64,000 bases of DNA from Fundidesulfovibrio soli (GTDB lineage: Bacteria; Desulfobacterota; Desulfovibrionia; Desulfovibrionales; Desulfovibrionaceae): positions 682,001 through 746,000 of the forward strand of contig NZ_JAKZKW010000001.1 in assembly GCF_022808695.1 (NCBI RefSeq), given 5' to 3'. This document shows, one piece after another, positions 1 through 64,000 of this stretch (position 1 is the stretch's first letter; each line of letters opens with the position of its first letter). A program made the position numbers and the translations under genes. The notes below the pieces were generated by a model. That model did no database searches. It was not told the origin of the DNA and saw only the letters and a list, made by a program, of their open reading frames with translations.

Positions 1-654
1 CAGTCCGTGGTCGAGCTGCTCAAGAACCTGGTGCTGCTCAAGGTGCGCCACTCCCAGATGATCCAGAGCCTCGGCGGCGGCCACCCGAGCGTGGCCGCCA
101 TCGACGGCGAGATGGCCAGCCTGCGCGGCAGCCTCTACCGCGAGGCCCTGGGCATCCTCAAAAGCAAGGCCAACACCCTGGAACGCAACCTCAATTCCCT
201 GAAGGAGCAGTTGGCCAACGTGAGCCGGACCGCCCAGATCCTCGACGCCAAGGGCATCGAGATGAAGGAGTACGAGGATCAGGTCCAGCTGCTCACCAAG
301 ACCTTCTACACCTACTCCGACAAGAGCGAGACATCGCGCATCAACTCCGTCATGGACAAGGAGCGCATCGGCTCCGTCACGCTGGTGCAGCCCGCCAGCG
401 AGCCCCTGCGGCCCGTTTCGCCCAAGCGGCTGCTCAACCTGCTGCTCGGGGCCGTGCTGGGCTTGATACTGGGTGTGGCTTACGCCCTGGGAGCGGAACA
501 GCTCTCGGGAACGGTCAACAATGTGGACGACCTGCGCGTGCTCCTGCAAGGCGCGCCCGTGGTGTTCGTCCCGCAGGACACCGTGATGACGCCCGAGGAC
601 GCCGACAGCGTGCTGCGCAACATGCACCTCTTCGGCACGAAATCCTCCACCTAG
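1..654 (+). CDS. Wzz/GumC-like chain-length determinant protein, C-terminal part
   Basis: Partial gene, open at the left edge of the window; 217 residues are visible. The visible part has a helical, probably coiled-coil stretch rich in Leu, Glu and Lys (about residues 55-105). A GNVR-like segment follows (GSVTLVQPASEPLRPVSPKR), then one hydrophobic helix at about residues 143-162 and a short cytoplasmic tail. This is the C-terminal architecture of polysaccharide co-polymerases, inner-membrane proteins that set polymer length in Wzx/Wzy export. The next gene encodes a CpsD-like ATPase, the usual partner of such proteins. The family is clear; the missing N-terminus prevents telling Wzz from a longer GumC-type or PEP-CTERM-associated chain-length protein. 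Confidence 0.85.
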   Translation, partial: QSVVELLKNLVLLKVRHSQMIQSLGGGHPSVAAIDGEMASLRGSLYREALGILKSKANTLERNLNSLKEQLANVSRTAQILDAKGIEMKEYEDQVQLLTKTFYTYSDKSETSRINSVMDKERIGSVTLVQPASEPLRPVSPKRLLNLLLGAVLGLILGVAYALGAEQLSGTVNNVDDLRVLLQGAPVVFVPQDTVMTPEDADSVLRNMHLFGTKSST

Positions 655-710
655 GGGCTTGGGCCGCGCCGCCAGGCGACACCAGACACTCGCAAGCAAC
701 GGGATGACAT

Positions 711-1391
711 ATGGACATCGTGAAAATGATCAACACGCCGGCCGAAGCCGCTTCGCGGGGCTCAATGCCCTTCGTTCCGTTCGACACCTGTTTCCAGCAG
801 TTGGCCAACCAGATGATGAACTGCCCTGACGGCCAGTCCCCCCCGTGCATCCTGCTGTTCCAGGGCGGGGGCAGGGGTTCTGGGGTGAGCACCATATCGC
901 GCCTGTTCGCCCACTACCTGAGCGAAAAGGTGCTGATGCGGGTGCTGCTCATCGACGCCGACTTCGACAACCCCACGCTGCACAAGATCCACCGCATGCC
1001 GCCCTCGCCCGGCTTCGCGGATTACCTCGAAGGCACGCGCGGGCCGGACATAGCGCAGAGCATCGGCAACCTCTCCGTGATGGCCGCGGGCGACAAGTCC
1101 CTGCTGCCCAGGACCCTGCTGTCCGGCCGCAGCGACTTCAAGGCCCGCCTGCGCGAACTGGGCAAGGAATATGAGATGATCATCCTGGACGCGGCCCCCA
1201 TCACCACCTGCCCGGAGACCTTCAGCTTGGCCTCCTGCACGGACGGGGTGATCTTCGTGGCCAAGTCGGAGAAAACCCGCAAGGCCGTGGTGCACGCCAC
1301 CATGAACCAGCTGCACCTGGCCCGGGCGAAGGTGGTGGGCGGAGTGCTCAACTTCCGGCGCTTCCACATCCCGACCTGGCTCTATCACTAG
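711..1391 (+). CDS. CpsD/CapB-like ATPase (tyrosine-kinase family) with altered P-loop
   Basis: 226 residues, ParA/BY-kinase fold. A Walker A' motif (VLLIDADFDNP) and a Walker B segment (MIILDAAPI) are readable, and the usual C-terminal VGGVLN strand is present. Proteins of this family partner with Wzz/GumC proteins and control polymer export by nucleotide binding and tyrosine phosphorylation. Two features are odd. The P-loop reads GGGRGSGVST (residues 52-61), with valine where the invariant lysine of GKS/T should be. The C-terminus also lacks a tyrosine cluster, ending WLYH. It may therefore be a structural or regulatory homologue rather than an active kinase. It starts 56 bases after the Wzz-like gene and belongs to the same operon. 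Confidence 0.82.
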   Translation: MDIVKMINTPAEAASRGSMPFVPFDTCFQQLANQMMNCPDGQSPPCILLFQGGGRGSGVSTISRLFAHYLSEKVLMRVLLIDADFDNPTLHKIHRMPPSPGFADYLEGTRGPDIAQSIGNLSVMAAGDKSLLPRTLLSGRSDFKARLRELGKEYEMIILDAAPITTCPETFSLASCTDGVIFVAKSEKTRKAVVHATMNQLHLARAKVVGGVLNFRRFHIPTWLYH

Positions 1392-1413
1392 GCCGGCGGG
1401 ACAGGGAGCCGCG

Positions 1414-2028
1414 ATGGGACTCACAGCAGCCGAGGTCAGGCGCGCCGCGCGCAGCCTGCTCCCGGACTCGTTCCACGACCTGTTTCTGGACGTGATCAGC
1501 TACGTGTCCAACCACGTTGTCTGCCACGTTCCGAGCCATTGGTTCAGGTTGTGGTTCTACCGCAACATCATGCGCTGGGCCATCGGCAAGGACACCTCCC
1601 TGCACGAGCGTCTGCGCATCCACGGCGTGCCTGGACCCGGCGTGAGCATAGGAGACAACACCTGCATCGGGGCGGACCTGTTCCTGGCCGGGGTCGGATA
1701 TCCCGGCGGCGGGCTGACCATCGGCAACAACGTCAACATCGCCATGCAGGTGTTCATCGGCGTCGGGGGCCACAAAATAGGCTGCGCGGAGGGGTTCGCC
1801 ATGCAGATGCGCCCGGTCGTCATCGAGGACCACGCAGTCATCTACGCGCGCTCCATGGTGATCATGTGCAGAATCGGCCGGGGGGCCGTCGTGCTCCCCG
1901 GGGCCGTGGTGGTCAAGGACGTGGAGCCCTTCACCATCGTCGGGGGGGTCCCGGCCGAGCCCTTGGGCAAACGGGAGCCCCAGGAAGACCCGAACTACCT
2001 CCTCAACTGGCGCTGGCGTTTCCATTAG
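1414..2028 (+). CDS. Hexapeptide-repeat (left-handed beta-helix) acyltransferase
   Basis: 204 residues. The middle and end show hexapeptide repeats typical of LbH acyltransferases such as serine O-acetyltransferase-like and maltose acetyltransferase-like enzymes: VSIGDNTCIGADLFLAG, LTIGNNVNIAMQVFIG and CRIGRGAVVLPGAVV, ending in VGGVPAEPLG. The N-terminal 60 residues are helical. In this setting it probably transfers an acetyl group to a sugar of the exopolysaccharide or to a precursor, in the cytoplasm. The acceptor cannot be deduced from sequence. The gene lies 22 bases after the preceding stop. Confidence 0.8.
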   Translation: MGLTAAEVRRAARSLLPDSFHDLFLDVISYVSNHVVCHVPSHWFRLWFYRNIMRWAIGKDTSLHERLRIHGVPGPGVSIGDNTCIGADLFLAGVGYPGGGLTIGNNVNIAMQVFIGVGGHKIGCAEGFAMQMRPVVIEDHAVIYARSMVIMCRIGRGAVVLPGAVVVKDVEPFTIVGGVPAEPLGKREPQEDPNYLLNWRWRFH

Positions 2029-2049
2029 CGCCATCCGGGGGATCAAGCC

Positions 2050-3552
2050 ATGCTATCCTCTCTCAAGCACATCGCGCCCATGGTGCTTCTGGCGGCGGCC
2101 GCCGGGCTGGCCCCCCTGTTCATGCCGGTCGGCCAGCCCAACGCCTACATCTTCCTGGTGCTGGTCATGGCCGGGATCACGGCCCTGATCGCCTTCAGCA
2201 GGACGGGCTACGTCAGGAACATGCTGCTCTTCACGGTGGGATTCGCCCTGGTGTTCAACCCCAGGAAGTTCTTCGTCGGAGAGGACTACTACCTCTTCCT
2301 GGGCGGCATTCCAGCCTATTACGTCAGCCTCATGGACCTCTGCCTCCTGGCGCTGCTGTTCGTTGCCCCGGCCGGGGAGAAAAGCCAGGGAGCCCGCGCT
2401 CCGTTGCCGAAGGTCCAGCTGGTGCTGCTCGGCGTCTATTTTCTCACCCTGCTCCTGTCGCTCTACAATGCCATCGACTCCGAACTGGTCTTCACCCAGT
2501 TCGTGTTCGAGCTCAAATGCTGCCTGCTCTTTCTCATCGTGGCCTTCCACCTGGACAACATGGACAGCGACACGGTCTTCGAGCGATCCCTCCTGCCCAT
2601 GTTCTACGGCCTCGGCGCCAGCCTGATCCTTGAGTTCGCGGTCGTCCTGGCCGAGTACGTGAACGCACTGCCGGATTCCTTTTCCTTCCTGGGCATCCAG
2701 GTGGCCGGATTCAGGGAGAAGCTCGGGGCGGACCTCGTGCTGCGCGTAGGCGGCACCTACCGCCACCCCAACTATCTGGCCGTGCCCATGGCCGCGCTGC
2801 TCATGCCGGTTTCCGTCATGGCCCTTTCCACCCGTGGCGCGAAGAGGCTGCTCTTCCTGCTCGCGGCGGGCAGCGCCTTCGCCTCCCTGCTGCTGACCCT
2901 CTCGCGCGGCGGCTTCCTGGCCGCGGCGTCCACGGTCGTCGTCTTCCTCGTTCTGATCGCATGCACGCCCCAGGGCCGGGCCTGGGTCAAGCGCCACAGC
3001 AAGCTGCTGGCGGGCATGACGGCCGCCGCCCTGGTGGTTCTGGCGAGCCTTTCCGGCCAGATATACGACAAGATAGTCCTCTCGGACCCGGTGAACATCT
3101 CCGCGCGCGCCGACCTGAACAACCTGGCGATAAGCATGATCGAGACATTCCCGGTAGTCGGAGTCGGCCTCAACAACTTCAACATGGCCGGGCCCGAGTT
3201 CGGGTATTACAACATCTACGAGGCAGCAGCCGGCCTGGCCCCGGTGGTGCACAACATCTACCTGCTCATGGCCTCCGAAATCGGGCTGCTCGGCCTGGGA
3301 GCCTACCTGCTCTTCCTCCTGTCCGTCGCCGTGTTCGGCTGGAACGCCTTCAAGCGGGAGGGCGGGGGCGAGCACGCGCTGTTGCTGGCCGCGCTTCTGT
3401 CCGGCCTGTCGGGATATTTCGTGGCCGACATGTTCGGCCCGAGTCTGCGCAAGCTGGAAATCGCCAGCCAGCTCTGGTGGCACCTGGGCGTGATCGTGCT
3501 GCTGTCCAGGGCGATCCTGGCGGCTCCCGCAGCCGGTGAAGGACGCCGCTGA
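2050..3552 (+). CDS. O-antigen ligase/polymerase family protein (Wzy-like)
   Basis: 500 residues, almost entirely hydrophobic, with about ten or more predicted membrane helices. A large loop after the mid-section carries the GTYRHPNYLA and GVGLNNF-type motifs common in Wzy_C/O-antigen ligase proteins. Such proteins polymerise undecaprenyl-linked repeat units in the periplasm, or ligate finished glycans. Its place beside Wzz-like and flippase genes favours the polymerase role, although the family cannot be split into polymerase and ligase from sequence alone. Its TGA overlaps the ATG of the next gene (TGATG at 3550-3554), indicating translational coupling. Confidence 0.83.
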   Translation: MLSSLKHIAPMVLLAAAAGLAPLFMPVGQPNAYIFLVLVMAGITALIAFSRTGYVRNMLLFTVGFALVFNPRKFFVGEDYYLFLGGIPAYYVSLMDLCLLALLFVAPAGEKSQGARAPLPKVQLVLLGVYFLTLLLSLYNAIDSELVFTQFVFELKCCLLFLIVAFHLDNMDSDTVFERSLLPMFYGLGASLILEFAVVLAEYVNALPDSFSFLGIQVAGFREKLGADLVLRVGGTYRHPNYLAVPMAALLMPVSVMALSTRGAKRLLFLLAAGSAFASLLLTLSRGGFLAAASTVVVFLVLIACTPQGRAWVKRHSKLLAGMTAAALVVLASLSGQIYDKIVLSDPVNISARADLNNLAISMIETFPVVGVGLNNFNMAGPEFGYYNIYEAAAGLAPVVHNIYLLMASEIGLLGLGAYLLFLLSVAVFGWNAFKREGGGEHALLLAALLSGLSGYFVADMFGPSLRKLEIASQLWWHLGVIVLLSRAILAAPAAGEGRR

Positions 3553-4532
3553 TGGCCAGGGAACGCCACCCGGACCTGGACATCGGGAGGGGCCTACTGA
3601 TGCTCTTCCTGGTGTTCAACCACTCCTACAACATGCAGTTCCCGGCCGGAAACGACTGGTACATCTTCTTGTATCACGTCAGTTACTGGTACCAGATGCA
3701 GTTCTTCTTCTTCATCACGGGCATCACCATGGCCTTGAGCGGGCTCCCGAAGACCCTGGACGACTACGCGGCATTCCTGAAAAAAAGATTCTGGCGGCTC
3801 ATACCGGCCTACGTCGTCATGGCGACCATCATCTTCGCCGGGAAGATGACCGTGCAGAGCATCGGCAACGTGGGCGAGCCTCTGTCGGGCTTCAGCGCAT
3901 ACCTCACCGTGTTCATCTCGCCGAAAACGAGCCCGTACGCCTCGTTCCTGTGGTTCATCTACGTGCTGTTCCTGTTCAGCGCCGTCGCCCCACCCCTGCT
4001 GCGCCTGGCCCGCGGCCGGGCCGAGCTGTTGATCCTTCCGGCGCTGGTGCTCCACTTCCTGCCGCTGCCGGACTTCCTGGCGCTCAACCTGTGCGGAAGG
4101 TACTTCATCTTCCTGGTGTTGGGGATCGCCGTATACGACCATTACCCCGCCTATCTGCGCATCGTGGACAAGTACGTGTGGCTGCTCCTGCTCGTCTTCG
4201 CCGGGATGTGCGCCCTGGCGGTGAACGTGACCATGAACGACTTCCCCGTATCCGTATGCGCCATCCCCGCGCTGCACGGGCTCTGCCGGACCGGCCCGGT
4301 GGTCCGCTCCCGGTTACTGGCCCTGCTCGGGCAGTACATGTACCCGATCTATCTGTTCAACACGATCTTCATCAACGTGGCCAGGGGGCTGATCCTTCGT
4401 TTCGTATCCTGGGACGGCCACGCCTTTCTCCTGATCCTGCCCGTGCTGATGACCGTCGGCATCTGGGGACCAATCTGGACGCAGCGCAATGTGATTCCGC
4501 GCATTCCACTGTTGCGGAAAGTGTTCACATGA
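3552..4532 (+). CDS. Acyltransferase family 3 membrane protein
   Basis: 326 residues with about ten membrane helices. The N-terminus contains the family start RHPDLDIGRGLLML-FLVFNHS, in which the Arg and His are typical of acyltransferase-3/OafA-like proteins. FFFFITGITMALSG and LPKTLDDYAAFLKKRFWRL follow, also characteristic. Members acylate (acetyl, succinyl and others) sugars of surface glycans, using a cytoplasmic donor across the inner membrane. Here it probably decorates the exopolysaccharide. The start overlaps the stop of the Wzy-like gene by one base. Confidence 0.82.
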   Translation: MARERHPDLDIGRGLLMLFLVFNHSYNMQFPAGNDWYIFLYHVSYWYQMQFFFFITGITMALSGLPKTLDDYAAFLKKRFWRLIPAYVVMATIIFAGKMTVQSIGNVGEPLSGFSAYLTVFISPKTSPYASFLWFIYVLFLFSAVAPPLLRLARGRAELLILPALVLHFLPLPDFLALNLCGRYFIFLVLGIAVYDHYPAYLRIVDKYVWLLLLVFAGMCALAVNVTMNDFPVSVCAIPALHGLCRTGPVVRSRLLALLGQYMYPIYLFNTIFINVARGLILRFVSWDGHAFLLILPVLMTVGIWGPIWTQRNVIPRIPLLRKVFT

Positions 4533-4593
4533 TCCTTCCGCCCTTTGCGCATGCCAGGGCCGGGGGAGTATTTCGGTAACGCATTGAAGGTGC

Positions 4594-6033
4594 ATGGCAA
4601 TGGCGAAACTGCTCAAGACAGGCGCGGGGCTGTTCCTGGCCCGGGTGCTGCAGCCGTTGTTCTCCTTCGTGCTGTTCTGGTACTGCGCCAGACGCTTGAG
4701 CCTGGAGGACTTCGGCCTCTACATCCTGCTCATGAGCCTGATCCTGGTTTTCCAGGCCGTGGCCACGCTGGGCCTGGGCCCGATGCTCACACGCGAGATC
4801 TCGGTGGACAAGGAGCACGGCCCGCAATGGATCGGGGCCTCGCTCGCCGTGATGCTTCCGGGTTCGCTGCTGGCCTGGGCGCTGTTCGTGGCCTTCACCG
4901 TTGCCGCGGGCTACTCCCCGGGGATGGTGCAGGGCGCGGCCATCGTAGGTGCGGGCTTGCCCGGGGCCGTCCTTGGCCAGGTCGCAGAATCGGCCTTCAT
5001 CGCGCAGGGCCGCTCCAAGCCAATGGTCGCGCTCAGCGCGCTGGAGAACGGGCTGCGCGTCGGAGCCAGCGTGGCCGCCTTGACCCTGGGGTATGGCCTA
5101 CAATCGCTGCTGGTCATTCACGTGGTCTCGCGCAGCCTCTCCGGCATCTGCGCCCTGCTGATGCTGCGGGACGGGCGCCCCGGCCTGGCGGTTCTCAGCC
5201 GCGAGAAGGCCCGGGCGCTGCTGCGCGGCATTCCCTCCTTCGGCATGATGGTCCTGGTTGCGACGTTCTATTTCCGCATGGACATCATCGTGGTCTCGCT
5301 GTTCATGGGGGAGGCCGCCGCCGGAATCTACGGCGCAGCCATGCGTCTGGTGTCGCTGACCTTCCTCATGCCGGAGAGCCTCGTGGCCGCCATCTACCCC
5401 GCCCTCTCCCGGACCATGCACGCCACTGACGGGCACGCCCGGGAGCTGACCCGCTTCAGCGCCGGGCTGCTGGCCGTGGTGTGCACGGCCGTCAGCCTGT
5501 TCCTGTACGGGGCCAGCAGCCAACTGGTGCCGTTGCTGTTCGGCCCCGGCTTCGTGCAGGCGGGAGGGCTGCTGGCAGTGCTCGCCTTCATGCTGCCCCT
5601 GCACGCGATCAACGGCCTCCTGGGCTTCCTGCTTCAATCCTGCCGCAAGGAGCGCACGGCCCTGAGGATCGTTTCCTGGGGCACGGCAGGCACCCTGGCC
5701 CTGTACATTCTCGGCGTGCGCCTGGGGGGGCTGGAGGGCGCGGCCTGGGCCGGGCTGATCGCCATGGGTTCCATCGCGCTGTTTCACATGTGGTACGTGG
5801 GAACCAGGATATTCCCCTTGGGGCTCGCCTCCGCAATGGCCCTGTCGCTCCCGGGCGCTGTTTCTGGGATCGCCGTGGGATTCTGGCTGCCCCCCGTGGC
5901 ATCGGCCCTGGCCGCTCCGGCCCTGTTCCTGGGCTGGCTCGCGCTCGTGGGGGTGCTGCGCCCGGCCCCGCTGCGCTGCGCCTTGCGCTTGTTCGCTGAG
6001 AGAGGAGGTGCGCCGTGCGCATCCTCATCCTGA
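4594..6033 (+). CDS. Wzx-type oligosaccharide flippase (MATE/MOP superfamily)
   Basis: 479 residues with about twelve to fourteen hydrophobic segments. The start FLARVLQPLFSFVLFWYCARRLSLEDFGLY matches the N-terminal helix pair of polysaccharide biosynthesis (Wzx/RfbX) proteins. GEAAAGIYGAAMRLVSLTFLMPES, in the middle, is also typical. It would flip the undecaprenyl-pyrophosphate-linked repeat unit across the inner membrane before Wzy-dependent polymerisation. The 3' end overlaps the next gene by 19 bases. Assignment to the flippase family is firm; the substrate is unknown. Confidence 0.87.
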   Translation: MAMAKLLKTGAGLFLARVLQPLFSFVLFWYCARRLSLEDFGLYILLMSLILVFQAVATLGLGPMLTREISVDKEHGPQWIGASLAVMLPGSLLAWALFVAFTVAAGYSPGMVQGAAIVGAGLPGAVLGQVAESAFIAQGRSKPMVALSALENGLRVGASVAALTLGYGLQSLLVIHVVSRSLSGICALLMLRDGRPGLAVLSREKARALLRGIPSFGMMVLVATFYFRMDIIVVSLFMGEAAAGIYGAAMRLVSLTFLMPESLVAAIYPALSRTMHATDGHARELTRFSAGLLAVVCTAVSLFLYGASSQLVPLLFGPGFVQAGGLLAVLAFMLPLHAINGLLGFLLQSCRKERTALRIVSWGTAGTLALYILGVRLGGLEGAAWAGLIAMGSIALFHMWYVGTRIFPLGLASAMALSLPGAVSGIAVGFWLPPVASALAAPALFLGWLALVGVLRPAPLRCALRLFAERGGAPCASSS

Positions 6034-7253
6034 GCCCCGTGTTCCCGCTGCCGCCCACTACGGGCACCAGGGTGCGCCTGGCCGGGCTTATCCGCGCGCT
6101 CAAGGCCAACGGCAACGAGATCGGTTTCGTGGGCAACGTCACCGCCGGGGAGCGCGAGCACATCACCGAATGCCGGAGCTGGTTCAGCGATCTGGAACTG
6201 CGCACCGTGGGCGCGACCGGAGCGCAGGCCGCCCCCCTGGGCGACAAGCTGGCCCGGCTGGCGCGGGTGGCGGCCATGTGCCTGACGGGCACCCCCCTGT
6301 TCGCCGCCCTGGTGCGCCACCCCTTCCACGAGCGGGCCGTGCGGAAGCTGGCTCCCGGGTACGACGCGCTGCTGGTGGAGTTCTTCTTCATGGCCCTGAA
6401 CGCGCCCGAAGACGTGCTGGAGGCCCTGGGGCCCCGTGCCGCCCTTGTGGAGCACGACATCTCCTTCGTGCCCAAGCGACGGGCTTTCCAGGTGGCGCCC
6501 TGGCCGGGCAAGCTGCTCCTGTGGCTGCGCTACAGGCTCTGGAAACTGGAGGAGACGCGCCAGCTGCGCCGGTTCCGCACGGTGGTGGCCATGTCCGGGC
6601 ACGACGCCGGCGAATTGCGCGCCCTGGCCCCGCAGGCCCGGGTGATCGTCGCGCCCAACGGCGTGGACACGGCCTCCATCAGGCCCTCTCCCGGCCCCCG
6701 CCCCATGGGCAGTACCTCGCTGCTGTTCGTGGGCGGCATGGGGCACGCCCCCAACCTGGACGCCGTCCGGCATTTCGTGCGCGAACACATGCCCCTGCTG
6801 CGGCGCGCGGTGCCCGGCGTGAGCCTGACCGTGGCGGGGGATACGGCCGGGATGGACCTCTCGGACCTGGCCGGGCCGGACGTGCGCTTCACGGGCTTCG
6901 TGGAGGATCTGGCCCCGCTCTACGCTGGATGCGCCGCCTCCGTCGCTCCCTTCCGCATCGGCGGCGGGACTCGCCTGAAGATTCTGGAGTCCATGGCGGC
7001 GGGGCTGCCGGTCATCACCAGCGCGGTGGGCGCCGAGGGCCTGCCTCTCGAGCACCGCAAGTCGGCGCTGTTCGCGGAAGGCCCCGCTGAGACGCTGGCG
7101 GCGCTGCGCGCCCTCCGGGAGGAGCCGGGGCTGGCCGACGCCCTTTCGGAGGAGGCCCGGAGGCTGTGCGTGGAGCGGTTCGACTGGACGGCCATAGCCG
7201 CCGGGTTGGAGCGCGACCTGAAAAAACAGATGGAGACACACCGTGCCCACTAA
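6015..7253 (+). CDS. GT-B glycosyltransferase (family 1/4 type)
   Basis: 412 residues. The GTG start at 6015 is preceded by GAGGAGG at 6002-6008 and lies inside the previous gene. The N-terminal Rossmann half begins MRILILSPVFPLPPTTGTRVR. The C-terminal half has FVGGMGHAPNLDAVRHF and the nucleotide-sugar pocket GGGTRLKILESMAAGLPVI-TSAVGAEGL, typical of GT-B retaining transferases. It resembles the sugar transferases associated with EpsH1/PEP-CTERM-type polysaccharide loci, though no exosortase is visible here. It probably adds one sugar to the lipid-linked repeat unit on the cytoplasmic face. Confidence 0.87.
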   Translation: MRILILSPVFPLPPTTGTRVRLAGLIRALKANGNEIGFVGNVTAGEREHITECRSWFSDLELRTVGATGAQAAPLGDKLARLARVAAMCLTGTPLFAALVRHPFHERAVRKLAPGYDALLVEFFFMALNAPEDVLEALGPRAALVEHDISFVPKRRAFQVAPWPGKLLLWLRYRLWKLEETRQLRRFRTVVAMSGHDAGELRALAPQARVIVAPNGVDTASIRPSPGPRPMGSTSLLFVGGMGHAPNLDAVRHFVREHMPLLRRAVPGVSLTVAGDTAGMDLSDLAGPDVRFTGFVEDLAPLYAGCAASVAPFRIGGGTRLKILESMAAGLPVITSAVGAEGLPLEHRKSALFAEGPAETLAALRALREEPGLADALSEEARRLCVERFDWTAIAAGLERDLKKQMETHRAH

Positions 7254-8346
7254 TCCCGAGACGACTTTCCTGCAGAAGGTGGAGGCGCTCTTCGGGCAGT
7301 CCTCCCCAGGCATCCAGGCCAACACCTTCGGCTCCGTGCTCTGCGGCAAGCTGGGCCTGCCGTACAGCGCCCGGCCGTGGATGATGCAGGTGGAGGTCAC
7401 CAACCGCTGCAACATCAACTGCACCTTCTGCTCCCGCCACTCCACCGAGCTCAAGCTGGGGGACATGGACCCCGCCCTGTGCGACAAGGTCGTGGAGCTC
7501 TCGGGGACGGTGCAGGAGATAGCGCTGTTCGGCTACGGCGAGCCCATCATGTCCAGGGCCTTCCACGACATGCTGCCCAGGCTCCGCTGCGGGCGGGTGG
7601 GCTTCTTCACCAACGGCCTGCTCATGGACGCGAAGATGTACCGCAGGATCGTCTCCCGCTCCGCAAGGCCCCTTGCCTACGTGGTCTTCTCCGTGGACGG
7701 GGCCACTGCGGAGACCTACGAGTCCATCCGCGCTGGTTCCGATTTCGGCAAGGTCTGGGGCAACCTGCGCGAAGTGGTCAAGGAGCGCGACGCCTCGGGC
7801 TCCTCCCGGCCCCATATCCACATCGAGTTCGTGACCATGCGCGGCAACGTGGCCGAGCTGCCCGCGCTGGTGCGCATGGCGGACGAGGCCGGGGTGGACG
7901 CCATCAAGGCCTCCCACCTGGTGGCCTGGGACGAGGACATGGCCGCCCAGAGCCTGCTGGGGGACCCGGCCCTGTGCGCCGAGAGTTTCGCGCAGGCGGC
8001 CATGGAGGCCCGGGACCGCCGCATCCGCCTGGAGCTGCCGAAAATTTTCGGACAGACACCCGCCCCGGCGGCCCTGCCTCCCTGCCGCTACCCCTGGCAG
8101 TACGCCATGATATCCTTCGAGGGCGACGTCCGGGCCTGCTGCTTCGCCCCGCAGTACGTCATGGGCAACCTGCGCGAACAATCCTTCGACGCCATCTGGA
8201 ACGGCGGAGGCTACCGCAAGCTGCGCAAGGCCCTGCACGGCGACAAGAATCCCCTGCCGTGCCTGCGTTGCGAGGAGCGCTTCCGCCACACCGCGTCTCC
8301 CGACGAGAACGCGACATACCTCAAGCTCGTGCCGAGGCAGAAATGA
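7243..8346 (+). CDS. Radical SAM/SPASM-domain enzyme
   Basis: 367 residues. The radical SAM cluster motif CNINCTFC (Cys56, Cys60, Cys63) is followed by the GEP-like motif FGYGEPIM. A C-terminal SPASM-type region has cysteines in CRYPW (about 281), ACCFAP (about 299) and CLRC (about 339), which would bind auxiliary iron-sulfur clusters. Such enzymes abstract hydrogen with 5'-deoxyadenosyl radical and modify peptides, sugars or cofactors. Its position inside the polysaccharide operon, overlapping both neighbours, suggests a modification of a sugar or of the small exported protein encoded next. That is inference. The GTG start overlaps the glycosyltransferase stop. Confidence 0.88.
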   Translation: MPTNPETTFLQKVEALFGQSSPGIQANTFGSVLCGKLGLPYSARPWMMQVEVTNRCNINCTFCSRHSTELKLGDMDPALCDKVVELSGTVQEIALFGYGEPIMSRAFHDMLPRLRCGRVGFFTNGLLMDAKMYRRIVSRSARPLAYVVFSVDGATAETYESIRAGSDFGKVWGNLREVVKERDASGSSRPHIHIEFVTMRGNVAELPALVRMADEAGVDAIKASHLVAWDEDMAAQSLLGDPALCAESFAQAAMEARDRRIRLELPKIFGQTPAPAALPPCRYPWQYAMISFEGDVRACCFAPQYVMGNLREQSFDAIWNGGGYRKLRKALHGDKNPLPCLRCEERFRHTASPDENATYLKLVPRQK

Positions 8347-8855
8347 ACGCCAAACACCTCTTTGCCTGCGCCGCAGTCCTGCTGGCCCTGCCCCTCCTGT
8401 GCGTCAATGCGCGCGCGGCGGGCCAGCAATCCAACGAACCCGTGAACACGCAGGGGCTGAGCCGCCAGGGCGAGGTCTACGAGCGCCACGTGAAGAACCC
8501 GCAAGAGGAGAAGTGGAAATTCCCCACGGCCGGACCCCAGACGGAGTTCCGGTCCGACCAGGTCTACCAAGCCTTCCCCCAGACTGGAGCCGTGTTCAGG
8601 CAGGGCATGGAAATCACCCTGGGCTGGCACCCCGCCGGGACCGACCCCTCAGCGGTGGCCCGCTACGAAGTCTCCGTGGACCGCGAGGGGGGCTTGCGCG
8701 AAACCCTGCGCCCGGGCCTGAGCGCCGAGGGCAAGACCAACACCGCCATCTACCAGGCCAGGCAGCCGGGCCGGTACGTCTGGCAGGTGTGGGCCTACAT
8801 GCGCAACGGCCTCATCATACCGAGCGTGCTGCGCACTTTCGTCGTTTTGAAATGA
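8343..8855 (+). CDS. Exported protein of unknown function in the polysaccharide operon
   Basis: 170 residues. The ATG at 8343 overlaps the previous TGA (ATGA), which decides the start. The N-terminus is a clear Sec signal peptide (Lys4, a hydrophobic run, then NARAAG as probable cleavage region). The mature part contains a beta-rich segment, roughly residues 70-170, with ITLGWHPAG, YEVSVDREGG, GRYVWQVWAYMRNG and FVVLK. This pattern looks like a fibronectin-III/Ig-like fold, but I do not recognise a named family. The neighbours (radical SAM upstream, GT2 downstream, all overlapping) tie it to the same pathway, with a periplasmic location. Confidence 0.72.
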   Translation: MNAKHLFACAAVLLALPLLCVNARAAGQQSNEPVNTQGLSRQGEVYERHVKNPQEEKWKFPTAGPQTEFRSDQVYQAFPQTGAVFRQGMEITLGWHPAGTDPSAVARYEVSVDREGGLRETLRPGLSAEGKTNTAIYQARQPGRYVWQVWAYMRNGLIIPSVLRTFVVLK

Positions 8856-9805
8856 ACGCGCCGTCCGTATCGGTCATCGTGGTCAACTACCGGACCCCGG
8901 AGTTGACCCTGGCCTGCCTGGAGAGCGTGTGGCGGCACACGGACCCCGGCCGCACGGAAGCCATCGTGGTGGACAACGCCTCCGGCCCCGTGAGCCTGGA
9001 GGCGCTCGAAGCGGCCCCGGGCCCCGTGCAGATCGTCGTCTCGGGCCGCAACCGGGGCTTCGGCGGGGGCTGCAACCTGGGCGCGCGCCACGCGCGGGGC
9101 GAGTACCTGTTCTTTCTCAACTCCGACGCCGCGCTCCAGGAGGACACGCCCGGCATCCTGGCCCGCTTCCTGGACACCCGGCCGGACGCCGCCGTGGCCG
9201 GGAGCGCGCTCATAGGGCCGGACGGGGCCCCGCAGCACGCGGCGGCGCGATTTCCGGGCTTGCTTCGCATCCTGGCCGGCAGGGACTTCCTGGCTGATCG
9301 CTTGAGGCGGGTGTGGCCCCGCGCGGCCGAGGCCCTGGCCTTCTTCCACGGTCCAACGGAATTCGACGAACCAACGAGGGTGGATTGGGTTGTCGGCGCG
9401 GCCATGATGGTCCGCCGCACGGATTTTGAAGCCGCAGGTGGCTTTGACGAATCCATATTTCTCTACGGGGAGGAGTTGGAGCTGCAGAAGCGTCTAGCCT
9501 CCAGGGGCCGCCATGCTTATCTCTATCCAATGACCTGCGTGGTCCACGGCGTAGCGGCCAGCTCCGGAGGGGAAGCCTCCACGGCGCGCCTGGCGAGAAT
9601 CGCGGCCGGACACAGACGTTACTACATCCTCCATCACGGATTCGCTGAAGCGCTGGCTCTTTGCGGGGTCGAAATGGCCGGTTCGCTCGTGAAGTGGCTG
9701 ATCTGGCTGCTGGCGTACTCCCTGCGTCCGACCCCAGGAAACAGGGACAGGCTGCGGTGGCACGGCAACAATCTTCGGGTGCTTTTCCCCCAAAAGGAGC
9801 GATGA
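8852..9805 (+). CDS. Glycosyltransferase family 2 (rhamnosyltransferase-like)
   Basis: 317 residues; the ATG at 8852 overlaps the stop of the exported protein gene (ATGA). The GT-A fold is shown by VSVIVVNYRTPELTLACLES, IVVDNASG, SGRNRGFGGGCNLGARHA and the metal-binding FLNSDAAL. GFDESIFLYGEELELQKRL, a GT2 acceptor-site motif, is also present. This arrangement is typical of WcaA/RfbF-like rhamnosyl- and related transferases. A hydrophobic segment near residues 265-290 may attach it to the membrane. The sugar donor is not determinable from sequence. Confidence 0.87.
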   Translation: MNAPSVSVIVVNYRTPELTLACLESVWRHTDPGRTEAIVVDNASGPVSLEALEAAPGPVQIVVSGRNRGFGGGCNLGARHARGEYLFFLNSDAALQEDTPGILARFLDTRPDAAVAGSALIGPDGAPQHAAARFPGLLRILAGRDFLADRLRRVWPRAAEALAFFHGPTEFDEPTRVDWVVGAAMMVRRTDFEAAGGFDESIFLYGEELELQKRLASRGRHAYLYPMTCVVHGVAASSGGEASTARLARIAAGHRRYYILHHGFAEALALCGVEMAGSLVKWLIWLLAYSLRPTPGNRDRLRWHGNNLRVLFPQKER

Positions 9806-11299
9806 ATGCACACCCGCACACGTCTTCTCATCATTTGCGCGATGCTTGTCGCCTGCTATTTCGTGCTCGGGGACAACGAGACCGAATCACTGGCGGCCAC
9901 CTACCACATCAGCCTGGACCGCCGGGCGGTCAAGGGCAGCTTCCCGCTGGAACTGCTCGGGGCGAACGTTCAGTGGACCTCGGGCTGTGACGGGCTGCTG
10001 ACGCCCGGCACCACGCAGCTCCAGCCCGCGGCCATCGCCGCGGCCCAGCAACTTGGGCCTCCGACGCTGCGCTACCCCGGCGGCCTGCTCGCGAGCATCT
10101 ACTCCTGGCGCAACGGCATCGGGGCCCTGGGCGCCAGGAGCACGAGCCTGAACTACGTCAAGACCCCTGAGCTGATGTACTGCGGCAGCGACGAGTACGC
10201 CGCCATCCTCCAGGCCCTCTCGGCCAAGGGCATGATTACGGCCAACCTGACACAGCCGCCCTCCGAAGCGGCCGCCTGGCTGAGTTACCTGCAGAGCAAG
10301 AACGTCTCCACCCCGTGGTGGGAGGTGGGCAACGAATCCTATCTGCCGGACGACCCCTCCTACACCACCGCTGCCGCCTACGGCACCAGTTTCATAGCCT
10401 TCTCCAAGGCTCTCAAGGCCGTGGACCCCTCGGTGAAGGTCGGCGCGATCCTCGAAGGCAGCCTCATCGGCACCACCTGGGGCAAATACGTCATCCCGGA
10501 GGAGAACACCTGGAACGCCGCCGTGGTGTCCGCCACCGCCGCGACGGCTGACTTCTATTCGCTGCACCTCTACGCCCCCTTCGGCGCGCTCACCACCGAC
10601 GACGACACGGTCAAGGCCATCATGGCGGCCCCGGTGGCCCTGGCCAAGAACATGGCCAGCGTGCGCACCCTTGTGCAGTCGAAGAACCCCAAGGCCCAGC
10701 TGTTCGTCACGGAATTCAACGTGGGCATGGACAACGCCACCAACAACTGGCGCTTCAGCACCGCCCTGGTCCAGGCCGGGTACGTGGCCCAGATGGTCGG
10801 GTACAGCGCGGTCAACGGCATCTCCCAGGCCAACTTCTGGTCCATGGTGGGCAACAACAACTTCGGGCTGGTCAAGAGTTGGAACGACCCCAGGCTCAGG
10901 CCGTCGGGGCTGCTCTACAAGGCGCTCAAGCCCATGACCGGGGCCGACGCCCTCTCTACCACCGTCAACGCCCCTCTCATGAGCTACAAAACGGTTGGCA
11001 ACGTCCCCTCGGGCATGTCCGTGCCGGCGGTATGGGCCCAGTCCTTCACGAAGGGCTCGGACGTCTGGGTGCTGGTGGTCAACCGCACTCCCAAGACCCC
11101 CTTCGTGCTCGACGTACGGGACGCCCAGACCGGTATGGTGTCCACCTTCTCTCTCTGGGTGCTCGGCGCCGCCACCGCGATGACCACCAACGAGCAGGGC
11201 GACGCCGTAAAGGCGACCACCTACGCCAAGACTGGCCCCACCTTCACGCTGCCGGGCGCGGGTGTCGCCATCGTCCATTATTCCACGCCGGTGCAGTAG
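9806..11299 (+). CDS. Exported glycoside hydrolase resembling clan GH-A alpha-L-arabinofuranosidase
   Basis: 497 residues with an N-terminal hydrophobic signal or anchor (LLIICAMLVACYFVLG). The (beta/alpha)8 catalytic region shows LRYPGGLLASIYSWRNGIG, the acid/base motif WWEVGNESY (Glu near residue 177) and the nucleophile-type motif FVTEFNVGMDN (Glu near 302). A C-terminal beta-sandwich region ends at the stop. These are hallmarks of GH51-like or related GH-A enzymes. In a polysaccharide operon it could trim or release polymer, as periplasmic lyases and hydrolases do in alginate- or Pel-type systems. That role is inferred; the family is moderately certain. Confidence 0.72.
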   Translation: MHTRTRLLIICAMLVACYFVLGDNETESLAATYHISLDRRAVKGSFPLELLGANVQWTSGCDGLLTPGTTQLQPAAIAAAQQLGPPTLRYPGGLLASIYSWRNGIGALGARSTSLNYVKTPELMYCGSDEYAAILQALSAKGMITANLTQPPSEAAAWLSYLQSKNVSTPWWEVGNESYLPDDPSYTTAAAYGTSFIAFSKALKAVDPSVKVGAILEGSLIGTTWGKYVIPEENTWNAAVVSATAATADFYSLHLYAPFGALTTDDDTVKAIMAAPVALAKNMASVRTLVQSKNPKAQLFVTEFNVGMDNATNNWRFSTALVQAGYVAQMVGYSAVNGISQANFWSMVGNNNFGLVKSWNDPRLRPSGLLYKALKPMTGADALSTTVNAPLMSYKTVGNVPSGMSVPAVWAQSFTKGSDVWVLVVNRTPKTPFVLDVRDAQTGMVSTFSLWVLGAATAMTTNEQGDAVKATTYAKTGPTFTLPGAGVAIVHYSTPVQ

Positions 11300-11310
11300 C
11301 GCCACTGCCC

Positions 11311-11347
11311 ATGCGGGGGGCGCGCACGACAAGCGCGCCCCCCGCAT
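11311..11347. terminator. Strong GC-rich hairpin between operon genes
   Basis: A perfect 15-bp inverted repeat, ATGCGGGGGGCGCGC at 11311-11325 and its complement at 11333-11347, with a 7-base loop. It lies 12 bases after the hydrolase stop. Only a weak T-run follows (CAATTTCC), so it may be an attenuator or mRNA-stabilising hairpin rather than a complete terminator. Confidence 0.6.
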
Positions 11348-11367
11348 CAATTTCCGGAGGGGAACCG

Positions 11368-12159
11368 ATGTCTGGACTTGACGTGTATTTCACCCTGGGC
11401 ATGGGCTACAGGCGAAACAGCGAGGGGGACGGGCTGCTCCGCTCCCTCACGGGTGTCACGTCCGTTCACACCCGGCTGCGCTCCCTGCATATGCTGCGCG
11501 CCCTGGAGCGTGAGCGCGTCCCCCCGCAGGTGATGGAGTTCGGCTTCGGCGAGGGCTACCTGCTGCTGGCCATGGCCCGCAGGCATCCACAGTCATCCTT
11601 CCTGGGGATGGAGATCGACTCGGGGCACGTCCGGAACCTCAGGGCGCGGGCCAAGGCCGCGGGCCTCGCCAACGTGGAGGCCGTGCAGGGCGACTTCCAG
11701 GACATGGTCCCCTCCCCGCGCTTCGGCCTGATCTACTGCGCGGACGTTCTGGAGCACATCCCCCGGGACCGCGCCCTCATGGAGTTCTTCGCCGCCAGCA
11801 TGCTCCCGGGCGGCAGGCTGGTGCTGCACGTGCCCTTGCGGCGCTCGCTGCAGCGCCGCTTCCTGCCCTGGTTCAAGTCCCACACCGACCCTGGGCACGT
11901 CCGCGAGGAATACACACCCGAGGAACTCACCTCGCTGGTGGCCGGGGCCGGGCTCCAACCCAGGGCGCCCGAGCCCACCTTCTCGCCCCCGGGCGAGGCG
12001 GCGTTCGAGCTCAACAGCCTGTGCTGGAAGTCGCGCACGCTGGACCGGCTGGTGCGGCCCCTCACCCTGTTCCCGGCCATGCTCCTGGGCCTGGCCGACC
12101 TTCTGCCCCGCAGCAGGGGCAACTCCATCCTGCTTGAAGCCCGCAAGGCGGCCGCATGA
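11368..12159 (+). CDS. Class I SAM-dependent methyltransferase
   Basis: 263 residues; the ATG at 11368 follows a GGAGGGG ribosome site at 11356-11362. SAM-binding motif I is VMEFGFGEGYLLLAMA, followed by the acidic motif FLGMEID and the motif IV region IYCADVLEHIPRD. This is the Methyltransf_11/25 type of Rossmann methylase. The target could be a sugar hydroxyl or a lipid-linked intermediate, judging by the surrounding polysaccharide genes. The 3' end overlaps the next gene (ATGA at 12156-12159). It is the first gene after the strong hairpin and may be expressed at a different level from the upstream genes. Confidence 0.83.
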   Translation: MSGLDVYFTLGMGYRRNSEGDGLLRSLTGVTSVHTRLRSLHMLRALERERVPPQVMEFGFGEGYLLLAMARRHPQSSFLGMEIDSGHVRNLRARAKAAGLANVEAVQGDFQDMVPSPRFGLIYCADVLEHIPRDRALMEFFAASMLPGGRLVLHVPLRRSLQRRFLPWFKSHTDPGHVREEYTPEELTSLVAGAGLQPRAPEPTFSPPGEAAFELNSLCWKSRTLDRLVRPLTLFPAMLLGLADLLPRSRGNSILLEARKAAA

Positions 12160-13340
12160 CCCTGGCCGCCGCGCTGCTGTTTCTCTGTCTCGCCCCGCTG
12201 GCGCTGTGGCTGGCGGCGCTGGGGCTGCTCGCGCTGGCCTCACTGAGAAACCTGCGCAAGGCCGGGCAGCCTCCGCAGGCCCTCCATGTGCGTCTGGCCG
12301 TGCTGGTGCCCGCGCACGACGAGGAACTCATGATCGGCGGAACCGTCAGGGCGATTCTCGCTTCGGCGCATCCCACCGACAACCTCCGGGTGTTCGTGGT
12401 GGCGGACAACTGCACAGACGCCACCGCCGCCGAGGCGCGCCTGGCAGGGGCCGTCTGCCTGGAGCGCGACGACCCGCAGCGCCGGGGCAAGGCCTACGCG
12501 CTGGAATTCGGTCTTGCAGCCATCCGGGAGCGTGGCGGCTTCGACGCCGTGGTGCTCTTCGACGCGGACTCGCGCCCGGCGGCGAATTTTCTGCCGCGCA
12601 TGGCGGGCTGGACCTCCCTGAGGCGGGAGGTGGTCCAGGGCCGCTACGACGTGCTGGAGCCTGAGCGCACCTGGTTCACCCGCCTGACCTCCATGGCCAT
12701 GACCCTGAAGAACTTGTGGCAATACCCCGGCCTGGAGCTGCTCGGGCTCTCGGTGCCGCTGCGCGGAACGGGCATCTGCCTCTCGCGCGGCGTGGTGGAG
12801 CGCCACGGCTGGCCCGGGCGCTCCCTCACGGAGGACCTGGACGCAACAATCGCCTTCGTGGCGGCCGGGGAGCGCATCCACTACGACCCCCTGGCCGTCA
12901 GCCAGCAGTACATGCCCCCGGACATGGCCTCGGCCCTGGTGCAGCGCCGCCGCTGGTCCGCCGGGGAATCAGAGGCCAAGGGGCCGCTTGGGCGCCTCAT
13001 GCGCCAGCGCCTCGCCGAACGGGACTGCCTCGGCGCGGCCTACGCGCTCTATCTGGCCATGCCCCCCTTCTCGCTCAATTTCGCCGCCTGTTGCGGGCTC
13101 GCGGTGCTGGCCCTGCCGCTTGCCCTGGCGGGAGGCCCGGCCGCGCCGCTCCAGGCCGCCCTGGCGCTGAGCTGCGCCCATGCGGGCTATTTCCTGCTGG
13201 GCTTGAGCGGACGGCGCGCCTCCCTGGCGGATCTGCAGGCCCTGGGCATGATCCCGGCCTACGCCGCGTGGCGCGTCTGGGTGCATGTGGCGGCCAGCTT
13301 CGGGCGGGTGGCCAACTGGGACAGAACACCCCGGGTTTGA
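12156..13340 (+). CDS. Membrane glycosyltransferase family 2 (processive-type)
   Basis: 394 residues. An N-terminal membrane helix (ALLFLCLAPLALWLAALGLLALASL) precedes a GT-A domain with VLVPAHDEE, the DxD motif LFDADSR (about residue 133), the LTEDLD motif (about 227) and the QRRRW motif (about 267). Further hydrophobic helices lie at the C-terminus. This is the cellulose synthase/hyaluronan synthase-like layout (D, DxD, TED, QxxRW), although many single-addition transferases share it. It starts within the methyltransferase stop. It probably acts on a lipid-linked or growing chain at the inner membrane. Confidence 0.86.
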   Translation: MTLAAALLFLCLAPLALWLAALGLLALASLRNLRKAGQPPQALHVRLAVLVPAHDEELMIGGTVRAILASAHPTDNLRVFVVADNCTDATAAEARLAGAVCLERDDPQRRGKAYALEFGLAAIRERGGFDAVVLFDADSRPAANFLPRMAGWTSLRREVVQGRYDVLEPERTWFTRLTSMAMTLKNLWQYPGLELLGLSVPLRGTGICLSRGVVERHGWPGRSLTEDLDATIAFVAAGERIHYDPLAVSQQYMPPDMASALVQRRRWSAGESEAKGPLGRLMRQRLAERDCLGAAYALYLAMPPFSLNFAACCGLAVLALPLALAGGPAAPLQAALALSCAHAGYFLLGLSGRRASLADLQALGMIPAYAAWRVWVHVAASFGRVANWDRTPRV

Positions 13341-13356
13341 AAAGGATCTCGGACTT

Positions 13357-14493
13357 ATGAGCGACGCACCAGCCTGGCGTCCGCTGCGCATCGCCCTGGT
13401 GGGCACGCGCGGCGCCCCCTGCCGCTACGGCGGCTTCGAGACCTGCGTGGAGGAGGTGGGCAAGCGCCTGGCCACCCGGGGGCACCACGTGACCCTGTAC
13501 TGCCGGGAGCACCTCTACCCGGAGCGCGATCCCAGGCCCCTGGGCATGTACGCGGTCTATCTGCCGAGCCTGCGCGGCAAGGCGGTGGAGACTCTAAGCC
13601 ACACCTTCCTGAGCATCGTCCACTCGCTGTTCCCCAGGCACGACGCGCACATGGTCTTCAACGCGGCCAACGCCCCGTTGATGGCCCTCTACAAGCTTCT
13701 CGGCCGGCATGTGGCGCTCAACCCCGACGGCCTGGAGTGGAAGCGGGCCAAGTGGGGCAAGAAGGCGCAAGCCTACTACCGCATCTGCGAGAAGCTGGGC
13801 TGCCTGCTCGCCGACAGGCTCATCACGGACTCCGCTGCCCTGGGCGACTACTACCGCGACGTGCACGACACGGATTCCGACACCGTGGCCTACGGGGCCT
13901 ATCCCGCCTCGGCACCGGCCACCGGCAGGCTTGCGCGGATGGGGCTTGAGCCGCGCGGGTATTTCCTCCAGGTCACGCGCTTCGAACCGGAGAACAACCC
14001 GCTGCTCACCCTGCGGGCCTTCAAGCACCTGCAGACGGGCAAGAAGCTGGTGCTGGTGGGCGGCTGCCCCTACCCGAGCGTTTACGCCGGTAGTATCGAG
14101 AGTGAGGCCGGGCCGAGCGTGCTGCTGCCCGGGTTCATTTACGACAAGGAACTGCTGGCCGAGCTGATGGGCAACTGCTTCGCCTACGTGCACGGCAACG
14201 AGGTGGGGGGAACCAATCCGGCGCTCCTGCAGGCCATGGCCGCAGGGTGTTTCGTCATGGCCCGCGACGTGCTCTTCAACCGGGAGGTGCTGGACGACTG
14301 CGGCATCTTCTTCGAACCCGAGGAGGAGAAGTTGGCCCAGGCCATGGGCTGGAGCCTGGAGCACGCCGGAGAGCTGGACGGCTACCGCGGGCGGGCCATG
14401 GAGCGCATCCGCACCACCTACGACTGGGACCAGATCGCCCTGGGCTACGAGCGGACACTGCTCAAAATCGCCGGAGGAGCCGGGAAGCGTTAG
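13357..14493 (+). CDS. DUF1972-type glycosyltransferase (GT4-like)
   Basis: 378 residues from the ATG at 13357, chosen because AAAGGAT lies just upstream and the family start follows (RIALVGTRGAPCRYGGFETCVEEV, written here across the motif). DUF1972 proteins are GT-B rhamnosyltransferase-like enzymes of capsule and exopolysaccharide loci. The C-terminal domain contains YFLQVTRFEPENNP, LVLVGGCPYPS and VGGTNPALLQAMAAG. It is the last gene of the polysaccharide operon in this window. The donor sugar is unknown. Confidence 0.86.
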   Translation: MSDAPAWRPLRIALVGTRGAPCRYGGFETCVEEVGKRLATRGHHVTLYCREHLYPERDPRPLGMYAVYLPSLRGKAVETLSHTFLSIVHSLFPRHDAHMVFNAANAPLMALYKLLGRHVALNPDGLEWKRAKWGKKAQAYYRICEKLGCLLADRLITDSAALGDYYRDVHDTDSDTVAYGAYPASAPATGRLARMGLEPRGYFLQVTRFEPENNPLLTLRAFKHLQTGKKLVLVGGCPYPSVYAGSIESEAGPSVLLPGFIYDKELLAELMGNCFAYVHGNEVGGTNPALLQAMAAGCFVMARDVLFNREVLDDCGIFFEPEEEKLAQAMGWSLEHAGELDGYRGRAMERIRTTYDWDQIALGYERTLLKIAGGAGKR

Positions 14494-14547
14494 CCCGGCG
14501 CCGGGTGCGGCGTGGACAGGGCCTCCGGTTTCGTTCTATGCCGGGCC

Positions 14548-14790
14548 ATGAGCAACGACACCACGAACATTCCGCAGGAAGTCGCAGAGCTGGCCGGTTC
14601 GGGCCGCAAGAGTTTGTCCCGCGCCTGGCGCGAGCACCTGGGCCTGACCAAGGAACAGGTGGCGGCCAGGATGGGCATCTCCAAGGCCGCGCTGGAACAG
14701 ATCGAGGCGCGCACGGCCAAACCGCGCCGGGCCACGCTCGCCAAGGTTGCGGCGGCGCTGGGGGTGGATGTGGAGCAGCTGGTGGGATAG
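14548..14790 (+). CDS. XRE-family helix-turn-helix regulator
   Basis: 80 residues. The start at 14548 (MSNDTTNIPQE) is preferred to the upstream in-frame ATG at 14512. The Cro/CI-type HTH is readable as WREHLGLTKEQVAARMGISKAALEQIEARTAKPRRATLAKVAAALGV in consecutive segments, with the usual QLVG tail. It is probably a DNA-binding regulator or the antitoxin-like half of a pair, but no toxin gene adjoins it. It belongs to the chromosome, just outside the island's left boundary. Confidence 0.82.
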   Translation: MSNDTTNIPQEVAELAGSGRKSLSRAWREHLGLTKEQVAARMGISKAALEQIEARTAKPRRATLAKVAAALGVDVEQLVG

Positions 14791-14795
14791 TCGGG

Positions 14796-14824
14796 AGGCA
14801 ACCCTAGATTGCCTTCATCCGTTT
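14796..14824 (+). terminator. Possible weak terminator after the XRE gene
   Basis: Inverted repeat AGGCAA (14796-14801) and TTGCCT (14809-14814), followed by TCATCCGTTT. The stem is short and the T-run broken. Confidence 0.3.
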
Positions 14825-14898
14825 GGTCAGCCGAGGAACAAAACGAAAGGGACCGAGTCCGCCAAACAGCTGGCCGCTCGATCCCTGCGAGATCGTCC

Positions 14899-14956
14899 TG
14901 GTACCGGGAGGGGGACTCGAACCCCCAAGGCCTTGCGACCGGCGGATTTTGAGTCC
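14899..14956. repeat. attL: orphan 58-bp copy of the tRNA-Leu 3' region
   Basis: Identical to 61520-61577. It corresponds to tRNA nucleotides 30-87, from the anticodon stem-loop through the CCA end, and diverges abruptly at 14957 (ATGAATAACC here, GCTGCGTCTA at the tRNA). This is the footprint of site-specific integration into a tRNA 3' end. Confidence 0.93.
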
Positions 14957-15023
14957 ATGAATAACCGGCCGCCATAGTCGCAACTACTTAATTTAATTGA
15001 TGCTGAGTTGTGTTGGATTACGC

Positions 15024-15070
15024 TGACTCACCTTGAATTTGCCCCTAAAAGGTGAGTCACAGGTGAGTCC
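15024..15070. promoter_or_regulatory. Putative integrase arm-type sites, left end
   Basis: Three copies of a motif close to AGGTGAGTCA. One is inverted (TGACTCACCTT at 15024-15034). Two are in tandem (AAAAGGTGAGTCAC at 15047-15060 and AGGTGAGTCC at 15061-15070). The same motif occurs twice just inside the right end. The spacing of about 70-170 bases from the core repeat suits arm binding by a tyrosine integrase. Confidence 0.6.
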
Positions 15071-15207
15071 CCCTACTCTTCCTGCTCTCCCTACCCTTCT
15101 CCACGCAGTTGATCGTCACATGATCATACAGGGTGAGCGCCCCCAGAATGTAAATTTCAAATCATATCATTCCAGACAGTTATTCAAAAAATAAGAAAAA
15201 TATTGTT

Positions 15208-15246
15208 TGGCTACACGGAAAGTAGCCAAGCTACGCCATGCGTAGC
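15208..15246. promoter_or_regulatory. Two adjacent palindromes built from GCTAC/GTAGC half-sites
   Basis: TGGCTAC (15208-15214) and GTAGCCA (15222-15228) form a first hairpin. GCTACGC (15230-15236) and GCGTAGC (15240-15246) form a second. They lie 74 bases before the RepA-like gene, as an operator would. A function as replication-control or terminator structure is also possible. Confidence 0.5.
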
Positions 15247-15319
15247 CCTAGAGAGTTGAGGCCAGTGGCTTCCCCTCTTTGCAGAGCATTGAGGGAACAC
15301 TCTTGAGTGGAGGATCGCC

Positions 15320-16498
15320 ATGAGCGACAATGACAATTCCAAATTCGTACCGCCATTTGAGAAACCCAACGCGCCTGGAACAGAAGAGGCAGCAAAGGTT
15401 CATGCTACCTTCGGTGCCATGACAACGGCCAACCCCAACTTCATCCCGCCGTTTGCACCACCGAAGAAATTGGGGACCACAAGCCTTGATGATGTAACCG
15501 CTGTGCCTGCCGATAACATGGCTGAGGTGGCCGAAGATCTGGCAACTTCCTACACCAATGACAACAGCGACAAGGTTTCCTCCACGCTGGAAGCGTCGAC
15601 TGGCATCGAAGCTGTCGCCGCCGCACCCAAGGTCGACCAGGCACCTCAAACTCGCTCTCCCGTTGGGATCGCTGACCCCATCGACGAGGACGAGATGGAT
15701 GAAAGTCGCTTTCTTGCACATGATGCATGCTGCCTGAAGGACAGAACCAGCAGACAGCTTACCCCGCCCAGATACATCATACAGGATGTGCTGCCGATCG
15801 GTCTTACCGTGTTCATCATGCCGAATGACCTTAAAGCAAAGAGCTTTATGCTCGCCATGGCAAAATCCGTAGAAACCGGAATGCCCCTCTTGGGTGACCA
15901 TGCGATCCAGAAACCTGGAGACATGTTTTACCTTCACGACATGGAGCGTGATGCCGAGCTGACTCTGATGCAGGAAGAAAATTTGCTTCCTGAGGATGCC
16001 GCAGGATTGTGGACTAAGATGGTCGAAAAGAAGGATGCTCATCAGAAGAGCCTCAACGCCTTTAACGAAAGGGTCGAGACGGTTCACACCAAGTCGGTCA
16101 TTTTGATCGATGGCGTCCTCCAGTCGTACCTTGAAAGGACTTTTGCAGAACAGAAGGTGCCCGCGGTCATGGCCGGAGCCAAGTCCTACCTGGAGGGTCT
16201 CAAGAAGTTCGGACACGCTCATGGTGTTTCGGTCATCGTCCCTCTCTACATGCATCGCAAGTTGGAAAAGAAGATTGCGAAGGAAGTGATGACACTGGAA
16301 AACCGGGAATTGGCGGACACGATCCTCACCATAAAGGGCAATGCCGACAAGGGCGAGTATCGCCTTGAAGTGTCTCGCCGTGGTGTGCATCGCAAGACCT
16401 TGAACATGATTTGGACCACAACCGGCTGGACGATGAAGCCTGCCGGGAAACGGGGGAAGCCCAAGGCGGGATCCAAGCCCAGCGCTAACGACAGCTGA
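15320..16498 (+). CDS. RepA-like RecA-fold ATPase (AAA_25 type) with altered P-loop
   Basis: 392 residues. The first 130 are low-complexity and hydrophilic. From about residue 150, RYIIQDVLPIGLTVFIMP, FMLAMAKSVETGMPLLG and GDMFYLHDME match the layout of RepA/KaiC-like hexameric helicase ATPases found in plasmids and integrative elements. The P-loop, normally GPPKSGKS, reads MPNDLKAKS, so the glycine before Lys-Ser is alanine. The Walker B-like strand is SVILIDGVL. The gene is the first inside the left boundary, preceded by AGTGGAGG at 15304-15311. A role in replicating the excised island is inferred. The fold is likely; activity is uncertain given the altered P-loop. Confidence 0.68.
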   Translation: MSDNDNSKFVPPFEKPNAPGTEEAAKVHATFGAMTTANPNFIPPFAPPKKLGTTSLDDVTAVPADNMAEVAEDLATSYTNDNSDKVSSTLEASTGIEAVAAAPKVDQAPQTRSPVGIADPIDEDEMDESRFLAHDACCLKDRTSRQLTPPRYIIQDVLPIGLTVFIMPNDLKAKSFMLAMAKSVETGMPLLGDHAIQKPGDMFYLHDMERDAELTLMQEENLLPEDAAGLWTKMVEKKDAHQKSLNAFNERVETVHTKSVILIDGVLQSYLERTFAEQKVPAVMAGAKSYLEGLKKFGHAHGVSVIVPLYMHRKLEKKIAKEVMTLENRELADTILTIKGNADKGEYRLEVSRRGVHRKTLNMIWTTTGWTMKPAGKRGKPKAGSKPSANDS

Positions 16499-16503
16499 GA
16501 GGC

Positions 16504-16585
16504 TATGTAGGTCGAAGCTGGCGCAGTTGGACGTGCGTAGGCTGAACTTGGACCTATGTTGGACGTCGCTGGCCTATGTAGGGTG
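16504..16585. repeat. Cluster of imperfect GTAGG/GAACTT boxes
   Basis: The motif TATGTAGG-TGAACTT recurs imperfectly: CTATGTAGGTCGAAGCT near 16504, TGCGTAGGCTGAACTT near 16533 and CTATGTAGGGTGAACTT near 16574. Related GTAGGACCTAT boxes lie inside the following 139-bp repeat. Iterated boxes right after a RepA-like gene could be replication iterons or a regulator's binding sites. Confidence 0.45.
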
Positions 16586-16722
16586 AACTTAGATGGGGGT
16601 CGGGTAACCGGCCCCCTATTTCGTTGAACTTGGTATGGCCAAGATTATGTAGGACCTATCAGTTGCACCTACGCTAGACCTCGCCGAAGTCCTTGGAGTT
16701 TTTCATATAGAGATAGTGAAGG
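16584..16722. repeat. 139-bp duplicated element, copy 1
   Basis: It runs from TGAACTTAGATGGGGG to ATAGTGAAGG and aligns along its whole length, without overall length change, with 17177-17315. The best conserved part contains TGTAGGACCT, TCAGTTGCACCTACGC, AGACCTCGCC and TGGAGTTTTTC. It lies 172 bases before a small gene, as copy 2 lies 184 bases before the next one. The GTAGG/CCTAC pair could form a hairpin. No coding sequence was seen. The rest of 16499-16894 holds the box cluster and unassigned sequence. Confidence 0.7.
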
Positions 16723-16894
16723 CATAGACCAAACCAGAAGCGACCGCCTGGGCAGATCATAAATGGAATCGAAACCTGCGCAATCAAAATGTTGAAAAGG
16801 AGGATTTTGAAAACTCCAAAAAGTAAATGAAAAATCTCGAACCGGAAAAACTTACGGGCACATCTTCTAGCATCTTACAAAAAGCGAGGATAGC

Positions 16895-17146
16895 ATGTTG
16901 AACTATTACGATTTAACGGCAGAAATGAAACGGTATCATCGATTTGTTGTTTGGGCTCTTTATGAAGACAAGGCGTATGTGATGGACCCAGAGACACTGC
17001 ATGTCTTTGACAGTCCAAATTTCGTTGAAACTATGAAGTATTGTGAAGCCAAAAGACACATAATGAAAATCAGAAAAGTTAGCCCTTATGAAATAAACCT
17101 GGCATTTGTCGATGATGGTGGAAACCTGAGATTGTTCGAAATTTAA
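16895..17146 (+). CDS. Small protein of unknown function
   Basis: 83 residues, start preceded by GCGAGGA. The sequence is acidic to neutral, without membrane helices or cysteine motif (one Cys). It shows alternating strands, with FVVWALYEDKAYVMDPETL and VSPYEINLAFVDDGGNLRLFEI, and probably folds as a small beta-rich domain. No family is recognised. It is the first of two small genes each preceded by a copy of the 139-bp element, between the two replication-like ATPases, so a role in copy control or maintenance is possible but unproven. Confidence 0.6.
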   Translation: MLNYYDLTAEMKRYHRFVVWALYEDKAYVMDPETLHVFDSPNFVETMKYCEAKRHIMKIRKVSPYEINLAFVDDGGNLRLFEI

Positions 17147-17176
17147 GAAGCGCGAAGCCATCGCACGTGTACTTAC

Positions 17177-17315
17177 TGAACTTAGATGGGGGGGCAGACC
17201 ACTGGCCACGATTTTCGAGAACTAGGCAGAGCCAAGGATGTGTAGGACCTCTCAGTTGCACCTACGCAAGACCTCGCCAAAGCCAATGGAGTTTTTCGTA
17301 TAGAGATTGTGAAGG
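17177..17315. repeat. 139-bp duplicated element, copy 2
   Basis: Second copy of the element at 16584-16722, same orientation and same length, beginning TGAACTTAGATGGGGG and ending GATTGTGAAGG. It lies 31 bases after one small gene and 184 bases before the next. Nothing else was identified in 17147-17499. Confidence 0.7.
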
Positions 17316-17499
17316 GTAACGCCCCCCAGCAGACCTCCTAGCCTGACCAAGGCGGTCGTGCAGAACGTAGCGAAACACGGATGGCAGTAACATGAAATTA
17401 CGCAAAGCTTGAAAATCTTGAAGGCGGTGAAGCTAAGTAAATTGGAATTTCAACAATGGGAAATTCAACACAGACAACAATTTAACCACGGAGAAACAA

Positions 17500-17763
17500 A
17501 TGGTAAGAAAAAATGGACTAAAAAACGAAAGAATAGTAAACAAACTGAAAGAATTTAACGCAGTCTTAAATGCTCTTTCCGGCGTAAATGGAGTGATGGC
17601 CGAATCTGGAATTGATATCAAATTTGATTACCACGCAGCAATGCAAAGCGGCTGCGCAGTGCAGAAACAAATGGATGAAAGCAGAAACGTTGACCCGGAG
17701 CTCGTAATTAGTGGCGTAACCTTTGAGGCCCTTGTAAAAGGGTACACGTCTTTAAAAGATTAA
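17500..17763 (+). CDS. Small protein of unknown function
   Basis: 87 residues; CGGAGAAA lies just upstream of the ATG. The N-terminus is basic (VRKNGLKNERIVNKLKEF), followed by mixed helix and strand with two cysteines at most. No membrane segment and no known domain. The basic helical start would permit nucleic-acid binding, but this is not a recognised motif. The neighbours are the second 139-bp repeat upstream and the helicase-like ATPase downstream. Confidence 0.58.
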   Translation: MVRKNGLKNERIVNKLKEFNAVLNALSGVNGVMAESGIDIKFDYHAAMQSGCAVQKQMDESRNVDPELVISGVTFEALVKGYTSLKD

Positions 17764-17859
17764 TACTACAGAAGCAGAAAATAACAATTAGATTATTTCA
17801 GAGTAAGGCGGGCGAAAGCTCGCCTCACTTTTTGGAATAAAATTAATCTGGAGAAAAAG

Positions 17860-19359
17860 ATGACGAAGGAACAAAAACAGAACAAGGACAAGCAGGTTGT
17901 TGACTTGCTCGAAAGTCTCGAGTTTGCGAAAGACCAGGACGGTTGCATATATGCCAAAATTACACCCGACTCGAAATTTATCGAGGTCAACTCGAAAGAA
18001 TTCAGCAACTTCTTGATTCTCGCGTACAGAGACAAATGTCATAAAATTATGCCGTCCCAATTTTTATCTAATGCCAAATTCTATGCAAGTGCATACGGCG
18101 ATGGAAATGGAAAAGCAGTACGGTCTGGACTCAGATTTGGCTTCGAGAGAGGGTTTGATTACATCGACATGGCAGATGAAGAAGGAAATGTCCTAAGAAT
18201 CGACGACACAATGTACACAAAAATCAAAGATAGTCCAATAATATTTAAAACGAATAGTGAAAAACTTCCGATTAAGATCTCAGGCCCATGGGGAGATGCC
18301 AAAAAATTCTTGAAATACGCGAACTGCAGCAGTTCTGCTCAACAAATGTTGCTCCTGGTCGACTTGTGCCTCAGTCCGCTGGCAAGAATCAACCAACCCG
18401 TTACCTGCTTTGTTGGGCAGGAAGGAAGCGGAAAGACAAGCACTGCGAGCAAGTTCAGAAGCGTCTTTGACCCAACTACCCACCTTAAAGAAGACTTCGT
18501 AAAAACAAAAGAGGGGTTCTACCTAACACTGAATTCATCAGGCATACCACTCTTTGACAATGTTCGAAAGGTTGACAACTGGCTGTCAGACTTAATCTGT
18601 CAGGCTGTCACAGGAACATCATACGGCAAAAGAAAGCATTACGTAGATACGGACATGTTTAAGGTGTCAATTCAAAAGAAAATACTTGTTACCTCGATAA
18701 ATGTTCCCAGCTTCGAGCCTGACTTTCTTGATAGAGCATTGATATTTGAATTTGATAGATTGCCAATGAGCAAAAACGTCGACAGAACAATTCTTGACGC
18801 TGACTTTGGCGAAGATCTTCCTGAAATTCGAGAAGGATGTCTAAAAGCTCTTGTAGAGGCGAAAAGATTGTTGCCTGGCATCGAGCTGGCAGGATTGTCT
18901 CGAATGGGCGACTATGAACGTTTTGGCGCAGCCGTAGCTGAGGCTCTGGGTTACAACGCAAAATCATATGTGAAGTCTTTCAGAGCTCTTCAGATGAAAT
19001 TTAAGAACACAAGAGCAAAGCTGTCGGCGAACAGTTTTATCAGTGCAGTAAAAATTTTGACAGAAAGTGCAGGAAGCATAGAGGGTCGCACTTCAGATAT
19101 GCTCATTCAATTGAATAATATTGGAGATGATCAATCCAAGCTGAGCAATGATTGGCCAAAGAGTCCCATAAGCCTAGGCGTCAAGCTAAGTAAGTATGCA
19201 GCAGATCTCGAAGATCTTGGTATTGTCGCAGTAAAGTCAGAAACTAAAAATGGAAGTGTCTGGAGCTTGAAACTATTACAAACTGTAAACACGAAAGTTG
19301 AACAAATGCCTCAATCTGGGAATGACAATGACAAGAAATTTGAGAATGATTGCGAATAA
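17860..19359 (+). CDS. Plasmid/phage-type primase-helicase-like ATPase
   Basis: 499 residues, start preceded by CTGGAGAAAAAG. The core shows a Walker A motif GQEGSGKTS (about residue 186), a Walker B-like strand GIPLFDNV (about 230), a sensor-1 region KKILVTSINVPSFEPDFLDRA and an EFDRLP segment. This is the order seen in SF3/D5-like and DUF927-like helicases of plasmids and integrative elements. The N-terminal 150 residues are unassigned; the C-terminal region (about 400-480) may be a winged-helix domain. It sits directly before the AT-rich iteron region, which supports a function in initiating replication of the excised element. Confidence 0.7.
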   Translation: MTKEQKQNKDKQVVDLLESLEFAKDQDGCIYAKITPDSKFIEVNSKEFSNFLILAYRDKCHKIMPSQFLSNAKFYASAYGDGNGKAVRSGLRFGFERGFDYIDMADEEGNVLRIDDTMYTKIKDSPIIFKTNSEKLPIKISGPWGDAKKFLKYANCSSSAQQMLLLVDLCLSPLARINQPVTCFVGQEGSGKTSTASKFRSVFDPTTHLKEDFVKTKEGFYLTLNSSGIPLFDNVRKVDNWLSDLICQAVTGTSYGKRKHYVDTDMFKVSIQKKILVTSINVPSFEPDFLDRALIFEFDRLPMSKNVDRTILDADFGEDLPEIREGCLKALVEAKRLLPGIELAGLSRMGDYERFGAAVAEALGYNAKSYVKSFRALQMKFKNTRAKLSANSFISAVKILTESAGSIEGRTSDMLIQLNNIGDDQSKLSNDWPKSPISLGVKLSKYAADLEDLGIVAVKSETKNGSVWSLKLLQTVNTKVEQMPQSGNDNDKKFENDCE

Positions 19360-19431
19360 ATTAAATCAGAATATAACAAAAAAATTGACGATACAGATTC
19401 ATTCTTTGGATAGAACTTGATCTCAGTATTT

Positions 19432-19458
19432 AGGGAGTTGCAAAACTCCCTATTTTTT
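19432..19458 (+). terminator. Intrinsic terminator
   Basis: Perfect 8-bp stem AGGGAGTT (19432-19439) and AACTCCCT (19444-19451) with a GCAA loop, followed by ATTTTTTA. It lies 73 bases after the helicase-like gene and should end that transcript. Confidence 0.85.
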
Positions 19459-19514
19459 AGCAGAATACTACGACCAGGATGGCATTGCTGTTGACATTTT
19501 GCTTTGGGGGACAC

Positions 19515-19925
19515 TGGGGTGGCAAGTAGTCCCTGATGGCAAGTGGATCCCACCAACCTGCCACCAGTAAGCCATGGAAATCACTTAAGTTATGGTCCTG
19601 ATGACAAGATGGCAAGTTGGAAATGGACTTGACCAGTTTTTATTTCTTCATATTTTTTTACTTAATCAATACTCTTTAATGTTTTGGTATTAATATATTT
19701 ACTTATTTCATGAAAATATTAATGTAATAATGATATAATAACAATACTTAAAAATATTTCATATGAAAGAAAATAACATAATTAAAAAATATAATTGTTG
19801 AAAACCAACCTGCCATCCTGCCACCAGTTTGTTTTAGTCAATAAAATTAGTATCTTATTGGTGGCAAGTTGGTGAATTGGAGTTGCCACCCATGGCACTT
19901 GCCACCAGCAAGTGTGCTTTCCATG
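19515..19925. repeat. Candidate replication origin: TGGCAAGT iterons around an AT-rich core
   Basis: TGGCAAGT occurs in direct orientation at 19520, 19537, 19610 and 19862 and inverted at 19897. TGCCACCAG occurs near 19559, 19819 and 19901. Between the two iteron groups, about 19637-19800 is almost pure A and T. Iterons flanking a melting-prone AT block next to replication-like ATPase genes is the usual oriV layout. The rest of the gap 19360-20030 holds the terminator and the upstream region of the next gene. Confidence 0.62.
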
Positions 19926-20030
19926 GTAAATGCCAAAACCTTTCGGCAGTAAATTCTGGAATTCAATTCAGACACAAAGATATAATTTTCATTTTTGAAT
20001 CTATCAATACCTAGGAATGAGATCTAAATT

Positions 20031-20297
20031 ATGAGTAAAATCTCTGAGGAATTAATTGCCGAAAAACCTTGGGCGATCCTTGGTATCTCTCGAAAACATT
20101 ATGAATCCAGCAAACCCTGGAAGAGGTCTAAATACTCTCGCGATAAGTTTGAACAATTGCTCAAACTCTTTCCCGACGAAGCAATCCAAGTCTTGAAACT
20201 TAATGCTGCGGCAGATCTACTCACAGAAAGCTGTTTGAATCGATGGGATAATCTAACGTTTGACGAAGATTTGAAACTGGGATTTTCAAATGTCTAA
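20031..20297 (+). CDS. Small PWAILGISRK-motif protein, possible DNA-binding protein
   Basis: 88 residues, start preceded by AGGAATGAGA. The motif KPWAILGISRKHYES resembles the short helix-turn-helix-like PWxxLGxSRxTxY segment seen in many small proteins of mobile elements. The rest is helical (KYSRDKFEQLLKLF, NAAADLLTES). A close, frameshifted paralogue lies at 55882-56099. Its position beside the putative origin suggests an initiator accessory or regulatory protein, which is inference. Confidence 0.65.
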   Translation: MSKISEELIAEKPWAILGISRKHYESSKPWKRSKYSRDKFEQLLKLFPDEAIQVLKLNAAADLLTESCLNRWDNLTFDEDLKLGFSNV

Positions 20298-20327
20298 TCT
20301 GTCACTTCCGCCCGGCACCAGGATCGC

Positions 20328-20849
20328 ATGATCATTTCGTCGGAGCTCATTTCAAGGATCTGGGCTGAGTATTCCCTGAATCCCAGAGGCATCCACGGGC
20401 TGAGTCATTGGGCACGTGTCCGCGAGTTCGGGTTGAAACTTGCCGAGACCACTGGAGCCGATCCTGTCGTGGTTGAACTTTTCGCGGTGTTCCATGATTC
20501 CCAACGCCACAATGACGGGTGTGATCCTGAACATGGTCCACGGGGCGCACAATTGGCCAGGTCGCTTTGCGGTGAGTTTTTCAAGGTTAAACCCGCTCAG
20601 TTGGAAATGCTTTGCCTCGCCTGTGAGGGGCACACGGTCGGTACGGCAGATGTCGATGAGGACATAACGGTGTTCACCTGCTGGGACGTCGACCGCCTTG
20701 ACCTGCTTCGAGTTGGAAATCAGCCAAACCCGAAATACTTCTGCACGCCAGCTGCACGGGACAGGTCAATCATTGAGTGGGCGTGTTCATGGTCATCCGC
20801 TGGATACGAAACCGAGAGACTGAAACAATGGCTTGTTCTTCTGGATTAA
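20328..20849 (+). CDS. HD-domain phosphohydrolase-like protein
   Basis: 173 residues. Metal-binding residues fit the HD superfamily: GIHGLSHWARV (first His), AVFHDSQRHNDGCD (His-Asp pair near residue 55), GPRGAQLA and CEGHT with a later DVDRLDL aspartate. Family members hydrolyse phosphoester bonds in nucleotides or signalling molecules. The gene lies 30 bases after the small PWAILGISRK gene and converges with the next gene, overlapping its stop by four bases. The substrate is unknown. Similar genes occur on many integrative elements. Confidence 0.75.
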   Translation: MIISSELISRIWAEYSLNPRGIHGLSHWARVREFGLKLAETTGADPVVVELFAVFHDSQRHNDGCDPEHGPRGAQLARSLCGEFFKVKPAQLEMLCLACEGHTVGTADVDEDITVFTCWDVDRLDLLRVGNQPNPKYFCTPAARDRSIIEWACSWSSAGYETERLKQWLVLLD

Positions 20850-21559
20850 TATTCTGGTGCTGAGAACTCGTAAAAGACACCGAGCTCAATTGCGGCTGAT
20901 GAGGGTCTTCGTGGGATCAAATCAATAAATTTTCTATATGGCTCTACGACGGATTTGTCATGACTGATGCCGATTCCGAACTTCCAGTATGAAAGATATG
21001 AATCACCCCTTTCTGATGCGTAGACATTCCCGGTAGCGGCAGAAGCGTCTAAAGCGTATTCCCAATTGTTTTCACGCATGTTGACGCCAGAATTTGGATT
21101 CGGAATCCGTGAAAGGTCAAACAGCATTTCAGCGCTACGTGAATCGATTGGCCAAAAAGTAGCTACACGAAGTCTCCCATCTTCTCTGCGTGAAATTGCT
21201 GCAATTAGTTCGCTTTCTCGTTGGATTGTAACTATTTCAGAATTCAAGTCTACTGGGCCAAGTTCAATCCACCATTCATCACTTCTGGCTACAACCTCAG
21301 ATCTATCATCGGGAGGTGATACCAATTCTGCCAATCGACTCATAGCAGGTTTAAAATGTTTCCAGTCTTGTTTTCCCGGGCTTATTTTAACTTGAAGCCA
21401 ATATAGTAAGCTTGCGAACGATATATTCCCACCATTTTCGAGAGATGAGTCAAGTGCGTCAACGGGTACGGGGTAGTTGATGTCAGGAAGACCAACATGA
21501 TCCAGCATTTCTTTTTTTAGACGTAACTCAACAAATTCTGATAGTTCGGCGTGAGGCAT
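20846..21559 (-). CDS. Protein of unknown function
   Basis: 237 residues from the ATG at 21559, chosen because AAGGAGAC lies just before it; an upstream in-frame ATG at 21613 falls inside a nuclease remnant. The sequence is soluble and mixed alpha/beta, with no membrane helices and no recognised motif; WWIELGPVDLNSEIV and YWKFGIGISHDKSVVEPY are its more ordered stretches. Its 3' end overlaps the HD-domain gene tail to tail. Confidence 0.62.
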   Translation of the reverse strand: MPHAELSEFVELRLKKEMLDHVGLPDINYPVPVDALDSSLENGGNISFASLLYWLQVKISPGKQDWKHFKPAMSRLAELVSPPDDRSEVVARSDEWWIELGPVDLNSEIVTIQRESELIAAISRREDGRLRVATFWPIDSRSAEMLFDLSRIPNPNSGVNMRENNWEYALDASAATGNVYASERGDSYLSYWKFGIGISHDKSVVEPYRKFIDLIPRRPSSAAIELGVFYEFSAPEY

Positions 21560-21584
21560 TTTAATGTCTCCTTGTGAGACGGTT

Positions 21585-21859
21585 TCAATATTTGGCAGTA
21601 TACGGCTCAGCATGTTTCAAGTGCTGCTGCCAATTCTCCGCGTAGATCTTCGCCAACTCCTCGGACTTGATGATTAGCAAATTTTCTGCGTTTTTCTCAT
21701 CAGCAGTCTTCGTGAAATTGTAGCTCCCGGTGATGACCGCCTTCCCGTCCAGGATCATCACCTTGTTGTGAGCAATGGCATGGGCGGCATCAATGAACGT
21801 CGGAATTTCAGAATTCGCCAGGAAGTTCGCAATGGTATACGGTTCACTCCCCTGGCCCT
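21585..21859 (-). pseudogene. Phospholipase D-type nuclease (Nuc-like), C-terminal remnant A
   Basis: Reading the - strand, an open frame contains the HxKx4DxxxxxxGSxN signature of the PLD superfamily (AHNKVMILDGKAVITGSYNF), followed by TKTADEKNAENLLIIKSEELAKIY. The N-terminal half that should supply the other catalytic HKD residues is missing, and no start codon lies in frame. It resembles the plasmid Nuc/endonuclease family. A second, more complete but frameshifted copy lies at 54930-55310. Confidence 0.78.
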
Positions 21860-21889
21860 TTCAATTAACAGCGTTGAATAGATACATCA

Positions 21890-22885
21890 TCAATTCACCG
21901 ACATATAACAACATTTTTTGAATTTTTTACCACTACCACAAGGACACGGGTCATTTCTTTCACATTTCCCCATAGGCGACCTTTTGTGATTTTGCGTATG
22001 GCTGATTGACGTATACACACCATCTCCATCTGTTTTTCTTAATATAAATTCACTGCTAAATGGGTATGGCGGCAAAGACTCAAGTGACAACTGGACACTG
22101 TTAGCATACGTGACCATGTCGTCTATTGTTTCACGAATAACTATTTCAAGCTTATTAAATGAGCCATACTTATACACAGAGAAAGCGCCATCTTTTTGCA
22201 GGGCAACAATGTTTCCGTATTCATTTCTGAAGTTGTTTGAAGCTACAGCGCCATGCGAGGCTAGGAACTGGCTAGAATTGTTATGGTGCACATAGTCGCA
22301 CAGTTTCGCATATTTATCCTTGATGCCTTTGTGTTCCCCTGTTTTATCCATGCGATCGATGCAATTAGATATGCTTATTGGCTTTTTAATGTTATTGGAA
22401 ATATTCGCCTTGGAGAGGGCGTAATTCTTGCCAGTGTCACTTGTCGCATAACGAGCGCGCAAAATAAATTTAAAAAACTCTTCCCCCTTTGACTTCCAAG
22501 TATTGTCTGCCTTTTCATAAATCATATTTAATTCTGAAGATACATAGTGACAAAATGCAGCCAATTCAACAACACAGCGCGCAAACAAATAAGGTCCAAA
22601 TAAATTCTTTGAGCATATTTGGTTGATATAGCCATCAATTAAGTAGCAAAGTTTTAGGCCGTTGGACGCCTTAAAGTTCATAGCATTGGCCTCGGATCCC
22701 TGACAAATATGTCGTATTATTCTACGATCATTTCCTTCTCTTGATGCAAAGTCTAATTCAAAACAACAATCAGGGATACCGATTTCTTTTTCAAATTTGG
22801 CAACTAACTTGTCTCTTAATTCAATTAGCGCAACCTTAGAGTCATCATTTAACTTTTTATAGTAAGAAAAGTCATTTTCAGCCAT
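21890..22885 (-). CDS. SEC-C motif protein of unknown function
   Basis: 331 residues from the ATG at 22885, which follows GGAGGTG; an upstream in-frame ATG is less well placed. The C-terminus has the zinc-binding SEC-C motif CERNDPCPCGSGKKFKKCC, found at the end of SecA and of many otherwise unrelated proteins. The preceding part is mostly helical (ARCVVELAAFCHYVSSELN and neighbours) and may be a DUF5677-like domain, but I am not certain of this. SEC-C proteins are frequent in defence and mobile regions. The gene appears monocistronic; 22886-23186 holds nothing recognisable. Confidence 0.75.
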   Translation of the reverse strand: MAENDFSYYKKLNDDSKVALIELRDKLVAKFEKEIGIPDCCFELDFASREGNDRRIIRHICQGSEANAMNFKASNGLKLCYLIDGYINQICSKNLFGPYLFARCVVELAAFCHYVSSELNMIYEKADNTWKSKGEEFFKFILRARYATSDTGKNYALSKANISNNIKKPISISNCIDRMDKTGEHKGIKDKYAKLCDYVHHNNSSQFLASHGAVASNNFRNEYGNIVALQKDGAFSVYKYGSFNKLEIVIRETIDDMVTYANSVQLSLESLPPYPFSSEFILRKTDGDGVYTSISHTQNHKRSPMGKCERNDPCPCGSGKKFKKCCYMSVN

Positions 22886-23186
22886 AACACCTCCATGGCC
22901 TATGGCAATGGTAGCCACTTAGCCTCATGACGTGGAATAAAAATACAAATAAAGCCAGCCATTTTGTTGGCATAATATTGGTCAAAACTATAATGAACAT
23001 TGGGTTTGGTCGTATCGAGTGCTGCGCCGACAGTATGTTGCCAATTGTTGTTTGACTTTTTGGTTATTGTTCATTCGTGGCTTTAATGCGGCCCCTTGAG
23101 GCGGTTACAATCGCCTTTGGCAACTTCTTGCCTCGATAAATATTGAACTGTTTATTAAACTATAAGGTAGCTTAAACTTATCGTCT

Positions 23187-23645
23187 TTAGTGTTTGACGT
23201 GATGTCCAACTTCAATCAGGACCCGCATTAAGATATTAACCGAAAGAGCTTTCACACCAAAATAAATGACTCGCAACCGCTGGTTCGGAACCTCTTTGAT
23301 GCCCTTGTCATCAAGATCTCGGAGCACGAGATAGGCTGCGACATCCGCTGGATGAGACAGCCCTTTGTTCCGAATCTTCCCATGGACTTCCGCGACGCCC
23401 TTGGAAAGAGAATCGGAGATGGCACCGCATTTGTCTTTGAGGGCTTTGAGTTCTGACAGATCCAGGTTCTTGACCTGGCCAGTCCACTGGATCGAAATAT
23501 CCTTGAGGGAGTGTGCGGCAAGATCTTCGGCCGATTTCGTAAATGGCTTGATCGACCCACCCCAGAGGCTCAACTGGCCGGTGCTCTTCCGGGTTCCATT
23601 CGATCTTTTGAGCTTGTCGTCTTTCTGATCGTAACATTTCAGCAT
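23187..23645 (-). CDS. Small basic protein of unknown function
   Basis: 152 residues with a good ribosome site (GGAGG) before the start. The N-terminal third is basic and polar, and the middle is helical (LDLSELKALKDKCGAISDSLSKGVAEVHGKIR in consecutive parts). The last 40 residues are hydrophobic enough for one amphipathic helix but not a clear membrane span. No known family recognised. The terminator for the next upstream gene at 23702-23728 separates the transcription units. Confidence 0.55.
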   Translation of the reverse strand: MLKCYDQKDDKLKRSNGTRKSTGQLSLWGGSIKPFTKSAEDLAAHSLKDISIQWTGQVKNLDLSELKALKDKCGAISDSLSKGVAEVHGKIRNKGLSHPADVAAYLVLRDLDDKGIKEVPNQRLRVIYFGVKALSVNILMRVLIEVGHHVKH

Positions 23646-23701
23646 GTTAGCCTCCAGGTCGTGGGCATCGTCGCATCATCATGGGGCATTTCCTGCTTAC
23701 C

Positions 23702-23728
23702 CTAAAAAGAACCCCGCGAGAAGCGGGG
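23702..23728 (-). terminator. Intrinsic terminator (twin 1)
   Basis: On the - strand, CCCCGC, loop TTCTC, GCGGGG, then TTCTTTTTAGG. The stem arms are at 23712-23717 and 23723-23728. It ends the transcript of the gene at 23806-24552. A 28-base stretch including it is identical to 24571-24598. Confidence 0.88.
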
Positions 23729-23805
23729 ACGAGACAGTGATAGCTACGGATTTCACGAATGTCATAAGCCCTCGGCATATTACGTCCATCATTTGTGGCG
23801 TAGGT

Positions 23806-24552
23806 TTACGAAATAGTGTTGATCAGGAAAAGCATCCCTTTGGACGAGGCTTCATTCGCAAAGTGCAAAAGCGCGTCAGGTGAACCAAAAAGCCTGACCT
23901 CATTATAGATTCCGCGTTCGTCAAAGGAAAATCCAATTTGTCTTGATATTAGTAGGCTGATGAGTTCATCTTCTTTCTCTCGATTGAATTTTAAATCTTG
24001 CGAAATTTCAGGGGTCCATTCGTTCCTTGCCATAATCCCATCTAAGACAGCAACAACTTGCTTCGAGATGAATGACCTGCGGACGAAGTTGCGCCCATCA
24101 AGGTTCGTTCTGAATAGTTCCATTCTGATTATTGGATTGTCCACAAGTAACCCCGTGGACGCATCGATGATCACAAGGTTGTTCGGATCGGTCAAGTATG
24201 TGTCTGTTTTGTTAAAACTGGATGTGATCCGAACAATTGGATTTTCACCAAATTCATTTGTGAAGGAAGCAACCCTGTCGCGGAATGCCCGCCCGCGCCT
24301 TGAGCAATTCCAAAGAAAAGTGTCCGAATCGACTGTAGCATTTGTAGTCGGACCGGCGAAGTCGAAAAGACTTCCTTGGTCTGCTGGGGATGGTTTCGGT
24401 AGGGCCGACGTCGCTGGAGTTTCCTCGGCGGGAAAGGAAGTTGTGTTATTCGATTCCTTCTTCAAAGGTTTCATCAAACGGGCAGAACACCGGCAAGCAT
24501 GCGGTTTCTTAGACTTTGCGGGTTTCAACTCGATTGATTTCAGCATCTTCAT
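23806..24552 (-). CDS. Protein of unknown function
   Basis: 248 residues. The first 70 are basic and then low-complexity (Thr/Pro/Ala-rich), a likely flexible tail. SPADQGSLFDFAGP resembles a short peptide motif (QxxLFDF, similar to sliding-clamp-binding motifs QxxLF), but this is only a suggestion. The C-terminal 170 residues look like a mixed alpha/beta domain with no known motif. It is bounded by twin terminators on both sides, so it forms a single-gene unit. Confidence 0.6.
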   Translation of the reverse strand: MKMLKSIELKPAKSKKPHACRCSARLMKPLKKESNNTTSFPAEETPATSALPKPSPADQGSLFDFAGPTTNATVDSDTFLWNCSRRGRAFRDRVASFTNEFGENPIVRITSSFNKTDTYLTDPNNLVIIDASTGLLVDNPIIRMELFRTNLDGRNFVRRSFISKQVVAVLDGIMARNEWTPEISQDLKFNREKEDELISLLISRQIGFSFDERGIYNEVRLFGSPDALLHFANEASSKGMLFLINTIS

Positions 24553-24571
24553 TCCTCAAATTTTAGATATC

Positions 24572-24598
24572 CTAAAAAGAACCCCGCGAGAAGCGGGG
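24572..24598 (-). terminator. Intrinsic terminator (twin 2)
   Basis: Same hairpin as at 23702-23728 (stem arms 24582-24587 and 24593-24598, then the T-run on the - strand). It ends transcription of the small cysteine-rich genes to its right. Confidence 0.88.
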
Positions 24599-24669
24599 CT
24601 AGATCACAAGGATTACCGGTATCAAATTTTCACGAAGATCTTCGGCAGGTTCCGCACGGTGATTCATTT

Positions 24670-24813
24670 TCAAACGTCTTTGTAAAGTAACCGTGGTTTC
24701 CCATCATCAAATACCACGGCAGGACATCCACACGGAGTCCCTCTGCTTGGACAGGGGGCAACCACGCACACCCAACACTGGTCATGATTGCTGCTAGAGT
24801 CTTGGCTCTTCAT
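24670..24813 (-). CDS. Very small cysteine-rich protein (possible)
   Basis: 47 residues. The ATG at 24813 overlaps the end of the upstream gene, allowing translational coupling. Five cysteines fall within CWVCVVAPCPSRGTPCGCP, a pattern that could bind metal or form disulfides. No family recognised, and a frame this short could be chance. Confidence 0.35.
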   Translation of the reverse strand: MKSQDSSSNHDQCWVCVVAPCPSRGTPCGCPAVVFDDGKPRLLYKDV

Positions 24814-24997
24814 TGAGGTATTCTCCATTGATGATCTTGGTTTTGAATTTCTGGTTGAACATGTGTTCCAGCGCAGCAATTAAGTTTGGATCGATCTCTT
24901 TCTCAGGGCACCGAAATCCACTGGCTCTGGCAGGGCAATCTTCTGTGTCACAATCAAGGCATGTCTTCTTCACCACCGTCTCTTGAATTTCTTCCAT
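24794..24997 (-). CDS. Small cysteine-containing protein of unknown function
   Basis: 67 residues, acidic, with GAGGA before the start. Cysteines in CLDCDTEDCPARASGFRC could form a small zinc or iron-sulfur site. The rest is one helix (IDPNLIAALEHMFNQKF). No family recognised. It heads a short - strand unit that diverges from the AAA ATPase operon starting at 25175, so the promoters of both must lie in 24998-25174. Confidence 0.55.
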   Translation of the reverse strand: MEEIQETVVKKTCLDCDTEDCPARASGFRCPEKEIDPNLIAALEHMFNQKFKTKIINGEYLNEEPRL

Positions 24998-25174
24998 TTC
25001 TGCATCCTCAATTTCTAAAAAGTATTTTTATATAAACAACAACCAGGAATAAAATATCCTGATGCTGTTATTACTTGATATGGCATTCATTGCCTCCAGA
25101 AACTGTAGGAGGGGTTTGTATATTCTCAGCGGCCATAGAGAAATAGTATGGGAAACGTACCCAGGAGGTTTTCC

Positions 25175-26599
25175 ATGCTACAAGACTATCTCAAGGCAGG
25201 TTTCCCCGCGATTTCGATTCTCACCCATGAACCAGCACGAGCTGAAAAAGTCATTCCATTCGAAGGACATTGGAGGTTCTTTGCCTGGGACTGCATGAGG
25301 GGAATACGACAAGCGGGTTGCGCGAAGATCTTAGAGGGGGTCCGTGATCCGGTAGAAGCATTATCCTGGCTCAACAACAGTATGGATACTGTCCTGCTGG
25401 CACACAACCTTCACCTGTTCACCGACAGTCCCGAGATCATACAAGCGATTCAGAACGGTGCGGAATTGTGGAAGTCGAAAGGCAACTGCCTGGTTATGAT
25501 CTCGCCGGTCATCCAGATGCGCCCTGAACTCAAGGCCATCTTCACCGTGATCGACCTGCCGCTCCCTGACACAGAAAACCTCTATTCGCTCCAACAAGAG
25601 TTGGGCAACCCCCTGAACGTCAAACCCAACAAGAAAGCCGCGCGTCTCGCTCGCGGTCTCACCGAATTCGAAGCCGAATGCGCCTACGCGCTTAGCTTGG
25701 TCAAGCGCCACTACTTCTCCTCAAAAATCATCAGCGATCTTAAATCGCAACTCATCCGTAAATCCGGTCTTCTCGAAGTCTGGGAACCGGAACATCTGTC
25801 CAACGTTGGAGGTCTGAGTCAACTCAAGACCTATATCCGCTCAAGAGCAAAGGCGTTCACGCCTGGAAACGAACATCTCCCTAGGCCAAAAGGCCTGCTC
25901 CTCGTGGGCATACCTGGAACTGGTAAAAGTCTTTCATGTAAAGCTGCTGCCAGTATCTTAGGATGGCCACTCATCCGCCTTTCTCTAGGAGATATGAAAG
26001 CAGGGATCGTTGGCGAGACAGAGAAACGCATTCGCCAAGCCTTGCAGATCATATCCGCTTTTGGCGAGTCCGTCTTGTGGATAGACGAAATCGAAAAGGC
26101 ACTTGCCGGAGTAAAAAGCTCTGGTGAGACAGACGGAGGAACTACATCAAATGTCCTAGGTGCGTTGTTACATTGGTTTCAAGAGAACACCTCACCCGTG
26201 TTCGTCATGGCAACTGCTAACGACGTTCAAAAACTGCCCCCTGAAATACTCAGGGCAGGCCGGTTCGATTCAATATTTGCAGTCGATCTACCTTCCAACC
26301 GTGAACGTAGAGAGATCATGAAGATCATGAACGCCAGATACGGCACCAACTTCTCGTTGGAATTCACTGACCAACTCAACGGATTCAGCGGAGCCGAGAT
26401 TGAACAGGTTTTCCGCGAAAGCCTTTTCACCGATTTCGGAACTGCGCTTAATGCAGTGATACCCCTCTCCCGCACAATGCGCGAAGAGATCGACGCCCTA
26501 CGCAACTGGGCACGCACTCGTGCCCGTCCGGCCAACACTCCAGACGATGCTCCCGAGGAATCCCGAAAGATCCGCACATCAACCCCTGCTATCCAATAG
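25175..26599 (+). CDS. Ycf46-like AAA+ ATPase
   Basis: 474 residues from the ATG at 25175, preceded by CAGGAGGTTTTCC; a frame extension upstream is not needed. The N-terminal half is the poorly conserved domain of Ycf46-type proteins. The AAA+ module shows Walker A GIPGTGKSL (about 245), Walker B VLWIDEIEK (about 301), sensor MATAND and arginine fingers in RAGRFD. It ends with an AAA lid. Ycf46 proteins are of unknown cellular function but occur in cyanobacteria, phages and mobile elements. It heads a tightly spaced operon with DUF1257 (Ycf35) and DUF2997 genes, a conserved combination. Confidence 0.85.
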   Translation: MLQDYLKAGFPAISILTHEPARAEKVIPFEGHWRFFAWDCMRGIRQAGCAKILEGVRDPVEALSWLNNSMDTVLLAHNLHLFTDSPEIIQAIQNGAELWKSKGNCLVMISPVIQMRPELKAIFTVIDLPLPDTENLYSLQQELGNPLNVKPNKKAARLARGLTEFEAECAYALSLVKRHYFSSKIISDLKSQLIRKSGLLEVWEPEHLSNVGGLSQLKTYIRSRAKAFTPGNEHLPRPKGLLLVGIPGTGKSLSCKAAASILGWPLIRLSLGDMKAGIVGETEKRIRQALQIISAFGESVLWIDEIEKALAGVKSSGETDGGTTSNVLGALLHWFQENTSPVFVMATANDVQKLPPEILRAGRFDSIFAVDLPSNRERREIMKIMNARYGTNFSLEFTDQLNGFSGAEIEQVFRESLFTDFGTALNAVIPLSRTMREEIDALRNWARTRARPANTPDDAPEESRKIRTSTPAIQ

Positions 26600-26607
26600 G
26601 AGGTCTC

Positions 26608-27030
26608 ATGTCGCATGTTTCCAAGATTGAGATCACGATCAATGACATAGTCTGCCTCAAGCAGGCATGTCAGCGACTCGGTTTCGAATTCCGCGAGAAT
26701 CAACGCTCGTACATCTGGTATGGGCGCTTGGTCTCTCCAGACAGATACCCGCTCCCTGAAGGCATCACCCAGCAAGACCTGGGGAAGTGCCATCATGCGA
26801 TCCACATTCCCAATGCATCCTACGAAATCGGCGTGGTCCAGCAAGGTACAAAGTTCCTGCTGCTCGCCGACTTCTGGGATACCAGTCTCAAGAACGCCAT
26901 CGGCGACGGTGGTGGAAAACTCAAGCAAGCCTACGGTGCTGAACGCACCATACAAGAGGCTCGAAGACGCAATTACCGCGTTATCGAAAAGAAGACAGCC
27001 TCTGGAATCCGCTTGATCCTCACCGCCTAA
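26608..27030 (+). CDS. DUF1257 (Ycf35-family) protein
   Basis: 140 residues, start preceded by AGGAGGTCTC, nine bases after the AAA ATPase stop. The opening MSHVSKIEITINDIVCLKQACQRLGFE and the later YEIGVVQQGTKFLLLADFWD are the hallmarks of DUF1257/Ycf35, here read in consecutive parts. A C-terminal amphipathic segment follows. The family's biochemical role is unknown. It is repeatedly found next to Ycf46-like ATPases and DUF2997 proteins, so the three probably work together. Confidence 0.82.
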   Translation: MSHVSKIEITINDIVCLKQACQRLGFEFRENQRSYIWYGRLVSPDRYPLPEGITQQDLGKCHHAIHIPNASYEIGVVQQGTKFLLLADFWDTSLKNAIGDGGGKLKQAYGAERTIQEARRRNYRVIEKKTASGIRLILTA

Positions 27031-27124
27031 ATACCAGTTCCGACATCGCTTCTAACTCTTCGGCCCCACGTCCTTTTACCCGTCCACCCGTGATCTCACG
27101 TATGGAGAAGAAGGTGTTTTGCCT

Positions 27125-27325
27125 ATGCAGAAACAAATTGTTGTGGACATTGATGATTCTGGGGAAGTCCAGATTCAAACCAAAGGTTTCAAAGGTCCAG
27201 TGTGTCTTGAAGAAAGTAAATTTCTGAAAGACCTGCTTGGCCGAGAACTATCTCAGCATCTTACCGCGACGTTCTATCAGAAAGACAAGATCGAGATGAA
27301 AAAGCACATCAACCTATGCGGCTGA
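27125..27325 (+). CDS. DUF2997-type small protein
   Basis: 66 residues from the ATG at 27125; a TTG two codons upstream is less likely. The sequence QIVVDIDDSGEVQIQTKGF followed by KGPVCLEESKFLKDLLG is the DUF2997 pattern: two strands with an acidic turn, a conserved Cys-Leu and a helix. The fold is probably a small beta-beta-alpha domain. Function unknown; third member of the Ycf46/DUF1257/DUF2997 trio. Confidence 0.75.
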   Translation: MQKQIVVDIDDSGEVQIQTKGFKGPVCLEESKFLKDLLGRELSQHLTATFYQKDKIEMKKHINLCG

Positions 27326-27350
27326 CAAAAGCCCGAAGGAGCATTTCATC

Positions 27351-28259
27351 ATGAGCAACGACACGTTCAAAAGAGCCTGTCTGGTCCAGTTGGCTACCAG
27401 CTGCTGGATCGGTGCGAAGAACATCAACCAGAGCCTTTTGGGCGACCTGGGCAGTTCTCCTGATTGGTTGAAAGGCAAGAAATTGCTCGTCAACCCAGAA
27501 CTTCTCGGTCCTATCAAAACGACCATTCAGCAATCACGGAAACTTCTGTCCCGCTATGCGCTGCCATTCCCTTTGGCAGGTCTGCATCTCGTGCCCAAGG
27601 ACTCTATCGACGAAATCGACAACAGGATGGAACAGTTCAAAAATGAATTCTGGTCCAAGGTTGATACATTCGCGACATTTTACGATGAAGCATGTTCTGA
27701 GGCCAAGTCTGCTCTTGGAGAACTATTCTCTGAGACAGATTACCCACAGGACATCAAATCGAAGTTCCGCTTTGCATGGTCTTTTATCGTGCTTGATGTT
27801 CCGTCCAAGGCTTCGTTCCTCTCTCCAGAAATTTATCAGAAGGAGAAACAGAAGTTCCAGGACTTAATGACCGAGACACGTGAATTGGCTGTTGCTGCAT
27901 TGCGTGAAGAATTCGGGGAGATCATCACCCATCTTTCCGAAAAGATCACCGGCGGCGACAAGCCCAAGATCATCCGATCCAACATGTCCAACCGCATCAA
28001 CGAATTTCTGGACGGCTTTGCTGACAGAAATCTCTTCCAGGACGAAACCCTGGCAAAACTGGTCGATGAGGCCCGAGGTCTGGTCAAGACTCTGAACGGA
28101 AATCCCTACGGTGTTCAATACAACGAGGTTCTCCGTCAGAAGGTCACTCACGACTTCAGCGCGCTCAAAACCGCCATTGATGCTGCCATTGAGGAAATGC
28201 CCCGGCGACGCATCCTGTTGGATTCCGTCGATAGGGGGTCACTTCCAAACGCAGCGTGA
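27351..28259 (+). CDS. DUF3150-like protein
   Basis: 302 residues, GAAGGAGC before the start, 25 bases after the DUF2997 gene. Predominantly helical and charged, with WIGAKNINQSLLGD near the start, RYALPFPLAGLHLVPKD, then long helices, matching the phage and mobile-element DUF3150 family in length and pattern. No enzyme motif is visible. Its fixed place beside an AAA+ ATPase suggests a substrate-adaptor or structural partner for the motor. This is inference. Confidence 0.68.
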   Translation: MSNDTFKRACLVQLATSCWIGAKNINQSLLGDLGSSPDWLKGKKLLVNPELLGPIKTTIQQSRKLLSRYALPFPLAGLHLVPKDSIDEIDNRMEQFKNEFWSKVDTFATFYDEACSEAKSALGELFSETDYPQDIKSKFRFAWSFIVLDVPSKASFLSPEIYQKEKQKFQDLMTETRELAVAALREEFGEIITHLSEKITGGDKPKIIRSNMSNRINEFLDGFADRNLFQDETLAKLVDEARGLVKTLNGNPYGVQYNEVLRQKVTHDFSALKTAIDAAIEEMPRRRILLDSVDRGSLPNAA

Positions 28260-28298
28260 AGACTGACCATTTCTGTCAGACATCGCATCCTAAAAACA

Positions 28299-28335
28299 GG
28301 GAGGTGGCCAAACCGGCTGCCTCCCGTTCCATTTT
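28299..28335 (+). terminator. Possible hairpin/attenuator inside the operon
   Basis: GGGAGG (28299-28304) pairs with CCTCCC (28320-28325), followed by GTTCCATTTT. It lies between DUF3150 and the nuclease gene. The stem is short and the T-run weak, so partial read-through is expected. Confidence 0.35.
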
Positions 28336-28364
28336 CTGGAACAACAGAAAGCGAGGATATACCC

Positions 28365-29246
28365 ATGCCACTTACTCTCTCGAAGACGAAGCTCATGGCT
28401 TACATCTCCTGCCCGGAGAAATTCCGACTGAGATATGGCCTGCGGCTGAAACCGCTACGGGATGATCCCGCCCTCATTGAAGGCCGCGCCATTCATCACC
28501 TGGTCGAGTCGGGTCTCATGTACCGTGACGCCATCGAGGACGTGCTCCCGGTCGCAAATATGCGGTTCTGGGAATCCACGCCTTTCGAGACCTGCGGCTA
28601 CGATACCATCGAAGACTACCAACATGCTCAGACACGGTGCCTATCGGACTCCATAAAATTTCTCGAGCTGATCGGCCCCATGCCTATCTTGGCCGTCGAG
28701 AAAGATATCCAAGTGCCCCTGACCCATCCGTTCACCGGCGAGGTCTGGGACAGCATCACCATACGCGGTCTTATTGATTTGGTTTCAGAAACCGAATCCG
28801 GCCCTGCTGTCATCGACATCAAGACCGTGGGGCGCACACCATCCATGAAAATGGCTGCCATTTCGTCAGAATTGGCCCTGTATGCATACCTGCTGGCGTA
28901 TCCTGACTACTGGGATGCCAGGCCTGTCGAGGTCGCATTCCTGAACCTTATCCGTACCAAGGAACCCAAGATTACCTATGACAAGGCAGTTCTTGGTCTG
29001 GACGAATTTGAAAACATTGTCACAACATGTCGTCAGGTGGCAGCATCAATCAAGCTCGGTCATTTCTGGAAGAATCCCGGAATGCAATGCGGTTGGTGCT
29101 CCTACAAATCCCTCTGTCATGGTGACAAGCAGACCGCTGTCAATATGCTTGGCGAATACGCCTGGGAATTCTACCAGATGACCAAGGACGTAGTTGCCTA
29201 TCAGCAGTTGTCACCAACTTTGAACCCGCACGATCAGGCGGCATAG
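28365..29246 (+). CDS. Cas4/RecB-like PD-(D/E)XK nuclease with probable Fe-S cluster
   Basis: 293 residues, start preceded by GCGAGGA. The nuclease core reads GRAIHHLVESG (motif I His), LIDLVSETESGPAVIDIKTVG (motifs II-III, Asp and DxK) and SELALYAYLL (motif IV region). One cysteine near the N-terminus (ISCPEKFRLRYG) and three at the C-terminus (CGWCSYKSLC) reproduce the four-cysteine iron-sulfur arrangement of Cas4, AddB and related exonucleases. There is no CRISPR array or other cas gene here. With the following Sak4-like gene it forms a phage-type recombination module, the exonuclease preparing single-stranded ends. Confidence 0.85.
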   Translation: MPLTLSKTKLMAYISCPEKFRLRYGLRLKPLRDDPALIEGRAIHHLVESGLMYRDAIEDVLPVANMRFWESTPFETCGYDTIEDYQHAQTRCLSDSIKFLELIGPMPILAVEKDIQVPLTHPFTGEVWDSITIRGLIDLVSETESGPAVIDIKTVGRTPSMKMAAISSELALYAYLLAYPDYWDARPVEVAFLNLIRTKEPKITYDKAVLGLDEFENIVTTCRQVAASIKLGHFWKNPGMQCGWCSYKSLCHGDKQTAVNMLGEYAWEFYQMTKDVVAYQQLSPTLNPHDQAA

Positions 29247-29258
29247 GAGGTTATTGCC

Positions 29259-30182
29259 ATGTTCAAGAAAGCTACACGCGAAAGTGCAAAGCTCCGCCTT
29301 GCCCTTACTGGTCCTGCTGGTAGTGGCAAAACCTACTCGTCCCTCCAGATTGCCAAAGGCCTCGGTGGCCGCATCGCGATGATAGATACAGAGCGTGGCT
29401 CCGGTGCTCTCTACGCCAACATCGTTGACTATGACGTGCTCAGGATTGATCCACCTTTTGAGCCCAAGAAGTTCCTTGAAGGCATTAAAGCGGCAGAAGA
29501 TGCTGGGTACGACGTGCTCATCATCGATTCACTCTCACATGCATGGGCTGGAGACGGTGGAATTCTTACGATCCATGACCGTACCGCCAAGGCCGTACGG
29601 AATTCGTTCGATGCATGGCGTGAGGTTACCCCGGTCCACAACCAACTGGTAGACGCGATCCTGGCCAGCACCTGTCATGTCATCGTGACCATGCGCACCA
29701 AGACCGGTTATGAGGTCACTACCGAAAGCGGAAAGACCAAGGTCTCAAAAGTGGGCCTCGCCCCCATTCAGCGAGATGGCCTGGAGTATGAATTCACTGT
29801 GGTCATGGATCTCTCGATTGAGGGTCATGTCGCAACAGCATCGAAAGACCGAACCGGCCTGTTCGATAGCTCACGCTTGACGCCGACTCCCGAGACAGGC
29901 AAAAAAGTATTGGAATGGCTAGAAGGTTCGGGAATTTCGACTGAAACGGTTGAGAAGCCTGGATTGAAAACCTTGATGGAGACCTTCGGCCACCTCGGCA
30001 TCGACGATCTCCAAGACGAATATACCGCTTACATTTGTGAGCGGTACGGGGTTTCAGGGATGGACGAAATCAATGCCAGCCAGACCACTGAGCAGATCAC
30101 TATGCTCAAGCAGTGTCTGGCGCGTGAGGAGAAGATGTCCCAGTTTGCCGACATCCTTCGGGATAGAAAGCTGGCGGCTTAA
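29259..30182 (+). CDS. Sak4-like RecA-fold ATPase (AAA_24, phage recombinase type)
   Basis: 307 residues, GGAGG before the start, 12 bases after the nuclease stop. Walker A GPAGSGKTY lies at about residue 20, with RIAMIDTERGSG, Walker B DVLIIDSLSHAW and the MRTKTGYE/GLEYEFTVVMDLS region typical of Sak4/AAA_24 proteins. These are single-domain RecA-like proteins that support annealing or strand-exchange recombination in phages. The C-terminal 60 residues are helical. The terminator at 30204-30229 follows. In this island the pair may repair or recombine the excised element, or take part in defence. Confidence 0.83.
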   Translation: MFKKATRESAKLRLALTGPAGSGKTYSSLQIAKGLGGRIAMIDTERGSGALYANIVDYDVLRIDPPFEPKKFLEGIKAAEDAGYDVLIIDSLSHAWAGDGGILTIHDRTAKAVRNSFDAWREVTPVHNQLVDAILASTCHVIVTMRTKTGYEVTTESGKTKVSKVGLAPIQRDGLEYEFTVVMDLSIEGHVATASKDRTGLFDSSRLTPTPETGKKVLEWLEGSGISTETVEKPGLKTLMETFGHLGIDDLQDEYTAYICERYGVSGMDEINASQTTEQITMLKQCLAREEKMSQFADILRDRKLAA

Positions 30183-30203
30183 TTTGATATAAACACTATT
30201 ATC

Positions 30204-30229
30204 GGGCCGAGAGATCGGCCCTTTTATTT
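30204..30229 (+). terminator. Intrinsic terminator ending the AAA/recombination operon
   Basis: GGGCCGA (30204-30210), loop GAGA, TCGGCCC (30215-30221), then TTTTATTT. It separates the six-gene operon from the nuclease-MBL pair. Confidence 0.85.
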
Positions 30230-30241
30230 GTGGGGAGAGTT

Positions 30242-31216
30242 ATGACTATCCAAGATTTTGTGTCTAATTACAATGGAAATGGGCGCGGCGTTTCAGGCAC
30301 CTACCCTGCAAACTATAGCTACGATGCCAATATTGTCGGCGTTGATAAGTTAGAGGCAATTTGCAACGTAGATAGCAAGCCGAATGTCACTGGATTTCGA
30401 ACGCTCGACCCTTGGTTTATGTATTTCGTTAGTGCCCTAGAGTGTGAAACAAATAAGAACGTCGGCAAAATTTGCGTCAAGTTCAACTATGAAGAAGACA
30501 ACGTATGCAATATGAGGTCTCTAGGTAGAAGGCTTTTTTACTTGGCTGAGAACAATGGGTGGGAACTTGATTTTATGTCTGCATATGGCAATAAAATTGA
30601 ATTGAGCAATGGGCTTGAAAGAGAAAGTAACGAAATTATTAGAGTAGACTACAATGATCCAGGCGACAACAAGGAGAACGGTCGCACAGAAAAAGATTTT
30701 CAAACATTTCTTTTTGCTAGCTCACTAGCTGCGCAAAGGGAAGGACACAATACAAATGAGCGCCTCGCTATTTTTGGACCAGATTTTTTCAACTTGAAGA
30801 AAAAAAAATATCCAATTGCACGAGAATTTTCCACTGGAGCTTTTGCTGGCGAGAAAGCTCAGGCCAACAGGATTTTGCCGACATATTTTATAGATTTTGT
30901 CACCATAAACAAGTACGGGCAGTTATCAATAATAGAATTCAAGCTTAACGACAAAAAAATGGAATGTATGGCTCAAATTCTTGATTATGCGCTGTTTGTG
31001 CTAATTCACAAAAAAAGTTTTATCGACAATCTCAGGGGGCCCTTCAAGTCCAATGTAAAAGAGGATGGCGATTTTGTTTGCTACATTGCAAGCAACGCAT
31101 TTCACAAGCGGTTTTCAGAGATAGAAAAGTACTATGCTCCAAATAAAGAAAATAAGTTTGGGTTTCATTTCAAAAAAATACTTCTCGGCTATACCTCTGC
31201 TTTTGAAGAAAAATGA
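30242..31216 (+). CDS. Unknown protein with PD-(D/E)XK nuclease-like motif
   Basis: 324 residues from the ATG at 30242 (GGGGAGAG upstream). The first 200 residues are unassigned. Around residue 217, FIDFVTINKYGQLSIIEFKL is followed by a helix with QILDYA, which matches the restriction-endonuclease core: Asp, then ExK on the next strand, then a conserved Gln helix. Composition is more AT-rich than the preceding operon. It lies nine bases before an MBL-fold gene, so the two are probably one transcript. A DNA- or RNA-cleaving role is likely but not shown; the family is not recognised. Confidence 0.66.
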   Translation: MTIQDFVSNYNGNGRGVSGTYPANYSYDANIVGVDKLEAICNVDSKPNVTGFRTLDPWFMYFVSALECETNKNVGKICVKFNYEEDNVCNMRSLGRRLFYLAENNGWELDFMSAYGNKIELSNGLERESNEIIRVDYNDPGDNKENGRTEKDFQTFLFASSLAAQREGHNTNERLAIFGPDFFNLKKKKYPIAREFSTGAFAGEKAQANRILPTYFIDFVTINKYGQLSIIEFKLNDKKMECMAQILDYALFVLIHKKSFIDNLRGPFKSNVKEDGDFVCYIASNAFHKRFSEIEKYYAPNKENKFGFHFKKILLGYTSAFEEK

Positions 31217-31225
31217 GGTGAAAAA

Positions 31226-32473
31226 TTGACACGTCAAGTCGGCCTCACTGTCCACCGTTCAGCATCCGCAATTGGTGGCAATTGCATAGAGATTTCAACA
31301 TCACAAGGGGATCGACTCATCCTGGATGTTGGCAAACCTCTTGATGTCCCTGAAGATTCGGAGGTGAAACTTCCAGACACTCTCGGCCTCTACAGGCCTA
31401 TTAGTGGTGTGCTCCTCTCACACGCCCATCAAGACCACTACGGCCTTCTCCAAGCGTTGCCCAAAAACTTGCCCGTTTTTTGTGGAGAAGCAACCGCCAA
31501 GCTCATCAAATTGTCCTCCGAGATAATGCACGAGCCGATTGATCGTTCTTTCTCGACCTGGAAAAGTGACCAACCATTTGTGGTTGGGCCTTTCAAGGTC
31601 ACACCTCTTCTGACGGATCACTCGGCCTTTGACGCATACATGCTTCTGGTTGAGGTTGCCGGAAAACGAATTCTCTACTCCGGAGATTTCAGGAATCACG
31701 GACGAAAAGCTACCCTTGTCGAACGGTTGATGCGCAATCCTCCTACAGACATCGACGTGCTGGTCATGGAGGGGACAAATCTCGGAAGCGATAAACCGTG
31801 CAAAAGTGAGTCTGACCTTGAGGAAGATTTTGTCGGCCTCTTCAACCGTACACCAGGCCGTGTATTCGTTGCTTGGTCAGGTCAGAACGCGGACCGCACA
31901 GTCACGCTTTATCGAGCCTGCAAGAAAACAGGGCGGACACTTGTTGTCGACACCTACACTGCCGAGGTGCTTGAGCTGTTAGGGGAGCATGCGAAAATCC
32001 CGAGACCTGGGTGGCCAAACCTGAAGGTGGTTGTCACGAAAAATCTGTCCCGCTTCTATCGAAGAAGAGGGCGTGAAGAAGTGACTGAGCGAATGGTCAA
32101 GTATGGGATATCTGCCAATAAACTAGCCATGACGCCCGACAAATGGGTTGTGATGACTAGATCGTCGCTAATCGAAGACTACGCAGCTGCTGGTGTCACC
32201 CCAGATCCAAATGAAGTGTGGAGCTGGTCCATGTGGAGCGGTTATCTCGATAAAGGTCACGGGCAAAAAATAAAGGATTGGTTCGAAAAATCTAAAACTC
32301 CATCAACACACATACATACGAGTGGCCATGCTTCATCTGCGAATCTAGGCGAGTTTGCTAGGTATATAAACGCGAAGAAATTGATACCTGTACATGGAGC
32401 TGCCTGGAGATATGATATGGATGACTTTCCTTCGATTACTAAAATTCGTGATGGAGAACAACTCATAATTTGA
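31226..32473 (+). CDS. Metallo-beta-lactamase-fold hydrolase, RNase J-like
   Basis: 415 residues with a TTG start preceded by GAGGTG. The metal-binding motif SHAHQDH is at about residues 65-71. The further ligand motifs are LTDHSAFD, YSGDFRNHG (about 152) and the C-terminal TSGHASSANLG plus LIPVHG (about 366-395). The last two are shared with RNase J and beta-CASP nucleases, where they bind RNA ends. No full beta-CASP insert is obvious. All catalytic ligands appear intact, so a metal-dependent nuclease or phosphodiesterase is expected. Its partner is the nuclease-like gene directly upstream. An IS256-family element lies four bases after the stop. Confidence 0.8.
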   Translation: MTRQVGLTVHRSASAIGGNCIEISTSQGDRLILDVGKPLDVPEDSEVKLPDTLGLYRPISGVLLSHAHQDHYGLLQALPKNLPVFCGEATAKLIKLSSEIMHEPIDRSFSTWKSDQPFVVGPFKVTPLLTDHSAFDAYMLLVEVAGKRILYSGDFRNHGRKATLVERLMRNPPTDIDVLVMEGTNLGSDKPCKSESDLEEDFVGLFNRTPGRVFVAWSGQNADRTVTLYRACKKTGRTLVVDTYTAEVLELLGEHAKIPRPGWPNLKVVVTKNLSRFYRRRGREEVTERMVKYGISANKLAMTPDKWVVMTRSSLIEDYAAAGVTPDPNEVWSWSMWSGYLDKGHGQKIKDWFEKSKTPSTHIHTSGHASSANLGEFARYINAKKLIPVHGAAWRYDMDDFPSITKIRDGEQLII

Positions 32474-32484
32474 GGCCAGGCCCC

Positions 32485-33805
32485 GGGGCCTGTAACGTTT
32501 TCTGTGTGAACCTCCGATAAGGGGCGAAAGTCCCAGGAGGTTTTCGTGCTGATCAACCGAGACGAACTGGCTCGACGGGTGCTCGAGGGAGAGATCACCT
32601 GTCTGGACGACCTGAACGTTGTCCTGCGTTCGATGATCAAGGATGTGGTCGAAACCGCCATGGGAGCCGAGATGACCGGCTTCCTGGGTTACGACAGGTA
32701 CCAGAAGTCCGACACTTCCACGGACAATTACCGAAATGGTTTCAGCCAGAAAGAGCTAGCCTCCAAGCTCGGCCCCATCGAGATTGATGTCCCCAGGGAT
32801 CGAAAAGCCGAGTTCGCGCCCGTCATTGTGAAGAAGCGGCAGAAGGACATTGGCGGTTTCGAGGACAACATCCTGTCGATGTACGCCAAAGGGATGAGCA
32901 CCAGGGACATCCAGCATCATATCAAGGAAATCTACAACCACGAGATCTCGCCGGAGACGGTAAGCCGGATTACCGACTCGATTTTGGATAAGGCCAAGGA
33001 ATGGCAGCATCGGCCCCTCCAGTCTGTCTACGCGATTGTCTTCATGGACGCCCTCTTTCTCAAACTACGGGTGGACGGTCGGGTCAAGAACGTGGCCGCT
33101 TACCTGATGGTCGGGATTGACCTCGCTGGCAACAAGGAGTGCCTGGGAATCTGGCTCGGCCAAACCGAGTCGGCAAAGTATTGGTTGGGAGTGCTGAACG
33201 AGTTCAAGAATCGAGGCGTGAGCGACGTGCTGATTTTCGCCGTGGATGGCCTAGCCGGTTTTCCCGAGGCCATAGGCGCCGTCTATCCGCATGCCGAGAT
33301 CCAGCGCTGCCTCGTTCACCAGGTCAGGAATTCGCTCTTTCACGTGGCCTGGAAGGACAGAAAGGTCGTAGCCACCAGCCTACGGGCGGTTTACACGGCT
33401 CCCACGGAGGAAGCTGGCCTCATGGCCCTGGCCGAGTTCGAGCAGGCATGGGGCAGGAAATACCCGCACGTGGTCATGTCGTGGAAAAGGAACTGGACAG
33501 AACTGGCGACCTTCTTCAAATATCCCGAAGAGGTCAGACGGCTCATCTACACGACGAATCCCATCGAGAGCTTGAACAGCCGGGTCAGGAAGACCGTGAA
33601 AGGGAAAAGTGTATTTCCCACGGAGACAGCGCTCTTCAAGGCTCTTTACCTGGCAGTAGGAGAGGCCACGAAGCGGTGGAGAGTGAGAACCTGGAACTGG
33701 CCGGAGATCATGGCCCAGCTGTCCATCTTCTTCCAGGACAGGCTGCAGGCTTACCTCTGCTAAACCATCAACCAAGGTGGTTTACACAGAAAATGGGACA
33801 CTCCC
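32485..33805 (+). mobile_element. IS256-family insertion sequence, intact
   Basis: Terminal inverted repeats begin GGGCCTGTAACGTTTTCTG on the left and, on the opposite strand, GGGAGTGTCCCATTTTCTG on the right, about 30 bp long and imperfect. The flanks show an 8-bp target duplication, CAGGCCCC, at 32477-32484 and 33806-33813, which fits this family. The single transposase gene is full length, so the element may still be active. Confidence 0.88.
32546..33763 (+). CDS. IS256/Mutator-family transposase
   Basis: 405 residues, the usual length; GTG start at 32546 with AGGAGG upstream. The N-terminal region reads YRNGFSQKELASKLGPIEIDVPRDR. The DDE catalytic parts are VFMDALFLKLRVDG (first Asp), LIFAVDGLAGFPEAI (second Asp) and the C-terminal YTTNPIESLNSRVRK containing the family motif, with the Glu in between. 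No frameshift or truncation. Its GC content is higher than that of the surrounding unknown genes. Confidence 0.92.
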   Translation: MLINRDELARRVLEGEITCLDDLNVVLRSMIKDVVETAMGAEMTGFLGYDRYQKSDTSTDNYRNGFSQKELASKLGPIEIDVPRDRKAEFAPVIVKKRQKDIGGFEDNILSMYAKGMSTRDIQHHIKEIYNHEISPETVSRITDSILDKAKEWQHRPLQSVYAIVFMDALFLKLRVDGRVKNVAAYLMVGIDLAGNKECLGIWLGQTESAKYWLGVLNEFKNRGVSDVLIFAVDGLAGFPEAIGAVYPHAEIQRCLVHQVRNSLFHVAWKDRKVVATSLRAVYTAPTEEAGLMALAEFEQAWGRKYPHVVMSWKRNWTELATFFKYPEEVRRLIYTTNPIESLNSRVRKTVKGKSVFPTETALFKALYLAVGEATKRWRVRTWNWPEIMAQLSIFFQDRLQAYLC

Positions 33806-33844
33806 CAGGCCCCATGCGACTTGGTGCGGCCCAAGCCTATCTCC

Positions 33845-34090
33845 GTTAACTCTCGTGTTTCAAAGATACTTTTGTCAATCATTGCAAACCTTGTTTGGTT
33901 TTAAGAGTATTTCCTCTGCCATCCCTAGGGGCAAGATCTCTGATTTCTTTGAAGCGGCGCTGTGTTATCCAAAAACGAGGCCCATTCGGGCCTTCTCCGG
34001 GAAACCCGTTTCCAGTGGAAGTTTCCATGCAATCCTTCGGACCTCGTCTATTTACGCAGGAGGATCGGCGAAGAAAAGGTGCGCCGTATT
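33845..34090 (+). pseudogene. IS5-type transposase, N-terminal fragment
   Basis: In one frame QWKFPCNPSDLVYLRRRIG followed by EEKVRRI matches the N-terminal signature of IS5-type transposases (NPSDLVxFRxRIGEEG). No complete frame or start is present, and the match ends abruptly at about 34090, where another transposase fragment begins. It is decayed and non-functional. Confidence 0.62.
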
Positions 34091-34511
34091 AAAGGTCAGC
34101 ACGGACGGGGATCTGGCTGTAAAACCATTGTTTTCGGTATGTTCATGCGTTAAGGGAAAGTATATACGGAGATCGTGCCCAATTGCAGTTGAGCGACTCT
34201 CTAGGCAGTCATCCGTGGCTGAGTGAGTCTCGAAAGTGTCATTCAGATGGGTGGCGAGGATACTGGGGCTTGGTGGGCCTAGGATACCAAAAGCATTTTC
34301 GAGTGAAGCACGGGGAAAATGAATTCGCCAACGCTCGAATGGGATAGAGAGCTTTTGGGGGTACGCGAAGACTAGGCTGACCAGGTTTAGAGGCATGATA
34401 AAACACCCGTTCCTCTGGCATTGGAAGGAATGCGAATTTCTGTTTATTCACAGGGGGCAAGACTTTTACAAGGCCCTCCTGAAACTCGTTTGGGCTAGGC
34501 CTCTGTTCTAA
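34090..34511 (+). pseudogene. IS1595 (ISXO2)-type transposase, C-terminal fragment
   Basis: Split over frames, the + strand encodes GRGSGCKTIVFGMFMR, then KVYTEIVPNCS, then HGENEFAN. The last clear stretch, GIESFWGYAKTRLTRFRGM, continues to a natural stop at 34509-34511 through the HRGQDFYKALLK motif. These are the DDE-domain signatures of ISXO2-like transposases. At least two frameshifts are needed, so it is a pseudogene. It is joined head to tail to an IS5-type fragment. Confidence 0.75.
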
Positions 34512-34557
34512 TCATGATTCTAAAATAAATAAATTCTTTACTCTATGGAGTTAACCA

Positions 34558-36393
34558 ATGGATAAGGATGAGAATAAAATAATGCTCGCATATTTGAATT
34601 CTCTCGAAAATAAGGTTGAGTCAGTTGGGAGCATAATGGCTTCAGCAATCGGAAGTTTTGCTGAAGAAATATATGATATGCACGCACGAGCGAAAGAGGC
34701 TGAGGATGAACGGATTGAAAGGGCTGAAATGCGTGAGCTCGTGGAAACATATAGACGCTTTTTATTTTATCTGAAAGAGCGCCGCATTGATGATGCAAGA
34801 GAGCTGCTGCATGTTAAGGAATTGAATCTTGCGCTTAAGATTGACGAAAAGCCTCTGTATGTAGTTTCGTACGCATGTGGATTGAAAAGTGATTGCGTTG
34901 AATGGATACGCAATAATATTGATGATATACTAAAAGACAGGGCCAGCGGTATCATGCTTTTAGGGGTTGCTCTAGAGCAGGCCGAGATTGACAAACCCGG
35001 TCAAGATTTATTTCAATTGTATAAGGAGTGCGATATTGAATTTTTGTATTGTGCGTGCCTCTTTATTGGGCGGCATGACTTGGGAGCGCGGCTAGCATCC
35101 GAATTGATTTTAACTGAAAGCTTAGTGCAGATAATTGTCGTTTTCACAACGCCTGAGAATGTGTCTGTAGTGTTTGAGCAATTTGAGGATAAAATTAATA
35201 CGCTTTTATATGCCGCAATTCTCATGAGACATACTTCGTTCGTCGAGGCCGCTTACACAGAACGTCCGGAAATATTTGAAAACAATACTGTCAGGGCATT
35301 GATTTTTTTGTTTCTCAATGGTGAACATGGCATAGCTGCTGATATTTTGAAATGCATTGTCAACAAACAATTCATTGAAGAATTTGGTTCAACTTGCTTT
35401 TCTGTTTACAAGCTTTTGCTACAAATAAACAAAGAATATTATTTTATTGGGGCAAACCCTTTGAGCTGCGACAAACAAAGCTTGGACGATGTCAATCTAC
35501 AGCTATTGAACGTCAAGGCGTTTTTGAACGTTGCATCTAAAAATCTCGAAGGCAACATAAATACACCAGACTTTGAAATGTATTTTGACAGCAACAAGAA
35601 AGTCTCTGATATGGCTACACGAGTCGAATCCCTTACGGATAAAAGAACAACGGCGTCATACGTGCCTCTTTACTTGGGAGCTATTTTGACGGCGCTAACT
35701 GTCTACTTTGTCCAAATCGGTAACTCTGCATGGTGGTATCTCTTGATATTTTTCATTGTGCCGGCTGTTTTCATGGCTAGAAGGTTATGGTTTTCAAATA
35801 TTGACAACGAAATCGCAGCGTGCGAAAGCAAGGCGTCATTGGCAAATCAATATATAAACGATGCCAATGCGACAAGTGCCGTGGACATGGACTGCTTGAT
35901 CTCAATCAGTTTGTTTATCAAGGTTAACGTTCAGTATTTGGCGAGTAAATTACTTGGCAAAACATCCAATATGACTGATGAGATTGAATTGTTTTTGCGG
36001 CTTTATGCCATTAAATACCAGGAAAATAATAATTGCTTCATCCCTGGCGACTTAAGTAGCTTCGTCTCGAACAAAGAGGTGAAATGCGAGAGAATGGATG
36101 CCGCCAACATACCCCCTGAGCTTTATAAGATCAGGTTTGAGCAGAGCACGTTTACCTACTCTGATGTTTTTTCACTTTTTGAAAAAGGACCATTTCTGGA
36201 GATATTTAAATCGTCTTATGTGGTTGGCGTCGGAGAGGGCGATGATATAGTCGCGTTTGTGTTTGAAAAATCTAATGCGAATTCCAGTTTCTCATTTGTC
36301 AAGTGCTATAAGAATAGTATTGAATTAAGCGATTATGATACGCGTGCATTATTCACCGACATAGCTGGCGTTTTGGTAAAGTCTAATTCTTGA
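34558..36393 (+). CDS. Large membrane-anchored protein of unknown function
   Basis: 611 residues with TGGAGTTAACC before the ATG. Residues 30-65 are strongly charged and probably coiled-coil. Residues 70-350 are helical and resemble alpha-solenoid repeats without a named motif. Two adjacent membrane helices lie at about 367-390 and 393-415, leaving both large domains on the same, probably cytoplasmic, side. The C-terminal 190 residues are mixed alpha/beta. No known domain recognised. AT-rich, unlike the host and the Druantia locus. It begins a block of + strand orphan genes extending to 41818. Confidence 0.68.
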   Translation: MDKDENKIMLAYLNSLENKVESVGSIMASAIGSFAEEIYDMHARAKEAEDERIERAEMRELVETYRRFLFYLKERRIDDARELLHVKELNLALKIDEKPLYVVSYACGLKSDCVEWIRNNIDDILKDRASGIMLLGVALEQAEIDKPGQDLFQLYKECDIEFLYCACLFIGRHDLGARLASELILTESLVQIIVVFTTPENVSVVFEQFEDKINTLLYAAILMRHTSFVEAAYTERPEIFENNTVRALIFLFLNGEHGIAADILKCIVNKQFIEEFGSTCFSVYKLLLQINKEYYFIGANPLSCDKQSLDDVNLQLLNVKAFLNVASKNLEGNINTPDFEMYFDSNKKVSDMATRVESLTDKRTTASYVPLYLGAILTALTVYFVQIGNSAWWYLLIFFIVPAVFMARRLWFSNIDNEIAACESKASLANQYINDANATSAVDMDCLISISLFIKVNVQYLASKLLGKTSNMTDEIELFLRLYAIKYQENNNCFIPGDLSSFVSNKEVKCERMDAANIPPELYKIRFEQSTFTYSDVFSLFEKGPFLEIFKSSYVVGVGEGDDIVAFVFEKSNANSSFSFVKCYKNSIELSDYDTRALFTDIAGVLVKSNS

Positions 36394-36696
36394 TTTTGAG
36401 AATAAATTCTCGAAGGGTCATGACCAAAACAGCAGAGCGAAATCGCGCTAGGATCAAGTCATGACAAGCGTTAATAAGTTCGCGAATCGTTCCAAAATTT
36501 CTGAGGCCAACTTTCGCCAAATTGCGAAGCTTTTTGCCATTGAACTGGGTGCCTCGCAAATTTGTCATAGATCGCTCTAATGGCGCCACACATGTCTGCC
36601 CCAAATAAGGCCACTTGGCAGCATTCCCGGGCTTCAAACATATTGAAAATCTGGTTGTTTTCCCCTGCACCGGCAATGCTGTTTTTGATCATAGCC

Positions 36697-36972
36697 TCTT
36701 CCTTTGTGCTTCGGAAGCTCTGACCTTAGAGGACCACCTCAATGCTCCGTGCCGCAAGCGATCCAGGGGCACGGCCCCCAAGAGCTTGTAGTTGAAGGCT
36801 TCTCCCCATTCGGAGAAGCCCAGATTGCTGGTGATGATCGTCGGGCAGATCTTGTACCGTTCCGCGATCAGATCATGGAAATCTTCATCCTCTGAGGTCT
36901 TGAAGGGTTTCAGGCCGGAGTCGACGATGATGAACAGCTCAATCTTGGCAAGATGGGCCTGTTTTCAGTCAT
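36697..36972 (-). pseudogene. IS21 IstB-like ATP-binding helper, fragment
   Basis: The - strand encodes LAKIELFIIVDSGLKPFK, then DLIAERYKICPTIITSNLG, then FSEWGEAFNYKLLGAVPLDR. These follow the IstB pattern (LLIIDDLGLRPL, ERYERGSTIITSN, LDRLLHHA). N-terminal Walker A sequence is missing and stops interrupt the frame. Part of a decayed IS21 element with the IstA fragment to its right. Confidence 0.7.
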
Positions 36973-37072
36973 AGTTCCCCACGACTCTAACAGCAGACAT
37001 CAGTCCGAGGATCTTTGCGTGGGAAGTGAACTGCCTGTCATGACCACGACGTACGGCCATGTGTCCAAGCGC

Positions 37073-37440
37073 CTAGGTTAAGAAGCTCTTACCACGCCAC
37101 TCCTTCACCCAACGTTGCAAGGTCCGAAGCCGGTCTTCTTTGTACTTGCCAGGGATCCGTTCCAACAAATCCTCAAAAGTAGTCCGGTGCTCAAGAGCCG
37201 GCCTGTTTGGAGACATGTTTCGATCTTTGGGCAGTGTTACTGAATGAATCAGGCCGGGTACGCCAGTCCTGAGGTTATTTCGACTCCGCGGCAAGTCCGC
37301 CGTCCTTGAGGTATTTTTCCACTGTATTGCGGCTCGTAATAACGGATTTTAACGCGGCTATCCAGGTATGCCTCGTCTAGGTTTTCTCTTTCTTCAGCTT
37401 TCTCACCTGCGCATCCGTCATCATGTCAACCGGCGTTGAC
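37073..37440 (-). pseudogene. IS21 IstA-like transposase, N-terminal fragment
   Basis: The - strand shows MMTDAQVRKLKKE at the right end, then SRNTVEKYLKDGGL, then TTFEDLLERIPGKYKEDRL and RTLQRWVKEWRG. This is the start of IstA proteins (HTH and the LRANPGKYRRSQLRTLQRR-type segment). Several frameshifts and stops are needed. The catalytic domain is absent. Together with 36697-36972 it is the remnant of one IS21 element with its middle deleted. Nothing was recognised in 37441-37933. Confidence 0.68.
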
Positions 37441-37933
37441 AGCTACCATCGTTAACTGGGGAAAAAGCCGACGCCCCCCTAGCGGAGGATGCTCAAATTG
37501 AATTGTCGCTGAATCGGAAAAATTGTTGCAATTGTAGTCAAAAGCTATATGTAAAAGCAATATAAAATAAATTTCAGAAACAATTGATAATATACATATG
37601 AAATTTCAAAACAAGACATAATTTATGCCGTTGCAATTTATAACTATTATGCCGGTTTTCATAGGGCCAATGATTCTGCGCATGGCTCTCTTCATCCAAA
37701 TACCAAATCCGTGCCGAACTCAACCTGATGGAAGAATCCTCAGAAGTAGAAAACTGAATCTGATTGAAAATATTATTGAATGTAATTACAGGCAGTTAGG
37801 ATGTTCGCATGAATATAGTTCTGTTTTGGTGTTTATTTCTCCGAGGCTGAAGTGAATACCTAGTTGGAGTCAGTCATTTTGAGCTTTGCGATCGGTCAGT
37901 TCAAAAGTTCAAGCTAGCCCATCCTGACGGTCA

Positions 37934-38452
37934 GTGAGGGGATTTAGGTTGGAACCGGGATCAAAATGCAAATCACAGCCGGAATTTGTACAGGTGCGAA
38001 ATATCAATCGTACGAATGAAACAAAATTTGATAAATTTAACAAGAAATGGGGCTTGCAAATGGTTAACATGCATGAAGGAGAAATCGTCTCCGTAAAGGC
38101 AAGTATAGATATCGTTAATATTGTGCTTCTGGGCTTTGACCCCATCGGCATTAGGGTGGCTATCAAAGCAGGATTTGAAATTAATGATATTATTCATGAA
38201 TACGAACTAGAAGCAGATAAAATTTTAAGTAAAATTGCAGCCCCAATGTGCCAATGTAAGAAATCTGTACTATCAATTGTGATACGTGAAGTATTAAATT
38301 ATTATTTTGCAGAAAATTATAGATATGATTTTTGTGAAGCAATCGCAGAAGAGTGTCTAAAGAATTGCAAAGGAATCAGAGACATAAAATGCTATCTTGA
38401 GAAACGTTGGGACGCTCTAAAGAGTGATTCAATATTAATTGTAATAGAGTGA
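37934..38452 (+). CDS. Protein of unknown function
   Basis: 172 residues if the GTG at 37934 is used; an ATG at 38060 would give 130 residues and cannot be excluded, since neither has a strong ribosome site. AT-rich. The C-terminal part is helical with several cysteines (MCQCKK, DFCEAIAEECLKNCKGIRDIKCYLE). No membrane segment, no recognised domain. It belongs to the AT-rich orphan block. Confidence 0.5.
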   Translation: MRGFRLEPGSKCKSQPEFVQVRNINRTNETKFDKFNKKWGLQMVNMHEGEIVSVKASIDIVNIVLLGFDPIGIRVAIKAGFEINDIIHEYELEADKILSKIAAPMCQCKKSVLSIVIREVLNYYFAENYRYDFCEAIAEECLKNCKGIRDIKCYLEKRWDALKSDSILIVIE

Positions 38453-38508
38453 ATAAGTCACGACAAAAAATAGTAGACAAAATTTAAAAAGTCGATCGGA
38501 GGACGAGA

Positions 38509-38829
38509 ATGATTCAATTGTTTCTGATTGGGTACTTTGCAATAAATTTCGTGTATGGATATCGGATCGTAAGGCACAAAGTGGAAAATTGGGTAAATTC
38601 TGGAAACTACATTTTCGTTGGATCTAGTTTTGTTAAAATAATGATGGCTAGGCTGACTTTTATAGTTCAGGTTCTTTTGTTTGTTGTTGCACTGTCAGGA
38701 GCCTTAGGAATAGTATTTTGCTATAACCATCTAAAAGAAGATCCTGAATATTGTTCCAGGAAAGTGTTGAATATTTTTTCCACAATATTGGCGTTGTGGC
38801 TTGCAGTCGTTGTATATGTCAGCGCGTAG
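38509..38829 (+). CDS. Small membrane protein of unknown function
   Basis: 106 residues with CGGAGGACGAG before the start. Three hydrophobic segments: about residues 3-18, 45-70 and 88-105. The loop between the second and third contains CYNHLKEDPEYCSRK, with two cysteines. No family recognised. It lies 56 bases after the preceding gene in the same orientation and 59 bases before the next. Confidence 0.65.
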   Translation: MIQLFLIGYFAINFVYGYRIVRHKVENWVNSGNYIFVGSSFVKIMMARLTFIVQVLLFVVALSGALGIVFCYNHLKEDPEYCSRKVLNIFSTILALWLAVVVYVSA

Positions 38830-38888
38830 TCCCAATAAAGAAAATTAATGCCAAAAGATGCTAAAATTTCCAGGCAAATGAGAATAAA

Positions 38889-39947
38889 ATGAATACGTTT
38901 CATAAAGCAAGATTGGTTAGAATTTCAACCCTACAGGAAACGAAAGATCTTGAAGAGAGTGTGGCCCTTCCTCCCCACCTGTTCGAGAGCATTTCATTAC
39001 GGATGATAGCTGGGTTGCATTTTGGCTCTGTACTTAACTGCTTCAAAAGGGTGAATCTCCAGGATGGGAAAAAATTTATTGTAGAAGATCTAGACGCGCA
39101 CAAGGTGAGCTTATATATTGATAGTGATGGCATATTAACCGCCTTTAGCGTGGTAAAAGACAGTGAAAGTGAAGTTAAATTGGATTTGCTTAATACAGTA
39201 TCTAAAGTGATAGATGAGATAGATGATAATCCAGTGCTGGGGGCTGAGCTGAGATTGAAAGTGATAAACAAAGATCTGCAGACAAAAAGTTTCCGCAAAA
39301 ACAATTCAACTCGCTTAAGATATAAAAAAATGAGTACAAATTTTTGCGATGCGATGCTTACTGGTTTGCCCATGAGGTATGTTGTTGTTACTAATGGATA
39401 TAGCCATGAGATTGCAAGAAAAGTTCGATTGGCAAATAAAGTGGCGGCAGGAAATTGCCAATTTCAGGCCATTAGCGCTTCATTCTTTGAGTTTGCCGAT
39501 GAATTTCTGGTATGCAACCAAACTTATGCGAACGAGGAGGCTGTTTGTAGTCGATTCCGGGAGTGTGACAGATCGCTCCGGAAGTTTGTTGAAGGGGTAA
39601 AAAATGTAGGAGCCCAAAATATATTGTTGTCAACACTTAGATCGCATGTAGGAAAGGTCGTCATGGACATAAAACGGAGTGACAGGGGAGAAGCAGTCCT
39701 GTGCCTCGGCAATATGGAGAAATATCCTGAAAGCGTTGTGGGAGTCGATCAGAATGGTGTAGTCCATAATTATATATATTCTAGGCACCATCACCTTGAA
39801 TGTCCAGAATGCAGGTTCATAATGGACATCATCTCCCGTGCGCTTGATACAAAATTTGAGGAAATTGGCCCTGAAAATGAAAATTTTAATGCTGAAAACA
39901 TATTGTCAACCATCTTCAGCTTGGTAGACGCTTTAAATTATTTGTAG
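38889..39947 (+). CDS. Protein of unknown function
   Basis: 352 residues, no membrane helices. The N-terminal 100 residues look like a small beta-rich domain (VNLQDGKKFIVEDLDAHKV, SLYIDSDGILTAFSVVKD). The rest is mixed, with HHHLECPECRFIMDIISRALD near the C-terminus, a His/Cys cluster that may bind a metal. No family recognised. It is part of the AT-rich orphan block, with only a weak ribosome site (GAGAATAAA). Confidence 0.62.
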   Translation: MNTFHKARLVRISTLQETKDLEESVALPPHLFESISLRMIAGLHFGSVLNCFKRVNLQDGKKFIVEDLDAHKVSLYIDSDGILTAFSVVKDSESEVKLDLLNTVSKVIDEIDDNPVLGAELRLKVINKDLQTKSFRKNNSTRLRYKKMSTNFCDAMLTGLPMRYVVVTNGYSHEIARKVRLANKVAAGNCQFQAISASFFEFADEFLVCNQTYANEEAVCSRFRECDRSLRKFVEGVKNVGAQNILLSTLRSHVGKVVMDIKRSDRGEAVLCLGNMEKYPESVVGVDQNGVVHNYIYSRHHHLECPECRFIMDIISRALDTKFEEIGPENENFNAENILSTIFSLVDALNYL

Positions 39948-40076
39948 TAAACATAAACCAAAGTCCGGCAGTGCTTAATTTTCATAAATTTTCAAGGAAT
40001 GAGAGTTCATACACTACTTGCGCCGCCAGTACTGATTTATATGTCTTGTCATAATAATTCAATGCTGGAGGTGATT

Positions 40077-40325
40077 ATGGCGTGTCAATATTGTGGCCAA
40101 ATTGGCTACGGCTATTGTTCGATTGGCCCTAAACATGTGCATGAGCATGATTACGATGATTCGATGTGTATTTATTGTGGGTCTGGGCAATATGGGAATG
40201 CGTGTGGGCATGGTCCTTGCGGAAGGCATGAACACGGTCATGGTGGAGGAAGGTGTATTTATTGTGGCTCCCATCTGAACGGAAATGGCTGTCAATTTGG
40301 ACCAGGAGGTAGACACAGGAAGTAA
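40077..40325 (+). CDS. Small protein with three CxYCG repeats, possible metal-binding
   Basis: 82 residues from the ATG at 40077 (CTGGAGGTGATT upstream). Almost the whole protein is three copies of a unit of about 25-28 residues: C-x-Y-C-G, five residues, x-C, then a Gly-Pro and a His-rich end. The units start at CQYCGQIGYGYC, CIYCGSGQYGNAC and CIYCGSHLNGNGC. Eight to nine cysteines and many histidines suggest zinc-ribbon-like binding of metal. No helix-rich region. Not a family I can name precisely. Confidence 0.7.
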   Translation: MACQYCGQIGYGYCSIGPKHVHEHDYDDSMCIYCGSGQYGNACGHGPCGRHEHGHGGGRCIYCGSHLNGNGCQFGPGGRHRK

Positions 40326-40441
40326 TTGCGCCAAGTTATAAGATCTATTGCAACCTGATTCACTTCAATCTTTTATCTTAGTTTTAATGAAGACTTGCGT
40401 TGTTTTGTTTGCAATTGCGACTCAAAAAGGATCGAAATTGT

Positions 40442-41116
40442 ATGAACATTTTTGCAACTGGATCTGGCGCGCCTAAACTTGTCGAAAAGTCAGATTCACT
40501 TATAGCGCCGCTTGATATTATTGACAATCTGAAGCAAATTGTTCGGGCACAGTGTGACCTACATTTTTTAGAAAGAAAAAGTGTATTCACGGTATACTAT
40601 AGAAATGTTGGGCTGGTAAGTGTATACCCTGACGGCCCAGACACGTGCAGGCTGCAAGTTAATCCTCTATTTTATAAGCGCTACAACAAGCTGGTACAAA
40701 TTCTTCTCGACGCAGATACAAATTTTAAATCTAGCATTGTTTTTGACCTAGTCAAGTCTCTGAAGATACAAACTGATATCGAATTGAATCAATTCCCAGT
40801 GATATTTGTCAGCACTGCCCAAACAAGACCAAACCAAATATTAATAGCCGCTGTCACTGGGGCTGTAGCAGCTCGCTTTATTCATTTTGTATCGTACCGT
40901 GTGGGAAGGTTGAAAAAATTGTATTTGAAGACATTTAGAATAATTAGCAAACACTACATACGGCACGGAGGATCAATTCGCGGTTTTGGCGAAATCACTG
41001 GGTATACTTTGTGGTTGTCTAACTGTGTGGGAGTGCGATTTGACACTCGCGGAAGGTTGCTTGGAACTGCTGAAGGTGTTTTCCATGCTGAAACCATCGA
41101 GATTCAAGTTTTATAG
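40442..41116 (+). CDS. Protein of unknown function
   Basis: 224 residues from the ATG at 40442, preceded by AAAAAGGATCG; an upstream in-frame ATG at 40400 is less likely. Soluble, with strands VFTVYYRNVGLVSVYP and FPVIFVST, a short hydrophobic stretch (ILIAAVTGAVAARF) and a basic helix (RVGRLKKLYLKTFRIISKHYIR). No family recognised. Third-codon bias is AT-rich like its neighbours. Confidence 0.6.
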   Translation: MNIFATGSGAPKLVEKSDSLIAPLDIIDNLKQIVRAQCDLHFLERKSVFTVYYRNVGLVSVYPDGPDTCRLQVNPLFYKRYNKLVQILLDADTNFKSSIVFDLVKSLKIQTDIELNQFPVIFVSTAQTRPNQILIAAVTGAVAARFIHFVSYRVGRLKKLYLKTFRIISKHYIRHGGSIRGFGEITGYTLWLSNCVGVRFDTRGRLLGTAEGVFHAETIEIQVL

Positions 41117-41164
41117 CAAGACCACTCTGCAAATATACTGAATTTAGATATTTTATATTCATCC

Positions 41165-41284
41165 ATGCATCGCAAGTACAAAATTTTTGAGTTTGAAATT
41201 GTTATTGCGCAAACATTAATCTGTATGGTCGCCGTTATGATATGTGTTTTGCTTATTATGACTTGTTTAATTGCCATAACTTAA
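41165..41284 (+). CDS. Possible very small single-helix membrane protein
   Basis: 39 residues: a charged start (MHRKYKIFEFE), then one long hydrophobic helix (IVIAQTLICMVAVMICVLL and on). No ribosome site is evident, so it may be a chance frame. It is of interest because small hydrophobic peptides are common in toxin and membrane-effector loci. Confidence 0.28.
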   Translation: MHRKYKIFEFEIVIAQTLICMVAVMICVLLIMTCLIAIT

Positions 41285-41353
41285 TGGATTCACCGGGAAA
41301 ACTTCTTGAAATATATTGGATTGGTTACATATAAATTTCAAGGGGTAAGCATC

Positions 41354-41818
41354 ATGGAATTTCAAAAAATATTTTGTGAGTCTTGCGGTACGCTGAATCA
41401 AGTTTCTTCAGATAATTTTATCAAGAGTGAATGTTCAATTGGGTTTGAACAAGTACATAGCATGGCAAGTTATTCTAAAAGGGTCTTTGAAAAGCGTTTG
41501 GCTTTAGCTCGAGCTGAAACACTCTCTTGCCTTGAACATGTTGTTTCATTGTTCGGCCCAGTATCTATCATGGAAATTTCAAAGACAAGTTCTCCAAGAA
41601 TTACCGAATCCCCTCCAGAACCAGCCGTCGAGAAACATTCTTTGTGGAGGGGTTGGACCTATTCTGGCCAATGTACAGAATGTGGCAATTCTTTTGAGAC
41701 CACATTTAATCTTTTTATTTATCAAAGTTCTCATGCTATCGACAGGTCAATTGAATGCAGTGGTTGTGATGTACCTACTGAGATTGTTGAATGGGCTAAT
41801 TTTGAATACAATCTTTAA
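41354..41818 (+). CDS. Small protein with two cysteine pairs
   Basis: 154 residues from the ATG at 41354 (AAGGGGTAAGC upstream). Cysteine pairs at CESCGT (N-terminus), QCTECGNSF (about residue 113) and ECSGCD (near the C-terminus) suggest one or two zinc ribbons. The middle is helical. No family recognised. It is the last gene of the AT-rich orphan block. The following 41819-42221 contains no convincing gene. Confidence 0.58.
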   Translation: MEFQKIFCESCGTLNQVSSDNFIKSECSIGFEQVHSMASYSKRVFEKRLALARAETLSCLEHVVSLFGPVSIMEISKTSSPRITESPPEPAVEKHSLWRGWTYSGQCTECGNSFETTFNLFIYQSSHAIDRSIECSGCDVPTEIVEWANFEYNL

Positions 41819-42221
41819 GCAAGGTCAATGTTTTTTGTCATGGCCATGTACGTAAGGCTATTTTCAAGGATTTCTCTGTTGTATATATGATCATTCGACA
41901 TCAACATTGCATTTCAACTTTTACGTGACGAAGAAACTTATCCCGCCCAATGCATTATCCGATACGGATCGGCCTGCAATTACCGAAGCCAACGTGATTT
42001 CAACCTAAGATTTCTTGTACGCGCGTCCATGGCGCTTATTCACTTGGGGCACCTGATTGCAGTCAGCTTCATGTGGGATGCCCACCATCTACTCTTCCGA
42101 AATCGTGACTTCCTCATGGCTCCCTTTTTGTCTGTGACAGTGGGAGTCTTCTTCTCAAGTTTCGGTTGGTCCGAAAATAGCCGAGCAGGTCAGCAAGGCA
42201 GGCGTATAATTCTGTTCAGAA

Positions 42222-42254
42222 ATTAAAGGGCCAGAGCAAAATTTGCCCCGGCCC
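42222..42254 (-). terminator. Terminator-like hairpin downstream of the AbrB-like gene
   Basis: On the - strand GGGCCGGGGCAAA pairs with TTTGCTCTGGCCC (with small mismatches), followed by TTTAATTT. Placed 27 bases after the stop of the regulator gene. Confidence 0.7.
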
Positions 42255-42281
42255 AAGCGCGAACAATCGATCCAGATAATA

Positions 42282-42617
42282 CTAGGCGAGCTTCAGCTTC
42301 AGTCCATCCTCAGTCTTCTTCACGGTGAACTTCTGCCCTTCCTCGAATGCCATCCCAGCCAGCATGTTGGCGCTGAGGACGATCCTGCCCTTCTTGTAGA
42401 CCGGGGATGACGACCTGGTCCTCGTGGTGGCACCGGGGATCTCCAGGTATACTTTCTTCTCCTGCATGAGCTTCATGAGGTGGTTCTTCAGCGTGGGCTT
42501 AGAAAGAACACCCAAAGCGACCATGATCTCTTTTTCGTTCTTCCCTTCATTGATCAGAGCGTGAAGCTTTTCGCCGTCGTACTTAGGTTCGATTCTCTCA
42601 CCTTTTTTAGCGGGCAT
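42282..42617 (-). CDS. Small DNA-binding protein with AbrB/SpoVT-like tail
   Basis: 111 residues, AAGGAGT before the start. The N-terminus is helix-turn-helix-like (LHALINEGKNEKEIMVALG, then SKPTLKNHLMKLMQEKKV), and the C-terminus reads GRIVLSANMLAGMAFEEGQKF, as in swapped-hairpin AbrB-type DNA-binding domains. A transcriptional regulator is likely. It is monocistronic, with its own terminator, and lies between the orphan block and the Druantia region. Confidence 0.68.
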   Translation of the reverse strand: MPAKKGERIEPKYDGEKLHALINEGKNEKEIMVALGVLSKPTLKNHLMKLMQEKKVYLEIPGATTRTRSSSPVYKKGRIVLSANMLAGMAFEEGQKFTVKKTEDGLKLKLA

Positions 42618-42716
42618 ATTTTTGACTCCTTTTTATGTGCATTAAGCACGAAGTCTTATCTCTATACTAATTCACAATATGTCAATATGCTTGCCTGAGG
42701 ATTGCGGAAATTTATT

Positions 42717-42965
42717 TTAAAAAGTCGACGATTTTGGTGATCTCAAGGCTTCATGAAAATCCTCTGGGTTGCCTTCGATAACAGGATACCACTGGTCATC
42801 CTCGACAAGGCGAAGACTGCCGTTCCATCGATCGAGACGATATGCCACGACATATCCATCAGGATTAGGCACTATGTGAATTTCAAACCTGAATAACCAT
42901 GAGGCCCAGGCAAATATGGCGAAAAGAAGAACTCCAGACAATAGCATCATGCGATTGTTCTGCAT
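42717..42965 (-). CDS. Small membrane-anchored protein
   Basis: 82 residues. One N-terminal membrane helix (MLLSGVLLFAIFAWASWLF), then a 55-residue soluble tail, which may face the periplasm, containing VAYRLDRWNGSLRLVEDDQWYP. GGAG lies upstream of the start. The pattern resembles small phage or plasmid membrane proteins of unknown role. The 42966-43306 gap has no gene I can support. Confidence 0.55.
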   Translation of the reverse strand: MQNNRMMLLSGVLLFAIFAWASWLFRFEIHIVPNPDGYVVAYRLDRWNGSLRLVEDDQWYPVIEGNPEDFHEALRSPKSSTF

Positions 42966-43306
42966 TATTCAAAACTCCAGATTTTAGATTGAATCCTTTT
43001 GTGCGTTGAGCCAGCGTTTACAGCTAAATTGGAATATTGGCCAGGGCCCGTCGGATTTGACCTGGGTGGAAAAACTATTCAAGATTTGACAAAATTTACC
43101 CTGTCCAGTGGGAATGTAAAAAGTCTCAACTTAGGATTTTTGAGCACTGCCTCCTGGAATTTCGACGCGTGTGGGAAATCAAAGAATTTGTGTTCTGAAA
43201 ATTTGCTCTTCGGCAACTCAAGCGGGCAGGATCCTCCCCGTCTTGACAAGCCACCACCATCGGGTTCTAAATTCTAATTGATGCAGTATGTTAAAGGACA
43301 CAACTG

Positions 43307-43684
43307 ATGGCCAAACCGAACAAGCCTTCTGCTCAGTTCAAAACGATCAACCGCTCGATGGCGATCTTGAGACCAAAGCAATCCTTCCTTGATTGGGTGA
43401 ATTCCATGCCAGGTGATGGCCCGGCCATGACTACGGCTAATATTGCGAACGATTGCCTTTCATTTCTCATCCCAGTCTATGACACATATGAACAGGGACT
43501 AGAATTTATATTGAAGAACGCGGAAGCAATTCTGGAAGTGGAGTTTATCGGCTGGGACCAAAGCGGTGAGACCTGGCCCGACAAACTTGATCGTCGGACA
43601 TTACAAGCATTATTTGAAATAGAAATCCATTCAGAAATCATCGATATGATGAAAGGGCCAATTGAACGAGAAGACTTCTTCTGA
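43307..43684 (+). CDS. Small conserved-looking protein of unknown function
   Basis: 125 residues with TTAAAGGAC before the start. The segment ILRPKQSFLDWVNSMP followed by an acidic, helical C-terminus recalls small hypothetical proteins common in Desulfovibrio-like genomes, so this may be a chromosome-derived gene. No domain name can be given. It converges with the integrase fragment. Confidence 0.6.
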   Translation: MAKPNKPSAQFKTINRSMAILRPKQSFLDWVNSMPGDGPAMTTANIANDCLSFLIPVYDTYEQGLEFILKNAEAILEVEFIGWDQSGETWPDKLDRRTLQALFEIEIHSEIIDMMKGPIEREDFF

Positions 43685-43751
43685 GACACTTGCTCAGTGG
43701 GCGAAGATCTTAAACTTCAATTTTCGGAGACATCAGCACGGCCAGTTCCCA

Positions 43752-44085
43752 TCACAGTAGGCCCAGTTGTTTCATGAGTTGCTTCGCGTCTTGTCCAGAC
43801 AGCCGGACATATTGCGCGGTCGTGAGCATGCTCGAATGACCTAGCAGATCTTGGACAACCGGGACGGGCACGCCCGCCTTGAGCAGCTCGATTGCGCGGG
43901 TATGTCTGAGTGTGTGTGGATGCGGAAAAAGCTCTCTGGAGCCATCCTGACGTATTCCTTCCTCCTTGAGGAGCTTCGCTTCTTTTGCAATCTCATAGAA
44001 GACTTTCCTGAAATTGTTCGGATCCACTGAAAAGACCTTGCCCCGACTCTCAGGGTAAGCCGCGAGATGTACTTGCACCCAGATC
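43752..44085 (-). pseudogene. Tyrosine recombinase, C-terminal fragment
   Basis: The frame shows HTLRHTRAIELLKAGVP, LLGHSSMLTTAQYVRLSG: the HxxR, His and nucleophile Tyr of the tyrosine recombinase catalytic site. The first catalytic Arg and the N-terminal SAM-like and arm domains are missing. The open frame runs on to 44141, overlapping the end of the Druantia helicase gene, but that part does not match recombinases. A truncated integrase abutting a defence locus suggests that the locus arrived on another integrating element. Confidence 0.8.
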
Positions 44086-47000
44086 AATTTTGTACATCTG
44101 ATTGAGAACTTCTTACTTTTGTAAAAATCTCTGTCGGCCATTTATTTCCTTCAACATGTACTTGCATATCCGCTATTATTTCACCTTGCTCTGCAGGATC
44201 AAGATCAAAATTGAAGCGGCTGGCTAACCTATTGACAGATCCTGAGGACGCACGCCAATAAGAGACGCCCTGGTCGAACCTGAGGCTTAGACGCGCTCCT
44301 GTATTGAAATCAATCTCCAATAGTCGACCATGCTTCGTAGCCGTTTTGTCGACTACACGCATGGTTGCTTCAATCCCCTTGCACTGAAAAGTATGCTTGA
44401 TTGCTTGATCTCTAATCTCAATCTCTGTCCAATCAGTCCATACGGTTCGGGAAGAAAAGTTTTCGCCGAAACTCCTCTGGCCGGTTGTGATTATTTCAAA
44501 TTGTGGATTAGACCACCTGTCCCGCCCAACTGTCGACCATATACCTTCGACCAACTCGGCCAAAATAGCGACCGACAATGGAGTAAAAAGATAACGGTCC
44601 TCGTAGCGCACATGGGTTATATGGGTCCGGGGGGCAGTAAGTAACCTATGCGATTCTGCATGCCCAGCTGTTAGGAGCGACCAGAACCGTTCGCCAAATC
44701 CCTCCAATAAACCATCGCACTCGTGGTGAACGACCAACTCTCTATCCCCAGTATCAATGTTGGGAGGGCGTAAGGCGTTTGGCTCAAGTGACCGTCCATT
44801 TAAGACCAAGGTGGAGGAGTCGCTGCTCTTGACTAGAGGGAGCGACGCCATACCCCATGTGGGACCGAACGACATCGCAAGACTCTCCCCATATGCCCAC
44901 TTAACACTCTTGTGGTTGTTGTTTACCTCCGCAATCACATGACCACCGTTGACGACGAGCAAAGCGGAAACGGCAAGCACATTGACTGTTGGATGATCCG
45001 CGAGGCTGGCGAGGAAATGACGGTCGGCTGCGTCTGCTCTTTCAACAGCCTCCTCCGGGAGTACGATTGTAATCTTCCAGCCGCTACCGGCAAGACGGTA
45101 GACCAACTGGCGCAACGGTGAAATTCCAATATCCCACTCGGTTGTGTCCCCGCCTGCAAACAAACGGATGGTTAAACCTTCTGCGTGCATTGCTTCACGT
45201 ATGATAGCTTCTGCCAGAGGACTATATTCGGCGCGAGAATTGACCCCGAAATATGCCAGCTCTACTGGGAGTGATAATGTACTTAACCAGCTTTCCGAAA
45301 GCACCCGAAGGGCGGCATGCCGATCCAAACTATCGGCCTGGAATCGCTGGTCAAAATCTAAAATGCATTGGGGGCAGGCACTATCGCAGTTGGCCTTACA
45401 CAAGAGGTGTGACCTCGCGATAGAGAAGATATCATCTATAAATCGATCGGCACTGGATGCATATCCAGCCGAGTGATGATCGTAAATCAGGATCGACTGA
45501 CATCTTGTTCCGGGTTCTGGGGAAGATTCTTTGATGTCGCAGCCAAATTCATTGGCCTGAACCCCCAACCATTCCGCCACGGCGTCGCGAAGTGCCGTTG
45601 CCAGCGTCATCGCTGCAGCCCTATCCTGCAACCAGATACCATCCTCCGTTTTTAATTGAAGTTCCAAGACATCAGTAATCGATTCACAGCCGAGGGTAAG
45701 CCGAGGCTTGATTTTCCAAGGGTCATAGCTTCCTGGGCATATGGGGTCTTCAGCCCTCCCGCCACGAAGTTTGCGGTGAGGCCGAAGGAAGGCAGAGGGA
45801 AGCGTTCCGCTCACGCCCATAGGCTCCGCACGACCACAGGCTAGACATAGGGCATACCCTGTCCCATAGATTCCACGAGATTGGTGGAAAATGTGCCCAC
45901 GGGACGTGGCGCGAAAGCGGCCTAGGCTAGGATTGGGCAGCAGACGCCAGTCACCCCTGGCACTGATCCAAGGCGATTCGGGGGGCACGAAGTGCTGTCG
46001 TGTTACGTCATTATGAGGAGATTCGTATAAATCTACCGCAAATCCTGCAGGGTCTAGGAATTCCTTAATATTATCAGACTTGATGGTCGTGCCGCATGCC
46101 TGGCAATGTTGGCTTATATCCAAACTATGACTCGAACCACTGGCCCCACAACGGTGGCAGCGCCAAGCGAGACGGATATCCTGTATTTCGCGTACCTCTT
46201 GTAGGGAGGCTGGGGAGTGCCAATTCAGAGTGATTCCAGCCGAGCGGTACACAAGTCCATCCATTACCACTTCGGAACCAGGCGCATACTCCCGGAGTGC
46301 CGTCACCTTATCGCGGCTTGCAAGTTCACGCCGACGATAACGATTATCCTCCCGTCCCGCGTCCGTTTTGATTTTCTTAAGCTTATCGACAGTGAGGTTG
46401 TCGAAACTGGAAATGTGCGACGGAAAACCATAGCCAGGAAGGAACCCTTTCGTTGCTAGCTCACGAAGCAGGTACTCGCCAGCCAAACGCGACTTGTGTA
46501 TAGTGACGGCTTTGAAGGCTGGATCATCATTTCCTCCAGACCTTCGGATATCTTCCTCCTGCGTTTCCAGGGCCTTCCACTCCGCCAGCCACCCCTGACT
46601 CACCAGCTCCATTGCGTCCGCAGCCTGACGAGTCAAACTCTCCGATTGATACCCCTCATATACGCTGTGCTTAACCAGCCATTCGAGACCCGCGCATACA
46701 GAGGCGGAGATGGTCGGATTAAAGGCGCGGCACCAGGCGATGAAGTTGGCTGCTGGCTCCGATGGATCATTGAAAAACCAACCACTAGTTAGTTTAGTTT
46801 TGTCCTGATGGGCAGCAACAAGTCGTTGTGCGAGAAACTGAGTAAGTAAGAAGGAATTAACGTGGCGCTGTACAATCAGCTTGCTGTCGAGCGACACTTG
46901 CGGCGCAGGAAGGGGTGTATCAAATGCCCAGCGACTGTTGCTGAAGACCGCTTGGTCATGTGGGTTTGTTTTGCACAGGGTCATAGAGACAGAGCGAGCT

Positions 47001-50000
47001 TCTCGGCGACGACCAGCACGACCAGCGCGTTGAAGGTAGTTTGCCGGATGGGGCGGCACGTTATTCATAGTCACCATTGCCATGCCGCCAATGTCGATGC
47101 CCATCTCCATAGTAGTGGAGCACGAGAGCAGGTTCAGGTCGCCGGATTTGAAGGCCCGTTCATACAAGCTCAAGGTGGATGAATCTTGCTGTGCTGAATG
47201 CTCTGCTGCAGTGAAGAAGGGAACCAGTTCGATCACACGATCATTAAGGTCCGACCAAACACCTTCTTGTCGGAGCGGATCGATCGCCGCCTGTCTTGCC
47301 AACCACTCGCGTCCCCTGCGCATCCTGTCGAGGTCGTCATATGTGCCGCTGAATGGCTCATCATACAATGGAAGATCGACCTTCGTGCAAATGGAAGGTC
47401 TTCCTTTTATCTCACGTGGCAAATAGGGCGACAATCCTTTGAGTGTAGTATCCAAAAAGCGTCGTGTGACCGGACATATCCAAGCGCTAGCTTGAGGGGA
47501 AAATGCAAGCTGCCCCAAGGAGGTAACCCGCCCATCTGCGGCCATCTCAAATAATCCTGCACCAATGAGAACCTCCCACGCATAGTGCAGAACGGTATCC
47601 ACGCGGTCTTCCCCCTCTGCCGTCTGGATATCCGCTCGCAGGGCATGCACAAGGAGTTTGACCAGGGAATTCTGCAAACCGCTCCGCTTTGCCCTTGGCC
47701 ACCGACGCTGGTATAAACCAGTATTAGGCTCGTCACGTCCAACAATCCAGCTTTGGGGATACGGAACCCCAAGCCAACGGCGCCAAGTAATTGGAATGGA
47801 CAGTGACCCTCCTGAGCGAACGAAGAAATCCATGCATAATTTGAGAAAATTGCACCAGTCTCCAGCCGTGAAGCCCGTGGCTCGCTCAACTTCTGACGGA
47901 ATCTCCCGGATATTTTCCAGGGCGGGGTAGCTAACCGCAACCAACCCCATCGTTTCAAGGTTATTCTGACGCTTCGGGCGTCGTCCAAATTCCCGCACTA
48001 AAAATAAACGCGCTAACTCAGCAGGACCGTTTACACTACCAAAAATATCTGGAGCGAACTTCTTATAATACTTAAGCATACGCTCAAAGTCGCTTCCTTG
48101 GTCGGCAAGTCGTTGTGCAAGCTCATAAAATGGAGTTGGCTTAGGCTTAGCAAGCACAGCAAGCTCAGCCTCCTTAGTGGCTATCATGGAGGCTAAAGCA
48201 TCATTGGGCGACTGATTTTGAATAGTCGTGAGTTGGTCGATTTCGACTTTAAGTCTTGCTACTGCCTCGCTCGCCTGATGTCGTCCCTGCTGGATCGCGA
48301 TATGATAGATGAGACTTCTTATTCTCCCACGTTCCGCATCTTGCTGCAATTTAGCAGCCATGCGTGCTGCACCTTGGCGACTGTCGTTGAATGTCAACAG
48401 TCGCCGCCCCCGATACGGATGGTCGGCAGGTCTATCTCCATCAGGTGCGTATTCCAGCATGGTCGGCAATATATTGCCAAGAAGGAAAGGGGCACCAATG
48501 CGTCCCGGCTTTAGGAGCATTTTACGGCTTGTCTCACTCCCTCCGCAGAGGGGGCATCCAATGCCCGAGACTTCGGCCTCTCGGACCATCAAACGCAGGG
48601 TGTCTGCGCCTACTTCGGTAATGCGCCTGTTAACTGGATCAATATCGATTTCGCCAAGGAGGCTGTCTGGCCTGGAGGATGTCCTGTTGACGATGAGGAC
48701 TTTGTGTTGCGGGGCAGATACGGCCGTACCCTCGTCAAGTCCTTCTTCCTCTTCTCCAGATTCTGCCTCGACTTCGAGCTCGAACTCATCAACAGCCTGG
48801 GAGGATTGAAAATGCGTTAAATACCCTCCAGCCTCCCCACCTAACAAGTAGACTTCGCCGCATTCATCGCAGGAGACGACTTCGTATGCTGGACTACCGC
48901 ATTGGCAATGCTTCCTTGGGCCGAAATACACCTGCCCGAAATGCCAATCCGGATTATCCAACGCGGTTCCCACCTTGGTAGAGCAAGCGCCATTGGCACA
49001 CGCCCATAGCCCGGAGAGCGTCTGATGAAATAGATGTGCTCGCAATGGTAAATAGCAGTCTCCATTGGCGTCACTGGTAGACGAGAGTAGGTCTAGCCAT
49101 TGGAGGGCTTCCCGCTGGCCTTCCGGACTGGGTTGAACGTCGCCATGAACAACTTGGGTAACATCCGACAATCGGGCGACCGGAGGACATTTCCTGCCAC
49201 TCACGAAGAGATCGCGTAAGGCGCGGGCTATTTGGTGTTCTGTTAGAACTCGGTATCGTACTTTCGAGCATTCAGCTTCCTTATCAACCCGCCAAAGCGC
49301 CTCAAGAGAATCTCGGCGCTTTGATTTCCCCCCGGGCAGACTTGGAACGTGGCGTTCTCCTGAAATAAGGTGGACCCGATCCAGATTCACTCCTGCTGCC
49401 TCGGCAAGAAATTGTCTAAGCCGCTCCCCTCCCTTACCCTCGGGATCACCAATCGTAGCCGAAGTAGCAACGAATCTTACATTCTCAGGGCTTACCCCGA
49501 AGGCAATGAGCACACGACGAATGAGCAACGCAAGTTCTGCCGCCTGGGAGCCAACATAGGTATGCGCCTCATCAAGTACGACCCACTCGAGCTTGCCCTG
49601 CGATTCATCCAGTATTGGTTTGTCATTGGTTCTTACCAGCATGTATTCCAACATGGTGGCATTGGTGACCAAAATTGGTGGAGGTGTGGAACGAAGTTCC
49701 TCGCGATCCAGGACCTCGTTAGGGTTTTCTTTGCGTTGGCGCTGCGGCATCTGTTCTGGTGTATTTCCATTGTACAAGCAGAAACGAATGTCACCCCTAA
49801 AAGCATGTGTCCATGCCCGCAAGCGATCCCTCTGGCTGTTGATCAATGCATTTAATGGATAAAGAAATAGGGCACGCACTCCTATCAATCGCCCTTTTGT
49901 TTCTTCACGAAGTCTTACTAGCCTGTCGAGAATAGGGACCATGAAACATTCAGTCTTGCCAGATCCGGTACCACTGGCAACTATTACCGATTGAGGCTGA

Positions 50001-50353
50001 GGTTGAGACAAGACTCTCCATGCTTCTAGCTGATGCAGATATGGATGCAACCCTTTAGCGAAGCGGTAGTCTTTCAAAAGCTCCTTGGGGGGGGCGTCCA
50101 TGGCCTCAACGAGACCAGTTGTCAGAAGTCCTCCCGCAAGCTTAAGCATGGTGGGTTCCGCTTGGCGCCAGCCGAACACCGCCTCGAAAGTTGGATCTGC
50201 CAGGAAACTGCCACTTTCGCCGAAGGGACTTGAAAAGGCCTCTGCGAGAAACATTCTTAGAGGAACATTGGAAAAACCTAACCTATTGATGGTTGCCAGC
50301 TTGGATCTGTGGCCCAGTTGGGGCAACAGTTCGGAAAAGTAGCCATCGCTCAT
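44084..50353 (-). CDS. druE: DruE-like DUF1998 helicase (Druantia type III)
   Basis: 2089 residues. Superfamily 2 helicase motifs: Walker A ASGTGSGKT (126-134), DEAH box VLDEAHTYVG (about 257), SATIGDP, and motif VI QRAGRAGRR (about 1105). A DUF1998 region with the cysteine cluster CKANCDSACPQC lies at about 1650. A further 430 residues form a unique C-terminal domain. The size and layout are those of DruE, the defining protein of Druantia anti-phage systems. It follows the DruH-like gene with an ATGA overlap, so the two are translated together. A role in recognising and unwinding phage DNA is assumed from the family; the mechanism is not settled. No frameshift or missing motif. Confidence 0.82.
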   Translation of the reverse strand: MSDGYFSELLPQLGHRSKLATINRLGFSNVPLRMFLAEAFSSPFGESGSFLADPTFEAVFGWRQAEPTMLKLAGGLLTTGLVEAMDAPPKELLKDYRFAKGLHPYLHQLEAWRVLSQPQPQSVIVASGTGSGKTECFMVPILDRLVRLREETKGRLIGVRALFLYPLNALINSQRDRLRAWTHAFRGDIRFCLYNGNTPEQMPQRQRKENPNEVLDREELRSTPPPILVTNATMLEYMLVRTNDKPILDESQGKLEWVVLDEAHTYVGSQAAELALLIRRVLIAFGVSPENVRFVATSATIGDPEGKGGERLRQFLAEAAGVNLDRVHLISGERHVPSLPGGKSKRRDSLEALWRVDKEAECSKVRYRVLTEHQIARALRDLFVSGRKCPPVARLSDVTQVVHGDVQPSPEGQREALQWLDLLSSTSDANGDCYLPLRAHLFHQTLSGLWACANGACSTKVGTALDNPDWHFGQVYFGPRKHCQCGSPAYEVVSCDECGEVYLLGGEAGGYLTHFQSSQAVDEFELEVEAESGEEEEGLDEGTAVSAPQHKVLIVNRTSSRPDSLLGEIDIDPVNRRITEVGADTLRLMVREAEVSGIGCPLCGGSETSRKMLLKPGRIGAPFLLGNILPTMLEYAPDGDRPADHPYRGRRLLTFNDSRQGAARMAAKLQQDAERGRIRSLIYHIAIQQGRHQASEAVARLKVEIDQLTTIQNQSPNDALASMIATKEAELAVLAKPKPTPFYELAQRLADQGSDFERMLKYYKKFAPDIFGSVNGPAELARLFLVREFGRRPKRQNNLETMGLVAVSYPALENIREIPSEVERATGFTAGDWCNFLKLCMDFFVRSGGSLSIPITWRRWLGVPYPQSWIVGRDEPNTGLYQRRWPRAKRSGLQNSLVKLLVHALRADIQTAEGEDRVDTVLHYAWEVLIGAGLFEMAADGRVTSLGQLAFSPQASAWICPVTRRFLDTTLKGLSPYLPREIKGRPSICTKVDLPLYDEPFSGTYDDLDRMRRGREWLARQAAIDPLRQEGVWSDLNDRVIELVPFFTAAEHSAQQDSSTLSLYERAFKSGDLNLLSCSTTMEMGIDIGGMAMVTMNNVPPHPANYLQRAGRAGRRREARSVSMTLCKTNPHDQAVFSNSRWAFDTPLPAPQVSLDSKLIVQRHVNSFLLTQFLAQRLVAAHQDKTKLTSGWFFNDPSEPAANFIAWCRAFNPTISASVCAGLEWLVKHSVYEGYQSESLTRQAADAMELVSQGWLAEWKALETQEEDIRRSGGNDDPAFKAVTIHKSRLAGEYLLRELATKGFLPGYGFPSHISSFDNLTVDKLKKIKTDAGREDNRYRRRELASRDKVTALREYAPGSEVVMDGLVYRSAGITLNWHSPASLQEVREIQDIRLAWRCHRCGASGSSHSLDISQHCQACGTTIKSDNIKEFLDPAGFAVDLYESPHNDVTRQHFVPPESPWISARGDWRLLPNPSLGRFRATSRGHIFHQSRGIYGTGYALCLACGRAEPMGVSGTLPSAFLRPHRKLRGGRAEDPICPGSYDPWKIKPRLTLGCESITDVLELQLKTEDGIWLQDRAAAMTLATALRDAVAEWLGVQANEFGCDIKESSPEPGTRCQSILIYDHHSAGYASSADRFIDDIFSIARSHLLCKANCDSACPQCILDFDQRFQADSLDRHAALRVLSESWLSTLSLPVELAYFGVNSRAEYSPLAEAIIREAMHAEGLTIRLFAGGDTTEWDIGISPLRQLVYRLAGSGWKITIVLPEEAVERADAADRHFLASLADHPTVNVLAVSALLVVNGGHVIAEVNNNHKSVKWAYGESLAMSFGPTWGMASLPLVKSSDSSTLVLNGRSLEPNALRPPNIDTGDRELVVHHECDGLLEGFGERFWSLLTAGHAESHRLLTAPRTHITHVRYEDRYLFTPLSVAILAELVEGIWSTVGRDRWSNPQFEIITTGQRSFGENFSSRTVWTDWTEIEIRDQAIKHTFQCKGIEATMRVVDKTATKHGRLLEIDFNTGARLSLRFDQGVSYWRASSGSVNRLASRFNFDLDPAEQGEIIADMQVHVEGNKWPTEIFTKVRSSQSDVQN

Positions 50354-53300
50354 TGGGTAAACTCACTCTTTAGGAGCCCGTCAGCTACGCAACGGGCAGT
50401 GCTCCAGTTATAGGCTTCTTCAAACCAGTCAGGGTCGAATTCAATGTGTTTGCGCAGAGCATGGATCAAATTTGGATTATTATGCCACTCCTGGGTGACT
50501 CCGGATGCTGCTTGGGCCGCCAAAAGAATGGGTAGGTTGGTGATTCCGTCACGATAGCCTTGGCTGATTGGGCACAAGAATCTGGCATAGACCTCATCTT
50601 GTCTAGCCTTCGCGATATTCATCTTAAAAAAGTTCGGCCACTGATCCTCTGCGTGGGTTCGCATCATGCGCTGCCAAGGACTTTCGTCACCACCAAACAG
50701 AATCCGACTAATGTCATCCCCACTGACTCTTTTAAAAAACTGCAACTCCTGAGACTGTTCTCCCATGGCGGCGGTGCGTGCAAGAGCCACAGACCAACGA
50801 AGGGCCGGCCTTCGTGACGTGATTTCATTGAGTCTATTTTTTAAATGGTCAGCGAAGACGATTTCAGCCACTTCCTTGAAACGTGAGTCGCACTGAAGTC
50901 GCAGTTTCTGGATCGCTTCTCTCCAAGCGACAAACGAGATAGTTTCCCATGCAAATGGAAGCTCTGCGGCAAAACGGTCGATGAGGGAAAAGGGAATTGA
51001 GGAAAAACGTATAGCCAGGGCTGCCATCGCTTTGTCGGAGCGGGCGAAATGCCGCCACAAGTCAAGAGTGACTAGCGGTAGATGCCCGAGCTGTGCGGCA
51101 AGCCGTTCGACGTCACCCCAATCCGGATCGAGAAAGTCATCGCCAAGTAGGGAAATCACTTCATCAAGCATTACATCCCGCTGTTCCGACTCGGAAATGC
51201 CAATGGCCATGGTGAGCTTCCCCATATTAGTCTTTTCTCCTTCGACCGTCCAAAGGGTTGGGCGAAAGACAAGAGGGGAGTCGGCTGCAGGGTATAACAG
51301 CCATGAGCCTGGGTCGCGATCCTCTGGGCAGAAATCCCAGGTCCGTCCTCTGGCTTCTTCCGAGAGGGCCGGGGCTAAACTTTGCGGTTCATCGCCAGGA
51401 GAGTCGAGCCGCAGGGCCAGGACAGGGAGCTCCTTTAGCTCCTTCAGATCAATGTTTCCGTTATTCGCTGACCCTATGAAGACACAGCTCTCTGAGCGTT
51501 CAAGGCGACATGCGTAACGGGCTATTCGCAGGCAGGTGTGGGACTCTCCGCCTATCTGGGCGACCACTTCGACGTGCGCATCCGGTCGATCATCATTTGC
51601 CAGAAGGTGGGCAACTTCTGTTGCGTAGTCCTGTAACCGGATTTCGACATGCATTGAACCTGTCGGAGGTGTGATCTGACGATCGATCATGTCTGGCTTG
51701 CCTGCCAACCTAAACCGCAGGCACATACGGGGCAGTGCACTTGGACTTCCACTGAGAAAAAGCAAACGAACGCCGATGAGCTGGTTTGCAGCCAGTAGAG
51801 TACCGGGTGCCAACTCGCCGGTACTGGCAAAGATGCGCGTTCCCCGCACGGGAAATGGGAGGCGCACCCTGCCGGGGTGCGCTGCATGTGGCCAGTGGAT
51901 ATCGACTTCAATCCATTCAGGAGCCGGTTCATTTCCGCTCATCTTGAGATCCGCGACCAAGTCGTTCCCATCGCGCCGAAGGTCCGTAGTGATGCTCGCG
52001 TGGTCAACACGAAGACTGGCAGCTCCCCAGCGCACGAGGCGAATGCTCCCTGAAATTGCATCGCCTGACTCCAAGCGTACCTGGGCTGCAGAGGGAAGAA
52101 TGAGCATGCGGGCGCGCCCTTTAACCTCCCCAGCCACAGAATGCCACATTTCGGTCGGACCGAGCGGCTCGAGTAGGGAGGAGGCCCCTCCCAATGGACG
52201 CCAGCTAGCATCGCCGGAGATGACATTCGCTGCCTCGCTTTCATCCATACGGTACAGCCGCGGCCTGCCCAAAAACGCCATTGCGGGACGTACGGCCATC
52301 TGCCACAGGCGCTGCCCGCGCCACTCGTAGCTCTCCTCGCAAGCATCGGCTCGGCCGGTACGGATGCGGCAAGATAATTCACCATTTGAGAAACGTACGT
52401 CGCCGCGCACCCTGAAGAGCTGTCTCCCGAAATGGGGAATAAGGCCGTCTAAAGGTATTCCCTTGGAGTCGTCCTCCACTGCGTTCCACCCGTGTGGAAG
52501 TGCGACAAGGGCCTCGCTAGTGCCGACGGCACCGCCACCTTGGCGTAGCAGCTTTGGCTCCTCATCTCTTGCGTCGAAAACCCAGGGCAGATCAACATCT
52601 AGCGCTTCGCCTCGTGGCGCCGAAGAGGCCCACTCACGTCCATCAGTGGCTGCTAGGTGGACAGTATGCTCGGATGCAGCTTGTTGGGCAGAAAAGCTCC
52701 AGGGTCGCCTCTCTACCCTGTATTTATTCTGACCAGCCAGTTTGCGTAGTGACGCAGCTTGCTCCCCGTCAGCCGCCCGTAGCATCAGGTGTAGAAACCT
52801 TGGCAACTCGTTCGCAGATGCGCCAAAAGCACGATCCAACGCCTCAGAGTCGATTCCATCAGCCAGAGGAAATGCTGAACGCAAATGCCAAGCACCAGAC
52901 TCATCGCGCTCAATGTAGCGCTCAACCCGGAACAACCGCGGGTAGCGTAGTTCCTTTTCCGCAGAAGCGTCTTTGATTAATTGTTCAATTAGCCGCTGAG
53001 CTTCTGCATCCTCAATCGAAAGAGGAAAGCGATCACGCCACCCTGGAACCCTTTTGTCGAGCTCTTCAATGGATCCGGCACTCTGGTTAAGCTGCGCTTG
53101 CACCTTCAGAGTTAAGACCGTTGTAATTACGTCCGCAAGCAGAACGAAAATTTCAGACTGGCGGTAAGTGCGAGGAAGGTAATGGCCCAGACTCCGGACC
53201 CAGGTTTGAATTTCCAAAGAGGTAACCTGCGCTTTGACCGCCTCCTTGAGAACACATCGTAAAAGCCTACCCAAAGCCCCTTTCGCATCCGACAAAAGTC

Positions 53301-53745
53301 GCATAGGGAGCCCGCCCTGCAGGGCGATTGTTCCGATATAGCGAAGCCCCACAGAATCCCTTAGGGAGAGGCCCCATTCCTGCAGTCCAGAAGTCACGCA
53401 GATACTACGACGCAAATGAGTCCATCCGGAGGTATCCGACCCGAGGTCATGTAGGATAGGCTCCCATGCAAAACCACTCCCATAGTAGCGTCGCCGCCAC
53501 CACTCTGCTGCATAAAGCACGAAGAGGGCTGGAAATCCTGAGATATGTTGAGCCGTCAATTCTATCGCCGAAAAGCCACAATGAAGCCTCTGGCCAAATT
53601 GCGTAAGAACGCTCTTGAGAAGTTCCTCTAGAGACAGAAATTCTTCTCCAGTAAGACGGTATGCATACAATGGGCGCTCATCTGGAATTTCAAGGCCCCG
53701 AACTCTCAACATTTGCGACTGCCAGCTCTGAAATTGATTAGCCAT
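50350..53745 (-). CDS. druH: DruH-like protein (Druantia type III partner)
   Basis: 1131 residues, start preceded by GGGGGAGG. No motif enzyme is visible; the N-terminal region (about 1-230) is helical, the middle (about 330-780) is rich in strands and Trp/Arg pairs, and the C-terminal 300 residues are helical. It corresponds in size, position and neighbour to the large uncharacterised protein that accompanies DruE in type III Druantia (the STY4851/ECs_5259-type family). The type III system is described as DruH plus DruE. I recognise it mainly by context and general pattern, so identity is less secure than for DruE. Confidence 0.7.
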   Translation of the reverse strand: MANQFQSWQSQMLRVRGLEIPDERPLYAYRLTGEEFLSLEELLKSVLTQFGQRLHCGFSAIELTAQHISGFPALFVLYAAEWWRRRYYGSGFAWEPILHDLGSDTSGWTHLRRSICVTSGLQEWGLSLRDSVGLRYIGTIALQGGLPMRLLSDAKGALGRLLRCVLKEAVKAQVTSLEIQTWVRSLGHYLPRTYRQSEIFVLLADVITTVLTLKVQAQLNQSAGSIEELDKRVPGWRDRFPLSIEDAEAQRLIEQLIKDASAEKELRYPRLFRVERYIERDESGAWHLRSAFPLADGIDSEALDRAFGASANELPRFLHLMLRAADGEQAASLRKLAGQNKYRVERRPWSFSAQQAASEHTVHLAATDGREWASSAPRGEALDVDLPWVFDARDEEPKLLRQGGGAVGTSEALVALPHGWNAVEDDSKGIPLDGLIPHFGRQLFRVRGDVRFSNGELSCRIRTGRADACEESYEWRGQRLWQMAVRPAMAFLGRPRLYRMDESEAANVISGDASWRPLGGASSLLEPLGPTEMWHSVAGEVKGRARMLILPSAAQVRLESGDAISGSIRLVRWGAASLRVDHASITTDLRRDGNDLVADLKMSGNEPAPEWIEVDIHWPHAAHPGRVRLPFPVRGTRIFASTGELAPGTLLAANQLIGVRLLFLSGSPSALPRMCLRFRLAGKPDMIDRQITPPTGSMHVEIRLQDYATEVAHLLANDDRPDAHVEVVAQIGGESHTCLRIARYACRLERSESCVFIGSANNGNIDLKELKELPVLALRLDSPGDEPQSLAPALSEEARGRTWDFCPEDRDPGSWLLYPAADSPLVFRPTLWTVEGEKTNMGKLTMAIGISESEQRDVMLDEVISLLGDDFLDPDWGDVERLAAQLGHLPLVTLDLWRHFARSDKAMAALAIRFSSIPFSLIDRFAAELPFAWETISFVAWREAIQKLRLQCDSRFKEVAEIVFADHLKNRLNEITSRRPALRWSVALARTAAMGEQSQELQFFKRVSGDDISRILFGGDESPWQRMMRTHAEDQWPNFFKMNIAKARQDEVYARFLCPISQGYRDGITNLPILLAAQAASGVTQEWHNNPNLIHALRKHIEFDPDWFEEAYNWSTARCVADGLLKSEFTQ

Positions 53746-54037
53746 ACCTCCCCCACGAAATAACCTATTAAATATAATTCGAGTGAGGCTTCAATTCTTC
53801 AGTCGATTATGCGCAAGGAAACAGACACTGTTAAGATTACCTTGTCGCATCAAACTCTAAGTTTGGCTTCTATAGCCTGAAAATTCCTTACGGAAAATGA
53901 GGAAAACTAGAAAGATCTTCAGACTTTTTCCGTGAGCAGCAATTTCTTAGCTCCTCTTCTCCGCTGGTGGGAGCTTGCTCGCCCCAGCCAATGCTTTTTC
54001 GGCATGGCCACTATGCCCATGATGGCCACCAATAATG

Positions 54038-54882
54038 GGGCCTTCCGGATTTCCGTTGGTAACTGACGGGCTATTGTCCTTCCTTGAGGACGCGCGTGAA
54101 GGCCACTGACCTGTTCTCTCGGATTCTCGGTCTGACCGAGCCCTGGTTTGTTGAGGTGGTTGACCTGGACACGGTGGAAGGCCGGGTGGACATCCGCGTG
54201 GAGCATGGCCCTGGTGTTCGCTGGTCCTGCCCCACTTGTGGCCGTGAGCTGGCTTGTCGGGATCATACCAAGCCTCGGGGCTGGCGTTATCTGGACACCT
54301 GTCAGTTCAAGACCTTCCTTCACGCACGGGTTTCGCGAGTGGATTGCCCCGAACATGGCGAGGTGCAGGTCAAAGTACCATGGGCTGAAAGCAAGGGGCG
54401 CTTCACGCTGCTGATGGAACGGTTGATCATCGACGTGTTGACCGAGCACGCCACCGTCACGGGGACACGACGCATCCTGCGTCTCACCTGGGATGAAGCA
54501 TGGGGCGTCCTGGAGCGGGCGGTACGCAGGGGCAGGTAACGCAAACAATCACAGCCCGCCCGGTACATCGGCGTTGACGAAAAAGCCTTTCGCAAGAGGC
54601 ATAACTACGTGACCGTGGTGTTCGACCTGATCAACAGCACCGTGGAGCACGTGGCCGACGAGCGCAAGGCGGAGAGCCTGGAAGCATACTATCTCTGGTT
54701 CACGCGAGAGCAACTGGAAAAGGGCGTGACGAAGGCCTCAATAGCAATATCATGACATCAAGAGAAAGGCCTGCGGCGACAGGAACCGGGATCACTTCAT
54801 GACAGCCATCTTCGTCTGCGGCTTGGACCTTTACCCGGTCAGTTCGTGAAGGGGGTTTACCCACGAAAAATCCGGGAGAGCC
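54038..54882 (+). mobile_element. ISL3-family element, truncated and inactive
   Basis: Left terminal repeat GGCCTTCCGGATTTCCGTTG at about 54038; right repeat, reading inwards on the other strand, GGCTCTCCCGGATTTTTCGT, ending at about 54882. The enclosed transposase is interrupted and lacks its C-terminal half. No target duplication was seen. The element lies between the Druantia locus and a nuclease remnant. Confidence 0.68.
54084..54755 (+). pseudogene. ISL3-family transposase with in-frame stop and truncation
   Basis: From 54084 the frame encodes the ISL3 zinc-finger region (WSCPTCGRELACRDHTKPRGWRYLD, read in two parts) and a helical region. It is broken by TAA at 54537-54539. The same frame then resumes with RYIGVDEKAFRKRHNYVTVVFDL, the first DDE aspartate motif, up to LEAYYLWFTREQLEKG, and ends at 54753-54755. 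The rest of the catalytic domain is deleted. Confidence 0.8.
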
Positions 54883-54929
54883 TGTCCTAATACCTAGCTT
54901 CATACCGCGCGGAATGCTATAAATACGCT

Positions 54930-55310
54930 TCCCAATTGGGAGTATATATTTGGGCAAGCTCAGGCGAGCGGATATTGAGAAGATTCTCGGCGTTCTTCAT
55001 CTTCAGCCGCCTTGGTGAAGTTATAACTGCCAGTAATCACCGTCTTGTCATCCAGGACCATGACCTTGCTGTGAGCAATGGCATGGACCGCATCGATGAA
55101 GGTAGGAATGCCCGAGTTGGCCAGGAAGGTCGCACTAGTTTACTGTTCGCCCTTCTGGCTCTTGTCGAGGATCACCTGGACCTTGACTCCTCGTATGTAA
55201 GCTTCGAACCAAATACCTTGGCTATTGGCTCTGCCGTGAATGAATAGGCCTGGACAAGGATGTTCTGTTGAGCTTTATTGATCTCAGACACGATTGCCGC
55301 TTGCCTCCTC
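54930..55310 (-). pseudogene. Phospholipase D-type nuclease (Nuc-like), remnant B
   Basis: Across frames the - strand encodes AIVSEINKAQQNILVQAYSF, then RGVKVQVILDKSQKGEQ, a stop, then TSATFLANSGIPTFIDAVHA and IAHSKVMVLDDKTVITGSYN, and after another frameshift KNAENLLNIRSPELAQIY. The HKD motif is intact but two frameshifts and one stop destroy the gene. It is homologous to remnant A at 21585-21859. The 54883-54929 and 55311-55881 stretches show no gene. Confidence 0.75.
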
Positions 55311-55881
55311 CATGTGGACTGAAAAAGGCGGAAACCGGAGCGTTTTTGAGGACTAGGTTTCGAGCCTGGAGTGGTCTAGCGGGGGCAACTGCCAAAAAGA
55401 GTATAAGAAGGAAACTTGTAGCTATTTCATTTGTTTTTCCTGGTGGAGCGATTGAATATGGAAAATAAGGACAAACTTCGCCAGGATCTGTTAAGCATCT
55501 TTTCAAAACTCGAAACGCACGACATGTCTCTACAAACAAATGCCATCATCGCGCCACATGCGAATTAATCAGTGGCAAGCTGTTTATATGTATGAAAACG
55601 GTTGTCGACTTGACCGATCAATATTATGCGGGTATTCGTGTCAGCAAAGAAAAATCATTCCATCACGTGTTAAAAAGCATTCTGGCGGCAATAGCAAGGC
55701 TGCCGGAATAAATGAAACAACAACCGTCTCTCTTCCTCTGGGTGGAAATTATTGCTCAAAAATTCTACATTTAAAGCCAGGAATTTACTAATTTCAAATG
55801 GAATTGAGTTTGATTTGAATGAGAAACGACTTGATAGTCAAGCCTCGTCCGTGTGTTAATTATCTGCGGACTTATTAACTC

Positions 55882-56099
55882 ATGACCAAGATCGGTGATC
55901 GACTCAAACCCGAAAAGCCGTGGGCCATCCTCGGCATCTCGCGAAAGCGTTACGAATCTTCAAAACCTTGGAAAGGTGCGAAGATATCCCGCGAACAATT
56001 TGAGCAAAGTCTCAGGTTGTTGCCCAATGAAATTGTACGAGAAATGAAGCAGCCGCAGCAGCTGACCTGCTTACTGAAAGCTTGCTAGAGTCATTGTGA
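55882..56099 (+). pseudogene. PWAILGISRK-motif small protein, frameshifted paralogue
   Basis: Starts MTKIGDRLKPEKPWAILG and carries the same ISRKRYESSKPWK motif as the gene at 20031. Near 56045 the frame shifts: the sequence AAAADLLTES, matching NAAADLLTES of the intact copy, is in another frame and ends at 56099. The open frame as it stands ends at 56088 with an unrelated tail. It follows a nuclease remnant, whereas at 20-22 kb the intact copy precedes one. Confidence 0.72.
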
Positions 56100-56268
56100 A
56101 ATTAGTTTATCTCAAGCCAAAACGGAGACTTGTATTTCAAACAAATCGCTCCGAAGCCAGACTATTTAAATCGAAAGCCAGTTAAGATGTACAAAATGCG
56201 CAATACTCAAAATTTTACATAAATTGCAACCTAAAAAACAACTTTTATTATGGTCAACGAGGTAAGCC

Positions 56269-57627
56269 ATGACTTCCAAAGACAGGAAAAACATCGAGGA
56301 ACTGTTGTTCAAAATATATCCTTCAAATAATTACAAAGACATCTCATTTGAAGAGTACATAGAAAACTCCGCAAGAATCATTGAAAAACTTTACTCGACG
56401 CTCGATGGTTTATCCATCAAAAATATAAGTCGCAGAGACTGGGAAGACTTATTTGAAAAATATTTTGCTTGTCTACCTTTTTCATGCAGGCTTTTGTTCT
56501 ATCACACAAATCATAAATCATCAGGCTTTTGGCAATATAACATAAAAGAGGACTACATAAACAGCGCAAACAAGTGGCCAGACTTTTCAAGGTCATATTA
56601 TGATCACACAAAATTAGAATTTAATGAAAACATAAATAAATTCATAACTGAGATTGAATCACTCCCCATGGATTATGAATTCTATTTTCCAATTCATGCA
56701 AGCAACTACTTTCGGCTGCCAATCGCGGATGACATATATTTTTCAGACGACGAGTCATGCCGCAATCACCACAAAGAAATAAATCATTACGCTGAACACT
56801 TTATTGTCATAAAATGCAAAGGATACGTCACGCCGACCATTAATGAAAGTCATGGCTTTTGGAACCAATCATGCAAAATTGCTTTGCAAAAATTTAAAGA
56901 AGTTATTATTTTAATGGAATCACTCAAGCTTATTGAAGATGGATGGGAGGGGAGAGAATTTGACCAGAGATACATTGTCAGCGCTGAAAGGAAAGCCGAG
57001 GGCAGCTCTTTATTTGACGAGTCTCTATCAACAGACATATTTGGGGACACAAGATTTAATAATTATCTAGCACACCTAAACATTGACTTTACAGCCTTTA
57101 AAAAGGACAATGTTTTTAACATCTTGAACAAAAATACTCCAAATGAAGAACGACACTCTCACAGGTACACAACACTCCAAAAATTAATCAAACTACTGAG
57201 CCTTTCAAAATACGACGACTTAACGAATAATTTGAAATCTGCCTGTAAGTGGATATTTAATTCGAAGATCGAAGAAGATCAAGAGGTGTCATTGGTCATG
57301 CGATGGATTGCGATTGAGTCACTACTTGGCGATGACTCAAAAGATAGAATACTGGACAAACTCTCTGACAGGTATTCATTTTTAGCTGGAAGGAATTCTA
57401 AAGAACGAAATGAAATGAAAAAAACATTTAACAAGCAATACGGGATTAGAAGTGCGTATGTACATGGAAGGAGCTTTGCCGCAGACAGAACAAGCCATGA
57501 CAATGATTTGAGTAATAATATTCTTGAGACAATACTTCAAAAAGAAATAATAAATATGGTTTCTTTGTTTGACACGGATTTTGGCAATAATTGTAGCATC
57601 GAAACAAGCCAAAATAGTACACAATGA
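56269..57627 (+). CDS. HEPN (Apea-like) domain protein
   Basis: 452 residues, AT-rich; GAGGTAAGCC precedes the start. The N-terminal 300 residues are helical and unassigned. The C-terminal part reads WIAIESLLGDDSKDRILDKL, SDRYSFLAGR and KTFNKQYGIRSAYVHGRS, the pattern of the Apea-like HEPN domain with the RxxxxH motif (Arg about 394, His about 399). HEPN proteins of this type are often RNases in toxin or abortive-infection systems. There is no obvious antitoxin next to it. Some Apea-like HEPN proteins have other roles, so the defence function is inferred. Confidence 0.75.
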   Translation: MTSKDRKNIEELLFKIYPSNNYKDISFEEYIENSARIIEKLYSTLDGLSIKNISRRDWEDLFEKYFACLPFSCRLLFYHTNHKSSGFWQYNIKEDYINSANKWPDFSRSYYDHTKLEFNENINKFITEIESLPMDYEFYFPIHASNYFRLPIADDIYFSDDESCRNHHKEINHYAEHFIVIKCKGYVTPTINESHGFWNQSCKIALQKFKEVIILMESLKLIEDGWEGREFDQRYIVSAERKAEGSSLFDESLSTDIFGDTRFNNYLAHLNIDFTAFKKDNVFNILNKNTPNEERHSHRYTTLQKLIKLLSLSKYDDLTNNLKSACKWIFNSKIEEDQEVSLVMRWIAIESLLGDDSKDRILDKLSDRYSFLAGRNSKERNEMKKTFNKQYGIRSAYVHGRSFAADRTSHDNDLSNNILETILQKEIINMVSLFDTDFGNNCSIETSQNSTQ

Positions 57628-57772
57628 AGCATTGCCGAATAATTAGCACAAAAAATAATTCCTTTCAGACTGTCATAGAAATTTAGAATGCTTGGTTGAA
57701 ATCAGCCAATAAATTGCTATAATCAGCTTTAGATCAAACGTGATTGAAAATATACAGGATGCTGAATCAGTA

Positions 57773-58270
57773 TTAAAAAACCAACAGTTCAAAGTATTCT
57801 GGGCTCGTGAACTCGTTGATCCAGACTAGTTCTTCCTTGAGCGTGCGCAAAAAGCGCTCCGTATCGGCGTTGCCTTTGGGGTTGGAGCAGCTGGCTAAAG
57901 CCTGGTTGACGCCCATGACCCGGCAGGCCTTCATGAAACTCACGGACGTAGGCTGAAAGCCATTATCGGACATCAGGTTGAGTCCTGCTCCCCGAGCAAC
58001 TTCGGGAAACTGTCAGTTCACAGCCTGTTTAAGGCGTCCAGCCAGTGCCAAGCCCGGGCCTGTAGCCCCGCGTAGTGCCTCACGACCTTCTTGGTGTGCC
58101 AGCCCAGCACGATCAGCACGTACACCCAACCGAAGTCCTCGATCATGACCTTGGTCATGTCGATGCCCCACCACTGATTAGGCCGGGAAGGTCTGGGTGA
58201 GGCGGTTATGACGATCTCCGTGGTTAGGGTGCCTGAAGCTTCGCAACTCCGCAGCTAACACAGCCAGGAG
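57773..58270 (-). pseudogene. IS3-family transposase (OrfB) fragment
   Basis: Reading the - strand: TDMTKVMIEDFGWVYVLIVL, then HTKKVVRHYAGLQARAWHW, a region of frameshifts, then LMSDNGFQPTSVSFMKACR, and finally CSNPKGNADTERFLRTLKEE and LVWINEFTSPEYFELLVF. These are the rve-type DDE motifs (D, DN, and E in NADTERFLRTLK). The N-terminus and several stops show decay. The remaining 58271-58612 has nothing identifiable. Confidence 0.75.
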
Positions 58271-58612
58271 CAACATGACCACCTCCTCTTTCGAGGGGGA
58301 CTGACAGGTTATAACCATCTCACTTCATTCGACAACCTCGCCAAGCCTTGCCCCGGTGAACCTGAGTATCAAGTACACCAGCCAATACCTTCCTCGAATT
58401 AATCGCTTCTTTCCATACGCAGGTGAATTGTCAAACCAGTTCTGGAAAGTGTATGTGAGTGCATCAACCTCACGTCATTAATCGCAGTTGGTTGAGATCG
58501 GATTGCTGCGAGTGGTCACAGTCAACTTGAACGGAGTGAGGTTCTTGGACGTTGACTACGCCCATGCTATGCCATGCTTACTAGTTAGCATGTTAAAAAA
58601 TGAGGGGTAGCG

Positions 58613-60001
58613 GTGGGAAATTTTAAGGCCACATCACTGGAGCAAATCCTACATCGTGACAAACTTTACATGGATGGCACTTACGGGCCAGCCATTGCTG
58701 ATTACCTGGCTACCAATCTAGATAAAAGTATTTACTTTCGCTCTGAACATGTTGCGACGAGAAAAGTATTTTTATCACCACTGGAAGATAAGTCGTCATG
58801 CACTCTGACTTACGACATGTACAAATCAAATAAAAGCAATTACATCGTATTGTCGAGCAATTTTAAGCGTACAGTCTCAATGAATGAAAACACATTTAAA
58901 AAAGATTACCATATCGAAAGCCTTGAGAGCGCGTACTTTTCTACTCATAGCTACGAAATTGAAATTATTACCTTGCTGCTTTCTCTTGGGCTTCCATATT
59001 CTTATGACAACAAGACGCTAATCAGTGACGCCACGCAATTTCATGAATTCGTCAAGAGCGCCCATGGAGGAATTTTATGCTGTGCATTTGATCATATTTA
59101 TATCAATTTAAAATATCTAGAGCATTTTTTTGTTTTGCACCACCTTCCTCTGCCGACACCATTGTTCCCAGAAAATGATTTTAACACAGAGTCTTTTTTT
59201 AAAAATTTTGACCTTGACCCAATGAGAAAATGGAGTGTTGGGGACTTATTTTCCAGGCACTATGCGTCTAAGAGCAAAACAGACATGATTTTTCCACTAG
59301 GTGATCTCGAAGCAGTTTCAAACGATCATTGCCGGCATGATTTCGACCAAGGAGCTCATCACCTGAAAAGTGACATCAAAAAAGGGAAATTTTTATTGAA
59401 AGGTCACTTCTGGCACTGTGTGTTTAATGGAAAGGACACTACAATCAAAGACCAGGATGGCATGCGATATATTTTCACACTGTTAAGCAATCCATATAAA
59501 AGCTTTAAGCCGCTTGAACTGTACAATTCTCTTCCAAAGAAATCATTGCTAAACTCTCAGTCTAATATAAATTTTGCGAAACAAAACGATGCCCATACTG
59601 AAGGTATGCACAAAAATACTTATAAATTTTACAATACCACTACTTGCACAACAACTGAAGATGTCAAAGAAGAAATTGAGACGCGCCTCAAGATCTTGTG
59701 CCATGAAAAAGAAAACAATATTATAGACGAAATAAAATACCGTAATGAAGTAAAAAAACTCAAAGAATCATACTCAATATTTATCAACAGAGATAAACAG
59801 CCACTCGATAAATCTTTAAAGTCAATACATGACTCCGTCAGGGCAAGGATTAAATGTGCACTATCTTGTCTAAAAGAGTCACATCCCGGATTGTTTGAGC
59901 ATCTTTCGCACATTCTTACAGGAGTCGACTCAAAATTAAATCGAGCCAAAACTTACACATACAGACCTCAGCTTGTAACTGAATGGATTCTTCACGAATA
60001 G
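58613..60001 (+). CDS. Large orphan protein with a possible winged-helix segment
   Basis: 462 residues with a GTG start preceded by TGAGGGGTAGCG. AT-rich. Residues 262-295 contain KGHFWHCVFNGKDTTIKDQD followed by GMRYIFTLLSNP, resembling a segment found in many bacterial regulators and ATPase-linked proteins (WTVxFEGxTxxLxDxKGLRYLAxLLxxP). The last 120 residues are helical and charged, partly coiled-coil. It sits directly before the excision/integration genes. Function unknown. Confidence 0.62.
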   Translation: MGNFKATSLEQILHRDKLYMDGTYGPAIADYLATNLDKSIYFRSEHVATRKVFLSPLEDKSSCTLTYDMYKSNKSNYIVLSSNFKRTVSMNENTFKKDYHIESLESAYFSTHSYEIEIITLLLSLGLPYSYDNKTLISDATQFHEFVKSAHGGILCCAFDHIYINLKYLEHFFVLHHLPLPTPLFPENDFNTESFFKNFDLDPMRKWSVGDLFSRHYASKSKTDMIFPLGDLEAVSNDHCRHDFDQGAHHLKSDIKKGKFLLKGHFWHCVFNGKDTTIKDQDGMRYIFTLLSNPYKSFKPLELYNSLPKKSLLNSQSNINFAKQNDAHTEGMHKNTYKFYNTTTCTTTEDVKEEIETRLKILCHEKENNIIDEIKYRNEVKKLKESYSIFINRDKQPLDKSLKSIHDSVRARIKCALSCLKESHPGLFEHLSHILTGVDSKLNRAKTYTYRPQLVTEWILHE

Positions 60002-60150
60002 GTGCCATCTAAGGCCTTCAATTCCTTCGCATTCTCGACTTATTTTTGCCCCCCCTGGTAAAGTTACTCTTCATTCTGGATGGTTAGCTTGACTCCATCA
60101 TTCCTGTGCGACTTAAGATGTCGCTAGGCGCACAGTTTTGTCGCCCTTGC

Positions 60151-60177
60151 AGTGATTGAGGGATCCCCTCAATCACT
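60151..60177. promoter_or_regulatory. 11-bp perfect palindrome upstream of xis
   Basis: AGTGATTGAGG (60151-60161), loop GATCC, CCTCAATCACT (60167-60177). It lies 16 bases before the excisionase-like ATG, so it is a candidate operator for controlling excision or a hairpin covering the ribosome site. The rest of 60002-60193 holds no gene. Confidence 0.6.
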
Positions 60178-60193
60178 CTGGAGGCTTTCTCCC

Positions 60194-60565
60194 ATGACCC
60201 TCACGGATCAGGAATTTGGTCGCAGGTTGACCGCCCAGGACGTGGCTAACCTCGTTGGCAGGCGCGTCGGGTCGGTGTATAAACGCTATCGCGACTATGG
60301 CGGCTTCAAAGACGGCCGCCGCATCCTGTTCTTTGAAAAATGGGTAGTGGAGGCCCTGCAGCGAAGGAGAAGCGAAGATGCCTATTCGCAGGAAAGACCG
60401 CAAGGGTCAGATATACTGGTACGGCAAGATCACCTTGTCAACGGGGAAACGTGTCGAGAAGCGGTGCGAGTCGAAGCGCGAAGCGCAGGAGTGGGAGGTT
60501 CTCGCACGGTCGAGGGCCGAGAACTTCAAGGAGACCGACACGATCTCTTTGGCGTATCTCGCTGA
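60194..60565 (+). CDS. Excisionase/AlpA-like DNA-binding protein
   Basis: 123 residues if the frame is read to its stop; ATG at 60194 with CTGGAGGC upstream. The first 60 residues form a MerR/AlpA-like HTH: RRLTAQDVANLVGRRVGSVY, then KRYRDYGGFKDGRRILFFEKWVVEALQRR, in which a helix-turn-helix is followed by a wing-like strand. Such proteins assist the integrase in excision and can regulate it. The frame overlaps the integrase gene by 188 bases in a different register; the C-terminal part may be dispensable or this overlap may couple the two. The excisionase role is inferred from position and fold. Confidence 0.7.
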   Translation: MTLTDQEFGRRLTAQDVANLVGRRVGSVYKRYRDYGGFKDGRRILFFEKWVVEALQRRRSEDAYSQERPQGSDILVRQDHLVNGETCREAVRVEARSAGVGGSRTVEGRELQGDRHDLFGVSR

Positions 60566-61439
60566 GCGCCACTTGGATCATGTGAAAACCAGGCTTTCCA
60601 GCAAGTCATATGAGGAAAAGTGCCGTATCTTCCGGCGACTGTTCAGGACCATTCCTGCTACGACACTGGTGAGCAAGGTAACCTACGGCCGCATGGAAAC
60701 ATTCCTTGACCAGATCAGCAAGGAAAAGTCTGGCCACCGGGCAAACAAGTACCGTGTACACCTTGTACGTGCGTACAACTGGGGAATAAGGGCGGTGGGA
60801 CTGCCCAGTCCTAACCCCTGGCTCGTCGAACGGTACAAGGAAGTGAAGAGCCCTCGGTACGTCCCCACCGAAGAAGACTTCTGGAACGTCTACAACCATG
60901 CGAGCGACGATGAAAAACGTATCCTGCTGATGTTCCTGCACTCTGCGGGTCGGATGCAGGAGGTATACACCTTAAAGTGGGAGGATGTGGACGTCGAGAA
61001 CCTACGCTTTAGGCTCTGGACGAACAAGCGCAAGGGCGGACGGGAATTCGACTGGATTCCCATGACCGACGATCTGCTCGTGACCATGCGCACTCAGCGC
61101 CTGAAAACTGGTTTTCATGAGTACGTGTTCATCAATCCGCGTTCCGGCACCAACTACAAGTGCCATGACCACCTGATGAAAAGGCTTTGTGAAACTGCTG
61201 GGGTCAAACGTTTCGGTTTCCATGCGATCCGCCATTTGTCGGCGAGCATCCTAGACAACGCCGGAGTACCGTTGTCAGCGATCCAGGCGATCCTGCGCCA
61301 CAAGTCGAGCCACACCACGGCGCGTTACCTGCATTCGCTTACGGGTACGAAAGTGGCTCTGAACGAGGCGTTTGGAAAGTCCAAAACCCGCGCGAATGTG
61401 ACCCCAATGAAGAAGGCCCAGGAAGTTGCAGCTTCCTAG
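60378..61439 (+). CDS. int: Tyrosine-recombinase integrase of the island
   Basis: 353 residues, AAGGAGA before the ATG. An N-terminal basic arm-binding region (MPIRRKDRKGQIYWYGKI) is followed by a SAM-like core-binding domain (about 65-155) and a catalytic domain. Active-site residues: Arg in SAGRMQEVY (about 193), HxxR in HAIRH (about 281), His in LRHKSS (about 305) and the nucleophile Tyr in ARYLH (about 316). It recombines the island with the tRNA-Leu gene 80 bases downstream, where its attachment core lies. The family assignment is firm, and the gene is intact. Confidence 0.95.
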   Translation: MPIRRKDRKGQIYWYGKITLSTGKRVEKRCESKREAQEWEVLARSRAENFKETDTISLAYLAERHLDHVKTRLSSKSYEEKCRIFRRLFRTIPATTLVSKVTYGRMETFLDQISKEKSGHRANKYRVHLVRAYNWGIRAVGLPSPNPWLVERYKEVKSPRYVPTEEDFWNVYNHASDDEKRILLMFLHSAGRMQEVYTLKWEDVDVENLRFRLWTNKRKGGREFDWIPMTDDLLVTMRTQRLKTGFHEYVFINPRSGTNYKCHDHLMKRLCETAGVKRFGFHAIRHLSASILDNAGVPLSAIQAILRHKSSHTTARYLHSLTGTKVALNEAFGKSKTRANVTPMKKAQEVAAS

Positions 61440-61450
61440 GCCTCTGAAGA

Positions 61451-61475
61451 AAAGGTGAGTCAACAGGTGAGTCAC
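61451..61475. promoter_or_regulatory. Putative integrase arm-type sites, right end
   Basis: Tandem copies AAAGGTGAGTCA (61451-61462) and CAGGTGAGTCAC (61464-61475), the same motif as at the left end, 45-70 bases from the core repeat and immediately after the integrase stop. Confidence 0.6.
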
Positions 61476-61519
61476 TTTTCGGCGCGCCGTGCGCCGAACC
61501 TGTAACCCGCTGAAATGCT

Positions 61520-61577
61520 TGGTACCGGGAGGGGGACTCGAACCCCCAAGGCCTTGCGACCGGCGGATTTTGAGTCC
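61520..61577. repeat. attR: 58-bp core repeat within tRNA-Leu
   Basis: Identical to 14899-14956. It spans the anticodon stem-loop to the 3' CCA of the tRNA gene, so integration leaves the tRNA sequence intact. Confidence 0.93.
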
Positions 61578-61606
61578 GCTGCGTCTACCAATTCCGCCAT
61601 CCCGGC
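61520..61606 (-). tRNA. tRNA-Leu (anticodon CAA)
   Basis: 87 nucleotides reading leftward from GCCGGGA at 61606 to the encoded CCA at 61520. Acceptor stem GCCGGGA pairs with TCCCGGT; the anticodon loop is CTCAAAA between GCGGA and TCCGC; a variable arm of class II size is present, and GGTTCGAGTC forms the T-loop region. Anticodon CAA reads UUG codons. It is the island's integration site. Confidence 0.95.
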
Positions 61607-61694
61607 AAATGGGCTTTCCTCTTTAGGCCCGCGCCCTCGCCGTGTCAAGATTGCCTTGTGCTCACCCTGTCAAACTGGTAGCTCCGTGGGCTCC

Positions 61695-62381
61695 ATGAAC
61701 ATGCCTGTGGGTACCATCGCCAACGCCCTGGCCATCGTCGCCGGGAGCCTGCTCGGCCTTATGATGCACGGGCGTTTCCCCGAATCGGTGAAGCGCATCG
61801 TGTTCCAGGGCCTGGGCCTCTCCGTTCTGATCATCGGGCTGCAGATGGCCCTCAAGATGGACAGGCCCCTGGTGGTGGTCTTCAGCCTGGTGCTGGGCGG
61901 AATCGCCGGGGAGCTTCTGCGCCTCGAGGAGCGCCTGGAGTCACTTGGCGGGGCGCTCAAGCGCGTCACCCGCTCCACCAACGCCATGTTCACCGACGGT
62001 TTCATCTCCGCCACGCTGATCTACTGCGTGGGCTCCATGGCCATTCTGGGCTCCCTTGACGAGGGGCTGCGCGGCGACCCCACCATCCTGCTGACCAAGG
62101 CCACGCTGGACGGCTTCGCCTCCATCCCCCTGGCCTCCACCTACGGCGTGGGCGTGATGTTCTCGGCCGTGCCGGTGTTCCTCTACCAGGGGTTCATCGT
62201 CTTCGGGGCCGGGGCGCTGCGGGGGGTAGTCACGCCGGACCTGCTCACCCAGATCACGGCCACCGGGGGCATGCTCATCTTCGGCATCGGGGTGAACCTG
62301 CTGGGCTTCATGCAGATCCGGGTGGGCAACCTGCTTCCCGCGCTTCTGGCGGCTGCGCTCTTGAGTTTCGCTCCCATTTAG
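61695..62381 (+). CDS. DUF554-family membrane protein
   Basis: 228 residues from the ATG at 61695 (a second ATG at 61701 is as good); the frame extends upstream into the tRNA region but that part is not coding. The sequence MPVGTIANALAIVAGSLLGL at the start and the GDPTILLTKATLDGFASI segment are typical of DUF554 proteins, with about six to seven membrane helices. Function unknown; some members are described as possible transporters. It starts 88 bases from the tRNA and is host sequence, with high GC. Confidence 0.85.
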   Translation: MNMPVGTIANALAIVAGSLLGLMMHGRFPESVKRIVFQGLGLSVLIIGLQMALKMDRPLVVVFSLVLGGIAGELLRLEERLESLGGALKRVTRSTNAMFTDGFISATLIYCVGSMAILGSLDEGLRGDPTILLTKATLDGFASIPLASTYGVGVMFSAVPVFLYQGFIVFGAGALRGVVTPDLLTQITATGGMLIFGIGVNLLGFMQIRVGNLLPALLAAALLSFAPI

Positions 62382-62398
62382 GTCACAAGGGTGTCACC

Positions 62399-62752
62399 AT
62401 GCACGAAATGTCCATCGCCCAATCCATCCTGGACATCGTCACCCAGGAAATGGAGAAGAACGGCCTCAAACGGCTGATCCGCGTGAAGGTCAAGCACGGC
62501 GCGCTGACCAACACCGTGCCCGAGGCCCTCGAGACGTGTTTCATGGCCCTCACGGCCAAGACGCCCATGGAGGACGCGATCTTCGAGATCGAGGCCATCC
62601 CGGCGAAATACAAATGCTTCTCCTGCGGCACGGAGTTCACCACCGAGGAGCGCGGACGGCTTCTGATCCCCTGTCCCTCCTGCGGGGAGGATTTCGGGCA
62701 TACCGTTCTGGCGGGCAAGGAACTCTACATCGAATCCATCGAGGCGGAATAA
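62399..62752 (+). CDS. hypA: Hydrogenase maturation nickel metallochaperone HypA
   Basis: 117 residues. MHEMSIAQSILDIV at the N-terminus contains the conserved nickel-binding His2, and the zinc site is formed by CFSCGTEF and CPSCGED. HypA delivers nickel, together with HypB, to the large subunit of [NiFe] hydrogenase in the cytoplasm. It overlaps nothing but lies two bases before hypB, with which it is co-transcribed. The length is typical. Confidence 0.95.
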   Translation: MHEMSIAQSILDIVTQEMEKNGLKRLIRVKVKHGALTNTVPEALETCFMALTAKTPMEDAIFEIEAIPAKYKCFSCGTEFTTEERGRLLIPCPSCGEDFGHTVLAGKELYIESIEAE

Positions 62753-62754
62753 AC

Positions 62755-63411
62755 ATGAAAGTATCCGTGGTTCGCAACGTCCTGGAGGCCAACGAGCGCC
62801 TGGCGCAGGAGCTCAAGGAAGTTTTCGCCCAGCGCGGCATCCTGGCGCTGAACCTGATGAGCTCCCCCGGCGCGGGCAAGACCAGCCTGCTGGAGCGCAC
62901 CCTCGCCGACCTGCGCGACGAATTCAAGATGGCGGTCATCGAGGGCGACCTGCAGACCGACAACGACGCCCGCCGCGTGGCCGCCACCGGGGCCCAGGCC
63001 GTGCAGATCAACACCGAGGGCGGCTGCCACCTGAACGCCTCCATGATCCTGGAGGCGCTCAAGCAGATCGACATGGAAGGGCTGGACATCCTGTTCATCG
63101 AGAACGTGGGCAACCTGGTCTGCCCGGCCGAGTTCGACGTGGGCGAGGACTACAAGGTCACCCTGCTCTCCGTGACCGAGGGCGACGACAAGCCCGAGAA
63201 GTACCCGCTCATGTTCAACCTGAGCACGGCCTCGGTGCTGAACAAGACCGACCTGCTGCCCTACGTGGACTTCAGCATGGAGAGCGCCATGAAGCACATG
63301 CGCGCCCTGAACAAGGACATCGAGATCTTCCCCACCTCCTGCCGCACGCGGGAAGGGCTGGACGCCTGGTACGACTGGCTGCGCAGCAAGCGGGCCGGGA
63401 AGAAGAAATAG
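62755..63411 (+). CDS. hypB: Hydrogenase maturation GTPase HypB
   Basis: 218 residues from the ATG at 62755, two bases after hypA. The P-loop is SSPGAGKTS (about residue 38), followed by EGDLQTDNDA (switch region), the nickel/zinc-binding GGCHLNA and the guanine-specificity NKTD (about 162). It hydrolyses GTP during nickel insertion into [NiFe] hydrogenase. The N-terminal CxxCGC nickel site and His-rich stretch of some HypB proteins are absent, as is common in shorter forms. Confidence 0.95.
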   Translation: MKVSVVRNVLEANERLAQELKEVFAQRGILALNLMSSPGAGKTSLLERTLADLRDEFKMAVIEGDLQTDNDARRVAATGAQAVQINTEGGCHLNASMILEALKQIDMEGLDILFIENVGNLVCPAEFDVGEDYKVTLLSVTEGDDKPEKYPLMFNLSTASVLNKTDLLPYVDFSMESAMKHMRALNKDIEIFPTSCRTREGLDAWYDWLRSKRAGKKK

Positions 63412-63439
63412 CCACGAGAAATTGCGAAGTGTTGCTTTA

Positions 63440-63470
63440 AGGGCGGGGGCGCGGGCCTCCGCCCTTTTTC
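63440..63470 (+). terminator. Intrinsic terminator after hypB
   Basis: AGGGCGG (63440-63446) pairs with CCGCCCT (63459-63465), followed by TTTTC. It is 28 bases after the hypB stop. Confidence 0.85.
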
Positions 63471-63592
63471 GTGGCGCGGGGGGCCGTGTCCCGTTTCCGG
63501 CATCGGCTGGCCCGTCCGCGACTGTACGCCCTCCCCTCCTTCGTGTTACAGGACGCCCCGTATCCTTACCCCGCACATCCCGGAGGTTCCCC

Positions 63593-64000
63593 ATGTCCGA
63601 CCTGTTCACCGGCATGACAATAGGCTCCCTCGCCGTCCCCAACCGCTTCGTGCGCTCCGCCACCTGGGAGGGCATGGCAGCTGACGACGGCTCCGTGACC
63701 CCGCGCCTGGCCCAGTACGTGGCCGACCTGGCGCGCGGCGAAGTGGGGCTCATCATCAGCGGCCACAGCTACGTCAGCCCGGAGGGCAAGGCCGGTCTCA
63801 AGCAGATGGGCATCCACGACGATTCCATGAACCAGGGCCTGGCCCTGCTGGCCGGCGCCGTGCACGAGGCCGGGGGGATCATCGCCCTGCAACTGGCCCA
63901 CGCCGGCTCCCAGGCCAACACGCAGCTCACCGGCCTGCCCGCCGTCGGCCCCAGCCCCATTCCCATGCCGGACGGCTCCACCTGCCGCGAGCTGGACCAC
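63593..64000 (+). CDS. Old yellow enzyme-type NADH:flavin oxidoreductase, N-terminal part
   Basis: 136 residues visible; the gene runs off the right edge of the window. ATG at 63593 is preceded by CGGAGG. The sequence LFTGMTIGSLAVPNRFVRSA, then WEGMAADDGSVTPRL, GLIISGHSYVSPEGK and LQLAHAGSQA is the start of the FMN-binding (beta/alpha)8 barrel of OYE-family oxidoreductases. These reduce alpha,beta-unsaturated carbonyl compounds or related substrates with NAD(P)H. The substrate is unknown, and active-site His/Asn residues lie beyond the window. Confidence 0.85.
   Translation, partial: MSDLFTGMTIGSLAVPNRFVRSATWEGMAADDGSVTPRLAQYVADLARGEVGLIISGHSYVSPEGKAGLKQMGIHDDSMNQGLALLAGAVHEAGGIIALQLAHAGSQANTQLTGLPAVGPSPIPMPDGSTCRELDH

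Follow-up and report, generated by a model that had tools for sequence, protein, structure and literature searches.

The window analysed here, a stretch of 64,000 nucleotides of the Fundidesulfovibrio soli genome, contains at 25175-30182 six co-directional open reading frames on the plus strand that encode a Ycf46-like AAA+ ATPase, a DUF1257 protein, a DUF2997 protein, a DUF3150 protein, a PD-(D/E)XK nuclease and a Sak4-like annealase. All six frames claimed in an earlier note on this DNA were found, and the Pfam cut-offs are exceeded for AAA, DUF1257, DUF2997, DUF3150, PDDEXK_1 and AAA_24. The genes are separated in order by 8, 94, 25, 105 and 12 bp, with DUF2997 starting at ATG 27125; its longer TTG start reduces the second gap to 88 bp. 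For the AAA gene, the start given earlier, ATG 25175, is preferred over the longer frame from 25148 because an AGGAGG at 25163-25168 lies six bases 5' of it. Both ATPases retain an intact Walker A motif. Description of the genes as an operon agrees with their close, co-directional arrangement, with the caveat of a terminator- or attenuator-like GC-rich hairpin (28299-28325, plus strand, 11 pairs) between the DUF3150 and nuclease genes, which is found likewise in a second copy of the gene set. A terminator-like hairpin of 7 pairs, then TTTTATTT, lies 3' of the sixth gene (30204-30221, plus strand), and a similar one follows the second copy; a scan of 6.4 kb gave 10 such hairpins, compared to 6.1 (sd 2.7) in shuffles. 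The six genes may be transcribed as a single message that contains an attenuator, or as two messages.

The first three gene products constitute what we call the trio, and together with DUF3150 the quartet. The AAA+ ATPase (25175-26599, 474 aa) has an N-terminal region of its own and an AAA domain (PF00004, E 8.6e-28; 97.8 bits, cut-off 21.2) with the Walker A motif GIPGTGKS, and residues 13-476, counted in the longer frame, match PHROG 8638 at E 1.3e-103; Ycf46-like is the name used for it here. The DUF1257 (Ycf35-type) protein (26608-27030, 140 aa; PF06868, 24.2 bits, cut-off 22.2) is matched by its family model over residues 65-131 only and shows 45-86% identity to eight other rows of its alignment; its profile had no match under E 0.44 among PDB sequences, and phage records gave none. 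The DUF2997 protein (27125-27325, 66 aa; PF11211, E 1e-10, 41.7 bits, cut-off 24.1) aligns with its homologues. For the trio, no established biochemical function was found in the literature searched. The fourth gene encodes the DUF3150 protein, the proposed adaptor of the system (27351-28259, 302 aa; PF11348, E 6e-12, 45.9 bits, cut-off 24.9). Its AlphaFold2 model (pLDDT 83.4, pTM 0.73) had no clear fold match, the best in the PDB being at E 0.91, and a second structure comparison returned only helical-bundle rows (up to Z 10.2), which may reflect no more than a common arrangement.

The nuclease (28365-29246, 293 aa; PF12705, E 5.1e-24; PDDEXK_1 86.0 bits, cut-off 22) is of the Fe-S (RecB/AddB-like) type. 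Residues C16, C242, C245, C251, E112, D138, D151 and K153 are invariant in 11 homologues, and a four-cysteine pattern of this kind holds an Fe-S cluster in RecB, AddB and Cas4 nucleases. Among PDB sequences, the nuclease comes closest to nuclease-bearing helicases of the UvrD/REP type and to a PD-(D/E)XK protein (E 0.001-0.04), and it matches PHROG 69. The earlier label of a Cas4-like nuclease is to be understood loosely: PADLOC Cas4 models match up to 2.4e-10, and at E up to 1 Pfam lists PDDEXK_1 and Cas4 alone, but scores against the curated Cas4 models do not reach the cut-offs (Pfam 15.9 versus 22.7; NCBIfam 29.3 versus 65 bits), arguing against Cas4 membership.

The sixth protein consists of a RecA-fold annealase core (29259-29969; AAA_24, PF13479, E 5.1e-23, 82.4 bits, cut-off 27) and a C-terminal helical tail (29970-30182), identified from profile matches and alignment as one that is also found on ERF annealases. 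Its earlier designation as Sak4-like is borne out by PHROG 124 (Sak4) at E 1.4e-12, along with a Walker A motif GPAGSGKT and a Walker-B-like VLIIDS; the best PHROG, 1366 (2e-87), has no name attached. The AlphaFold2 model of the whole protein, from five sequences, is poor (pLDDT 55.5), and Foldseek returned mostly KaiC and RecA as best rows, at E 0.0018 or worse and with unrelated proteins mixed in; the tail appears in the model as four helices (block pLDDT 59-83). The sixth position is occupied by Sak4 in some loci and by ERF in others (in L138, PF04404 E 1.1e-28), both with the same tail, so that two annealase families, Sak4 and ERF, bear it. A third tail-bearing protein, from Desulforhabdus (L041/L143), matches PHROG 7838 and 7792 weakly; Rad52 was considered for it and rejected, as PF04098 had no match in the genome at E up to 10 and Pfam gave none at 0.05. 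The gene 5' of it shows a weak PDDEXK_1 match under the cut-off (20.1 versus 22). Nor is the tail specific to the six-gene operon or tied to its nuclease, since it occurs on Sak4 proteins of seven loci with neither trio nor DUF3150 in view (L313-L319) and in two loci of the MoxR setting considered below (L311, L312).

The operon lies within an integrative element (14899-61577) that is bounded by 58-bp exact direct repeats (14899-14956 and 61520-61577), one of which is the 3' part of a tRNA-Leu (61520-61606), is lower in GC than its flanks and encodes a tyrosine integrase (60378-61439, plus strand; PF00589, E 2.1e-22). A second complete six-gene copy occurs elsewhere in the same genome (L003), and dN/dS values of 0.05-0.16 for all six genes indicate purifying selection on both copies. 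Among 348 genomes of the class, the tail profile matches strongly in 18 places, nine of which are rows of the profile itself. The six-gene order is found in 16 of these 18 loci, spanning six genus labels and two family labels, and in seven of the nine that are not profile rows. The recurrence makes chance adjacency of the six genes unlikely. Several profiles derive from sequences of the very sets in which they were used, which inflates the E-values of those sequences; single-sequence searches of 48 loci matched Sak4 in the second copy only and the nuclease in three loci besides the window.

A wider comparison covers 80 loci, almost all of which were collected through similarity to DUF1257, DUF2997 or AAA (L081 via DUF3150) and many of them cut by contig ends; the duplicates L041, L042, L047 and L069 were removed before counting and the near-identical viral contigs L086-L088 retained. 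The nuclease profile matches in 19 of 40 loci with DUF3150 compared to none of the 30 trio loci without it, which are also devoid of annealase profile matches; an additional nuclease locus, L147, ends inside DUF1257. Of the 21 quartet loci outside the nuclease profile, 19 are also without a Sak4 or tail match in the stretch covered. In the AAA tree, 40 rows (36 with DUF3150 or nuclease) split from 30 rows (29 trio-only) with support of 85/96. Without DUF3150, the trio usually stands apart from nuclease or annealase and often beside Hsp70; its commonest companions are Hsp70 and HEAT proteins, DNA enzymes not being among them. The earlier proposal that trio, nuclease and Sak4 belong together therefore withstands the neighbourhood comparison that the note had named as its refutation, but it had overlooked DUF3150: the trio by itself is a separate, independent module, Sak4 is one of the occupants of the sixth position, and DUF3150 is the part that tracks recombination genes. 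In related loci the quartet is accompanied by a nuclease of this family, an SSB and a SWIM-finger protein, and often by a UvrD helicase and RadC (one representative of each by Pfam). Phages with sak4 often have a distant SSB gene nearby; an SSB profile from seven type-B loci, possibly too narrow, had no match at 1e-5 in the window. The quartet also occurs in phage Tunturi_3, which has the one DUF3150 match in phage records, in a Manganitrophus plasmid and in seven of eight viral contigs. A PF12705 search of 10 phage, plasmid and viral records gave no match; annotated exonuclease genes are present in Tunturi_3.

DUF3150 is encountered with a second AAA+ system as well. A DUF3150 profile from MoxR-type loci matches the operon protein at 1.8e-7, and in all 14 loci of that kind inspected DUF3150 is flanked by a MoxR ATPase on one side and a CobT/VWA protein on the other, while DUF1257 and DUF2997 profiles match in none. 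An ERF or Sak4 annealase accompanies 10 of the 14, and four show no annealase profile. Twelve of these loci were hand-picked from a listing, L311 and L312 were included because they bear the tail, and some of the 14 come from the same genome as another; the MoxR, CobT and strong-DUF3150 profiles were built from L311, L312, L322, L324, L325 and L327, with Pfam confirmation of MoxR for four of these and of CobT for four. Compared to the operon, these clusters of the same class of bacteria likewise place an AAA+ motor beside DUF3150 with ERF or Sak4 nearby, but the AAA+ type is another, the partner is a VWA protein, and ERF there is without the tail (0/8).

Based on gene content, intact motifs, conserved order, the interchangeable annealase slot, the shared tail, purifying selection and mobile context, all of them computed, the six genes are probably best understood as a homologous-recombination module of phage type that integrative elements carry and to which an AAA+ remodelling motor is attached. 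The recombination half of this reading is well supported; motor action, resection, annealing and docking are what we infer from it. To proceed, the reaction would require the Fe-S-type nuclease to resect double-stranded ends, so that the Sak4-like (elsewhere ERF-type) protein could coat and anneal the exposed strands. DUF1257 and DUF2997 would act as standing co-factors of the Ycf46-type AAA+ ring, and DUF3150 as the adaptor from the ring to the DNA complex. The ring might then spend ATP to load, strip or recycle annealase/nuclease complexes, or alternatively to displace host proteins, with the outcome that the element would repair, replicate or shuffle its own DNA, defence cargo included. The AAA+-driven machine envisaged earlier is plausible, and the presence of the quartet in a phage, a plasmid and viral contigs favours, of the two purposes offered for it, recombination of the element itself over defence. 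No description of the six-gene set was found in the literature searched.

The operon has analogies with lambda Red and SXT Exo-Bet-Ssb, mobile-element modules in which an exonuclease likewise neighbours a single-strand annealing protein and a C-terminal annealase domain may serve for docking; PMC3118119 locates the SXT Exo/Bet genes in an integrative element. In the operon, nuclease (PF12705/PHROG 69) and annealase (PF13479/PHROG 124) genes are 12 bp apart, as in a Red/RecET arrangement, with ERF (PF04404) substituting in L138. The operon differs in a PDDEXK_1 nuclease with Fe-S-type cysteines, a Sak4/ERF annealase and four extra genes including the AAA+ motor, and since the nuclease is not of the lambda-Exo/YqaJ or RecE type, the system would work like Red without being a member of it. 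The Red-beta C-terminal domain and Exo, as presented in PMC9512822, provide a published parallel; the comparison is an analogy, because the tail has no match below E 2.8 among PDB sequences, and homology to that domain was rejected on this ground. With Sak4 annealases of phages (HK620 and others), for which annealing activity is on record in PMC5928155, the operon protein shares the RecA-like ATPase core, but it carries the extra tail, which does not appear in the top 80 of 191 viral loci.

The likeliest alternative, though an unlikely one overall, regards the trio as a chaperone in the maturation of redox proteins, Fe-S or other, that here serves the Fe-S-type nuclease. The four invariant cysteines are consistent with it, as are the Hsp70 neighbours and a 4Fe-4S/radical-SAM family near the trio in 5 of 40 loci without DUF3150 (one representative checked by Pfam); in Synechocystis, according to PMC4284462, duf2997-ycf35 cluster with the ferredoxin gene fed7. 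Against this, no nuclease of that kind is seen in 21 of 40 quartet loci, and DUF3150 occurs without DUF1257 or DUF2997 profile matches in the 14 MoxR-type loci. Rather improbable is anti-phage defence, in which the nuclease would degrade invading DNA, the AAA+ module sense or activate, and the annealase either act as a decoy or detect phage recombination. In its favour, Druantia III is present on the island, GmrSD-like, DUF499, DUF1156-methylase and PLD-helicase genes come after the second copy, a restriction-modification pair of type III comes after copy L302, and besides the Cas4 similarity the nuclease resembles DruK (1.3e-5) and the AAA domain IetA (PADLOC, 2.8e-18). These adjoining genes vary from copy to copy, however, as cargo does, the quartet occurs in a phage, a plasmid and viral contigs, and the DUF3150 and Sak4 proteins match nothing in PADLOC at E 0.01; the IetA match covers the AAA domain only (residues 226-425), and the subtilisin partner of the IetAS/SgiAT AAA-subtilisin pairs is absent among ten proteins scanned around the AAA gene, placing the operon outside IetAS. 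That two unrelated modules of the mobile-gene pool are merely adjacent, whether they share a transcript or are transcribed separately on either side of the 28299-28325 hairpin that separates the halves, accords with a quartet that often lacks nuclease and annealase, and common ancestry within one element lineage would also preserve order, but this reading is weakened to the point of being quite improbable by the order kept across genera and families, the annealase families swapped in place and the second AAA+ type beside DUF3150 and annealases.

Lastly, extending the recombination-module reading, we tentatively suggest that DUF3150 could be a general adaptor coupling either AAA+ motor (Ycf46-DUF1257-DUF2997 or MoxR-CobT/VWA) to phage-type annealase recombination, which together with a portable helical tail that lets unrelated annealase families join would make an unrecognised class of motor-assisted mobile-element recombination systems. 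Plastids, cyanobacteria, plasmids and many chromosomes have the same trio, and its connection in the operon with enzymes whose activities can be measured (resection, annealing) makes its function directly assayable. The pairing of a phage-style recombination kit with an AAA+ motor recurs in related bacteria. If the motor acts on annealase complexes, these proteins would be ATP-driven remodelling factors of phage-type recombination, not described before, with possible use for recombineering in anaerobes.

Based on the evidence gathered in this analysis, the six plus-strand genes at 25175-30182 are best read as a conserved operon for recombination, carried by mobile elements and having an as yet unexplained AAA+ part attached. 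The genes encode a Ycf46-like AAA protein, DUF1257, DUF2997 (the trio), DUF3150, a PD-(D/E)XK nuclease with Fe-S-type cysteines and a Sak4-like annealase. They are real, as the earlier note had read them: all lie on one strand with tight spacing, and each scores above the cut-off of a curated family. The AAA start at 25175 is favoured, with AGGAGG six bases upstream. A second complete copy (L003) lies on the same contig at about 173.3-178.3 kb. Both the GC-rich hairpin between genes four (DUF3150) and five (nuclease) (28299-28325) and the terminator-like hairpin after gene six (30204-30221) recur there; at the former position, the gaps of loci L135 and L138 show weak folding only. Between the two copies dS is high throughout (0.8-2.6) and dN/dS is 0.05-0.16 across the six genes, thus purifying selection acts on both.

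The grouping of the trio with nuclease and Sak4 genes, on which the earlier note had built its case, recurs. Scanning named genomes with a DUF1257 alignment yielded 26 loci. Solidesulfovibrio aerotolerans (two copies), Desulfovibrio piger, Mailhella and other Desulfovibrionaceae share the gene order AAA-DUF1257-DUF2997-DUF3150-nuclease-annealase. DUF3150 is present in 40 of 80 loci, a set of related and hence not independent members, gathered by DUF1257, DUF2997 or AAA similarity (L081 by DUF3150) and not by the nuclease, with four duplicates removed. The nuclease profile occurs in 19 of these 40 (one, L075, weak and 6.8 kb distant), nine of them also with the Sak4/tail profile; in two further loci the tail is present and the nuclease profile absent, 19 have neither, and the nuclease profile was found in none of the 30 loci where the trio is complete and DUF3150 missing. 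One further nuclease locus (L147) ends inside DUF1257. Searched against 348 genomes of the class, the profile of the tail, the C-terminal helical domain of the annealase (29970-30182), matches 38 places in 26 of them, 18 at E 1.4e-15 or better. All 18 were inspected: 16, under six genus and two family labels, carry the operon, including two imperfect cases (AAA gene cut by the contig start in G379; DUF3150 in two frames in one G546 copy), and the remainder are G540, cut by the contig start, and G313, a MoxR arrangement in which DUF3150 accompanies a MoxR AAA gene and a CobT/VWA gene. Nine of the 18 are rows of the profile itself; among the nine outside it, seven carry the operon, one is cut by the contig start and one has the MoxR arrangement. 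Nine of the 20 weaker places were fetched, giving one operon (G378, where the contig stops within the tail), one MoxR-type locus (L312) and seven that are neither (L313-L319). Decayed copies are seen in L137 (AAA in two frames, DUF3150 short) and L334 (DUF3150 split).

Sak4 as the sixth gene, also claimed earlier, stands for the window, L003, L135, L136, L140, L301, L302, L309 and L310, but ERF fills the slot elsewhere, in L138 (PF04404, E 1.1e-28), L139, L142, L151, L152, L307, L308 and L334; in L137 the contig stops within an ERF gene. A single domain of roughly 65 residues, the tail, ends all these Sak4 and ERF proteins except that of L137 (L152 is cut). It is predicted as four helices (block pLDDT 59-83, the rest of the model poor). 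It was found in none of the best 80 of 191 viral Sak4 loci at a threshold of E 1e-3, and the eight ERF proteins of MoxR-type loci do not carry it. Tail-bearing Sak4 proteins also in L311-L319 count against a tight tail-operon link, and tail presence in Sak4 loci L301-L320, gathered via the tail, is no evidence. In six of the loci L311-L319 (L311, L312, L315, L317-L319) a Gp157-like gene adjoins, by a profile built from one sequence and a Pfam identification in L312. A third type of tail protein occurs in Desulforhabdus (L041, L143); its N-terminal region could be assigned to no family.

The host element is of lower GC and is bounded in the window (bases 682001-746000 of contig 1, genome 4.0 Mb) by 58-bp direct repeats, 14899-14956 and 61520-61577, the latter being the 3' part of tRNA-Leu; its tyrosine integrase lies at 60378-61439. 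The region around L003 looks like another island of uncertain boundary, flanked by 21-bp repeats at 153932 and 191208 (within tRNA-Arg), with a gene at 154070-155353 of weak likeness to the window integrase (18.6% over 317 residues). Besides the operon, both regions hold homologues of a 111-aa gene (42282-42617), a 173-aa gene (20328-20849; HDIG match below cut-off) and a 499-aa gene (17860-19359), whose product has a P-loop, gave no Pfam match and presumably resembles an SF3/primase-type helicase. Their cargo is unlike: Druantia III in the window (DruE3 44084-50353 and DruH3 50350-53745, both minus strand), whereas L003 has GmrSD-like, DUF499, DUF1156-methylase and PLD-helicase genes, its cargo at 953-12614 of the locus (contig 1, about 161.0-172.6 kb), next to the operon, matching PADLOC candidate defence models. 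Two genes directly 3' of the window operon (30230-32473) are possibly cargo; one encodes a 328-aa protein with a weak PDC-S11 match (7.5e-7) and Shedu matches below cut-off, the second a metallo-beta-lactamase-fold protein.

DUF3150 was found in 90 of these 348 genomes of the class. In seven other ARRANGEMENTS, more distant loci (L043, L144, L145, L148, L150, L153, L155) the genes after the trio plus DUF3150 encode SSB, a SWIM-finger protein and the nuclease; L147 has the SWIM-finger protein and nuclease upstream of the AAA gene. Six of these eight continue with UvrD, and five have a RadC-type gene nearby; Pfam identified one representative per family. In all 14 MoxR-type loci fetched, a MoxR-type AAA_5/CbbQ_C gene and a CobT/VWA gene flank DUF3150 on the same strand, with ERF in eight, tailed Sak4 in two and neither in four, two of which have the SWIM-finger family. 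The MoxR-type DUF3150 profile still matches the window protein (1.8e-7). Among 87 trio-type loci (duplicates included), the MoxR profile at 1e-30 matched none and the CobT profile two (L307, L092). CobT/VWA-like gene pieces lie about 3 kb past the operon in L307 (3417-4521), the only such overlap of settings seen. From these neighbourhoods, DUF3150 is paired with either of two distinct kinds of AAA+ motor; annealases are often near in both settings.

No DUF3150 was seen in 30 of the 40 phylum-sample loci fetched. In the surroundings of a set of 40 loci, all lacking DUF3150, HEAT-repeat and 4Fe-4S families recur, and Hsp70 (one member identified by Pfam, 1.8e-12, one by annotation) is near 16. 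A tree of 70 AAA proteins, several long branches of which are placed with little certainty, sets trio-only proteins (29 of 30 rows) apart from the DUF3150/nuclease type (36 of 40), with support 85/96; past the window's three nearest rows, the next well-supported set has 24 rows, with nuclease in 18. A full-length AAA relative lies in a phage-baseplate-like (contractile injection) cluster of a Treponema plasmid (L080, 8965-10500), adjoined by a 4Fe-4S gene, and the backbone of an IncC plasmid (L090, 14001-16161) holds the AAA gene together with an annotated DUF2997 gene and a DUF1257-like gene of distant similarity (4e-6).

PD-(D/E)XK nucleases of this cysteine pattern resect DNA, and Sak4 and ERF proteins anneal single strands. 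PMC5928155 describes annealing by HK620 Sak4 as stimulated by its SSB, and according to PMC3118119 the Exo/Bet pair of SXT may repair or process the element; like SXT with its own pair, the window element carries nuclease and annealase. By analogy with the C-terminal domain of Red-beta, the tail might serve as a dock. For the AAA domain the closest models are those of CDC48, FtsH and proteasomal ATPases, all matched far below their cut-offs. Proteins of these kinds remodel or unfold other proteins, as the AAA motor would do here, and the Hsp70 genes near its relatives agree with this. DUF3150 is the likeliest candidate for an adaptor, since both motor types have it in common.

In the open literature searched, including PMC4284462, PMC5940233 and PMC10954446, no account of the operon was found, nor any paper on DUF3150; among the matches listed, ycf46 literature concerns mostly plastid genomes. 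With its place in the recombination operon, the long-orphan trio gains a testable role.
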